Shown here one piece after another: positions 1 to 64,000 of a DNA stretch of 64,000 nt. This DNA comes from Ehretia macrophylla. Lineage: Eukaryota > Streptophyta > Magnoliopsida > Boraginales > Ehretiaceae. The position numbers and the translations under genes were made by a program. Below the pieces are notes generated by a model. It was not told where the DNA came from. It made no database searches and worked only from the letters and a program-made list of their open reading frames with translations. The DNA lies in the NCBI GenBank assembly GCA_037974665.1, contig CM075770.1, forward strand, positions 62,941,850-63,005,849, read 5' to 3'. Every line of letters starts with the position of its first letter. The first letter of the stretch is position 1.

Positions 1-740
1 ATTTAAAACATATTTACAAAATTTAATATTAAATAAATTTATTTATTTAATATAAAATTAAATAATTTATAATTTATTATAATAAATTTTAGTTTTTAAA
101 TACCATTTTGTAGCCCCGTGGTGGCCATTGGCCACCAAACGATGAGAAAAAGTGAAAGTTTGGTGGCCATTTGGTCGCCAATAGATATGAAGGGACTACA
201 AATTAAAAATATAAATCAAATTGTTTATATACATAAATTAATTCATTTATTTAGAATAAAATTAATAATATAAATCAAAAGTTATTTTTATATAATATAA
301 TACATATTAACAAAATTTAATCTTAAATAAATTTAGTAATTTAATATAAAATTAATTAATTTATAATTTATTATAAAAAAGTTTAGTTTTTGAATACCAT
401 TTTGTAGCCCCGTGGTGACCATTGGCCACCAAACGGCGACAAAACGTAAAAGTTTGGTTGCTAATAGATATGAAGGGGCTACAAATTAAAAATATAAATA
501 AATTAATTCATTTATTTTGAATAAATTAATAATATAAATCAAAAGTTTTTTTTTGATAATATAAAACATATTTAAAAATTTTAATGTTAAATAAAATTAG
601 TTATTTAATATAAAATTAATTAATTTGTAATTTATTATATCAAATTTTAGTTTTCTAATACCATTTTGTAGCCCCGTGGTGGCCATTGGGCACCAAACGG
701 CGACAAAAAGTAAAAGTTTGGTCGCTAATAGATATGAATG
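1..740 (+). repeat. Segmental duplicate of 4590-5325 (16-monomer offset)
   Basis: The first two and a half monomers match the block 4589 bp downstream. They share diagnostic variants not typical of the array: ACGATGAGAAAAAGTGAAAG, the spacer form ATACATAAATTAATTC, a spacer lacking CAAATTGTTTATAT, and CATTGGGCACCAAACGG. The match fades after about 740, where the right arms differ (GGGGTACAAA versus GGGGCAAAAA). The offset equals about 16 monomers. Confidence 0.8.
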
Positions 741-3700
741 GGGTACAAATTAAAAATATAAATCAATTTGTTTATATAAATAAATAAATTCATTTATTTA
801 TAATAAAACTAATCATATATAAATCAAAAGTTGTTTTTAGATAATATAAAATATATTTACAAAATCTAATGTTAAATTAATTTAGTTATTTAATATAAAA
901 TTAAATAATTTATAATTTGTTTTAACCATTTTTAGTTTTTGAATACCATTTTGTAGCCCCGTGGTGGCCATTGGCCACCAAATGACAAAAAAAAGTAAAA
1001 GTTTGGTGGCCATTTAGTCGCCAATAGATATGAAGTGCCTACAAATTTAAAATAAATTAAATTGTTTATATAAATAAATAAATTTATTTATTTAGAATTA
1101 AATTAATAATATAAATCAAAAGTTGTTTTTAGATAATATAAAACATATTTACAAAATTTAATGTTAAATAAATTTAATTATTTAATATAAAATTAAATAA
1201 TTTATAATTTATTATAACAAATTTTAGTTTTTGAATACCATTTTGTAGCCCCGTGGTTGCCATTGGCCACCAAACGACGACAAAAAGTAAAAGTTTGGTG
1301 GCCATTTAATCGCCAATAGATATGAAAGGGCTACAAATTAAAAATATAAATTAAAATTTTTATTTAAATAAGTAAATTCATTTATTTAGAATTAAATTAA
1401 TAATCTAAATCAAAAGTTGTTTTTAGATAATATAAAACATATTTAAAAAATTTAATGTTAAATAAATTTAGTTATTTAATATAAAATTAAATAATTTATA
1501 TAATTTATTATAATAAATTTTAGTTTTTGAATACAACTTTGTCACCGTGTGATGGCCATTGGCCACCAAACGGTGACAAAAAGTAAAAGTTTGGTAGCCA
1601 TTTGGTCGCCAATAGATATGAAGGGTCTATAAATTAAAAATATAAATCAAATTTTTTTATATAAATAAATAAATTCATTTATTTAGAATAAAACTAGTAA
1701 TATAAATCAAAAGCTGTTTTTAGATAATATAAAACATATTTACAAAATTTAATGTTAAATAAATTTAGTTATTTAATATAAATTTAAATAATTTATAATT
1801 TATTATAACAAATTTTAGTTTTTAAAAACCATTTTGTAGCCCCGTGGTGGCCATTTGGTTGCCAATAGATATGAAGGGGCTACAAATTAAAAATATAAAT
1901 CAAATTGTTTATATAAATAAATTAATTCATTTATTTAGAATAAACTTAATAATATAAATCAAAAGTTATTTTTATATAATTTAAAATAGATTTACAAAAT
2001 TTAATGTTAAATAAATTTAGTTATTTAATATAAAATTAATTAATTTTTAATTTATTATAACAAATATTAGTTTTTGAATACAACTTTGTCGCCGTGTGAC
2101 AAAAAGTAAAAGTTTGGTGGTCATTTGGTCGCCAATAGATATGAAGGGTCTACAAATTAAAAATATAAATAATATTGTTTATATAAATAAATAAATTCAT
2201 TTATTTAGAATAAAATAAGTAATATAAATCAAAAGTTGTTTTTAGATAATATAAAACTTATTTACAAAATTTAATGTTAAATAAATTTAGTTATTTATTA
2301 TAAAATTAAATAATTTATAATTTATTATAACAAATTTAAGTTTTTGAATACCATTTTGCAGCCCCGTGGTAGCCAAACGACGACAAAAAGTAAAAGTTTG
2401 GTGGCTATTTGGTCGCCAATAGATATGAAGGGGCTACAAATTAAAATATAAATCAATTTTTTTTATATAAATAAATAAATTCATTTATTTAGAATAAAAT
2501 TAATAATATAAATTGAAAGTTGTTTTAAGATAATATAAAACAAATTTACAAAATTTAATGCTAAATAAATTGAGTTATCTAATATAAAATTAATTAATTT
2601 ATAATTTATTATAACAAATTTTAGTTCTTCAATACAACTTTGTCGCCGTGTGGTGGCCATTGGCCACCAAACGGTGACAAAAAGTAAAAGTTTGGTGGTC
2701 ATTTGGTCGCCAATAGATATGAAGGGTCTACAAATTAAAAATATAAATCAAATTGTTTATATAAATAAATAAATTCATTTATTTAGAATAAAATTAATAA
2801 TATAAATCAAAACTTGTTTTTAGGTAATATCACACATATTTACAAAATTTAATGTTTAATAAATTTAGTTATTTAATATAAAATTAAATAATTTATAATT
2901 TATTATAAAAAAATTTAGTTTTTGAATACAACTTTGTCGCCGCATGGTGGCCATTGGCCATCAAACGGTGACAAAAAGTCAAAGTTTGCTGGCCATTTGG
3001 TTGCCAGTAGATATGAAGGATCTGAAAATTAAAAATATAAATCAAATTGTTTATATAAATAAATAAATTCATTTATTTGGAATAAAACTAATTATATAAA
3101 TCAAAAGCTATTTTTAGATAATATAAAACATATTTACAAAATTTAATGTTAAATAAATTTAGTTATTTAATATAGAATTAAATAATTTATAATTTATTAT
3201 AACAAATTTTAGTTTTTGAATAAAACTTTGTCGCTGCGTGGTGGCCATTGGTCATCAAACGTTGACAAAAAGTAAAAATTTGGTGGCCATTTGGTCGCCA
3301 ATAGATATGAAGGGGCTACAAATTAAAAATATAAATCAAAATATTTATATAAATAAATAAATTCAGTTATTTAGAATAAAATTAATAATATAAATCAAAA
3401 GTTGTTTTTAGATAATATAAAACAGATTTACAAAATTTAATGTTAAATAAATTTAATTATTTAATATAAAATTTATTAATTTATAATTTATTATAATAAA
3501 TTTTAGTTTCTGAATACAACTTTGTCGCCGTGTGGTGACCATTGGCCACCAAACGGTGACAAAAAGTAAAAATTTAGTGGCCATTTGGTCACCAATAGAT
3601 ATGAAGGGTCTGAAAATTAAAAATATAAATCAAATTATTTATATAAATAAATAAATACATTTATTTATAATAAATTAATAATATAAATCAAAACTTGTTT

Positions 3701-4589
3701 TTAGATAATATAAAATAAATTTACAAAATTTAATGTTTAATAAATTTAGTTATTTAAAATAAAATTAATTAATTTATAATTTATTATTTCAAATTTTAGT
3801 TTTTGAATACAACTTTGTCGCTGCGTGGTGGACATTGATCCCCAAACGGTGACAAAAATTAAAAGTTTGGTGGTCATTTGGTCGCCAATAGATATGAAGG
3901 GTCTACAAATTAAAAATATAAATCAAATTATTTATATAAATAAATAAATTCATTTATTTAGAATAAAATTAATAATATAAATCAAAAGTTGTTTTTAGAT
4001 AATATAAAACAAATTTACAAAATTTAATGTTAAATAAATTTAGTTATTTAATATAAAATTAATTAATCTATTATTTATTATAGTAAATTTTAGTTTTCGA
4101 ATACCATTTTGTAGTTCCGTGGTGGCCATTGGCCACCAAACGGCGACAAAAAGTAAAAGTTTGGTGGCCATTTGGTCGCCAATAGATATGAATGGGCTAC
4201 AAATAAAAAATATAAATCAAAATGTTTATATAAATAAATAAAATCATTTATTTAGAATAAAATTAATAATATAAATCAAAAGTTGTTTTTAGATAATATA
4301 AAACATATTTACAAAATTTAATGTTAAATAAATTTAGTTATTTAATATAAAATTAATTAATTTATAATTTATTATAACAAATTTGGTTTTTTAAATACTA
4401 TTTTTTAGCCCCGTGGTGGCCATTGGCCACCAAACGGCGACAAAAAAGAAAAGTTTGGTAGCCATTTGGTTGCTAATAAATAAGAAGGGGCTACAAATTA
4501 AATATATAAATCAAATTGTTTATATACTTAAATAAATTTATTTATTTAGAATAAAATTAGTAATATAAATCAAAAGTTATTTTCAGATA

Positions 4590-5325
4590 ATTTAAAACAT
4601 ATTTACAAAATTTAATATTAAATAAATTTAGTTATTTAATATAAAATTAAATAATTTATAATTTATTATAATAAATTTTAGTTTTTAAATACCATTTTGT
4701 AGCCCCGTGGTGGCCATTGGCCACCAAACGATGAGAAAAAGTGAAAGTTTGGTGGCCATTTGGTCGCCAATAGATATGAAGGGACTACAAATTAAAAATA
4801 TAAATCAAATTGTTTATATACATAAATTAATTCATTTATTTAGAATAAAATTAATAATATAAATCAAAAGTTATTTTTAGATAATATAATACATATTTAC
4901 AAAATTTAATGTCAAATAAATTTAGTTATTTAATATAAAATTAATTAATTTATACTTTATTATAACAAATTTTAGTTTTTGAATACCATTTTGTAGCCCC
5001 GTGGTGGCCATTGGCCACCAAACGGTGACAAAACATAAAAGTTTGGTCGCTAATAGATATGAAGGGGCTACAAATTAAAAATATAAATAAATTAATTCAT
5101 TTATTTTGAATAAAATTAATAATAAAAATCAATAGTTGTTTATAGATAATATAAAACATATTTACAAAATTTAATGTTAAATAAAATTAGTTATTTAATA
5201 TAAAATTAATTAATTTGTAATTTATTATATCAAATTTAGTTTTCTAATACCATTTTGTAGCCCTGTGGTGGCCATTGGGCACCAAACGGCGACAAAAAGT
5301 AAAAGTTTGGTCGCTAATAGATATG
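4590..5325 (+). repeat. Segmental duplicate of 1-740
   Basis: This is the second copy of the 16-monomer-offset duplication. It shares ordered rare variants with the window's left end, including the shortened spacer and the GGGCACC core. Scattered substitutions separate the two copies, so the duplication is not very recent. Confidence 0.8.
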
Positions 5326-6429
5326 AAGGGGCAAAAAATTAAAAATATAAATCAAATTGTTTATATAAATAAATAAATTCATTTATTTTGAATAAAATTA
5401 ATAATATAAATCAAAAGTTGTTTTTAGATAATATAAAACATATTTACAAAATTTAATGTTAAATAAATTTAGTTATTTAATATAAAATTAATTAATCTAT
5501 AATTTATTATAAAATTTTTTGGTTTTTCAATACAAATTTGTCGTCGCGTGGTAGCCATTGGCCACCAAATGGTGACAAAAAGTAAAAGTATTGTGGCCAT
5601 TTGGACGCCAATAGATATGAAGGGTCTACAAATTAAAAATATAAATCTAATTATTTATATAAATAAATAAATTCATTTATTTAGAATAAAATTAATAATA
5701 TAAATCAAAAGTTTTTTTTAGATAATATAAAACATATTTACAAAATTTAATGTTAAATTAATTTAGTTATTTAATATAAAATTAATTAATTTATAATTTA
5801 TTATAACAAATTTCAGTTTTTCAGTACACCTTTGTCGCCGCGTGGTGGCCATTCGCCACCAAACGGCGACAAAAAGTAAAAGTTTGGTGGTCATTTGGTC
5901 GCCAATAGATATGAAGGGTCTATAAATTAAAAATATAAATCAAATTGTTTATATAAATAAATAGATTCGTTTATTTAGAATAAAATTAATAATATAAATC
6001 AAAAGTTGTTTTTAGATAATATAAAACAAATTTACAAAATTTAATGTTAAATAAATTTAGTTATTTAATATAAAATTAATTAATTTATAATTTATTATAA
6101 CAAATTTAAGTTTTTCAATACAACTTTGTCACCGCGTGGTGGCCATTGGCCACCAAACGGCAACCAAAAAATAAAAGTTTGGTGGTCATTTGGTCGCTAA
6201 TAGATATGAAGGATCTGCAAATTAAAAATATAAATCAAATTTTTTATATAAATAAATAAAATCATTTATTTTGAATAAAATTAATAATTTAATTCAAAAG
6301 TTGTTTTTAGATACTATAAAACATATTTACAAAATTTAATGTTCAATAAATTTAGTTATTTAATATAAAATTAATTAATTAATAATTTATTATAGTTAAT
6401 TTTAGTTTTCGAATACCATTTTGTAGTTC

Positions 6430-9000
6430 CGTGGTTGCCATTGGCTACCAAACAGTGACAAAAAGTAAAAGTTTGGTGGCCATTTGGTCGCCAATAGATA
6501 TGAATTGGATACAAATTAAAAACATAAATCAAAATGTTTATATAAATAAATAAAATCATTTATTTAGAATAAAATTAATAATATAAATCAAAATTTGTTT
6601 TTAGATAATATAAAACTTATTTACAAAATATGATGTTAAATAAATAAAGTTATTTAATATAAAATTAAATAATTTATAATTTATTATAATAAATTTTGGT
6701 TTTTAAATACCATTTTTTAACCCCGTGGTGGCCAACGGCGACAAAAAGTAAAAGTTTGGTAGCCATTAGGTCGCTAATAGATATGAAGAGCCTACAAATT
6801 AAAAATATAAATCAAATTGTTTATATAATTAAATAAATTCATTTATTTAGAATAAAATTAATAATATAAATCAAAAGTTATTTTCAGATAATTTAAAACA
6901 TATTTATAAAATTTAATGTTAAATAAATTTATTTATTTAATATAAAATTAAATAATTTTTAATTTATTATAACAAATTTTAGTTTTTGAATACCATTTTG
7001 TAGCCCCGTGGTGACCATTGGCCACCAAACGACGACAAAAAGTAAATGTTTGGTGGCCATTTGGTCGCCAATAGATATGAAGAGACTACAAATTAAAAAT
7101 ATAAATCAAATTGTTTATATAAATAAATTAATTCATTTCTTTTGAATAAAATTATTAATGTAAATCAAAAGTTGTTTTTAGATAATATAAAACATATTTA
7201 CAAAATTTAATGTTAAATAAATTATGTTATTTTATATAAAATTAATTAATATATAATTTGTTATAACAAATTTTGGTTTTTAAATACCAGTTTTTAGCCT
7301 CGTGGTGGCCATTGGCCACCAAACGGCGACAAAAAGTAAACGTTTGGTAGCCATTTGGTCGCTAATAGATATGAAGGTGCTAAAAATTAAAATTATGAAT
7401 CAAATTGTTTATATACTTAAATAAAAACATTTATTTAGAATAAAATTAATAATATAAATCAAAAGTTGTTTTTAGATAATATAAAACATATTTACAAAAT
7501 ATAAAGTAAAATAAATTAAGTTATTTAATATAAAATTAAATAATTTATAATTTATTATAACAAATTTTGGTTTTTAAATACCATTTTTTAGCCCCGTGGT
7601 GGCCAACGGCGACAAAAAGTAAAAGTTTGGCAGCCATTTGGTCGCTAATAGATATGAACAGGCTACAAATTAAAAATATAAATTAAAATTTTTATATACT
7701 TAAATAAATTCATTTATTTAAAATAAAATTAATAATACAAATCAAAAGTTATTTTCAGATAATTTAAATATATTTACAAAATGTAATGTTAAATAAATTT
7801 AGTTATTTAATATAAAATTAAATAATTTATAATTTATTATAACCAATTTTAGTTTTTTGAATACCATTTTGTAGCCCCGTGGTGGCCATTGGCCACCAAA
7901 CGACGACAAAAAGTAAAGGTTTGGTGACCATTTGGTCACCAATAGATATGAAGGGACTACAAATTAAAAATATAAATCAAATTGCTTATATAAATAAATT
8001 AATTCATTAATTTAGAATAAAATTAATAATATAAATCAAAAGTTTTTTTAGATAATGTAAAACATATTTACAAAATTTAATGTTAAATAAATTAAGTTAT
8101 TTTATATAAAATTAATTAATATATAATTTATTATAAAAAATTTTGGTTTTTAAATAACATTTTTTAGCCTCGTGGTGGCCATTGGCCACCAAACGGCGAC
8201 AAAAAGTAAAAGTTTGGTGGGTATTTGGTCGCCAGTAGATATGAAGGCCTACAAATTAAAAATATAAATCAAAATTTTTATATAAATAAATAAAATCATT
8301 TATTTAGAATAAAATTAATAATATAAATCAAAAGTTCTTTTTAGATAATATAAAACATATTTACAAAATATAAAGTTAAATAAATTATGTTATTTAATAT
8401 AAAATTAAATAATTTATAATTTATTATAACAAATTTTGGTTTTTAAATACCATTTTTTAACCCCGTGGTGGCCAACGGCGACAAAAAGTAAAAGTTTGGC
8501 AGCCATTTGGTCGCTAATAGATACGAAGAGGCTACAAATTAAAAATATAAATTAAATTGTTTATATACTTAAATAAATTCATTTATTTAGAATAAAATTA
8601 ATAATATAAATCAAAAGTTATTTTCAGATAATTTAAATATATTTACAAAATTTAATGTTAAATAAATTTTGTTATTTAATATAAAATTAATTAATTTATA
8701 ATTTATTATAGTAAATTTTAGTTTTCGAATACCATTTTGTAGTTCCGTGGTAGCCATTGCCTACCAAACAACGACAAAAAGTAAAAGTTGGTGGCCATTT
8801 GGTTGCCAATAGATATGAAGGGACTACAAATTAAATATATAAATTAAATTGTTTATATAAATTAATTATTTCATTTATTTTGAATTAAGTTAATAATATA
8901 AATCTAAAGTTATTTTTAAATAATATAATACATATTTACAAAATTTAATGTTAAATAAATTTAGTAAATTAATATACAATTAATTAATTTATAATTAATT
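6430..9000 (+). repeat. Local three-monomer higher-order repeat
   Basis: The short-core variant GTGGTGGCCAACGGCGAC occurs with its G at 6725, 7596 and 8465, so the spacings are 871 and 869 bp, or three monomers. The intervening monomers also alternate in the same order: a TAGCCTCGTGG core and a TAGCCCCGTGG core with the TATATACTTAAATAAA spacer form. This is the clearest regular higher-order unit I see in the array. Confidence 0.7.
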
Positions 9001-9479
9001 ATTACAAATTTTAGTTTTTGAATACCATTTTGTAACCCCGTGGTGGCCATTGGCCACCAAACTGCGACAAAAGGTAAAAGTTTGGTCGCTAATAGATATG
9101 AAGGGCTTCAAATTAAAAATATAAATTAAATTATTTATATAAATAAATAAATTCATTTATTTGGAATAAAATTAATAATATAAATCAAAAGTTGGTTTTA
9201 GATAATATAAAACAGATTTACAAAATTTAATGTTAAATAAATTTAGTTATTTAATATAAAATTAATTAATTTATAATTTATTATAACAAATTTTAGTTTT
9301 GGAATACAACTTTGTCGCAGTGTGGTGGCCATTAGCCACAAAACGGTAACAAAAAGTAAAAGTTTGGTGGCCATTTGGTCGCCAATAGATATGAATGGTC
9401 TACAAATTAAAAATATAAATCAAATTGTTTATATAAATAAATAAATTCATTTATTTAGAATAAAACTAATAATATAAAT

Positions 9480-10300
9480 CGAAAGCTATTTTTAGATAAT
9501 ATAAAACATATTTACAAAATTTAATGTTAAATAAATATATTTATTTAATATAATATTAAATAATTTATAATTTGTAATAACAAATTTTAGTTTTTGAATA
9601 CCATTTTGTAGCCCCGTGATGGTCATTGGCCACCAAACGATGACAAAAAGTAAAAGTTTGGTGGCCATTTAGTCGCCAATAGATATGAAGGGGCTACAAA
9701 TTAAAAATATAAATCAAATTTTTTATATAAATAAATAAATTAATTTATTTAGAATAAAATTAATAATATAAATCAAAAGTTGTTTTTAGATAATATAAAA
9801 CATATTTACAAAATTTTATGTTAAATAAATTTAGTTATTTAATATAAAATTAAATAATTTATAATTTATTTTAACAAATTTTAGTTTTTGAATACAACTT
9901 TGTCGCCGCGTAGTGGCCATTGGCGACCAAATGGTCACAAAAAGTAAAAGTTTGGTGGCCATTTGGACGCCAATAGATATGAAGGGACTACAAATTAAAA
10001 ATATAAATCAAATTATTTATATAAATAAATAAATTCATTTATTTTGAAAAAAACTAATAATATAAATGGAAAGCTGTTTTTAGATAATATAAAACATATT
10101 TACAAAATTTAATGTTAAATAAATATATTTATTTAATATAATATTAAATAATTTATAATTTGTAATAACAAATTTTAGTTTTTGAATACCATTTTGTAGC
10201 CCCGTGATGGTCATTGGCCACCAAACGATGACAAAAAGTAGAAGTTTGGTGGCCATTTGGTCGCCAATAGATATGAAGGGGCTACAAATAAAAAATATAA
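9480..10300 (+). repeat. Local two-monomer duplication
   Basis: The variant string TTAATATAATATTAAATAAT followed by a TTTGTAATAACAAA motif and the GTGATGGTCATTGGCC core appears with its core at 9609 and again at 10197. The spacing is 588 bp, exactly two monomers. The unit between is a TCGCCGCG-type monomer. Confidence 0.7.
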
Positions 10301-11279
10301 ATCAAATTGTTTATAGAAATAAATAAATTCATTTATTTAGAATAAAATTAATAATACAAATCAAAAGTTGTTTTTAGATAATATAAAACAAATTTACAAA
10401 ATTTAATGTTAAATAAATTTAGTTATTTAAAATAAAATTAAATAATTTATAATTTATTATAACAAATTTAAGTTTTTGAGTACCACTTTGTCGCTGCGTG
10501 GTTGCCATTTATCACCAAACGGTGACAAAAAGTAAAAGTTTGGGGCCATTTGGTCGCCAATAGATATGAAGGATCTACAAATTAAAAATATAAATCAAAT
10601 TGTTTATATAAATAAATAAATTCATTTATTTACAATAAAATTAATAATAAAAAATCATAAGTTTTTTTAGATAATATAAAACATATTTACAAAATTTATT
10701 GTTAAAAAAATTTAGTTATTTAATATAAAATTAATTAATTTTTAATTTATTATAACAAATTTTAGTTTTTGAATACAACTTTGTGGCCGCGTGGTGGCCA
10801 TTGGCCACCAAACGGTGACAAAAGGAAGAAATTTGGTGGCCATTTGGTCGCCAATAGATATGAATTGGATACAAATTAAAAATATAAATCAAAATGTTTA
10901 TATAAATAAATAAAATCATTTATTTAGAATAAAATTTATAATATAAATCAAAATTTGTTTTTAGATAATATAAAACTTATTTACAAAATATGATGTTAAA
11001 TAAATTAAGTTATTTAATATTAAATTAATTAATTTATAATTTATTATAAAAAATTTTGGTTTTTAAATACCATTTTGAAGCCCCGTAGTAGCCATTGGCC
11101 ACCAAACGGCGATGAAAAGTAAAAGTTTGTTAGCCATTTGGTCGCTAATAGATATGAAGGGGCTAAAAATTAAAAATATAAATTAAATTGTTTATATACT
11201 TAAATAAATTCATTTAATTATAATAAAATTAATAATATAAATCAAAAGTTATTTTTAGATAATTTAAAACATATTTACA

Positions 11280-11315
11280 AAAGTTAATGATAAATAAATT
11301 TAGTTTTTGAATACC
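11280..11315 (+). repeat. Deleted satellite monomer
   Basis: The spacer jumps from AAATAAATTTAG straight to TTTTTGAATACC. It omits the usual AT-rich stretch of about 80 bp between AAATTTAG and AAATTTTAGTTTTTGAA. Both deletion ends lie in near-identical AAATTTAG / AAATTTTAG words, which suggests slippage or microhomology joining. Confidence 0.7.
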
Positions 11316-14300
11316 ATTTTGTAGCCCCGTGGGGGCCATTGGCCACCAAACGACGACAAAAAGTAAAAGTTTGGTGACCAATTAGTCACCAATAGATATG
11401 AAGGGACTACAAATTAAAAATATAAATCAAATTGCTTATATAAATAAATTAATTCATTAATTTAGAATAAAATTAATAATATAAATCAAAAGTTGTTTTC
11501 AGATAATATAAAACATATTTACAAAATATAATGTTAAATAAATTAAGTTATTTAATATAAAATTAAATAATTTATAATTTATTATAACAAATTTTGGTTT
11601 TTAAATACCAATTTTTAGCCCCGTGGTGGCCATTGGCCACCAAACGGCGACAAAAAGTAAAAGTTTGGTGGATATGTGGTCACCAATAGATATGAAGGCC
11701 TACAAATTAAAAATTTAAATCAAATTGTTTATATAAATAAATAAATTCATTTATTTAGAATAAAATTAATAATATAAATCAAAAGTAGTTTTTTGATAAT
11801 ATAAAACATATTTACAAAATTTAATGTTAAATAAATTTAGTTATTTAATATAAAATTAATTAACTCATAATTTATTATAGTAAATTTTAGTTTTCGAATA
11901 CCATTTTCTAGTTCCGTGGTGGCCATTGGCTACCAAACAGCGAGAAAAAGTAAAAGTTTGGTGGCCATTTGGTCGCCAATAGATATGAATTGGATACAAA
12001 TTAAAAGTATAAATCAAAATGTTTATATAAATAAATGAAATCATTTATTTTGAATAAAATTTATAATATAAATCAAAATTTGTTTTTAGATAATATAAAA
12101 CTTATTTACAAAATATGATGTTAAATAAATTAAGTTATTTAATATAAAATTAATTAATTTATAATTTATTATAAAAAATTTTGGTTTTTAAATACCATTT
12201 TTAAGCCCCGTAGTAGCCATTGGCCACCAAACACGACGAAAAGTAAAAGTTTGTTAGCCATTTAGTCGCTAATAGATATGAAGGGGCTAAAAATTAAAAA
12301 TATAAATTAAATTGTTTATATACTTAAATAAATTCATTTAATTAGAATAAAATTAATAATATAAATCAAAAGTTATTTTCAGATAAGTTAAATATATTTA
12401 CAAAATTTAATGTTAATTAAATTTAGTTATTTAATATAAAATTAAATAATTTATAATTTATTATAACAAATTTTAGTTTTTGAATACCATTTTGTAGCCC
12501 CGTGGTGGCCATTGGCCACCAAACGACGACAAAAAGTAAAGGTTTGGTGACCATTTGGTCACCAATAGATATGAAGGGACTACAAATTAAAAATATAAAT
12601 CAAATTGCTTATATAAATAAATTAATTCATTAATTTAGAATAAAATTAATAATATAAATCGAAAGTTGTTTTTAGATAATATAAAACTTATTTACAAAAT
12701 ATAATGTTAAATAAATTAAGTTATTTAATATAAAATTAATTAATTTATAATTTATTATAAAAAATTTTGGTTTTTAAATAACATTTTTTAGCCCCGTGGT
12801 GGCCATTGGCCACCAAACGGCGACAAAAAGTAAAAGTTTGGTGGATATTTGGTCGCCAGTAGATATGAAGGCCTACAAATTAAAAATATAAATAAAAATT
12901 TTTATATAAATAAATAAAATCATTTATTTAGAATAAAATTAATAATATAAATCAAAAGTTGTTTTTAGATAATTTAAAACATATGTAAAAAATTTAATGT
13001 TAAATAAATTTAGTTATTTAATATAAAATTAAATAATTTATAATTTATTATAACAAAATTTGGTTTTTAAATACCATTTTTTAACCCCGTGGTGGCCAAC
13101 AGCGACAAAAAGTAAAAGTTTGGTAGCCATTTGGTCGCTAATAGATATGAACAAGCTACAAATAAAAATTATAAATTTAATTGTTTATATACTTAAATAA
13201 ATTCATTTATTTAGAATAAAATTAATAATATAAATCAAAAGTTATTTTCAGATAAGTTAAATATATTTACAAAATTTAATGTTAATTAAATTTAGTTATT
13301 TAATATAAAATTAAATAATTTATAATTTATTATAACAAATTTTAGTTTTTGAATACCATTTTGTAGCCCCATGGTGGCCATTGGCCACCAAACGACGACA
13401 GAAAGTAAAAGTTTGGTGGCCATTTGGTCGCCAATAGATATGAAGGGACTACAAATTAAAAATATAAATCAAATTGTTTATATAAATTAATTAATTCATT
13501 TATTTTGAATTAAATTAATAATATAAATCAAAAGTTATTTTTAAATAATATAATACATATTTACAAAATTTAATGTTAAATAAATTAAGTTATTTAATAT
13601 AAAATTAATTAATTTATAATTTATTATAACAAATTTTAGTTTTTGAATACTGTTTTGTAGCCCCGTGGTGGCCATTGGCCACCAAACGGTGACAAAAGGT
13701 AAAAGTTTGGTCGCTAATAGATATGAAGGGCTTCAAATTAAAAATATAAATTAAATTATTTATATAAATAAATAAATTCATTTATTTAAAATAAAATTAA
13801 TAATATAAATCAAAAGTTTTTTTTAGATAATATAAAACAGATTTACATAATTTAATGTTAAATAAATTTAGTGATTTAATATAAAATTAATTAGTTTATA
13901 ATTTATTATAACAAATTCTAGTTTTGGAATTCAACTTTGTCGCCGTGTGGTGGCCATTAGCCACCAAACAGTAACAAAAAGTAAAAGTTTGGTGGCCATT
14001 TGGTCGCCAATAGATATGAAGGGTCTACAAATTAAAAATATAAATCAAATTGTTTATATAAATAATTAAATTCATTTATTTAGAATAACACTAATAATAT
14101 AAATCGAAAGCTGTTTTTAGATAATATAAAACATATTTACAAAATTTAATGTTAAATAAATTTATTTATTTAATATAAAATTAAATAATCTATAATTTGT
14201 TATAACAAATTTTAGTTTTTGAATACCATTTTGTAGCCCCGTGATGGTCATTGGCCACCAAACGACGACAAAAAGTAAAAGTTTGGTGGCCATTTAGTCT

Positions 14301-15129
14301 CCAATAGATATGAAGGGGCTACAAATTAAAAATATAAATCAAATTGTTTATATAAATTAAAAAATTCATTTATTCAGAATAAAATTAATAATATAAATCA
14401 AATGTTGTTTTTAGATAATATAAAACATATTTACAAAATTTAATGTTAAATAAATTTAGTTATTTAATATAAAATTAATTAATTTATAATTTATTATAAC
14501 AAATTTTAGTTTTTGAATACAACTTTGTCGCCGCGTAGTGGCCATTGGCCACCAAATGGAGACAAATAGTAAAAGTATGGTGGCGATTTGGACGCCAAAG
14601 GATATGAAGGGTCTACAAATTAAAAATATAAATCTAATTATTTATATAAATAAATAAATTCATTTATTTAGAATAAAACTAATAATATAAATCAATAGCT
14701 ATTTTTTGATAATATAAAACATATTTACAAATTTTAATGTTAAATAAATTTAGTTATTTAATATAAAATTAAATAATTTATAATTTATTATAATAAATTT
14801 TAGTTTTTGAATACCATTTTGTAGCCCCGTGGTAGCCATTGGCCACCAAACGACGACAAAAAGTAAAAGTTTGGCGGCCATTTGGTAGCCAATAGATATG
14901 AAGGGGCTACAAATTAAAAATACAAATCAAACTGTTTATATTAATAAATAAATTCATTTATTTAAAAAAAAATAATAATATAAATCAAAAGTTGTTTTTA
15001 AATAATATAAAACAGATTTACAAAATTTAATGTAAAATAAATTTAGTAATTTAATATAAAATTAATTAATTTATAATTTATTATAACAAATTTTAGTTTT
15101 TGAATACAACTTTGTCGCCGCGTGGTGGC

Positions 15130-16760
15130 CATTGGCCACCAAACGGTGACAAAAAGTAAAAATTTTGTGGCCATTTGGTCACCAATAGATATGAAGGGTC
15201 TACAAATTAAAATTAAAAATCAAATTGTTTACATAAATAAATATATTCATTTATTCAGAATAAATTTAATAATATAAATCAAATATTGTTTTTAGATAAT
15301 ATAAAATATATTTACAAAATTTAATGTTAAATAAATTTAGTTATTTAATATAAAATTAAATAATTTATAATTTATTATAATAAATTTTAGTTTTTGAATA
15401 CCATTTTGTAGCCCCGTGGTGGCCATTGGCCACCAAACGGTGACAAAATGTAAAAGTTTGGTCGCTAATAGATATGAAGGGACTACAAATTAAAAATATA
15501 AATCAAATTGTTTATATAAATAAATAAATTCATTTATTCAGAATAAAATTAATAATATAAATCAAAAGTTGCTTTTAGATAATATAAAACATATTTACAA
15601 AATTTAATGTTAAATAAATTTAGTTATTTAATATAAAATTAATTAATTTATAATTTATTATAACAAATTTTAGTTTTTGAATACAATTTTGTAGCCCCGT
15701 GATGGTCATTGGCCACCAAACAATGACAAAAAGTAAAAGTTTGGTGGTCATTTGGTCGCCAATAGATATGAATGGTCTACAAATTAAAAATATAAATCAA
15801 ATTATTTATATAAATAAATAAATTCATTTTTTTAGAATAAAACTAATAATATAAATCGAAAGCTGTTTTTAGATAATATAAAACATATTTGAAAATTTTG
15901 ATGTTAAATAAATTTATTTATTTAATATAAAATTAAATAATTTATAATTTGTTATAACAAATTTTAGTTTTTGAATACCATTTTGTAGCCCCGTGATGGT
16001 CATTGGCCACCAAACGACGACAAAAAGTAAAAGTTTGGTGGCCATTTAGTCGCCAATGGATATGAAGCGTCTACAAATTAAAAATATAAATCTAATTATT
16101 TATATAAATAAATAAATTCATTTATTTAGAATAAAACTATAAATATAAATCAAAAGCTGTTTTTAGATAATATAAAACATATTTACAAAATTTAATGTTA
16201 AATAAATTTAGTTATTTAATATAAAATTAAATAATTTATAATTTATTGTAACATGTTTTAGTTTTTGAATACCATTTTGTAGCCCCGTGGTGGCCATTGG
16301 CCACCAAACGTCGACAAAAAGTAAAAGTTTGGTTGCCATTTGGTCGCCAATAGATATGAAGGGGCTACAAATTAAAAATACAAATCAAACTGTTTATATA
16401 AATAATTAAATTCATTTATTTAGAATAAAATTAATAATGTAAATCAAAAGTTGTTTTTAGATAATATAAAACAAAATTACAAAATTTAATATAAAATAAA
16501 TTTTGTTATTTAATGTAAAATTAATTAATTTATAAATTATTATAACAAATTTTAGTTTTTGAATACAACTTTGTCGTTGCGTGGTGGCCATTGCCACCAA
16601 ATGGTGACAAAAAGTAAAAATTTTGTGGCCATTTGGTCACCAATAGATATGAAGGGTCTACAAATTAAAATTAAAAATCAAATTGTTTACATAAATAAAT
16701 ATATTCATTTATTCAGAATAAATTTAATAATATAAATCAAAAGTTATTTTTAGATAATAT
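15130..16760 (+). repeat. Five-monomer-offset duplication
   Basis: The unusual run TTTTGTGGCCATTTGGTCAC, followed by a spacer with AAATTAAAATTAAAAATC and TTTACATAAATAAATATATT, occurs near 15168 and again near 16621. The common word ACCAATAGAT starts at 15181 and 16639, an offset of 1458 bp, or five monomers. Confidence 0.7.
16276..16371. repeat. Exemplar palindromic core of a type-A satellite monomer
   Basis: This core opens with TTTGTAGCCCC (16276-16286) and closes with its exact reverse complement GGGGCTACAAA (16361-16371), so it has 11-bp terminal inverted repeats. Inside lies GGTGGCCATTGGCCACC (16289-16305), a palindrome with a 1-nt centre. In many sister monomers GGCCACCAAA is followed about 19 nt later by its complement TTTGGTGGCC. 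The whole ~96 bp can therefore fold as nested hairpins or a cruciform. The layout resembles a small non-autonomous inverted-repeat transposon trapped inside the tandem unit, but no target duplication or known family end was identified. Confidence 0.8.
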
Positions 16761-18474
16761 AAAACAAATTTACAAAATTTAATGTTAAATAAATTTAGTT
16801 ATTTATTATAAAATTTATTTATTTATAATTTATTATAACAAATTTTAGTTTTTGAATACAACTTTGTCACTGCGTGGTGGCCATTTGCCACCAAACGGCG
16901 ACAAAAAGCAAAAGTTTGGTTGTCATTTGGTTGCCAATAGATATGAAGGGTCTACAAATTAAAAATATAATTCAAATTGTTTATATAAATAAATAGATTC
17001 ATTTATTTAGAATAAAATTAATAATATAAATCAAAAGTTGTTTTTAGATAATATAAAACATATTTACACTATTTAATGTCAAATAAATTTAGTTATTTAA
17101 TATAAAATTAAATAATTTGTAATTTGTTATAACTAATTTTAGTTTTGAATACAATTTTGTATCCCCGTGGTGGCCATTAGCCACCAAACGACGACAAAAA
17201 GTAAAAGTTTGGTGGCCATTTAGTCGCCAATAGATATGAAGAGGCTACAAATTAAAAATATAAATCAAATTATTAATATAAATAAATTAATTTATTTATT
17301 TAGAATAAAATTAATAATATAAATCAAAAGTTGTTTTTAGATAATATAAAACAGATTTACAAAATTTAATGTTAAATAAATTTAGTTATTTAATAAAAAA
17401 TTAATTAATTTATAATTTATTATAACAAATTTTACTTTTTGAATACCATTTTGTTGCACCGCGGTGGCCATTGGCCTCCAAACGACGACAAAAAATAATG
17501 TATGGTGGCCATTTGGTAGCCAATAGATATGAAGGCGCTACAAATTAAAAATACAAATCAAACTGTTTATATTAATAAATAAATTCAATTATTTAAAAAA
17601 AAAAAATAATATAAATCAAAATTTGTTTTTAGATAATATAAAACATATTTACATAATTTAATGTTAAATAAATTTAGTTATTTAATATAAAATTAATTAA
17701 TTTATAAATTATTATAACAAATTTAAGTTTTTCAATACAACTTTGTCACCGCTTGGTGGCCTTTGGCCACCAAACGGTGAGAAACAGTAAAAGTTTGGTG
17801 GTCATTTGGTCTCCAATTGATATGAAGGGTCTACAAATTAAAAATATAAATCAAATTGTTTATATAAATAAATAAATTCATTTATTTAGAATAAAATTAA
17901 TAATATAAATCAAAAGTTGTTTTTAGATAATATAAAACATATTTACAAAATTTAATGTTAAATAAATTTAGTTATTAAATATAAAATTAATTAATTTATA
18001 ATTTATTATAGTAAATTTTAGTTTTCGAATACCATTTTGTAGTTCCGTGGTGGCCATTGGCCACCAAATGGCGACAAAAAGTAAAAGTTTGGTGGCCAAT
18101 TGGTCGCCAATAGATATGAATTGGATACAAATAAAAAATATAAATCAAAATGTTTATATAAATAAATAAAATCATTTATTTAGAATAAAATTAATAATAT
18201 AAATCAAAATTTGTTTTTAGATAATATAAAACTTATTTACAAAATATGATGTTAAATAAATTAAGTTATTTAATATAAAATTAATTAATTTATAATTTAT
18301 TATAAAAATTTTGGTTTTTAAATACCATTTTTAAGCCCCGTAGTAGCCATTGGCCACCAAACGGCGACAAAAAGTAAAAGTTTGTTAGCCATTTGGTTGC
18401 TAATAGATATGAAAGGGCTACAAATTAAAAATATAAATTAAATTGTTTATATACTTAAATAAATTCATTTAATT

Positions 18475-18545
18475 AGAATAAAATTAATAATATAAATCAA
18501 ATTATTTATATAAATGAATTTATTTATTTATTTAGAATAAAATTA
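18475..18545 (+). repeat. Out-of-register satellite exchange junction
   Basis: The spacer reads normally up to TAATATAAATCAAA, then continues with TTATTTATATAAATGAATTT, which belongs about 70 bp earlier in the monomer. It then repeats the TAGAATAAAATTAATAATAT block. The word ATATAAATCAAA occurs twice per monomer, and the junction lies exactly in it. An unequal exchange between the two internal copies therefore explains the extra segment. Confidence 0.75.
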
Positions 18546-20829
18546 ATAATATAAATCAAAATTTGTTTTTAGATAATATAAAACAGATTTACAAAATTTA
18601 ATGTAAAATAAATTTAGTTATTTAATAAAAAAATAATTAATTTATAATTTATTATAACAAATTTTACTTTTTGAATACCATTTTGTTGCACCGCGGTGGC
18701 CATTGACCTCCGAACGACGACAAAAAATAAATGTATGGTGGCCATTTGGTCGCCAATAGATATGAAGGGGCTACAAATTAAAAATACAAATCAAACTGTT
18801 TATATAAATAAAAAAATTTATTTATTTAGAATAAATTTAATAATATAAATCAAAATTTATTTTCGGACAATTTAAAACAGATTTACAAAATTTAATGTAA
18901 AATAAATTTAGTTATTTAATATAAAATTAATTAATTTATAATATATTATAACAAATTTTAGTTTTTGAATACAACTTTGTCGCCGCGTGGTGGCCATTGG
19001 CCACCAAACGGTGACAAAAAGTAAAAGTTTGGTGGCCATTTGGTCGCCAATAGATATGAAGGGTCTACAATTTAAAAATATCAATCAAATTGTTTATATA
19101 AATAAATAAATTCATTTATTTAGAATAAAACTAATAATATAAATCAAAAGTTGTTTTTAGATAATATAAAACATATTTACAAAATTTAATGTTAAATAAA
19201 TTTAGTTATTTAATATAAAATTAAATAATTTATAATTTATTATAACATATTTTAGTTTTTGAATACCATTTTGTCGCACCGTGGTGGCCATTGGCCTCCA
19301 AACGACGACAAAAAGTAAATGTATGGTGGCCATTTGGTCGCCAATAGATATGAAGGGGCTACAAATTAAAAATACAAATCAAACTGTTTATATAAATATA
19401 AAAATTTATTTATTTAGAATAAAATTAATAATATAAATCAAAAGTTGTTTTTAGATAATATAAAACAAATTTACAAAATTTAATGTAAAATAAATTTAGT
19501 TATTTAATATAAAATTAATTAATTTATAATTTATTATAACAAAATTTAGTTTTTGAATACAACTTTGTGGCCGCGTGGTGGCCATTGGCCACCAAATGGT
19601 GACAAAAAGTAGAAATTTGGTGTCCATTTGGTCGCCAATAGATATGAAGGGTTTACAAATTAAAATTATAAATCAAATTGTTTATATAAATAAATATATT
19701 CATTTATTTAGAATAAAATTAATAATACAAATCAAAAGTTGTTTTTAGATAATATAAAACATATTTACAAAATTTAATGTTAAATAAATTTAGTTATTTA
19801 ATATAAAATTTACTAATTTATAATTTATTATAACAAATTTTAGTTTTTGAATACAACTTTGTCGCTGCGTGGTGGCCATTGGCCACCAAACGGGGACAAA
19901 AAAATAAAATTTTGGTGGTCATTTGGTCGCCAATAGATATGAAGGATCTACAAATTAAAAATATAAATCAAATTGTTTATATAAATAAATAAATTCATTT
20001 ATTTACAATAAAATTAATAATATAAATCAAAAGTTGTTTTTAGATAATATAAAACATATTTACAAAATTTAATGTTAAATAAATTTAGTTATTTAATATA
20101 AAATTAATTAATCTATTATTTATTATAGTAAATTTTAGTTTTTGAATACCATTTTGTAGTTCCGTGGTGGCCGTTGGCCACCAAACGGCGACAAAAAGTA
20201 AAAGTTTGGTGGCCATTTGGTCGCCAATAGATATGAATGGGCTACAAATTAAAAATATAAATCAAAATGTTTATATAAATAAATAAAATCATTTATTTAT
20301 AATAAAATTAATAATATAAATCAAAAGTTGTTTTTAGATAATATAAAACATATTTACAAAATATAATGTGAAATATATTAAGTTATTTAATATAAAATTA
20401 ATTAATTTATAATTTATAATAAAAATTTTGGTTTTTAAATACCATTTTTTAGCCCCGTGGTCGCCATTGGCCACCAAACAGCGACAAAAAGTAAAAGTTT
20501 GTTAGCCATTTGGTTGCTAATAGATATGAAGGGGCTACAAATTAAAAATATAAATTAAATTGTTTTTATAAATAAATATATTCATTTATTTAGAATAAAA
20601 TTAATAATATAAATTAAAAGTTGTTTTTAGATAGTGTAAAACATATTTACCAATTTTAATGGTAAAATAAATTTAGTTATTTAATATAAAATTAATTAAT
20701 TTATAATTTATTATAACAAATTTTAGATTTTGGATTCAACTTTGTCACCGCGTGGTGGCCATTGGCCACCAAACGGCGACAAAAAGTAAAAGTTTGGTGG
20801 CCATTTGGTCGCCAATAGATATGAAGGGT

Positions 20830-21300
20830 CAACAATTTAAAAATATCAATCAAATTGTTTATATAAATAAATAAATTTGTTTATTTAGAATAAAACTAAT
20901 AATATAAATCAAAAGTTGTTTTTAGATAATATAAAACATATTTACAAAATTTAATGTTAAATAAATTTAGTTATCTAATATAAAATTAAATAATTTATAA
21001 TTTATTATAACATATTTTAGTTTTTGAATACTATTTTGTCGCACCGTGGTGGCCATTGGCCTCCAAACGACGACAAAAAGTAAATGTATGGTGGCCATTT
21101 GGTCGCCAATAGATATGAAGGGACTACAAATTAAAAATACAAATCAAACTCTTTATATAAATAAAAAAATTAATTTATTTAGAAAAAATTAATATTATAA
21201 ATCAAAAGTTGTATTTAAATAATATAAAACAGATTTACAAAATTTAATGTAAAATAAATTTAGTTATTTAATATACAATTAACTAATTTATAATTAATTA
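20830..21300 (+). repeat. Segmental duplicate of 35136-35606
   Basis: Shared rare features in the same order tie this block to the one 14306 bp downstream. They are AAATTTGTTTATTTAG, GTTATCTAATATAAAA, GAATACTATTTTGTCGCACC, CTCCAAACGACG, the spacer with AAACTCTTTATATAAA, and AGAAAAAATTAATATTATAA. The offset checks out at two separate words (20875/35181 and 21031/35337). Confidence 0.85.
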
Positions 21301-21584
21301 TAACAAATTTTAGATTTTGAATACAACTTTGTGGCCGCGTGGTGGCCATTGGCCACCAAACGGTGACAAAAAGTAAAAATTTGGTGTCCATTTGGTCGCC
21401 AATAGATATGAAGGGTCTACAAATTAAAATTATAAATCAAATTGTTTATATAAATAAATATATTCATTTATTTAAAATAAAATTATTGATAGAAATCAAA
21501 AGTTGTTTTTAGATAATATAAAACAAATTTACAAAGTTTAATGTTAAATAAATTTAGTTATTTAATATAAAATTAATTAATTTA

Positions 21585-21885
21585 TAATTTATTATAGTAA
21601 ATTTTAGTTTTCAAATACGATTTTGTAGTTCTGTGGCGGCCATTGGCTACCAAACAACGACAAAATGTAAAAGTTTGGTGGCCATTTGGTCGCCAATGGA
21701 TATGAATTGGATACAAATAAAAAATATAAATCAAAATGTTTATATAAATAAATAAAATCATTTATTTAGAATAAAATTAATAATATAAATCAAAATTTGT
21801 TTTTAGATAATATAAAACTTATTTACAAAATATGATGTTAAATAAATTAAGTTATTTAATATAAAATTAATTAATTTATAATTTA
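21585..21885 (+). repeat. Segmental duplicate of 43172-43472
   Basis: The block with TTTTCAAATACGATTTTGTA, GTTCTGTGGCGGCCATTGGC, CGACAAAATGTAAAAG and CCAATGGATATGAATTGG is repeated 21587 bp downstream. The right end diverges where one copy continues TATAAAAATTTTGG and the other TTAAAACAAATTTTAG. A template switch therefore lies at that point. Confidence 0.85.
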
Positions 21886-21899
21886 TTATAAAAATTTTG

Positions 21900-22310
21900 G
21901 TTTTTAAATACCATTTTTAAGCCCCGTAGTAGCCATTGGCCACCAAACGGCGACAAAAAGTAAAAGTTTGTTAGCCATTTGGTCGCTAATAGATATGAAG
22001 GGGCTACAAATTAAAAATATAAATTAAATTGTTTATATAGTTAAATAAATTCATTTAATTAGAATAAAATTAATAATATAAATCAAAAGTTATTTTCACA
22101 TAATTTAAAACACATTTAAAAAATTTAATGTTAAATAAATTTAGTTATTTAATATAAAATTAAATAATTTATAATCTATTATAACAAATTTTAGTTATTG
22201 AATACCATTTTGTAGCCCCGTGGTGGCCATTGGCCACCAAACGATGAGAAAAAGTAAAAGTTTGGTGAACATTTGGTCACCAATAGATATGAAGGGACAA
22301 CAAATTAAAA
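21900..22310 (+). repeat. Segmental duplicate of 37356-37765
   Basis: This segment shares GCCCCGTAGTAGCCATTGGC, TATATAGTTAAATAAATTC, ATTTTCACATAATTTAAAAC, ATAATCTATTATAACAAA, TTTTAGTTATTGAATACC and GTGAACATTTGGTCACC with the block 15456 bp downstream. It lies directly next to a segment whose best partner is 21.6 kb away, so the array is a patchwork. Confidence 0.85.
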
Positions 22311-25300
22311 ATATAAATCAAATTGTTTATATAAATAAATTAATTCATTTATTTAGAATAAAATTAATAATATAAATCAAAGGTTGTTTGTAGATAATAT
22401 AAAACATATTTACAAAATATAATTTTAAAAAAATTAAGTTATTTAATATAAAATTAATTAATTTATAATTTATAATAACAAATTTTGGTTTTTAAATACA
22501 ATTTTCTAGCCCTGTGGAGGCCATTGGCCACCAAACAGCGACAAAAAGTAAAACTTTGCTGGATATTTGGTCGCCAATAGATATGAAGGCCTACAAATTA
22601 AAAATATAAACCAAAATGTTTATATAAATAAATAAAATCATTTATTTAGAATAAAATTAATAATTTAAATCAAAAGTTGTTCTTAGATAATATAAAACAT
22701 ATTTACAAAATATAAAGATAAATAAATTAAGTTATTTAATATAAAATTAAATAATTTATAATTTATTATAACAAATTTTGGTTTTAAATACCATTTTTTA
22801 ACCCCGTGGTGGCCAATGGCGACAAAAAGTAAAAGTTTGGCAGCCATTTAGTCGCTAATAGATATGAAGAGGCTACAAATTAAAAATATAAATTAAATTG
22901 TTTATATATTTAAATAAATTCATTTATTTAGAATAAAATTAATAATATAAATCAAAAGTTATTTTCAGATAAGTTAAATATATTTACAAAATTTAATGTT
23001 AATTAAATTTAGTTATTTAATATAAAATTAAATAATTTATAATTTATTATAACAAATTTTAGTTTTTGAATACCATTTTGTAGCCCCATGGTGGCCATTT
23101 GCCACCAAACGACGATAAAAAGTAAAAGTTTGGTGGCCATTTGGTCGCCAATAGATATGAAGGGACTACAAATTAAAAATATAAATCAAATTGTTTATAT
23201 AAATTAATTAATTCATTTATTTTGAATTAAATTAATAATATAAATCAAAAGTTATTTTTAAATAATATAATACATATTTACAAATTTAAATGTTAAATAA
23301 ATTTAGTTATTTAATATAAAATTTATTAATTTATAATTTATTATAACAAATTTTAGTTTTTGAATACCGTTTTGTAGCCCCGTGGTGGCCATTGGCCACC
23401 AAACGGTTACAAAAGGTAAAAGTTTGGTCGCTAATAGATATGAAGGGCTTCAAATTAAAAATATAAATTAAATTATTTATATAAATAAATAAATTCATTT
23501 ATTTAGAATAAAATTAATAATATAAATCAAAAGTTTTTTTTTAGATAATATAAAACAGATTTACAAAATTTATTGTTAAATAAATTTAGTGATTTAATAT
23601 AAAATTAATTAGTTTATAATTTATTATAACAAATTCTAGTTTTGGAATACAACTTTGTCGCCGTGTGGTGGCCATTAGCCACAAAACAGTAACAAAAAGT
23701 AAAAGTTTGGTGGCCATTTGGTCGCCAATGGTCTACAAATTAAAAATATAAATGAAATTGTTTATATAAATAAATAAATTCATTTATTTAGAATAAAACT
23801 AATAATATAAATTGAAAGCTATTTTCAGATAATATAAAACATATTTGAAAATTTTAATGTTAAATAAATTTATTTATTTAATATAAAATTAAATAATTTA
23901 TAATTTGTTATAACAAATTTTAGTTTTTGAATACAATTTTGTAGCCCCGAGATGGTCATTGGCCACCAAACGACGACAAAAAGTAAAAGTTTATTGGCCA
24001 TTTAGTCGCCAATAGATATGAAGGGGCTACAAATTAAAAATATAAATCAAATTGTTTATTTAAATAAATAAATTCATTTATTTAGAATAAAATTAATAAT
24101 ATAAATCAAAAGTTATTTTTAGATTATATAAAACATATTTACGAAATTTAATGTTAAATAAATTTCGTTATTTAATATAAAATTAATTAATTTATAATTT
24201 ATTATAACTAATTTTTTTTTCGAATACAATTTTGTAGCCTCGTGGTTGCCATTGGCCACCAAACGGTGACAAAAAGTAAAAGTTTGGTGGTCATTTTGTT
24301 GCCAATAGATAAGAAGGGGCTACAAATTAAAAATATAAATGAAATTGTTTATATAAATAAATAAATTCATTTATTTAGAATAAAACTAATAATATAAATC
24401 GAAAGCTTTTATCTGATAATATAAAACATATTTGAAAATTTTGATGTTAAATAAATTTATTTATTTAATATAAAATTAAATAATTTATATTTTGTTATAA
24501 CAAATTTTAGTTTTTGAATTCCATTTTGTAGCCCCGTGATGGTCATTGGCCACCAAACGACGACAAAAAGTAAAAGCTTGGTGGCCATTTAGTCGCCAAT
24601 AGATATGAAGGGGCTACAAATTAAAAATAAAAATCTAATTATTTATATAAATAAATAAATTCATTTATTTAGAATAAAACTAATAATATAAATCCAAAGC
24701 TATTTTTAGATAATATAAAACATATTTACAAAATTTAATGTTAAATAGATTTAGTTATTTAATATAAAATTAAATAATTTATAATTTATTATAACAAATT
24801 TTAGTTTTTGAATACCATTTTGTAGCCCCGTTGTGGCCATTGGCCACCAAACGACGACAAAAAGTAAAAGTTTGGTGGCCATTTTGTTTCCAATAGATAT
24901 GAAGTGGCTACAAATTAAAAATATAAATAAAATTATTTATATAAATAAATAAATTAATTTATTTAGAATAAAATTAATAATATAAATCAAAAGTTGTTTT
25001 TAGATAATATAAAACAGATTTACAAAATTTAATGTAAAATAAATTTAGTTATTTAATATAAAATTAATTAATTTATAATTTATTATAACAAATTTTAGTT
25101 TTTGAATACAACTTTGTCGCTGCGTGGTGGCCATTGTCCACCAAATGGTGACAAAAATTAAAAATTTGGTGGCTATTTAGTCGCCAATAGATATGAAGTG
25201 TCTACAAATTAAAATTATAAATCAAATTGTTTATATAAATAAATATATTCATTTATTCTGAATAAATTTAATAATATAAATCAAAAGTTGTTTTTAGATA

Positions 25301-28300
25301 ATATAAAACAAATTTACAAAATTTAATGTTAAATAAATTTAGTTATTTAATATAAAATTAATTAATTTATTATTTATTATAACAAATTTTAGTTTTTGAA
25401 TACAACTTTGTGGCCGCGTGGTGGCCATTGGCCACCAAACGGTGACAAAAAGTAAAAATTTGGTCTCCATTTGATCGCCAATAGATATGAAGGCTCTACA
25501 AATTAAAATTATAAATCAAATTGTTTATATAAATAAATAAATTCATTTATTTAGAATAAAATTAATAATATAAATCAAAAGTTGTTTTTAGATAATATAA
25601 AACATATTTACAAAATTTAATGTTAAATAAATTTAGTTATTTAATATAAAATTAATTAATTTATAATTTATTATAACAAATTTAAGTTTTTCAATACAAC
25701 TTTGTCGACGCGTGGTGGCCATTGGCCACCAAACGGCGACAAAAAAATAAAAGTTTGGTGGTCATTTGGTCGCCAATAGATATGAAGGATCTACAAATTA
25801 AAAATATAAATCAAATTGTTTATATAAATAAATAAATTCATTTATTTACAATAAAATTAATAATAAAAATCAAAAGTTGTTTTTAGATAATATAAAACAT
25901 ATTTACAAAATTTATTGTTAAATAAATTTAGTTATTTAATATAAAATTAATTAATTTATAATTTATTGTATCAAATTTTCATTTTTGAATACCATTTTGT
26001 AGTTCCGTGGTGGCCATTGGCTACCAAACAGCGAGAAAAAGTAAAAGTTTGGTGGCCATTTGGTCGCCAATAGATATGAATTGGATACAAATTAAAAGTA
26101 TAAATCAAAATGTTTATATAAATAAATAAAATCATTTATTTAGAATAAAATAAGTAATATAAATCAAAAATTGTATTTAAAAAATATAAAACTTATTAAC
26201 AAAATATGATGTTAAATAAATTAAGTTATTTAATATAAAATTAATTAATTTATAATTTATTATAAAAAATTTTGGTTTTTAAATACCATTTTTAAGCCGC
26301 GTGGTGGCCATTGGCCACCAAACGGCGACAAAATGTAAAAGTTTGGTGGCCATTTGGACGCCAATAGATATGAATGGGCTACAAATTAAAAATATAAATC
26401 AAATTGTTTATATACTTAAATAAGTTCCTTTATTTATAATAAAATTAATAATATAAATCGAAAGTTATTTTCATATAATTTAAAACATAATTACAAAATT
26501 TAATGTTAAATAAATTTAGTTATTTAATAAAAAATTAATTAATTTATAATTTATTATAACAAATTTTTGTTTTTGAAGGCCATTTTGTAGCCCCATAGTG
26601 GCGATTGGCCACCAAACGGCGACAAAAAGTAAATGTTTGGTGGCCATTTTGTCGCCAATAGATTGGAAGGGGCTACAAATTAAAAATATAAATCATAATG
26701 TTTATATAAATAAATAAATTCATTTATTTAGAATAAAATTAATAATATGTCAAAAGTTCTTTTTATATAATATAAAACATATTTACAAAATATAATGTTA
26801 AATAAATTAAGTTATTTAATATAAAATTAAATAATTTATAATTTATTATAACAAATTTTGGTTTTTAAATACCAATTTTTAGCCCCGTGGTGCCCATTGG
26901 CCACCAAATGGCGACAAAAAGAAAAACTTTGGTGGATATTTGGTCGCCAATAGATATGAAGGCCTACAAATTAAAAATAGAAATCAAAATGTTTATATAA
27001 ATAAATAAAATCATTTATTTAGAATAAAATTAATAATTTAAATCAAAAGTTGTTTTTAAATAATATAAAACATATTTACAAAATATAAAGTTAAATAAAT
27101 TAAGTTATTTAATATAAAATTAAATAATTTATAATTTATTATAACAAATTTTGGTTTTTAAATACCATTTTTTAGCCCCGTGGTGGCCAACGGCGACAAA
27201 AAGTAAAACTTTGGCAGCCATTTGGTCGCTAAAAGATATGAAAAGGCTACAAATTAAAAATATAAATTAAATTGTTTATATACTTAAATAAATTCATTTA
27301 TTTAGAATCAAATGAATAATATAAATCAAAAGTTATTTTCAGATAATTTAAATATATTTACAAAATTTAATGTTAAATAAATTTAGTTATTTAATATAAA
27401 ATTAAATAATTTATTATTTATTATAACAAATTTTAGTTTTTGAATACCATTTTGTAGCCCCATGGTGGCCATTGGCCACCAAACGACGACAGAAAGTAAA
27501 AGTTTGGTGGCCATTTGGTCGCCAATAGATATGAAGGGACTACAAATTAAAAATATAAATCAAATTGTTTATATAAATTAATTAATTCATTTATTTTGAA
27601 TTAAATTAATAATATAAATCAAAATATATTTTTAAATAATATAATACATATTTACAAAATTTAATGTTTAATAAATTTAGTTATTTAATATAAAATTAAT
27701 TAATTTATAATTTATTATAACAAATTTTAGTTTTTGAATACCGTTTTGTAGCCCCGTGGTGGCCATTGGCCACCAAACGGCGACAAAAAGTAAAAGTTTG
27801 GTCGCTAATAGATATGAAAGGCTTCAAATTAAAAATATAAATTAAATTATTTATATAAATAAATAAATTCATTTATTTCGAATAAAATTAATAATATAAA
27901 TCCAAAGTTTTTTTCAGATAATATAAAACAGATTTACAAAATTTATTGTTAAATAAATTTAGTAATTTAATATAAAATTAATTAATTTATAATTTATTAT
28001 AACAAATTTTAGTTTTGGAATACAACATTTTCGCCGTGTGGTGGCCATTAGCTACCAAATGGTAACAAAAAGTAAAAGTTTGGTCGCCATTTGGTCGCCA
28101 AAAGATATAAATGGTCTACAAATTAAAAATATAAATCAAATTGTTTATATAAATAAATAAATTCATTTATTTAGAATAAAACTAATAATATAAATCGAAA
28201 GCTATTTTCAGATAATATAAAACATATTTGAAAATTTTAATGTTAAATAAATTTATTTATTTAATATAAAATTAAATAATTTATAATTTGTTATAACAAA

Positions 28301-28559
28301 TTTTAGTTTTTCAATACAATTTTGTAGCCCCGTGATAGTCATTGGCCACCAAACGACGACAAAAAGTAAAAGTTTGGTAGCCATTTGGTCGCCAATAGAT
28401 ATGAATGGTCTACAAATTAAAAATATAAATCAAATTGTTTATATAAATAAATTAATTAATTTATTTAGAATAAAACTAATAATATAAATCGAAAGCTTTT
28501 TTCAGATAATATAAAACATATTTGAAAATTTTAATGTTAAATAAATTTATTTATTTAAT

Positions 28560-31000
28560 ATAAAATTAAATAATTTATAATTTGTTATAACAAATTTTAG
28601 TTTTTGAATACCATTTTGTAGCCCCGTGATGGTCATTGGCCACCAAACGACGACAAAAAGTAAAAGTTTGGTGGCCATTTGTTCGCCAATAGATATGAAG
28701 GGGCTACAAATTAAAAATATAAATCAAATTGTTTATACAAATAAATAAATTCATTTATTCAGAATAAAATTAATAATATAAATCAAAAGTTGTTTTTAGA
28801 TAATATAAAACATATTTACAAAATTTAATGTTAAATAAATTTAGTTATTTAATATAAAATTAATTAATTTATAATTTATTATAACAAATTTTAGTTTTTG
28901 AATACTATTTTGTAGGCCCGTGATAGTCATTGGCCACCAAACGACGACAAAAAGTAAAAGTTTGGTAGCCATTTAGTCGCCAATAGATATGAATGGTCTA
29001 CAAATTAAAAATATAAATCAAATTGTTTATATAAATAAATAAATTAATTTATTTAGAATAAAACAAATAATATAAATCGAAAGCTTTTTTCAGATAATAT
29101 AAAATTTATTTGAAAATTTTAATGTTAAATAAATTTATTTATTTAATATAAAATTAAATAATTTATAATTTGTTATAACAAATTTTAGTTTTTGAATACC
29201 ATTTTGTAGCCCCGTGATGGTCATTGGCCACCAAACGATGACAAAAAGTAAAAGTTTGGTGGCCATTTGGTCGCCAATAGATATGAATGGTCTACAAATT
29301 AAAAATATAAATCAAATTGTTTATATAAATAAATAAATTCATTTATTTAGAATAAAACTAATAATATAAATCGAAAGCTTTTATCAGATAATATAAAACA
29401 TATTTGAAAAATTTAATGTTAAATAAATTTATTTATTTAATATAAAATTAAATAACTTATAATTTGTTATAACAAATTTTAGTTTTTGAATACCATTTTG
29501 TAGCCCCGTGATGGTCATTGGCCACCAAACAACGACAAAAAGTAAAAGTTTGGTGGCCATTTAGTCGTCAAAAGATATGAAGGGGCTACAATTTAAAAAT
29601 ATAAATCAAATTGTTTATATAAATAAATAAATTCATTTATTCATAATAAAATTAATAATATAAATCAAAAGTTGCTTTTATATAATATAAAACATATTTA
29701 CAAAATTTAATGTTAAATAAATTTAGTTATTTAATATAAAATTAATTAATTTATAATTTATTATAACAAATTTTAGTTTTTGAATACAATTTTGTAGCCC
29801 CGTGATGGTCATTGGCCACCAAACGACGACAAAAAGTAAAAGTTTGGTGGGCATTTGGTCGCCAATAGATATGAATGGTCTACAAATTAAAAATATAAAT
29901 CAAATTGTTTATATGAATAAATAAATTCATTTATTTAGAATAAAACTAATAATATAAATCGAAAGCTTTTTTTAGATAATATAAAACATATTTGAAAATT
30001 TTAATGTTAAATAAATTTATTTATTTAATATAAAATTAAATAATTTATAATTTGTTATAACAAATTTTAGTTTTTGAATACCATTTTGTAGCCCCGTGAT
30101 GGTCATTGGCCACGAAACGACGACAAAAAGTAAAAGTTTGGGGGCCATTTGGTCGCCATTAGATATGAATGGTCTACAAATTAAAAATATAAATCAAATT
30201 GTTTATATAAATAAATAAATTCATTTATTTAGAATAAAACTAATAATATAAATCGAAAGCTTTTTTTAGATAATATAAAACATATTTGAAAATTTTAATG
30301 TTAAATAAATTTATTTATTTATTATAAAATTAAATAATTTATAATTTGTTAAAACAAATTTTAGTTTTTGAATACCATTTTGTAGCCCCATGATGGTCAT
30401 TGGCCACGAAACGACGACAAAAAGTAAAAGTTTGGGGGCCATTTGGTCGCCATTAGATATGAATGGTCTACAAATTAAAAATATAAATCAAATTGTTTAT
30501 ATAAATAAATAAATTCATTTATTTAGAATAAAACTAATAATATAAATCGAAAGCTTTTTTCAGATAATATAAAACATATTTGAAAATTTTAATGTTAAAT
30601 AAATTTATTTATTTAATATAAAATTAAATAATTTATAATTTGTTAAAACAAATTTTAGTTTTTGAATACCATTTTGTAGCCCCATGATGGTCATTGGCCA
30701 CGAAACGACGACAAAAACTAAAAGTTTGGGGGCCATTTGGTCGCCATTAGATATGAATGGTCCACAAATTAAAAATATAAATCAAATTGTTTATATAAAT
30801 AAATAAATTCATTTATTTAGAATAAAACTAATAATATAAATGAAAAGCTATTTTCAGATAATATAAAACATATTTGAAAATTTTGATGTTAAATAAATTT
30901 ATTTATTTAATATAAAATTAAATAATTTATAATTTGTTATAACAAATTTTAGTTTTTGAATACAATTTTGTAGCCCCGTGATGGTCATTGGCCACCAAAC
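28560..31000 (+). repeat. Recently homogenised satellite run
   Basis: Most monomers here carry GTGATGGTCATTGGCCAC (or the CATGATGG variant) with the spacer signatures AATCGAAAGCTTTTTTCAG and CATATTTGAAAATTTT. Three consecutive units, with TAGCCC at 30089, 30383 and 30677, share the private variants GCCACGAAACG, TTTGGGGGCC and CGCCATTAGATATGAATGG. They are nearly identical, each 294 bp apart. This is the lowest divergence between neighbours I see in the window. Confidence 0.8.
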
Positions 31001-33179
31001 GACGACAAAAAGTAAAAGTTTGGTGGCCATTTAGTCGCCAATAGATAGGAAGGGGCTACAAATTAAAAATATAAATCAAATTGTTTATACTAATAAATAA
31101 ATTCATTTATTTAGAATAAAATTAATAATATAAATCAAAAGTTGCTTTTAGATAATATAAAACATATTTACAAAATTTAATGTTAAATAAATTTATTTAT
31201 TTAATACAAAATTAATTAATTTATAATTTATTATAACAAATTTTAGTTTTTGAATACAACTTTGTAGCCCCGAGATGGTCATTGGCCACCAAACGACGAC
31301 AAAAAGTAAAAGTTTGGTGGCCATTTAGTCGCCAATAGATATGAAGGGGCTACAAATTAAAAATATAAATCAAATTGTTTATATAAATAAATAAATTCAT
31401 TTATTTAGAATAAAACTAATAATATAAATCAAAAGCTTTTTTCAGATAATATAAAACATATTTGAAAATTTTGATGTTAAATAAATTTATTTATTTAATA
31501 TAAAATTAAATAATTTATAGTTTGTTATAACAAATTTTAGTTTTTGAATACCATTTTGTAGCCCCGTGATAGCCATTGGCCACCAAACGACGACAAAAAG
31601 TAAAAGTTTGGTGGCCATTTAGTCGCCAATAGATATGAAGGGGCTACAAATTAAAAATATAAATCAAATTGTTTATATAAATAAATAAATTCATTTATTC
31701 AGAATAAAATTAATAATATAAATCAAAAGTTGCTTTTAGATAATATAATACATATTTACAAAGTTTAATGTTAAATAAATTTAGTTATTTAATATAAAAT
31801 TAATTAATTTATAATTTATTATAACAATTTTTAATTTTTGAATACAATTTTGTAGCACCGTGGTGGCCATTGGCCACCAAACGGCGACAAAAGGTACAAG
31901 TTTGGTCGATAATAGATATGAAAGGTCTACAAATTAAAAATATAAATCAAATTGTTTATATAAATAAATAAATTCATTTATTTAGAATAAAATTAATAAT
32001 ATAAATCAAAAGCTGTTTTTAGATAATATAAAACATATTTGAAAATTTTAATGTTAAATAAATTTATTTATTTAATATAAAATTAAATAATTTATAATTT
32101 GGTATAACAAATTTTAGTTTTTGGATACCATTTTGTAGCCCCGTGATGGTCATTGGCCACCAAACGACGATAAAAAGTAAAAGTTAGGTGGCCATTTAGT
32201 CGGTAATAGATATGAAGGGGCTTCAAATTAAAAATATAAATCAAATTGTTTATATAAATAAACAAATTCATTTATTTATAATAAGATTAATAATATAAAT
32301 CAAAAGTAGTTTTTAGATAATATAAAACATATTTACAACATTTAATGTTAAATAAATTTAGTTATTTAATGTAAAATCATTTAATTTATAATTTATTATA
32401 ACAAATTTTGGTTTTTGAATACAATTTTGTAGCCCCGTGATTGTCATTGTCCACCAAATGGCGACAAAAAGTAAAAGTTTGGTGGCCATTTGGTCACCAA
32501 TAGATATGAATGGTTACAAATTAAAAATATAAATCAAATTGTTTATATAAATAAATAAATTCATTTTTTTAGAATAAAACTAATAATATAAATCGAAAGA
32601 TATTTTTAGATAATATAAAACATATTTGAAAATTTTGATGTTAAATAAATTTATTTGTTTAATATAAAATTAAATAATTTATAATTTGTTATAACAAATT
32701 TTAGTTTTTGAATACCATTTTGTAGCCCTGTGATGGTCGTTGGCCACCAGACGACGACAAAAAGTAAAAGTTTGGTGGCCATTTAGTCGCCAATAGATAT
32801 GAAGGGGCTACAAATTAAAAATATAAATCTAATTATTTATATAAATAAATAAATTCATTTATTTAGAATAAAACTAATAATATAAATCAAAAGCTATTTT
32901 TAGATAATATAAAACATATTTAGAAAATTTAATGTTAAATAGATTTAGTTATTTAATATAAAATTAAATAATTTATAATTTATTATAATAAATTTTATTT
33001 TTTGAAAACCATTTTGTAGCCCTGTGGTGGCCATTGGCCACCAAACGACGATAAAAAGTAAAAGTTTGGTTGCCATTTGGTCGCCAATAGATATGAAGGG
33101 GCTACAAATTAAAAATACAAATCAAACTGTTTATATAAATAAATAAACTAATTTGTTTAGAATAAAATTAATAATATAA

Positions 33180-33225
33180 ATCAAAAGTTGTTTTTAGATA
33201 ATATTAAATAAATTTAGTTATTTAA
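33180..33225 (+). repeat. Deleted satellite monomer
   Basis: The usual AGATAATATAAAACATATTTACAAAATTTAATGTTAAATAAA is shortened to AGATAATATTAAATAAA. About 25 bp are lost between two AT-rich words. Confidence 0.7.
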
Positions 33226-33994
33226 TATAAAATTAATTAATTTATTATTTATTGTAACAAATTTTAGTTTTTGAATACAACTTTGTCGCCGCGTGGTGGC
33301 CATTGGCCACCAAACGGTGACAAAAAGTAAAAGTTTGCTGGCCATTTGGTCGCCAATAGATATGAAGGGTCTACAATTTAAAAATATCAATCAAATTGTT
33401 TATATAAATAAATAAATTCATTTATTTTGAATAAAACTAATAATATAAATCAAAAGTTGTTTTTAGATAATATAAAACATATTTATAAAATTTAATGTTA
33501 AATAAATTTAGTTATTTAATATAAAATTAAATAATTTATAATTTATTATAACATATTTTAGTTTTTGAATACCATTTTGTCGCACCGTGGTGGCCATTGG
33601 CCTCCAAACGACGACAAAAAGTAAATGTATGGTGGCCATTTGGTCGCCAATAGATATGAAGGGGCTACAAATTTAAAATACAAATACAACTGTTTATATA
33701 AATAAATAATTTCATTTATTTAGAATAAAATTAATAATATAAATCAAAAGTTGTTTTTAGATAATATAAAACAAATTTACAAAATTTAATATAAAATAAA
33801 TTTAGTTATTTAATGTAAAATTAATTAATTTATAAATTATTATAACAAATTTTAGTTTTTGAATACAACTTTGTCGCTGCGTGGTGGCCATTGTCCACCA
33901 AATGGTGACAAAAATTAAAAATTTGGTGGCTATTTAGTCGCCAATAGATATGAAGTGTCTACAAATTAAAATTATAAATCAAATTGTTTATATA

Positions 33995-34008
33995 AATATA
34001 TATATATT
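33995..34008. repeat. Short (TA)n expansion in satellite spacer
   Basis: The spacer word ATAAATAAATAAATTC has become an alternating TA run before TTCATTTATTTAG. A longer version occurs at 45532-45550. Confidence 0.75.
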
Positions 34009-35135
34009 CATTTATTTAGAATAAATTTAATAATATAAATCAAAAGTTCTTTTTAGATAATATAAAACAAATTTACAAAATTTAATGTTAAATAAATTTT
34101 GTTATTTAATATAAAATTATTTAATTTATAATTTATTATCACAAATTTTAGTTTTTGAATGCAACTTTGTTGCTGCGTGGTGGCCATTGGCCTCCTAACG
34201 GCGACAAAAAGTAAAAGTTTGGTGGTCATTTGGTCGTCAATAGATATGAAGGGTCTACAAATTAAAAATATAAAACAAATTTTTTATATAAATAAATAAA
34301 TTCATTTATTTAGAATAAAACTAATAATATAAATCAAAAGCTGTTTTTAGATAATATAAAACATATTTACACTATTTAATGTTAAATAAATTTAGTTATT
34401 TAATATAAAATTAAATAATTTATAATTTGTTATAACAAATTTTAGTTTTGAATACCATTTTGTAGCCCCGTGGTGGCCACTAGCCACCAAACGACGACAA
34501 AAAGTAAAAGTTTGGTGGCCATTTAGTCGCCAATAGATATGAAGGGGCTACAAATTAAAAATATAAATCAAATTATTTATATAAATAAATAAATTTATTT
34601 ATTTAGAATAAAATTAATAATATAAATCAAAAGTTGTTTTTAGATAATATAAAACAGATTTACAAAATTTAATGTAAAATAAATTTAGTTATTTAATATA
34701 AAATTAATTAATTTATAATTTATTATAACAAATTTTAGTTTTTGAATACCATTTTGTCGCACCGTGGTGGCCATTGGCCTCCAAACGACGACAAAAAGTA
34801 AATGTATGGTGGCCATTTGGTCGCCAATAGATATGAAGGGGCTACAAATTAAAAATACAAATCAAACTATTTATATAAATAAAAAAATTAATTTATTTAG
34901 AATAAAATTAATAATATAAATCAAAAGTTGTTTTTAGATAATATAAAACATATTTACAAAATTTAATGTTAAATAAATTTAGTTATTTAATATAAAATTA
35001 ATTAATTATTTATTTATTATAACAAATTTTAGTTTTTGAATGCAACTTTGTCGCCGCGTGGTGGCCATTGGCCACCAAACGGTGATAAAAAGTAAAGGTT
35101 TGGTGGCCATTTGGTCACCAATAGATATGAAGGGT

Positions 35136-35606
35136 CTACAATTTAAAAATATCAATCAAATTGTTTATATAAATAAATAAATTTGTTTATTTAGAATAAA
35201 ACTAATAATATAAATCAAAAGTTGTTTTTAGATAATATAAAACATATTTACAAAATTTAATGTTAAATAAATTTAGTTATCTAATATAAAATTAAATAAT
35301 TTATAATTTATTATAACATATTTTAGTTTTTGAATACTATTTTGTCGCACCGTGGTGGCCATTGGCCTCCAAACGACGACAAAAAGTAAATGTATGGTGG
35401 CCATTTGGTCGCCAATAGATATGAAGGGACTACAAATTAAAAATACAAATCAAACTCTTTATATAAATAAAAAAATTAATTTATTTAGAAAAAATTAATA
35501 TTATAAATCAAAAGTTGTTTTTAAATAATATAAAACAGATTTACAAAATTTAATGTAAAATAAATTTAGTAATTTAATATAAAATTAATTAATTTATAAT
35601 TAATTA
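35136..35606 (+). repeat. Segmental duplicate of 20830-21300
   Basis: This is the downstream copy of the 14306-bp-offset duplication, with the same ordered rare variants in core and spacer and only scattered substitutions. Confidence 0.85.
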
Positions 35607-36949
35607 TAACAAATTTTAGATTTTGAATACAATTTTGTGGCCGCGTGGTTGCCATTGGCCACCAAACGGTGACAAAACGTAGAGATTTGGTGACCATTTG
35701 GTCGCCAATAGATATGAAGGGTCTACAATTTAAAAATATCAATCAAATTGTTTATATAAATAAATAAATTCATTTATTTAGAATAAAACTAATAATATAA
35801 ATCAAAAGTTGTTTTTAGATAATATAAAACATATTTACAAAATTTAATGTTAAATAAATTTAGTTATTTAATATAAAATTAAATAATTTATAATTTATTA
35901 TAACATATTTTAGTTTTTGAATACTATTTTGTCGCACCATGGTGGCCATTGGCCTCCAAACGACGACAAAAAGTAAATGTATGGTGGCCATTTGGTCGCC
36001 AATAGATATGAAGGGGCTACAAATTAAAAATACAAATCAAACTGTTTATATAAATATAAAAATTTATTTATTTAGAATAAAATTAATAATATAAATCAAA
36101 AGTTGTTTTTAGATAATATAAAACAAATTTACAAAATTTAATGTAAAATAAATTTATTTATTTAATATAAAATTAATTAATTTATAATTTATTATAACAA
36201 AATTTAGTTTTTGAATACAACTTTGTGGCCGCGTGGTTGCCATTGGCCACCAAACGGTGACAAAAAGTAGAAATTTGGTGTCCATTTGGTCGCCAATAGA
36301 TATGAAGGGTCTACAATTTAAAAATATCAATCAAATTGTTTATATAAATAAATCAATTCGTTTATTTAGAATAAAATTAATAATATAAATCAAAAGTTGT
36401 TTTTAGATAATATAAAACATATTTACAAAATTTAATGTTAAATAAATTTAGTTATTTAATATAAAATTAATTAATTTATAATTTATTATAACAAATTTAA
36501 GTTTTTCAATACAACTTTGTCGCCGCGTGGTGGCCATTGGCCACCAAACGGGGACAAAAAGTAGAAATTTGGTATCCATTTGGTCGCCAATAGATATAAA
36601 GAGTCAACAAATTAAAATTAAAAATTAAATAGTTTATATAAATAAATATATTCATTTATTTAGAATAAAATTGATAATACAAATCAAAAGTTGTTTTTAG
36701 ATAATATAAAACAAACTTACAAAATTTAATATTAAATAAATTTTGTTATTTAATATAAAATTAATTAATTTATAATTTATTATAACAAATTTAAGTTTTT
36801 CAATACAACTTTGTCGCCGCGTGGTGGCCATTGGCCACCAAACGGCGACAAAAAGTAAAAGTTTGGTGGTCATTTGGTCGCCATTAGATATGAAGGGGCT
36901 ACAAATTAAAAATATAAATCAAATTGTTTATATAAATAAATAAATTCAT

Positions 36950-37030
36950 TTATTTACAAGAAAATTAATAATATAAAACATAATTACAAAATTTAATGTT
37001 AAATAAATTTAATGAATAAATATAAAATTA
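36950..37030 (+). repeat. Deleted satellite monomer
   Basis: The segment AATCAAAAGTTGTTTTTAGATAAT is missing between AAATTAATAATAT and AAAACATAATTAC. The unit then also has the disordered spacer AATTTAATGAATAAATATAA. The deletion ends share AATAAT/AATATA words. Confidence 0.65.
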
Positions 37031-37355
37031 AATAAATTATAATTTATTATAGTAAATTTTAGTTTTCGAATACCATTTTGAAGTTCCGTGGTGGCCATTG
37101 GCTACCAAACAACGACAAAAAGTAAAAGTTTGGTGGCCATTTGGTCGCCAATAGATATGAATTGGATACAAATTAAAAATATAAATCAAAATGTTTATAT
37201 AAATAAATAAAATCATTTATTTAGAATAAAATTAATAATATAAATCAATATTTGTTTTTAGATTATATGAAACTTATTTACAAAATATGATGTTAAATAA
37301 ATTAAGTTATTTAATATAAAATTAATTAATTTATAATTTATTATAAAAAAATTTG

Positions 37356-37765
37356 GTTTTTAAATACCATTTTTAAGCCCCGTAGTAGCCATTGGCCACC
37401 AAACGGTGACAAAAAGTAAAAGTTTGTTAGCCTTTTGGTCGCTAATAGATATGAAGGGGCTACAAATTAAAAATATAAATTAAATTGTTTATATAGTTAA
37501 ATAAATTCATTTAATTAGAATAAAATTAATAATATAAATCAAAAGTTATTTTCACATAATTTAAAACACATTTAAAAAATTTAATGTTAAATAAATTTAG
37601 TTATTTAATATAAAATTAAATAATTTATAATCTATTATAACAAATTTTAGTTATTGAATACCATTTTGTAGCCCCGTGGTGGCCATTGGCCACCAAACGA
37701 TGACAAAAAGTAAAAATTTGGTGAACATTTGGTCACCAATAGATATGAAGAGACTACAAATTAAA
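37356..37765 (+). repeat. Segmental duplicate of 21900-22310
   Basis: This is the downstream copy of the 15456-bp-offset duplication, recognised by TATATAGTTAAATAAATTC and TTTTAGTTATTGAATACC in the same order. Confidence 0.85.
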
Positions 37766-40700
37766 AATATAAATCTAATTGTTTATATAAATAAATTAAT
37801 TCATTAATTTAGAATAAAATTAATAATATAACTCAAAAGTTGTTTTTAGATAATATAAAACATATTTACAAAATTTAATGTTATATAAATTAAGTGATTT
37901 AATATAAATTTAATTAATATATAATTTATTATAACAAATTTTGGTTTTTAAATACTATTTTATAGCCCCATGGTGGCCATTGGCCACAAAACGGCAACAA
38001 AAAGTAAAAGTTTGGTGGATATTTGGTAGCAAATAGATATGAAGGCCTACAAATTAAAAATATAAATCAAAATGTTTATATAAATAAATAAAATCATTTA
38101 TTTAGAATAAAATTAATAATATAAATCAAAAGTTGTTTTTAGATAATATAAAACATATTTACAAAATATAAAGTTAAATAAATTAAGTTATTTAATATAA
38201 AATTAAATAATATATAATTTATTATAACAAATTTTGGTTTTTAAATACCATTTTTTAGCCCCGTGGTGGCCAACGGCGACAAAAAGTAAAAGTTTGGCAG
38301 TCATTTGGTCGCTAATAGATATGAAGAGGCTACAAATTAAAAATATAAATTAAATTCTTTATATACTTAAATAAATTCATTTATTTAGAATCAAATTAAT
38401 AATATAAATCAAAAGTTATTTTCAGATAATTTAAATATATTTACAAAATTTAATGTTAAATAAATTTAGTTATTTAATATAAAATTAAATAATTTATAAT
38501 TTATTATAATAAATTTTAGTTTTGGAATACCATTTTGTAGCCCCATGGTGGCCATTGGCCACCAAACGACGACAGAAAGTAAAAGTTTGGTGGCCATTTG
38601 GTCGCCAATAGATATGAAGGGACTACAAATTAAAAATATAAATCAAATTGTTTATATAAATTAATTAATTCATTTATTTTGAATTAAATTAATAATATAA
38701 ATCAAAATATATTTTTAAATAATATAAAACATATTTACAAAATTTAATGTTAAATAAATTTAGTTATTTATTATAAAATTAATTAATTTATAATTTATTA
38801 TAACAAATTTTTATTTTTGAATACCGTTTTGTAGCCCAGTGGTGGCCATTGGCCACCAAACGGTGACAAAAGGTAAAAGTTTGGTCGCTAATAGATATGA
38901 AGGGCTTCAAATTAAAAATATAAATTAAATTATTTATATAAGTAAATAAAATCATTTATTTAGAATAAAATTAATAATATAAATCAAAAGTTGCTTTTAT
39001 ATAATATAAAACATATTTACAAAATTTAATGTTAAATAAATTTAGTTATTTAATATAAAATTAATTAATTTATAATTTATTATAACAAATTTTAGTTTTG
39101 GAATACAACTTTGTCGCCGTGTGGTGGCCATTAGCCACCAAACGGTAACAAAAAGTAAAAGTTTGGTGGCCATTTGGTCGCCAATAGATATGAATGGTTA
39201 CAAATTAAAAATATAAATCAAATTGTTTATATAAATAAATAAATTCATTTTTTTAGAATAAAACTAATAATATAAATCGAAAGCTGTTTTTAGATAATAT
39301 AAAACATATTTGAAAATTTTGATGTTAAATAAATTTATTTATTTAATATAAAATTAAATAATTTATAGTTTGTTATAACAAATTTTAGTTTTTGAATACC
39401 ATTTTGTAGCCCCGTGATGGTCATTGGCCACCAAACGACGACAAAAAATAAAAGTTTGGTGGCCATTTAGTCGCCAATAGATATGAGGGGCTACAAATTA
39501 AAAATATAAATCAAATTGTTTATATAAATAAATAAATTCATTTATTCAGAATAAAATTAATAATATAAATCAAAAGTTGCTTTTAGATAATATAAAACAT
39601 ATTTACAAAATTTAATGTTAAATAAATTTAGTTATTTAATATAAAATTAATTAATTTATAATTTATTATAACAAATTTTAGTTTTTGAATACAACTTTGT
39701 CGCCGCGTAGTGGCCATTGGCGACCAAATGGTCACAAAAAGTAAAAGTTTGGTGGCCATTTGGACGCCAATAGATATGAAGGGACTACAAATTAAAAATA
39801 TAAATCAAATTATTTATATAAATAAATAAATTCATTTATTTAGTATAAAACTAATAATATAAATCAAAAGCTGTTTTTAGATAATATAAAACATATTTAC
39901 AAAATTTAATGTTAAATAAATTTAGTTATTTAATATAAAATTAAATAATTTATAATTTATTATAACAAATTTTAGTTTTTGAATACCATTTTCTAGCCCC
40001 TTGGTGGCCATTGGCCACCAAACGACGGCAAAAAGTAAAAGTTTGGTGGTTATTTGGTCGCCAATAGATATGAAGGGGCTACAAATTAAAAATATAAATA
40101 CAACTGTTTATATAAATAAATAAATTCATTTATTTAGAATAAAATTAATAATATAAATCAAAAGTTGTTTTTTGATAATATAAAACAGATTTAAAAAATT
40201 TGAAGTTAAATAAATTTAGTTATTTAATATAAAATTAATTAATTTATAATTTATTATAACAAATTTTAGTTTTTGAATACAACTTTGCCGCCGTGTGGTG
40301 GCCATTGGCCACCAAACGGTGACAAAAAGTAAAAATTTTGTGGCTATTTGGTCGCCAATAGATATGAAGGATCTACAAATTAAAATTAAAAATCAATTTG
40401 TTTATATAAATAAATATATTCATTTATTCAGAATAAATTTAATAATAAAAATCAAAAGTTGTTTTTAGATAATATAAAACAAATTTACAAAATTTAATGT
40501 TAAATAAATTTAGTTATTTAATATAAAATTAATTAATTTATTATTTATTATAACAAATTTTAGTTTTTGAATACAATTTTGTCGCTTTGTGGTGGCCAAA
40601 CGGCGACAAAAATTAAAGTTTGATGGTAATTTGGTCGCCAATAGATATGAAGGATCTACAAATTAAAAATATAAATCAAATTATTTATATAAATAAATAG

Positions 40701-43171
40701 ATTCATTTATTTAGAATAAAATTAATAATATAAATTAAAAGTTGTTTTTAGATAATATAAAACATATTTACAAATTTAATGTTTAATAAATTTCATTTTT
40801 TAATATAAAATTAAATAATTTATAATTTATTATAACAAATTTAAGTTTTTGAATACAACTTTGTCGCCGCGTAGTGGCCTTTGGCCACCAAATGGGGACA
40901 AAAAGTAAAAGTATGGTGGCCATTTGGTCGCCAATGGATATAAAGGGTCTACAAAATAAAAATATAAATCTAATTATTTATATAAATAAATAAATTCATT
41001 TATTTAGAATAAAACTAATAATATAAATCAAAAGCTATTTTTAGATAATATAAAACATATTTACAAAATTTAATGTTAAATAAATTTAGTATTTAATATA
41101 AAATTAAATAATTTATAATTTATTATAATAAATTTTAGTTTTTGAATACCATTTTGTAGCCCCGTGGTAGCCATTGGCCACCAAACGACGACAAAAAGTA
41201 AAAGTTTGGCGGCCATTTGGTAGCCAATAGATATGAAGGGGCTACAAATTAAAAATACAAATCAAGTTGTCTATATAAATAAATAAAATCATTTATTTAG
41301 AATAAAATTAGTAACATAAATCAAAAGTTGTTTTTAGATAATATAAAACATATTTACAAAATTTAATGTTAAATAAATTTAGTTATTTAATATAAAATTA
41401 ATTAATTTATAATTTATTATAACAAATTTTAGTTTTTCAATACAACTTTGTCGTCGCGTGGTGGCCATTGGCAACCAAATGGAGACATAAATTAAAAGTT
41501 TGGTGGCCATTTGGTCGCTAATAGATATAAAGGGGCTACAAATTAAAAATATAAATCAAATTGTTTATATAAATATATATATTCATTTATTTAGAATAAA
41601 TTTAATAATATAAATCAAAAGTTGTTTTTAGATAAAATAAAACAAATTTACAAAAATTAATGTTAAATAAATTTAGTTATTTAATATAAAATTATTTAAT
41701 TTATAATTTATTATCACAAATTTTAGTTTTTTAATACAACTTTGTTGCTGCGTGGTGGCCATTGGCCTCCTAACGGCGACAAAAAGTAAAAGTTTGGTGG
41801 TCATTTGGTTGTCAATAGATATGAAGGGTCTACAAATTAAAAATATAAAACAAATTTTTTATATAAATAAATAAATTCATTTATTTAGAATAAAACTAAT
41901 AATATAAATCAAAAGCTGTTTTTAGATAATATAAAACATATTTACACTATTTAATGTTAAATAAATTTAGTTATTTAATATAAAATTAAATAATTTATAA
42001 TTTGTTATAACAAATTTTAGTTTTGAAAATCATTTTGTAACCCCGTGGTGGCCATTGGCCACCAAACGGCGACAAAAAGTAAAAGTTTGTGGGCCATTTG
42101 GTCGCCAATAGATATGAAGGGGCTACAAATTAAAAATATAAATCAAAATGTTTATATAAATAAATAAAATCATTTATTTGGGATAAAATTAATAATATAA
42201 ATCAAAGTTGTTTTTAGATAATATAAAACATATTTACAAAATTTAATGTTGAATAAATTTAGTTATTTAATATAAAATTAATTAATTTATAATTTATTAT
42301 AACAAATTTTAGTTTTCAATACAACTTTGTCGTCGCGTAGTGGGCATTGGCCACCAAACGGTGACAAAAAGGAAAAGTTTGGTGGCCATTTGGTCGCCAA
42401 TAGATATGAAGGGGCTACAAATTAAAAATACAAATCAAACTGTTTATATAAATAAAAAAATTTGATTTATTTAGAATAAAATTAATAATATAAATCAAAA
42501 GTTGTTTTTTGATAATATAAAACAGATTTACAAAATTTAATGTTAAATAAATTTAGTTATTTGATATAGAATTAATTAATTTATAATTTATTATAACAAA
42601 TTTTAGTTTTTGAATACAACTTTGTGGCCGTGTGGTGTTCATTGGCCACCAAACGGTGACAAAAAGTAGAAATTTGGTGTCCATTTGGTCGCCAATCGAT
42701 ATGAAGGGTCTACAAATTAAAATTATAAATAAAATTGTTTATATAAATAAATATGTTCATTTATTTAGAAATTAATTAATAATATAAATCAAAAGTTGTT
42801 TTTAGATAATATAAAACATATTTACAAAATTTAATGTTAAATAAATTTAGTTATTTAATATAAAACTATTTAATTTATAATTTATTATAACAAATTTTAG
42901 TTTTTCAATACAACTTTGTCGCCGCGTGGTGGCCATTTGCCACCAAACGGTGACAAAAAGTAAAAGTTTGGTGGTCATTTGGTCGCCAATAGATATGAAT
43001 GGTCTATAAATTAAAAATATAAATCAAATTGTTTATATAAATAAATAAATTCATTTATTTACAATAAAATTAATAATAAAAATCAAAAGTTGTTTTTAGA
43101 TAATATAAAACATATTTACAAAATTTAATGTTAAATAAATTTAGTTATTTAATATAAAATTAATTAATTTA

Positions 43172-43472
43172 TAATTTATTATAGTAAATTTTAGTTTTCA
43201 AATACGATTTTGTAGTTCTGTGGCGGCCATTGGCTACCAAACAACGACAAAATGTAAAAGTTTGGTGGCCATTTGGTCGCCAATGGATATGAATTGGATA
43301 CAAATAAAAAATATAAATCAAAATGTTTATATAAATAAATAAAATCATTTATTTAGAATAAAATTAATAATATAAATCAAAATTTGTTTTTAGATAATAT
43401 AAAACTTATTTACAAAATATGATGTTAAATAAATTAAGTTATTTAATATAAAATTAATTAATTTATAATTTA
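43172..43472 (+). repeat. Segmental duplicate of 21585-21885
   Basis: This is the downstream copy of the 21587-bp-offset duplication. It is almost identical to its partner through the TATGATGTTAAATAAATTAAG spacer and then switches to a TTTTAGTTTTGGAATACAAC-type unit. Confidence 0.85.
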
Positions 43473-44857
43473 TTAAAACAAATTTTAGTTTTGGAATACA
43501 ACTTTGTCGCCGTATGGTGGCCATTAGCCACCAAACGGTAACAAAAAGTAAAAGTTTGGGGCCATTTGGTCGCCAATAGATATGAATGGTCTACAAATTA
43601 AAAATATAAATCAAATTGTTTATATAAATAAATAAATTCATTTATGTAGAATAAAACTAATAATATAAATCGAAAGCTGTTTTCAGATAATATAAAACAT
43701 ATTTGAAAATTTTAATGTTAAATAAATTTATTTATTTAATATAAAATTAAATAATTTATAATTTGTTATAACAAATTTTAGTTTTTGAATACCAATTTGT
43801 AGTCCCGTGATGGTCATTGGCCACCAAACGATGACAAAAAGTAAAAGTTTGGTGGCCATTTAGTCGCCAATATATATGAAGGTGCTACAAATTAAAAATA
43901 TAAATCAAATTGTTTATATATATAAATTCATTTATTCAGAATAAAATTAATAATATAAATCAAATGTTGTTTTTAGATAATATAAAACATATTTACAAAA
44001 TTTAATGTTAAATAAATTTAGTTATTTAATATAAAATTAATTAATTTACAATTTATTATAACAAATTTTAGTTTTTGAATACAACTTTGTCGCCACGTAG
44101 TGGCCATTGGCCACCAAATGGTGACAAAAAGTAAAAGTTTGGTGGCCATTTGGACGCCAATAGATATGAAGGGTCTACAAATTAAAAATATAAATCTAAT
44201 TATTTATATAAATAAATAAATTCATTTATTTAGAATAAAACTAATAATATAAATCAAAAGCTGTTTTTAGATAATATAAAACATATTTACAAAATTTATT
44301 GTTAAATAAATTTAGTTATTTAATGTAAAATTAATTAATTAATAATTTATTATATCAAATTTTCATTTTTGAATACCATTTTGAAGTGCCGTGGTGGCCA
44401 TTGGCCACCAAACGGCGACAAAAAGTAAAAGTTTGGGGGTCATTTGGTCGCCAATAGATGTGAAGGGCCAACAAATTAAAAATATAAATCAAAATGTTTA
44501 TATAAATAAATAAAATCATTTATTTATAATAAAATTAATAATATAAATCAAAAGTTGTTTTTAGTTAATATAAAACATATTTACAAAATTTAATGTTAAA
44601 TAAATTTAGTTATTTAATATAAAATTAATTAATTTATAATTTATTATAACAAATTTAAGTTTTTCAATCCAACTCTGTCATCACGTGGTGGCCATTGGCC
44701 ACCAAACGGAGACAAAAAGTAAAAGTTTGGTGGCCATTTGGTCACCAATAGATATGAAGGGTCTACAATTTAAAAATATCAATCAAATTGTTTATATAAA
44801 TAAATAAATTTGTTTATTTAGAATAAAACTAATAATATAAATCAAAAGTTGTTTTTA

Positions 44858-44885
44858 GATAATATAAAAGTTTGCTGGCCATTTG
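44858..44885 (+). repeat. Truncated satellite monomer (spacer-to-core fusion)
   Basis: The spacer GTTTTTAGATAATATAAAA runs straight into GTTTGCTGGCCATTTGGTCG. It skips the rest of the spacer and the left half of the next core, close to 200 bp. The word TAAAA is shared by both partners at the join, a likely microhomology. Confidence 0.8.
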
Positions 44886-45531
44886 GTCGCCAATAGATAT
44901 GAAGGGTCTACAAATTAAAAATATAAATCTAATTATTTATATAAATAAATAAATTCATTTATTTAGAATAAAACTAATAATATAAATCAAAAGCTGTTTT
45001 TAGATAATATAAAACATATTTACAAAATTTAATGTTAAATAAATTTAGTTATTTAATATAAAATTAAATAATTTATAATTTATTATAATAAATTTTAGTT
45101 TTTGAATACAATTTTGTAGCCCCGTGGTGGCCATTGCCCACCAAACGACGATAAAAAGTAAAAGTTTGGTTGCCATTTGGTCGCCAATAGATATGAAGGG
45201 GCTACAAATTAAAAATACAAATCAAACTGTTTATATAAATAAATAAATTTATTTATTTAGAATAAAATTAATAATATAAATCAAAAGTTGTTTTTAGATA
45301 ATATAAAAAAATTTACAAAATTTAATGTAAAATAAATTTAGTTATTTAGTGTAAAATTAAATAATTTATAAATTATTATAACAAATTTTAGTTTTTGAAT
45401 ACAACTTTGTCGTTGCGTGGTGGCCATTGGCCACCAAACGGTGACAAAAATTAAAAATTTGGTGGCCATTTGGTCGCCAATAGATATGAAGGGTCCACAA
45501 ATTAAAATTATAAATCAAATTGTTTATATAA

Positions 45532-45550
45532 ATATATATATATATATATT
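45532..45550. repeat. (TA)n microsatellite in satellite spacer
   Basis: An alternating TA run replaces the usual ATAAATAAATAAATTC spacer segment of this monomer. Confidence 0.85.
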
Positions 45551-45934
45551 CATTTATTTAGAATAAATTTAATAATATAAATAAAAAGTTGTTTTTAGAT
45601 AATATAAAACAAATTTACAAAATTTAATGTTAAACAAATTTAGTTATTTAATATAAAATTAATTAATTCATAATTTATTATAACAAATTTTAGTTTTTGA
45701 ATACAACTTTGTCGCTGCGTGGTGGCCATTGGCCTCCAAACGGCGACAAAAAGTAAAAGTTTGGTGGTCATTTGGTCACCAATAGATATGAAGGGTCTAC
45801 AAATTAAAAATATAAATCAAATTGTTTATATAAATAAATAAATTCATTTATTTAGAATAAAATTAATACAATAAATCAAAAGTTGTTTTTAGATAATATA
45901 AAACATATTTACAAAATTTAATGTTAAATAAATT

Positions 45935-45965
45935 TAGTTATTTAATATAGTAAATTTTAGTTTTC
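45935..45965 (+). repeat. Deleted satellite monomer
   Basis: TTTAATATAG joins directly to TAAATTTTAGTTTTCG. The usual AAAATTAATTAATTTATAAT and adjacent bases (about 30 bp) between the two ATA words are missing. Confidence 0.7.
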
Positions 45966-47440
45966 GAATACCATTTTGTAGGTCCGTGGTGGCCATTGGC
46001 CACCAAACGGCGACAAAAAGTAAAAGTTTGGTGGCCATTTGGTCACCAATAGATATGAAGGTGCTACAAATTGAAAATATAAATCAAAATGTTTATATAA
46101 ATAAATAAAATCATTTATTTAGAATAAAATTAATAATATAAATCAAAAGTTGTTTTTAGATAATATAAAACATATTTACAAAATATAATGTTAAGCAAAT
46201 TAAGTTATTTAATATAAAATTAATTAATTTATAATTTATTATAACAAATTCTTGTTTTAGAAAACCATTTTTTAGCCCCGTGGTGGCCATTGGCCACCAA
46301 ACGGCGACAAAAAGTAAAAGTTTGTTAGCCATTTGGTGGCTAATAGATATGAAGGAGCTACAAATTAAAAATATAAATCAAATTGTTTATATACTTAAAT
46401 AAATTCATTTAATTAGAATAAAATTAATAATATAAATCAAAAGTTATTTTCACATAATTTAAAACATATTAAAAAAATTTAATGTTAAATAAATTTAGTT
46501 ATTTAATATAAAATTAAATAATTTATAATTTATTATAACAAATTTTAGTTTTTGAATACCATTTTGTAGCCCCGTGGTGGCCATTGGCTACCAAACGACG
46601 ACAAAAAGTAAAAGTTTGGTGGCCATTTGGGCGCCAATAGATATGAAGGGACTACAAATTAAAAATATAAATCAAATTGTTTGTATAAATAAATTAATTC
46701 ATTTATTTAGAATAAAATTAATAATATAAATCAAAAGTTGTTTTTAGATAATATAATACATATTTACAAAATATAATGTTAAATAAATTAAGTTATTTAA
46801 TATAAAATTAAATAATTTATAATTTATTATAACAAATTTTGGTTTTTAAATACCATTTTTTAGCCCCGTGGTGGCCACTGGCCATCAAACTGCGACAAAA
46901 AGTAAAAGTTTGGTGGACATTTGGTCGCCAATAGATATGAAGGCCTACAAATTAAAAATATAAATCAAAATGTTTATATAAATAAATAAAATCATTTATT
47001 TAGAATGAAATTAATAATATAAATCAAAAGTTGTTTTTAGATAATATAAAACATATTTACAAAATTTATTGTTAAATAAATTTAGTTATTTAATATAAAA
47101 TTAATTAATTTATAATTTATTATAACAAATTTTAGTTTTTGAATACAACTTTGTCGCAGCATGGTGGCCATTGGCCACCAAACGGCGATAAAAAGTAAAA
47201 GTTTGGTGGCCATTTGGTCGCCAATAGATATGAAGGGTCTACAAATTAAAAATATAAATCAAATTGTTTATGTAAATAAGTAAATTCATTTATTTAGAAT
47301 AAAATTAATAATAAAAATCAAAAGTTGTTTTTAGATAATATAAAACATATTTACAAAATTTAATGTTAAATAAATTTAGTTATTGTAACATCCCGAACCC
47401 AACCCCTCGCTAAAGGTCAGGCTCAGACCCGTCACTCGGA

Positions 47441-47456
47441 CAGAGTCTCCTCTGTA
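47441..47456. other. Conserved LTR-terminal CAGAGTCTCCTCTGTA motif
   Basis: This imperfect inverted repeat lies close to the TGTAACG end of every family-A LTR here; the 5' LTR copy has one change. It also appears as CAGAGTCTCCCCTGT at 54500-54514 in the diverged family-C LTR. Conservation across families suggests a role near the LTR 3' end on the sense strand, for example RNA structure. The function is not known to me. Confidence 0.5.
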
Positions 47457-48057
47457 CCAAGGACAAAACTGTTAACTGCGAATAGTCACTTTTAACATTT
47501 GAACTATAAACAACAACTTATACAACCTATCTTTTAATATCTCCAAAGCCAAGTCAAATTCACAAGGCCATCCGAGCCTTGGAGCTACAACAATCTTCTT
47601 AAGCACACAAGCATGCGAGGTAAGTTGGTTTTAACCAAAAGTAGTTAGATACAATTATAATTTTAAGTTCTATATGTAGAATAATAAACACTCCAAGCAT
47701 GCAATAGAAGATGAAATCTAGAATCCATTATTACGATCCAACATCTTTCTCTAACATAGAAGGTCTTAAAATACAACATTTAACATGAACTCCACGCAAA
47801 CTCCACAAAAGATCCTCCTTAGCACACAAAGTCACGGATTCTGATCTATGTGAACTTCTTCTTCTTCCTCTACTTCTATCAGCTGGGGATTCACCTCAGC
47901 TTCTCCTGAAACATATTAAATGAGGAGTGAGCAACAATGTTGCCCAGCGAGGGAGGTGATGCAACATACCAGCGTGCAATATGATATGCAAACACAAGAA
48001 AACATATATATGCAACATAAACCAGCGAGATAGAAAGCCAAGTAATTAACCACATTA

Positions 48058-48357
48058 AAAGGATACGGTTCCACTTCAAGTCTTCAATCACGAGCCACGA
48101 ACCACGAACTTCACGAACATGCCGGCAAACCCCAAACACCAACAAGTTGGGATACTCCAGATGTATCCCGAATCCTACGACCCTTTCTCCCGAGGTAGGT
48201 CTATGCCCAGCAGGTGAACCACGCCTCTGGGGTAGTGGAGTATGCCTCAGCGAGAAGGGAATAGGCACCATGGTAGTCGAGGGAGCACGGCAAGCCCGAC
48301 GCCGCCCGTGTTTCTCGACACTACCATGTCCGAAAAGGTTGTGCAACCCCGAGACAA
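48058..48357 (-). other. LTR block conserved between families A and C
   Basis: This ~300-bp, GC-richer block runs from AAAGGATACGGTTC to CAACCCCGAGACAA. It is nearly the same at about 55191-55481 in the family-C solo LTR and again from about 63778 to the window end. The LTR sequence around it differs strongly between families. It includes CATGCCGGCAAACCCCAAAC, GGGATACTCC and CACGCCTCTGGGGTAGTGG, then the hairpin at 48269-48328. Confidence 0.75.
48269..48328. other. Predicted 60-nt hairpin in family-A LTR
   Basis: The left arm CATGGTAGTCGAG faces the right arm CTCGACACTACCATG. An inner CACGG/CCGTG pairing closes a small GC-rich loop. The same 60-nt span, with the outer CATGGTAG/CTACCATG arms intact, occurs at 55393-55452 in family C. 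The folding is predicted by eye only. Confidence 0.6.
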
Positions 48358-49692
48358 GTCACAAGCAATCAAGATATCACATAACACATAAGAGGGTCGA
48401 CAAAGTAGGCCGCCCTCACATATAAGCACAATATAAGTTCTCAATAGCACAAAAATAGCTTTAAAGTCCCAAAAGAAGCAATCAACATAACTTTGCCTCA
48501 CAATCAATTCAAATAGCTTTATTAAATTTTAGATGTTCAATACAATACATGATAACTTAACTATAAGTTCCAAATGCATCAAATATAGCTAAAACTACTT
48601 TTTCTCCTTTCTTTAACCAAACTTTCCTTCTCCTATGCTCATCTCAAGGTTTCCAAACTATCTTCTAGTCATCCTATTGTCCTAATTAAGCTAAAAGATA
48701 CCTAATAAGATCATAAAAACTCAATTTAGAAGATAAAGCTCGGGAAGGCTCTGAGTGGGTTTTAACTACAACTATACTAGCCGAGCCCCAAATTCACGTA
48801 ATGAAAGCACCAAAAGTGCTTCCTTACCCCAAGGATACCCGAATCATAGCCCAAACTTTCCCGGATTGCTCGACGAGAAAAGTCCCCTTTTTAAAGTCGA
48901 CTAAACCTCACCTGGCTTTTCAACTAACTTCACTAGGGCCTAGAGCATCTAATTGAAGTCTCAATTCAAGCTAATTAGCAATTTTTATTCAAACCCTAAA
49001 ACGTGCACTATTCATCATCTCTTTTGTTCAATCTCAACTTTCAACCATAAACATTGATAATAAGCTTCAAAAGTTAACTCTATAGCATCTATTAAGCATA
49101 TAATAAGCATGTATAACAAGTATTAGAGCTATAATCAACAAATTAAAAAAAATTCAACAAAGATGCATAAACTTTAACTTCAAAAAAAAAATGAACTCCC
49201 TCACCATTTAGAAGGCAAAGATGCGAAGTAGGAGCTCCTAGATGCCACGAAACCTTCCTAGACCAAGCCAAGAGCTCAAGATGCAAGATTGATGAAGCAA
49301 AAATCTTCTCTTTTCTCTTTGAGTGGGTCGGCCAAATGAAGGGGACAAGATGGGTATTTTGCTTTTTGTTTTGATGATCAAATTGTGTGTGTTGTTTTAA
49401 TTTTATGAATTTAGATTATTATATGTATATGTATGTCTATTAATTTAAGTTAAATAGTTCCAAAAACTTGATCCGTTAAGGCCAAAATGCAATTTTAAAT
49501 GTTTTTAGTTGCAATTAACACTATTCTTATGTAACACTATTCAAATGACATGAAAACTATTTTCTAAACGCACACTCCCAAGCTCGAAAGTCCAAAATGA
49601 CTAGGTCTCGATTCCTTCTAGATGTCGTATGATCTAGGAAAAATATGAAATCTAACTTTCGAGGCAGTCGAAAATTTTATGAACAGTGACCT

Positions 49693-50127
49693 CTAATAAA
49701 AACAATTAAGCAAGAAAGATGATGAACGTAGAAATGCGCAAATAGATATGTAACAGTTATAAAAAGATTTACGACAGAATTCTCGGGCGTCACACCCTCT
49801 CCCCCTTAAACTAATGGGGTCCTCGCAATGGTTACACCATTCGCCAAAGGGCTCCGCGTACTTCTCTTTGATTTGATCTTCTCGCTCCCAAGTGGCATCC
49901 TCAACCCCATGATGATTCCAAAGAACTTTTACCATAGGAATACTTTTAGTTCGAAGTTCCTGAATCTTTCGGTCAACCACTCGAAGAGGTTTCTCAACAT
50001 ATACTAAAGACTCATCAATTTCCAATGGTTCTGGCTCAATAATGTGCGACGGATCAAGATTATATTTCATCAATAGTGACACATGGAAACCATCATGAAT
50101 CCGGCCCAAACTCGGAGGTAATGCCAA
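49693..50127 (-). pseudogene. pol: Integrase C-terminus with chromodomain-like segment
   Basis: The first residues (LPPSLGRIHDGFHVSLL) are the conserved end of the integrase C-terminal domain in plant Ty3/gypsy elements. They are followed by a region with VDRKIQELR, VKVLWNHHG and DATWERED, the pattern of the degenerate chromodomain of Tekay-type chromoviruses, which is thought to guide integration into H3K9-methylated chromatin. It is separated from the upstream integrase by a frameshift close to 50127: TAC-GAT-TGG replaces the expected in-frame arrangement, consistent with loss of one base. The open frame runs through the polypurine tract and about 30 codons into the 3' LTR before a stop, so the native pol end is uncertain. 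Confidence 0.8.
49795..49810 (-). other. Polypurine tract (plus-strand primer site)
   Basis: On the minus strand TTTAAGGGGGAGAGGG immediately precedes the TGTGACGCCC start of the 3' LTR. This is the expected position and composition for the PPT that primes second-strand DNA synthesis in LTR retrotransposons. Confidence 0.9.
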
Positions 50128-51329
50128 TCGTAAGCTAAATCCCCAACCTTCTCAATGATTTCAAATGGTCCCACGTATCTAGGGCTAAGTTTACCTCCTT
50201 TTCTGTGTCAAATCAAACCTTTGCGCAGAGAGACTTTCAAAAATACACGTTCACCCTTTGAAAATACCAAGTCCCGTCAGCGTCTATCAGCATAATTCTT
50301 CTGTCGACTCTGAGCTGTAAGCATCATTTTCTTTATAAGTTTCACATTATCCACCATTTTTATCATCTTAGGAAGAATAGCAGGATCAACTGTTTTCATC
50401 TCACCTACCTCATTCCAATACAACGGAGACCTACATTTCCGCCCGTAAAGTGCTTTGTAGGGTGCCATGCCAATAGTAGCCTGATAATTGTTATTATAAG
50501 CAAACTCCGCTAAAGGTAGGTACTTCTCCCAATTCTTGCCAAAATCCAAAACACAAGCTCTCAACATGTCTTCCAGTATCCTGATAGTCCTCTCTGACTG
50601 GCCATCCGTCTGTGGGTGATATGCAGTACTAAAACTCAAATTAGTCCCCAAGGCCTTTTGTAGTTTATGCCAGAACTGTGATGTAAACCTGGGATCCCTG
50701 TCTGACACTATCTGAGATGGGACTCCATGCAATCTCACAATATTTTCAACATATAGCTTGGCCAATTTATCAAGAGAATCTGTTTTCTTTGTAGCAAAAA
50801 AATGTGAACTCTTTGTCAATCTGTCTACTACAACCCACACAGAATCATTACCTCGTGGTGATCTCGGCAAATCCGACACAAGGTCCATAGTAACCTAGTC
50901 CCATTTCCATATCGGAATCTCTAATGGCTGCAACAATCCTGCCGGCCTCTGATGTTCTGCCTTGACTTTCTGACAAGTCAAACACTTAGCTACGTAATCA
51001 GCTATCTCTCTCTTCATGTTGTTCCACCAGAAATTCTGTTTTAAATCTCTGTACATTTTAGTGCTTCCAGGATGAATCGTGTATTTAGAAGCATGAGCCT
51101 CAGCAAGAATCTCATCTTTCACAGTCGAATCACTAGGAATGCAGATTCTATTCATGTACTTGAGTAATCCATCATCATGCAATTTGAAGTCGGACTCTCC
51201 CCCTTTGGACTTCTCTAGAAGCTTCAATAACTGAGAATCTAATTGTTGCACTTCTCTGATTTTAGATAGCAATAGAGATTGGATTTGTAGGCTAGCAAAT
51301 TGAATACCTGATCTAGAAGCCTCTGGTTT
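50128..51329 (-). pseudogene. pol: Integrase domain, broken by stops
   Basis: The zinc-binding N-terminus is visible as an H-H-C-C pattern: AHASKYTIH, then CLTCQ. The catalytic core follows with all three DDE positions present: TMDL, SDRDPRF and QSERTI. The GPY-like part appears further on (LSPRYVGPFEII). In-frame stops lie at 50895-50897 (TAG, between WKWD and VTMD), 50277-50279 (TGA, after YADRR) and 50208-50210 (TGA). The two TGA stops sit where related proteins carry arginine, so CGA-to-TGA changes fit. The protein would join cDNA to the host chromosome, but this copy cannot make it. Confidence 0.9.
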
Positions 51330-51899
51330 TCACAAACAAAGCTCTTCTACAATCTCCCAGTCCTTGATTATCAAACTAGCCACAGAAGCTTTTCGGCTCA
51401 GTGCATCTGCTACAGTATTAGCTTTTCCCGGCAAATAGTTAATGGTACAATTATAATCATTTAACAGTTCTAGCCAACGCCTTTGCCTCATATTCAGATC
51501 TTTTTGAGAAAACATGTATTTTAAACTTTTATGGTTAGTAAATATTTCAAATTTATTCCCCTACAAATAATGGCGCCATTTCTTCAAAGCAAATACAACA
51601 GCAGCAAGCTCAAGATCATGTGTAGGATAATTGAGTTCATATGGTTTCAATTTCCTAGAGGCATATGCTATCACTTTACCATTTTGCATAAGAACACAAC
51701 CCAAACCTTCTTTCGAAGCATCACTGTAAATCACCAAGTTTTCAGTCCCCTTAGGCAAAGCAAGGATAGGTGCAGTGGTAAGTCCCTTTTTCAACTCCTA
51801 GAAACTGGCTTCACATCTATCATCCCAATTAAACACAGTTTTCTTCTGGGTTAATGTAGTCAAAGGTCCTGCAATCTTTGAAAAATCCTTAACAAATCG
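51330..51899 (-). pseudogene. pol: RNase H domain, broken by stops
   Basis: Recognisable motifs in order are [14 protein letters not shown] (first catalytic Asp), [20 protein letters not shown] (catalytic Glu) and [10 protein letters not shown], followed by [15 protein letters not shown] at the end of the domain. In the third motif the expected catalytic Asp of TDHKSLKY is Asn, a further inactivating change. Stops at 51798-51800 and 51561-51563 (TAG) and at 51330-51332 (TGA) interrupt it. The first TAG falls where relatives have Gln (SF-Q-ELK). In an intact element this domain degrades the RNA strand during reverse transcription. Confidence 0.9.
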
Positions 51900-52712
51900 C
51901 CACTAATAGCCCGCAAATCCCAAGAAACTACGGACTTCCGGGATAGTTTCAAGTCTTTTCCACGACATAACCACCTCAATTTTAGCAGGATCAATAGATA
52001 TTCCCTCCTGTGAAATGATATGACCTAAAAAGGCAACCTGTTTCAACCAGAATTCGCATTTGCTAAATTTGGCAAATAATTTATGTTCTTGCAGGGTTCG
52101 AAGCACAATTCTCAAATGTTCTTCATGCTCTGACTCAGATTTAGAATACATTAATATATCATCAATAAAAATCACAACAAACTGATCAAGATAGGGTCGA
52201 AATACTCTCTGCATCAAATCCATAAAGGCGGCTGGAGCATTTGTCAAACCAAATGGTAAAACAACAAACTCATAGTGGTCGTACCTGGTTCTAAATGCAG
52301 TCTTAGGTACATCCTCTTTCTGGATCCTCAACTGATAATAACCCTACCTCAGATCAAATTTAGAAAACACAACAGCACCCTGTAACTGATCAAACAACTC
52401 CTCAATTAAGGGCAAAGGATATTTATTTTTCACCGTCACCTGATTAAGACCTCGATAATCAATGCACAAACGCAGAATACCGTCTTTCTTTTTCACAAAT
52501 AACACGGGAGCACCCTACGGTGACTAACTAGGCCGAATAAAACCTTTCCCAAGTAAACCCTGTAGCTGAATTTTCAATTCCTGTAACTCAAGGGAAGCCA
52601 TTCTATATGGGGTTCTCGAAATAGGATTAGTCCTCGGCAACAAGTCAATCACAAACTTAATTTCCCTATCAGGTGGTAATCCAGGCAACTCCTCAGGGAA
52701 AGGCCCCGAAAA
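51900..52712 (-). pseudogene. pol: Reverse transcriptase domain, broken by stops
   Basis: Palm and finger motifs are clear: [32 protein letters not shown], the first catalytic Asp in [26 protein letters not shown], and the catalytic [10 protein letters not shown] box (about 52141-52175). [12 protein letters not shown] and [10 protein letters not shown] follow. Stops are TAG at 52524-52526 and 52515-52517 (in the SP-W-GAP region, so one replaces Trp), 52344-52346 (after DLR) and 51903-51905 (after FAGY). No frameshift occurs across the domain. Family knowledge: it copies the element RNA into cDNA using tRNA and polypurine primers. This copy is non-functional. Confidence 0.93.
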
Positions 52713-53408
52713 CTATTTTATAACAGGTACTTCATTCAATTTCAATTTATCTCCAGGCTGATTAATTAAATAAGCTAAGTATGCATCATAACCTTTACTC
52801 AACATTTTGGTAGCTTTAATGGATGATATAATACGAGTCCCAGTAGATTTTTGACTCCCAATTACTTTAATAACAGGTTGGTTAGATACTTCTAAAGTTA
52901 AAACTTTCCTCCTACAGTCCAAACATGCATAATATCGCCCCAACCAATCTATCCCCAAGATAACTTCAAAGTCCCGAAATGGCATGATTATCAAGTCAAT
53001 AGGATACATGCGACCCTCAATGCAAATATTACAATCTTTACACACAGACTCCGTAACAAATTTAGAACCCATTGGATTACCTACTTCAATCACATACGGT
53101 AGTTTATCAACTTTTAATGTAGCAGACTGTGCACATGCAGGAGTAATGAATAAATGTGTTGCCCCGGTGTCAATCAAAACTACTACCGGCTGGCTATTAA
53201 TAAGAAAAGTACATTCCACCACTACCGTCGTCTCTGGAAGCTCCTCCTGGTCAAGTGCAAATACCCGTGCCTGACCTCGCGGTATAGTAGCTGCTCCTGA
53301 AGCTCTAGTCTGGACACCCTGGCTTGAAGTCTGCCCCTGACCATATTTAAACTTGGGGAAATCTCTAACTCTATGCTGATCATTGCCACAACCTGTGCAA
53401 CGACCCAA
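52713..53408 (-). pseudogene. pol: Second zinc knuckle and aspartic protease domain
   Basis: The segment opens with a second knuckle-like motif, CTGCGNDQHRVRDF, in which the last zinc-binding Cys of C-x2-C-x4-H-x4-C is replaced by Phe. The retroviral-type aspartic protease follows, with active-site VVLIDTGATHLFI (about 53155-53195) and the later hydrophobic motif VILGIDWLGRY. A linker with a KGYDAYLAYL motif leads toward RT. It ends at a TAG (52713-52715). The protease would process the Gag-Pol polyprotein. The frame is continuous with gag upstream and RT downstream, so gag and pol were one ORF. Confidence 0.88.
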
Positions 53409-54425
53409 TTTCCTCTAACACTCAGCCTCTGTGTGGCCTTTACGGTTGCCATGAGTACATTGTAGATTCTTCTTAGTAGCAGCACCTCTTGTAGGGGCCC
53501 TATAAGTAGATGTAGCAGAACTACCCTGCTGAGATCTAGCAGTCACTGGTCGGGTCTGTGACTGTCCCTGTGGCTGGCTCTGAGCTAGTCTCGGCTGTAA
53601 CTGTACCTAAACTGGTCCTGGATAGCTCTGGGTCTGCCTAGGTTGCTGAGTCTGAACAGCCTGCTGATACTGCCTCTGATAACCTTGACTCTGAGACTGA
53701 AACTGACGTTTGCTTGACTGACTAGACTGAGCTAACACATCTGCCTTACGTTTCTCATATATCGATGCGACCTTGACTACTGTAGCATAGCTCAGATAAT
53801 CTTGCAAAGACAAATTAAGCATGATGTCACTCCTCAATCCTGTGATAAATCTTTGGATCTTCACATCCTTCGGCTGAACTAAAGCTGGCACATATCGAGA
53901 TAGTCTAGTAAAGGTAGCCTCATACTGGTCTACAATCATGTTCCCCTGTTTCAAAGCTATGAATTCATCTTGATGTCTCTCGCGAGCTACAACCGATACA
54001 TATTTATCCCGAAACTCACGAACAAAGTCAGCCCATACATGCTGGACCCTCTCAATATCCCATTTCTCTCTAATAGTACGCCACCACTCCTCGGCGTCAC
54101 CTTCCATTGAAAAGGCAGCATAGGTAATCTTTCTTTCATCGTTGCACTCAAGTATCGCAGCAACTTTCTCGAACTTACTCAACCACATCTCTGCTTTCAT
54201 GTTATCAAGCTCGCCATAAAAACTATATGCCCTGTGATGCAGGAATTTATCATACAAGTTACCTCCTGCAGCACCACTGCCCTCTGCTCTGGCAACCTGA
54301 TTACCCCTGCCGACACCTGCTGAACCACAAACTGAGCTATGGAATTCATTACGGTGGCCATTGTGGCCAAAATCTGGGCATTACTCGGTTCTTGACCCTG
54401 CGGTACATCCCCGGCTGCCCCTGCA
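53409..54425 (-). pseudogene. gag: Gag capsid region with first zinc knuckle
   Basis: The capsid part shows LYDKFLHHRAYSFYGELDN, a WLSKFEKVAAIL helix, GDAEEWWRTIREKW and FRDKYVSVVARERHQDEF. These are typical of Retrotrans_gag domains. A Gln/Ser-rich linker follows, then a knuckle CTHGNRKGHTEAEC whose second Cys is Gly. Stops (TAG) lie at 53607-53609 and 53415-53417; both read naturally as former CAG. Upstream of about 54300 the sense reading shifts frame (an MATVMNSIAQFVVQQ segment is in another frame), so an indel lies near 54300-54340. Gag would form the virus-like particle. The extreme N-terminus is displaced to 58584-58656 by the solo LTR. Confidence 0.88.
54421..54425. repeat. Left target-site duplication of the solo LTR
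   Basis: CTGCA directly precedes the solo LTR; CTGTA follows it at 58584-58588. One C/T difference separates the two, as expected for an aged 5-bp duplication. Confidence 0.75.
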
Positions 54426-55190
54426 TGTAACACCCCGATCCCTCACGAGATCAGAGTCCCGAACCCAAACCCGAGGCACGAAAAACGAGGGAAAACGGGC
54501 AGAGTCTCCCCTGTCTATAGGATATTCCAACACCTGTTTTTAGAGGAATTAACACACAAAACTACACAAATAACATAAGTCATTGAAATTCCCAAGATAA
54601 CGCTAATTATCTAGTCTTAGCAAAATAGTCTATATAAGGTTCTAGGTTAGTTAGCTAACAGTCTTAATATCCTCAAAAAATATTACAGACCGCTAGCCTA
54701 GGTGAACTTAAGCTTAGTTATATATTTACATTTATCAAATATTTACAAGGCACACAGGCCTCAAAAGATTTCATATTAACCACTACATTTACAAGAACTA
54801 CCACGCAACACTGCACAGGAACTCAAAAAGACTCCCGAGCCTCCTCCTCCGTCTCCAGAGGAACTGAACCTACCTCTCCTGAAATAGTTAAAGAGAAGAG
54901 GAATGAGTATACGTTATGAGTATACTTAGTGAGGGAGGTGTACGAATACCCGGAAAGGTTTTCACAAGATTCTCATGCAATGCAAATGAACAAGTGTATC
55001 ATGTAGCTCAAGTAACAATAAGACCAAGTGATAAAATCGATTGCAAGACTAAATGCTAACTCAAGGAGATAAAGCTATAAGCTCACTTTAGAAGTTTTGG
55101 CTCGGAAACAAATCATAAACAACAGTAAAACATCTCACACATTAACCAACACTTTAGTAGGAATACAATTATAAGTAACAATCATATTGA

Positions 55191-55481
55191 AAAGGATACG
55201 GTTCATCTTCTTGTTTTTAATCTCGAACCACGAGCTTTACGAACATGCCGGCAAACCCCAAACACCAACAATTGGGATACTCCGGATGTATCCCGATCCT
55301 ACGACCCTTTCTCCTGAGGTAGGTCCATGCCCAGCAGGTGAACCACGCCTCTGGGGTAGTGGAGTATGCCTCAGCGAGAAGGGAATATGCACCATGGTAG
55401 TCAAGAGAGCACGGCAAGCCCGATGCCGCCCGTATTTCTCGATGCTACCATGTCCGAAGAGGTTGCGCAACCCCGAGACAA
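55191..55481 (-). other. Conserved LTR block, family-C copy
   Basis: It aligns almost base for base with 48058-48357 and with 63778 onward, from AAAGGATACGGTTC to CAACCCCGAGACAA, while the flanking LTR sequence does not. ORFs crossing it on both strands give no recognisable protein. Confidence 0.75.
55393..55452. other. Predicted 60-nt hairpin in family-C LTR
   Basis: CATGGTAG pairs with CTACCATG at the base, with GAGA/TCTC and ACGG/CCGT pairing further in. It has the same length and position as the family-A hairpin at 48269-48328 despite several substitutions in the arms. Confidence 0.55.
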
Positions 55482-57630
55482 CATCACGAGATAGCAAATA
55501 AGCAGTACATACAACCTTTATCTTTTACTAGGCACAGAAATGAGGACAACAAAGTAGGTTGTCCTTATTCACGTAGTAATGGAATTAAGTAGTCAATATT
55601 GAATTTTAATTGAGGATGTGACTCTTTTAATCATGCATATAACTAAGCATTGATGAGTAAACATTAACTTATATAAGATTTACATGACTTCCCAGCAATT
55701 TAAAGTGAGCTTTTCTTTTAGGAAACGAAAGTACGCGCATTAGCTTATGTGGAATGAATAAATCAAATTAAAATGAATTGTTAATATTGAACCATTTCAA
55801 CTACTAACTGACTTTAGTAATTAGGGTAGTGATGATTCTTGAACTACTTTACTACTTAGGTCAAACGGCTTCCCAATGTCAATTAAATTCTACCTGCATA
55901 ATCCAGTTAACATGTAATAGTCACCAACTTTATTTCAGCTTGTTCGAATTAATTCTTTAAGCATCTTACACAATTCCTTAAGACATTTTAGCATTGCTAA
56001 TCCAATTACTAGTTAAAAGTATTAACTAGATAACACTAAACGCTCTAACTACCCCGTAGTTCAACTCATATTCAACTCCGATAGTACAAATAGTAGCACC
56101 TTCGTGAAGATAATAGAAGTAGTAATCAATTTAATGTTATCGATAACTACTTAAAATTTCTTACTAATAACAATGTTATTCATAACTACCCATAAACTAT
56201 ATACCAGCCGCAACATTATTTATTGCTATGCAATCATTTCATGCAGTAGTATGAAATTCTTTATCTAGAACCAGTAGACTTTAATCTAGAGCTTAACACA
56301 AGCTAACTATTTTAATGAGAGAAATACAGTGAGTTAAGCCCTTCAGGCCACATCAATCGAGTAGCCCATTAACACCTAAAATCTTCATATTCTAACCATA
56401 TTTACTAATCAACTTTACGAGCTTGGCTCAAATATAAACTCTTACGTTAAGTCTACCTATGTAACAGTTTTCCTTCACTTATTTTAAAACCATCTTCTTA
56501 ACCTTTATTTGTCCACCTAAGAGTTTCACACATAAGAAAAGAAAAAATAAAGATACAAGACTTAGCTACGAAACACGATCTTTACATAATAGTCATAGAG
56601 TAATTGGGAACAAGAAATTGAACAAGGAGATAACTTCCCAGCAGCTGCAAGCCGCTGGTAATGACTGTTCATTGCTGGCATAGGGACTGCCAACGCGGGG
56701 CAGTCAGCTATCCGTATTCCCACACCCCAAAACCCCATTCTTTAAAGCTTTTTGATGCAATGTTATGTTTATAATGCATGGGACTTAAGCTTGTAGGTCT
56801 GACCAAGTCTTAATTAGTTCACATAGAAGGTACTATAGGTTCTTTTTAGACATTCTACAAGCATATGATCTCCATTAAACTTCAGCCCAATAATCATTGA
56901 GTATTTCTAATCTTAAACCTAGCTAAGCAATTTCAGCACTTTGTTTCTCAAGAATCATAATCTTCATTATAATCAACTACCAACAACACATATAAATAAT
57001 TTAAATGCATAAAAACCAAGACTCCCTCATATGTTAACACCTAAAGAATTGCTCTACTACACTAATCTAGTTAATAATCCAAGTTTCTTGAAAGATTAAG
57101 CACATATATTACATACCCACTTACGATCAAGATTATAAACATGTTAACACACAAATATACACAAAGTTAGCACAAGTCCCTCACATGAATTAAGTCCCTG
57201 TCCACTACTTAACAATCTGCATAATGACTGAGAATCAATGAAAAATTTAAAGATTCACAGTGGCCTCAAGGGACTGCCCGCAGCAGCGCCGTAGCCTCAC
57301 AACCATCCACGTCGGTGGCAAACAACCACATCAGCGCCGGTACTCGGCGCCCACACACATAACAAAATCAATTAATACAGTTTGCTTACGATAATATGAG
57401 GTAAAAATCTGAAATTTCAAGCTAGATCATAAAATAATTTCAATCAACATTTCAAGGCTTAACAAATCTATAATTCCAATTAAACAACAAGATGCAAACC
57501 CTCACTTGATTCGAATACCCGCTTCGGATCTGCCTCCTACCCCTTTCGTCTAGCTTGCCGTCGGATAGAGAGGCTTTGTGCCCTAACAAAATTGTTATAT
57601 TCTCTTCTTCTTTTTCGCCCAAGTTGCAAC

Positions 57631-57631
57631 C

Positions 57632-57662
<31 letters not shown>
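57631..57662. repeat. CT/GA microsatellite in family-C LTR
   Basis: This is a near-perfect CT run, which reads GA on the LTR sense strand. GA-rich tracts in the same relative place occur in families A (49303-49320) and B (61122-61170), each upstream of a GTGAGGG word, which suggests transcript-leader sequence. Confidence 0.8.
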
Positions 57663-57714
57663 GCCCGATGGTATGCTAGTGGTGAGGAGAGGTTTCGATG
57701 TGTTGGTGAGGCGC

Positions 57715-57728
57715 CTGTGTGTGTGTGT
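57715..57728. repeat. Short GT run
   Basis: An alternating GT stretch ends in GTCGCGTGAGG. It lies in an ORF of 83 codons that is low-complexity and not convincing as a gene. Confidence 0.6.
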
Positions 57729-57841
57729 CGCGTGAGGGAGATGAAAAAAAATCAGAGTTGGTGGTTTTGTGTGGCTATGCGCGTGTGTGTAGTTGAGAGT
57801 AGGTGAGATAAAAATTTTATGTGGCTGGTTTGTTTTTGCTG

Positions 57842-57875
57842 TTTATTATTATTATTATTATTATTATTATAATTC

Positions 57876-57916
<41 letters not shown>
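57842..57916. repeat. ATT trinucleotide microsatellite
   Basis: About 75 bp of ATT repeats are interrupted once by AATTCTT. The minus-strand poly-Asn ORF over it is an artefact of the repeat. Confidence 0.9.
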
Positions 57917-58583
57917 TCCTATTGAAGACCTCAAAATCAAATAATTAGAATTAAAAGATCGGGTGTCTCAGAAATTCGCTCAGTCCCGACCCGGCTTCGT
58001 ACTCAATTTAAAGACCACCGATTAAAAGTACGTAAGATAAATTTAAATAACAATACAATTTATTAAGAATAATTATTCCGGAGCCAATTATTCCTTAAAT
58101 TAATTAAACGCAATTAATGAAATTAATAATTTATTAACTATTCTACATAAATCTATTATTTATAACTCATATATATCTAAAGAATAATTTAATAACAATA
58201 TAATCATTCTCACACTCGGGATTTCACACTAAATTAGCAATTTAGATTAATTATAATATTCACAATGTGACTTTTAATAAATAAAATTCTAAAGTAACTA
58301 AATAATTATTCTTGACAAGTTGATTAAATACAATTAAAATAATTATAATAATGAAATATTAACTGTTTGTTTCTCATAAAATAATTAAAAATAATAATAA
58401 TAATAATAATTGTTTCATGAAGTTTCATTACTCAATTTATTAATTATAGATAATAATGATAAGTAAAATTTCGGATTAAAAATCTAATTAAAATGAAATT
58501 TAATAAAATAAATATGCAATTTAGAAAAAAATAAACATGCAGATTTCTAATTAAAAATCTATATGCCAGGTCTGGGCGTCACA

Positions 58584-58656
58584 CTGTATCTTGCCCCGGT
58601 ACATCCTATCTGGGAGCTTCCTTCGGCTCTCTCCTTGGTCTACCCCGTCTCCCCAT
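58584..58656 (-). pseudogene. gag: Gag N-terminal fragment with start codon
   Basis: The ATG at 58654-58656 begins a short basic peptide MGRRGRPRREPKEAPR, typical of the Arg-rich Gag start in Tekay-like elements. Codon 17 is TAG (58606-58608), where CAG would be expected. The frame reaches the solo LTR seven codons later and resumes in the same frame on its far side at 54425 once one copy of the 5-bp duplication is discounted. The start lies about 300 nt downstream of the PBS, a reasonable leader length. Confidence 0.8.
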
Positions 58657-58951
58657 TTCAATGCTAGAAGAACATAATATTATAAAAGGCAAATAGACTA
58701 TGCAAAGATAATGTACACATTATTTTCAAACATTTTGCTCACATAAGAAACATATAAAACACTTAACAACATTAAACACTAAACTTTTCATATTCTTATC
58801 ATATCATGCTTTATCATTCCTTTTCATGCTAGCATGTCTTTTATCTAAGTACTTAAACAATTTAACAATCACATATTCACATAATTCACTTTCACATATA
58901 GACCACTACCCACATGCCAAGGAAGTTAACCCGGCTTCAAGTATTCAAGTA
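58657..58951 (-). other. Untranslated leader between PBS and gag
   Basis: This is AT-rich sequence between the primer-binding site and the gag start. I see no ORF or conserved motif in it. Packaging signals would be expected here but cannot be assigned. Confidence 0.6.
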
Positions 58952-58963
58952 GCTCTGATACCA
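58952..58963 (-). other. Primer-binding site for initiator-Met tRNA
   Basis: On the minus strand TGGTATCAGAGC, the complement of the plant initiator-Met tRNA 3' end, begins 7 nt after the 5' LTR. It fixes the element's orientation and the inner LTR edge. Confidence 0.95.
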
Positions 58964-58970
58964 CCTAAAG

Positions 58971-59588
58971 TGTAACGCCCGAACCCAACCTCTCACTAAA
59001 GGTCAGGCTCGGACCTATCACTCGGATAGAGTCTCCTCTGTACCAAGGGCAAAACTCTTACCTGCGAATAGTCATTTTTAACATTTGAACTATAAACAAC
59101 AACTTATGCAACCTATCTTCTAATATCTCCAAAGCCAAGTCAAATTCACAAGGCCATCCGAGCCTTGGAGCAACAACAATCTTCTTAAGCCCACAAGCAT
59201 GTGAGGTAAGATGGTTTTAAACAAAAGTAGTTAGATACAGTTATAATTTTAAATTCTATATGTATGATAATAAACACTCCAAGCTTGCAATAGAAGATGA
59301 AATCTAGAATCCATTATTACAATTCAACATCTTTTTCTAACATACAAGATTTCAACTATCAACATATATACAAGACCCCAAGGTCTCAAAATACAACATT
59401 TAACATGAACTCTATGCAAATTGCACATAAGATCCACCTTAGCACACAAAGTCACGGATTCTGATCTATGTGAACTTCTTCTTCTTCCTCTACTTCTATC
59501 AGTTGGGGATTCACCTCAGCTTCTCCTGAAACATATTAAATGAGGAGTGAGCAACAATGTTACCCAGCAAGGGAGGTGATGCAACATA
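58971..59588 (-). mobile_element. Truncated 5' LTR, family A
   Basis: The 618 bp nearest the PBS match 47384 onward. The match then stops at GCAACATA, where the complete LTR continues CCAGCGTG. The outer ~1.8 kb (U3 and the promoter end on the sense strand) is missing and satellite follows at once, with ATA shared at the join. Confidence 0.92.
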
Positions 59589-60063
59589 AAATTAATTAAT
59601 TTATAATTTATTATAACTAATTTTAGTTTTTGAATACCAGTTTGTAGCCCCGTGGTGGCCATTGGCCACCAAACGGTGACAAAAAGTAAAAGTTTGGTGG
59701 CTATTTTGTCGCCAATAGATAGGAAGGGGCTACAAATTAAAAATATAAATCAAATTATTTATATAAATAAATAAATTCATTTATTTAGAATAAAATTAAT
59801 AATATAAATCAAAAGTTATTTTTAGATAATATAAAACATATTTACAAAATTTAATGTTAAATAAATTTAGTTATTTAATATAAAATTAATTAATTTATAA
59901 TTTATTATAACAAAATTTTAGTTTTTGAATACAACTTTGTCGCCGCGCGGTGGCCATTGGCCACCAAACGACGACAAAAAGTAAAAGTTTTGTTGCCATT
60001 TAGTCGCCAATAGATATGAAGGGGCTACAAATGAAAAATATAAATCAAATTGTTTATATAAAT
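59589..60063. repeat. Satellite remnant (~1.6 monomers) right of the element
   Basis: It has the same monomer as the main array, with cores at about 59645 and 59940. It starts at AAATTAATTAATTTATAA, only about 5 bp further along the monomer than where the array stopped at 47383. It ends at TTTATATAAAT against the next LTR. Confidence 0.95.
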
Positions 60064-60713
60064 TGTAACGCCCCGAACCCAACCCCACGCTATAGTCAGG
60101 CTCGGACCTGTCACTCGGACAGAGTCTCCTCTGTACCAAGGACAAACTGTTACCTGCGAATAGTCACTTATAACATTTGAACTATAAACAACAACTTATC
60201 TTCTAATTTTTCCAAAGCCAAAACAAAATCACAAGGCCATCTGAGCCATAGAGCAACAACAATCTACTTAAGCACACAAGCATGCGAGATAAGTTGGTTC
60301 TTGCCATAAGCAGTTAGACACAATAAAATTTTAAGTTCCATATGTAGGACAATAAACACTCCAAGCATGCAAGAGAAAATAAAGTCTAGAATCCATTATT
60401 ACAATTCAACATCTTTCCCTAACATTCAAGACTATAACTACTAACATATACACAAGACCCCAAGGTCTCAAAATACAATATTTAACATGAACTCCACGCA
60501 AGTTGCACATAAGATCCACCTTAGCACACAAAGTCACGGATTCTGATTTACGTGAACTTCTTCTTCTTCTTCTACTTCTAACAGTTGGGGATTCACCTCA
60601 GCTTCTCCTGAAACATTTCAAATGAGGAGTGAGCAACAAAGTTGCCCAGCGAGGGAGGTGATGCAACATACCAGCGTGCAATATGATATGCAAACACAAG
60701 AAAACATATATAA
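60064..60713 (-). mobile_element. Second family-A LTR fragment
   Basis: It begins TGTAACGCCCCGAACCC in satellite and follows the family-A LTR through GCAACATACCAGCGTGC to AAAACATATATAA, about 650 bp. A new TGTAAC end then starts at 60716. The rest of this LTR is not in the window, probably because a later element split it. Confidence 0.88.
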
Positions 60714-61012
60714 GTTGTAACAACCCAACCCGTGCATATAATTATTTTATTGATGTGCATATATTTATATGTCTACTTTAATTATTTATATATATTTGTT
60801 TGCATAAAATATCATATTTTTGGATTACGTGCATCTATTTCGTTTAACGTGTATTTATGTGCATTCACGTGCATTTAAGAGTTTTAAGTAACGTAGACAT
60901 TATTTAAGTGTTATCAATTTGCAAATAGAAACTAGATTTGTTAGATTTCAACTAAATGTCAAACTAGTAAATATCAAATTAGTTAAAGGGGCAAGATAGA
61001 CTTTTGAGTTTT

Positions 61013-61020
61013 TATAAAAA
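61013..61020 (+). promoter_or_regulatory. Candidate TATA box of the family-B LTR
   Basis: TATAAAAA lies about 70 bp upstream of CA- and GA-rich leader-like sequence, in an LTR whose orientation is fixed by homology. The call rests on motif and position only; AT-rich DNA makes chance matches common. Confidence 0.35.
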
Positions 61021-61084
61021 AATCCTACCTAATTTTGACCTTAATTAAAACAAATAAACTACACAAAACATACACATACAACAC

Positions 61085-61170
61085 GTTTCAGCACACACAC
61101 ACACAATTCAGCACACACACACACAGGGAGAGAAGGAAAAGAAGAAAACAAGGAAGAAGAAGAAGAAGAC
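61085..61170. repeat. CA repeats followed by a GA/GAA-rich tract
   Basis: Two ACACAC runs separated by AATTCAGC are followed by GGGAGAGAAGGAAAAGAAG and AAGAAGAAGAAG. This is the counterpart of the GA tracts in families A and C. Confidence 0.8.
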
Positions 61171-63080
61171 AGCTTTGTAAGATAAATTTTCATGCCATTC
61201 TTCATGTCTAGGTGAGGGAATTCATATTATTTGCATTCTATTTGGATTATTCAGCTATATGTATGCATGCTATGTTTTATGTGAGTGTTTAAAGATGTTG
61301 GAAATGTATGTTTAGCTAGAGTATTAGTATGCTAAAGGTTGTAGGAACTCATTAGTGCTCTTAGAATGAACTCTTGCATGCTATCTTTAGTTGTAGAGTT
61401 GCTTTGTTAACTAAGTGTAATTGTGTAATTTAGCTGTTTGTTAAATGTCCTAAATGAAGTGTAGGAATGTTATATAGGCTAAAGTAATGGTTATTGTTGG
61501 CTCAAATGCAAGAAATAACAAGAAGATGATAAGCAAGCAAAATTCAGATTTGGACACTGCACTGCCCCTGACTTACGAAGTAGTTTTGGTATAGCAAACG
61601 TGCTTAGAATTGAACGAAATTTATATGAAAGCTAGATTAGACAGTTTAGAACAAATGTTTATTTCTAGAGCTAAGGCAAATTCTAACGTTTTGACCCCAC
61701 GATTTAGCTATTTCCGAAATGTGTCTGAAAATCACTGGTGCAGGGGGCACTTTGCGCAGTTGCACGGAAAAGGTCATAACTTGTGGAATTTAGATCGGAA
61801 TTGAGTTTCGCTTGAGGCTAAAGTAATCTACACTCAAAGAGATACGTTTATAAATAAAAATTAGTCAGTTTGGAGGACTATAGCATAGGTAACTGAATAA
61901 ATAAAGTTAAGCATTTGCAAGAAATTGAAAGATGTTTTAGCTAGTTGATGATTGACATTAATGATTGTGATTGCTAGATAGTAAAATTATGGATTCTCAT
62001 TGTGTATATGTGTATATTGGAGTTAAATGATGGTTATAAGATATTCAATATGATTTATTAGGTGTTATGTTAACAATGTGGTATTTTGGTGTTGATTGTT
62101 AGTTAAATGAGAATTCTAGTGTTGTGGTTGTTGTTGTGTTAGGAGTGGGAGATAATAGATATTGCATGTTCAATGTTTGAAAGAATGCTTGTAAGAAGAT
62201 TGTGGGAGCTCAAGAAGAAATTAGCTAGCATGTATATTCATAAATATACAAGATTGGAGTTTTAGTTAGCTCTCACTGTATATATTGGAATTTCGAGTAA
62301 ATGAACTAACTACACCATGTGTACGTGTATGTGTGTTAAATTGAGGCTTCAATTAGGTGCTTTAGACGTTAGTGGAATGAGTCATAGGCTCACGTGGGAT
62401 TGAATTGCTCGAAAATGTGCTAAAATGCAAATTTAGTAATCTTTAAAAAGAGGATTTTTTCCGTTGTGCAATCCGGGCAAGTTTGTGCTATGGTTTGGAT
62501 ATCCTTGGGGTAAGGAAGCACTTTTGGTGCTTTCGTTACGCGAAATTGGGGCTCGGTTAGTATAGTTGTAGTTAAAACCCGCTCGGAGCCTTCCCGAGTT
62601 TTTTCTTCTAAAATGGGTTTTTATGATCTTAATAGGTGTCTCTTGGCTTGGTTGGGAATGTAGTATGGTTAGGTTGTGGGTTGGTAACGTTGAAATGCAC
62701 TTAGGAGAAGAAACGCTTAGTTAAGAAAGGGAAAAAATGTAGTAATTGGCTACCTAGAGCTTACTATTGTGTTGTCACATACTATTGTGTTTATCTAAAG
62801 CTAATTGAGCTATTTGAATTAGATTTTGGGTGAAGTTGTGTTGGTTGCCTCTTTTTGGGATTATATAGTTATCTCGTGCATATGTTGGTTATAATGTGTT
62901 TATGTGAGGGCAGCCAGTTGAGTTGCCATACTCCTTTTCTTCTTCTTTTAATTATATTGGTAACATAGGAAATGTGTTAGCTTGATAAAAGTTAGTATTG
63001 ACTTGTGAAATGTTTTCTTTAACTTGAGTTGTTATGGGCGTTGAGATAGGATTATCTTATTTTTGAGTTGTTATCAAGTC

Positions 63081-64000
63081 TGTAACGCCCTGAACCCAAC
63101 CCCACGCTAAAGTCAGGCTCGGACCCATCACTCGGACAGAGTCTCCTCTGTACCAAGGACAAAACTGTTACCTGTAAATAGTCACTCAATATATTTGAAC
63201 CATAAACAACAACTTATCCTCTAATATCTCCAAAGCCAAAACACAATCACAAGGCCATCCGAGCCTTGGAGCAACAACATTCTACTTAAGCACACAAGCA
63301 TGCGAGATAAGTTGATTTTAGCCATAAGTAGTTAGATACAATAAAATTCTAAGTTCCATATGTAGGGCAATAAACACTCCAAGCATGCAAGAGAAAATAA
63401 AGTCTAATTTCCATTATTACAATCCAACATCTTTCTCTAACATTCTAGTCCACAACTACTAGACATATACACAAGACCCCAAGGTCTCAAAATACATTAT
63501 TAACAAGAACTCCACGCAAGAAGCACATAAAATCCACCTCAGCACACAAAGTCACGGGTTATGATCTACGTGAACTTCTTCTTCTTCTTCTACTTCTAAC
63601 AGTTGGAGATTCACCTCAGCTTCTCCTGAAACATTTCAAATGAGGAGTGAGCAACAAAGTTGCCCAGCGAGGGAGGTAATGCAACATGCCAACGTGCAAT
63701 ATGATATGCAAACACAAGAAAACATATATAATCCACATAAACCAACAAGACAATAAGCCAAGCAATTAATCACTTTAAAAAGGATACGGTTCCACTTCCA
63801 GGTCTTCAATCACGAGCCACGAACCACGAGCATCACAAATATGCCGGCAAACCCCAAACACCAACAATTGGGATACTCCGGATGTATCCTGATCCTACGA
63901 CCCTTTCTCCCGAGGTAGGTCCATGCCCAATAGGTGAACCATGCCTCTGGGGTAGTGGAGTATGCCTCAGCGAGAAAGGGAATAGGTACCATGGTAGTCG
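63081..64000 (-). mobile_element. Third family-A LTR, running off the window
   Basis: It begins TGTAACGCCCTGAACCC after AAGTC inside the family-B LTR. It is colinear with 47384 onward through GCAACATGCCAACGTGC and the conserved block (from about 63778), and is cut by the window edge within the hairpin's left arm. It retains the ATACACAAGACCCCAAGGTC segment that the copy at 47384 has lost. Confidence 0.9.

Follow-up and report, generated by a model that had tools for sequence, protein, structure and literature searches.

Why should a dead gag-pol frame in plant DNA accumulate TAG and TGA stops and no TAA? The question is raised by a relic in a 64,000-nucleotide stretch of the Ehretia macrophylla genome (GCA_037974665.1, contig CM075770.1, positions 62,941,850 to 63,005,849; hereafter the window). 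A sequence-only reading had noticed 14 such stops and ascribed them mainly to deamination of methylated cytosine.

Architecture of the Element

An old LTR retrotransposon of Ty3/gypsy type, now truncated, the relic sits within an AT-rich plant satellite array and has the following features:

1..47383, plus strand: AT-rich satellite array, ~294-nt repeat, which houses the element
47384..49794, minus strand: 3′ LTR, 2,411 bp, TGTGACGCC...GTTACA, ends located, LTR also seen in self-comparison, with satellite adjoining at 47383
49693..50127, minus strand: ORF of 144 aa in a frame that differs from the main one, containing the tail of integrase and a weak match to a chromodomain
50120..50139, minus strand: 1-nt deletion (frameshift) in the window lineage, near the integrase C terminus
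50145..54260, minus strand: gag-pol relic, a single frame interrupted by 13 stops (10 TAG, 3 TGA), with gag, protease, RT, RNase H and integrase in order
54315..54322, minus strand: 10-nt deletion (frameshift) in gag, window lineage
54426..58583, minus strand: nested solo-LTR-like insertion in gag, 4,158 bp, TGTGACGCC...GTGTTACA
58584..58656, minus strand: gag start (ATG 58656-58654) with the 14th stop (TAG, 58606-58608)
58953..58963, minus strand: primer-binding-site-like TGGTATCAGAG, immediately internal to the 5′ LTR
58971..59588, minus strand: truncated 5′ LTR, identified by comparison with the 3′ LTR, with the satellite junction at 59588/59589

In a profile search, Retrotrans_gag, RVP_2, RVT_1, RT_RNaseH and Integrase_H2C2 exceed the cut-off and are ordered along the minus strand, so that the Ty3/gypsy domain order gag-protease-RT-RNase H-integrase is present; an rve match, in order with the other pol domains, falls slightly below its cut-off (31.3 against 32.6 bits). 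The Chromo (PF00385) match in the 144-aa ORF is sub-threshold (19.9 bits, E 7e-4; cut-off 25.1). The element may be a chromovirus of the Tekay/Del-like clade, and the primer-binding-site-like motif probably corresponds to initiator tRNA-Met. The paired LTRs have TG...CA ends; the 3′ LTR is complete, and the 5′ LTR has lost its outer end by truncation at 59588, a junction common to two other copies (L034 and L036). The pair shows 37 differences over 584 aligned bases.

The Reading Frame and its Stops

All 14 stops are present on the minus strand, namely 11 TAG (low coordinates 58606, 53607, 53415, 52713, 52524, 52515, 52344, 51903, 51798, 51561, and 50895), three TGA (51330, 50277, and 50208) and no TAA. 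Thirteen of them share a single frame, with low coordinates divisible by 3, and this frame is free of TAA from 54380 to 50208. The fourteenth, at 58606, belongs to another frame class and falls within the first part of gag, on the upstream side of the nested insert; it is cut off from the others by that insert and by the 10-nt deletion, and the idea of one frame from gag to integrase fails there. The absence of frameshifts, claimed over ~4.2 kb, holds for ~4.1 kb, a stretch flanked by the 10-nt and 1-nt deletions.

The 10-nt deletion is indicated by 10 extra nucleotides in all five same-genome copies that align across ~54315-54322, a sixth copy tried (L005) stopping short of the site. Near 50.13 kb, 27 of the 28 covered same-genome copies are longer by 1 nt; around the integrase tail, most of the public proteins that align (104 of 122) do so in more than one frame. 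The empty site of the nested insertion is contiguous over 155 bases in 5/5 copies tested, two further copies not aligning there, and by eye the insert is flanked by a 5-bp target duplication with one base differing, the sole target duplication visible here given the lost outer end of the 5′ LTR. An earlier argument from missing indels is undone by these two frameshifting deletions and the 4.2-kb insertion, which sit at the edges of the stretch. Within it, the lack of frame-breaking indels is ordinary, because 8 of 27 sister copies likewise have none relative to the window.

Probable Ancestral Codons at the Stops

The comparison drew on the 1.58 Gb genome of the species itself, in which 40 of 9,095 candidate copies were scored and 29 compared; the 13 main-frame stops were compared in up to 27 copies and the 14th in six. 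Among the sister copies, CAG is the most frequent codon at five stops, TGG at four, CGA at two and a codon that requires a transversion at three. Eleven of the 14 stops fit C:G>T:A and seven lie at CHG or CG, the four TGG-derived stops all being in CHH context. CAG or CGA had been expected at most stops, with Trp at one; they are the most frequent sister codons at seven, which is not most, although the count reaches 11 once TGG is included. Every one of the 27 copies carries stops itself (1-14 each in the aligned pieces, at 118 different sites across copies), so the ancestral codons are majority calls among decayed copies. At the 14th stop, CAG is found in 4/4 distant copies and TAG in two array neighbors.

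Public protein relatives provide an alternative reference, with at least 10 aligned at 9 of the 14 stops. The family-wide residues there are R, R, W, Q, a mixed H/R/Q column, S, Y, Y, and V. Taken alone, these columns would class four of the nine stops as non-deamination, a misleading outcome that the same-genome copies altered. Three stops retried with short pieces gave one E/D column (98/107), one mixed column and one position with no aligned relative, and a gag-protease search scored 4,696 candidates, none at E 1e-20.

Substitution Context and Strand

With polarity assigned by majority among same-genome copies, C:G>T:A changes in the window lineage affect 9/108 CG (8.3%), 22/295 CHG (7.5%), and 22/994 CHH sites (2.2%), and A/T>G/C transitions 10/2273 (0.44%; Fisher, CHG vs CHH 6.5e-5, CG vs CHH 0.0019). 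The two strands are alike in the window copy (C>T 27/630, G>A 34/954). Pooled over 27 copies, which share ancestry and do not supply independent events, the counts are CG 174/2492, CHG 441/6525, CHH 622/25338, and A/T>G/C 334/60418. Within pooled CHG, decay at CCG (22/617) is about half that at CAG (226/2955) and CTG (193/2953); the window copy alone gives 2/29, 7/133, and 13/133, respectively, numbers too small to rank. Among CHH subcontexts, CAC (.039) and CAT (.033) exceed CAA (.024) and CTA (.021).

The strong C:G>T:A excess that had been predicted for CG and CHG is present in the window lineage and recurs only partly in the LTR pair and among singletons. Between the LTRs a CG excess is clear (CG 9/24, CHG 3/29, CHH 13/179), and CHG is not higher than CHH (P=0.47). 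When only changes unique to a single copy are counted, CG is not higher than CHH (31/108 vs 251/994, P=0.42), perhaps owing to CG sites having been struck in several copies. In conserved protein columns the context bias is seen in part. The element is not alone in its CG excess: the satellite array, used as a control, shows one too (CG 93/1118, CHH 354/6935, A/T>G/C 384/34700; no CHG column passed the filter). As the main cause of decay, methylated-cytosine deamination agrees with the elevation of CG and CHG over CHH but directly accommodates, as CG or CHG sites, only half of the 14 stops.

The Missing TAA

Random mutation had been expected to produce TAA as well. Under equal substitution rates P(0 TAA of 13) = 0.005. 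A context-free C:G>T:A bias raises this probability to 0.027 and context rates fitted to the data raise it to 0.09, while the stops observed in the 27 sister copies (157 TAG, 51 TGA, 9 TAA) give ~0.58. Since 20 of these 27 copies also have no TAA, zero among 13 is to be expected. The TAG- and TGA-rich, TAA-poor spectrum follows from family majority codon sites (69 CAG vs 12 CAA) together with CHG deamination, and a codon usage rich in CAG contributes to the absence of TAA no less than methylation does. The window frame has 61 CAG and 18 CAA codons, and the coding part is enriched in CAG/CTG (1.45), matching codon usage; composition indices are not decisive.

Codon by codon, 1,820 CAG-majority instances include 120 TAG and 120 CAA, 348 CGA-majority instances include 19 TGA and a similar 17 CAA, and 323 CAA-majority instances include two TAA. 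By site, 60 of the 69 CAG sites show TAG and 59 show CAA (singletons 29 and 27, respectively). This equality is as neutral two-strand decay predicts, and is a clean sign of selection-free decay since insertion. By hand arithmetic, ~10 main-frame stops are predicted from LTR-pair rates and ~9 from window-lineage rates; 13 are observed.

Alternative Explanations

The preponderance of CAG over CAA, in the window frame and across family sites, could by itself yield TAG-rich stops if joined to a general C:G>T:A bias with no methylation context, and the corresponding P of 0.027 is not impossibly small. Codon usage does supply half of the explanation, but not the whole: per instance, CAG>TAG (120/1820) far outruns CAA>TAA (2/323), and the context bias over the coding region is significant, with CHG above CHH, which leaves the context-free account unlikely. 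It is more doubtful still that a defective master copy passed the stops on, instead of their forming after insertion. Both nearest copies carry two of the 13 main-frame stops, and both array neighbors the 14th, but L004 and L005, the nearest copies, seem to have arisen from this one insertion by duplication within the array, so that stop sharing there would predate the duplication. Each of the 13 stops occurs in 0 to 5 of 26-27 other copies, consistent with repeated mutation of hot sites, and 44 of the C:G>T:A changes of the window are private against 17 shared with a nearest copy. No subfamily with most of the same stops was found among the 29 copies compared (40 of 9,095 candidates scored).

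APOBEC-like hypermutation during reverse transcription would also create a C:G>T:A excess and many stops in one copy, but it should mark one strand; the likeness of the strands, the equality of CAG>TAG and CAG>CAA, and the scatter of stops over 118 sites in 27 copies make it highly improbable. Plants are not known to have such an enzyme, and RIP is a fungal process. Most improbable of all is that the frame is still in use through readthrough or reassignment of TAG. A long frame with mainly TAG stops superficially resembles such recoding, but the sister codons at the stops vary (CAG, TGG, CGA and three more), some of the stops are TGA, and the frame is broken by both deletions and by the 4.2-kb insertion.

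Proposed Mechanism and Meaning

Neutral decay of a CG- and CHG-methylated copy, acting on CAG-rich codon usage, very probably produced the stop pattern. Beside the observed substitution spectrum, contexts, strand symmetry and sister-copy pattern, cytosine methylation of the element appears probable from its sequence. Once released from selection, the element would have decayed neutrally, with its cytosines methylated in the plant manner, strongly at CG and CHG and weakly at CHH, and spontaneous deamination of 5-methylcytosine, striking either strand, would have converted C:G to T:A. At CAG, a CHG site, deamination of the coding strand would give TAG and that of the opposite strand a silent CAA; CGA, at CG, would give TGA or CAA, and TGG would give TAG or TGA, so that TAA would be left with almost no source. 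The 3/14 stops that require a transversion would be ordinary ones, a minority.

The stop pattern is real, explained and ordinary, being much like that of most sister copies compared. With its two ingredients separated, CAG-rich codon usage and CG/CHG deamination, a pattern that looked striking can be quantified and proves ordinary. First readings of sequence are thereby cautioned that TAG and TGA without TAA are to be expected in dead copies of a plant Ty3/gypsy family with such codon usage. More tentatively, the ledger of stop and synonymous codons in a dead CAG-rich family might serve as a fossil methylome, in which the equality of CAG>TAG and CAG>CAA, the near equality of CGA>TGA and CGA>CAA, and the slower decay of CCG would record long-term CMT3-type maintenance over the lifetime of the family, although we lean against this reading. 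If true, sequence by itself could reveal past non-CG methylation in species without methylation data.

Comparison with Known Systems

The element resembles Ty3/gypsy chromoviruses, perhaps of the Tekay/Del-like clade, in its gag-PR-RT-RNaseH-IN order, long LTRs and weak C-terminal chromodomain match, and differs from them in being truncated, interrupted and stop-ridden. Decay of plant retrotransposons through methylated cytosine is already known; among the matches listed, which concern methylation decay in general, no title or abstract opening deals with stop-codon spectra of plant retrotransposons.

In Welwitschia, the available part of the account ascribes GC loss in silenced LTR retrotransposons to deamination of methylated cytosine, based on GC content and methylation levels (PMC8275611). 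The decay described here is of the same kind, but is documented by tabulating substitution contexts and stops within a single family. Nuclear plastid DNA (NUPTs) is described, in the portion seen, as having an excess of C>T and G>A linked to cytosine methylation (PMC6376042). The C:G>T:A excess in nuclear DNA is common to both cases, whereas the ancestral state is the plastid genome there and a majority call among copies here. Finally, CCG is methylated less than CAG and CTG in plant methylomes, in keeping with CMT3/CMT2 preferences, and CHH methylation is densest at CAA/CTA in Arabidopsis and maize and at CAA/CAT in tomato, as far as the excerpted account goes (PMC5221884). Methylation was measured there, whereas the present family offers its mutational trace; CHH decay here is greater at CAC and CAT than at CAA and CTA, unlike those methylomes, while pooled CHG decay, like them, ranks CCG below CAG and CTG.

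Stop Codons and Reading Frame

The stop pattern of the gag-pol relic is real: all 14 stops claimed by the sequence-only reading were confirmed in position and in kind, as TAG or TGA. They lie in a Ty3/gypsy-type element set among the following features.

1-47383: satellite array, AT-rich, ~20% GC, ~294-nt repeat
49794-47384, minus strand: 3′ LTR of the Ty3/gypsy-type element
58583-54426: LTR-like nested insert in gag, 4,158 bp, solo-LTR-like
58963-58953, minus strand: primer-binding-site-like motif
59588-58971, minus strand: 5′ LTR, truncated
59589-60063: satellite of the same very AT-rich kind
60064-60713 and 63081-64000: further LTR ends, 92% alike over 652 bp
62432-62915: inverted LTR block, 75% similar, inside the 2.4-kb stretch between the two further LTR ends

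In a piecewise search of the coding stretch, models for gag, aspartic protease, reverse transcriptase, RNase H, and integrase match in order, and a chromodomain match in the last ORF is sub-threshold. The nested insert shares one block of ~320 bp (89%) with the host LTR, self-comparison giving no further block, and perhaps comes from another, related family, one whose LTRs are very long. The LTR blocks in 60064-64000 are nested or rearranged relatives. The satellite, which fills 47 kb of the contig near 62.94 Mb of 107 Mb, is possibly centromeric or pericentromeric; a 145-nt step was seen once within it, in 44000-47400.

The stops had been placed in a single frame without frameshift. Thirteen do share one frame (50145-54260, minus strand), but TAG 58606-58608 sits in the gag start, out of register. 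The uninterrupted stretch of ~4.1 kb likewise exists, but it is bordered by a 10-nt deletion at ~54319 (5/5 copies aligning across are longer) and a 1-nt deletion at ~50120-50139 (27/28 covered same-genome copies are longer), where the alignments of 104 out of 122 matching public proteins are spread over more than one frame. The element therefore carries indels, and the frameshift-free stretch falls between two of them. Such a stretch is unremarkable, since 8 of 27 sister copies are likewise free there of length differences from the window that would break the frame.

Sister-Copy Codons at the Stops

The same-genome search scored 40 matches among 9,095 first-look candidates; with the last 10 listed left out, these gave 30 loci, the window and 29 others, ranked by similarity of the reverse transcriptase piece and thus close copies rather than a random sample. 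The two nearest, L004 and L005, appear to be array-level duplicates and for that reason were excluded in advance of the counts, leaving 27 sister copies. These carry from 1 to 14 stops each in the aligned pieces (stop-free copies, 0/27). The gag-start region was taken from seven sister copies, two of which (L034 and L038) gave no alignment there; the other five lack the nested insert, and the empty site aligns gap-free.

For the 13 stops of the main frame, tallies over up to 27 copies put CAG first at four, TGG at four, and CGA at two; each of the remaining three has a different commonest codon, and all three of these codons require a transversion. The 14th stop corresponds to CAG in 4/4 distant copies and to TAG in two array neighbors. 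With this stop added by hand to the 13 computed, the contexts are CHG (5), CG (2), CHH (4), and transversion (3), all four CHH cases being TGG codons. CAG or CGA, expected at most stops, is thus the commonest codon at exactly half (7/14), or at 11/14 once TGG is counted.

Substitution Spectrum

Relative to positions where at least 85% of other copies agree, C:G>T:A changes in the window copy affect 9/108 CG, 22/295 CHG, and 22/994 CHH sites, alongside 10/2,273 A/T>G/C changes and 22 transversions. The predicted excess over CHH is significant at both CHG (P 6.5e-5) and CG (P 0.0019). By strand, C>T changes number 27/630 and G>A changes 34/954, so that the two strands are affected to a similar degree, in line with neutral decay. 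The window copy is typical, since pooled rates in the 27 other copies are similar (CG.070, CHG.068, CHH.0245, A/T>G/C.0055), although the copies share ancestry and pooled instances are not independent. Agreement from two weaker tests is partial: between the LTRs (CG 9/24, CHG 3/29, CHH 13/179) there is a clear CG excess but not a clear CHG excess, and public-relative protein columns at least 80% conserved give CG.13, CHG.08, CHH.03, and A/T>G/C.004. Among changes unique to one copy, CHG remains above CHH (104/295, P 0.001), whereas CG shows no excess (31/108 vs. 251/994 for CHH, P 0.42).

Where a symmetric CHG site deaminates free of selection, nonsense TAG should arise as frequently as silent CAA from the other strand. 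Equal numbers, as this predicts, were found at the 69 CAG-majority codon sites of the 27 copies (120 TAG and 120 CAA of 1,820 instances), with TAG at 60/69 and CAA at 59/69 distinct sites and 29 and 27 singletons, respectively. CGA-majority instances include 19 TGA and 17 CAA of 348.

Deamination of methylated cytosine, proposed as the main cause of decay, thus appears right in the main for the element, with methylation read from the sequence pattern, but no more than half of the stops are directly explained by CG and CHG; the others are due to CHH deamination and transversion. The missing TAA and the missing frameshift, also offered as support, carry little weight. The probability of no TAA among 13 stops is 0.005 under equal substitution, 0.027 under C:G>T:A bias alone, and 0.09 with context rates fitted from the conserved protein columns. 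The family itself is the best yardstick: in-frame stops of the 27 sister copies comprise 157 TAG, 51 TGA, and 9 TAA, 20 copies wholly lack TAA, and the probability at the sister-copy rate is 0.58. TAA is missing because CAA, its one-step transition source, is scarce and slow to decay (12 CAA-majority sites, with TAA in only 2 of 323 instances).

Age and Duplication History

Across 584 aligned bases, the two LTRs show 37 mismatches, plus two length differences. By hand arithmetic, ~10 main-frame stops would be expected from LTR-pair per-copy rates, or ~9 from same-genome-copy rates, compared with the 13 observed, and decay after insertion is therefore enough to explain them. The 5′ LTR/satellite junction (59588/59589) is common to L034 and L036, regions beside the two nearest copies, ~90 and 118 kb off on the same contig, and two of the 13 main-frame stops are present in both of those copies. 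The truncated element was therefore probably duplicated along with its satellite surroundings. Since L036 has neither the nested LTR nor the 10-nt deletion, both would postdate the duplication. In the neighboring copy L004/L033, an LTR end directly adjoins integrase sequence (window 50467; L033:6370-8501), so this copy is interrupted or recombined at a different point.

Comparison With Known Systems

The CHH decay ranking in the sister copies L006-L032 (CAC.039 and CAT.033, above CAA.024, CTA.021, and CCA.014) is unlike the CAA/CTA preference described in published work on Arabidopsis and maize heterochromatin. Within CHG, pooled CCG sites decay more slowly (22/617) than CAG (226/2955) and CTG (193/2953), a ranking in agreement with the lower CCG methylation described in published plant data (PMC5221884); the CCG count in the window copy alone, 2/29, is too small to compare. 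Methylation-driven decay itself is established, both for the retrotransposons of plants and for other silenced DNA of the nucleus (for example PMC8275611, PMC6376042).
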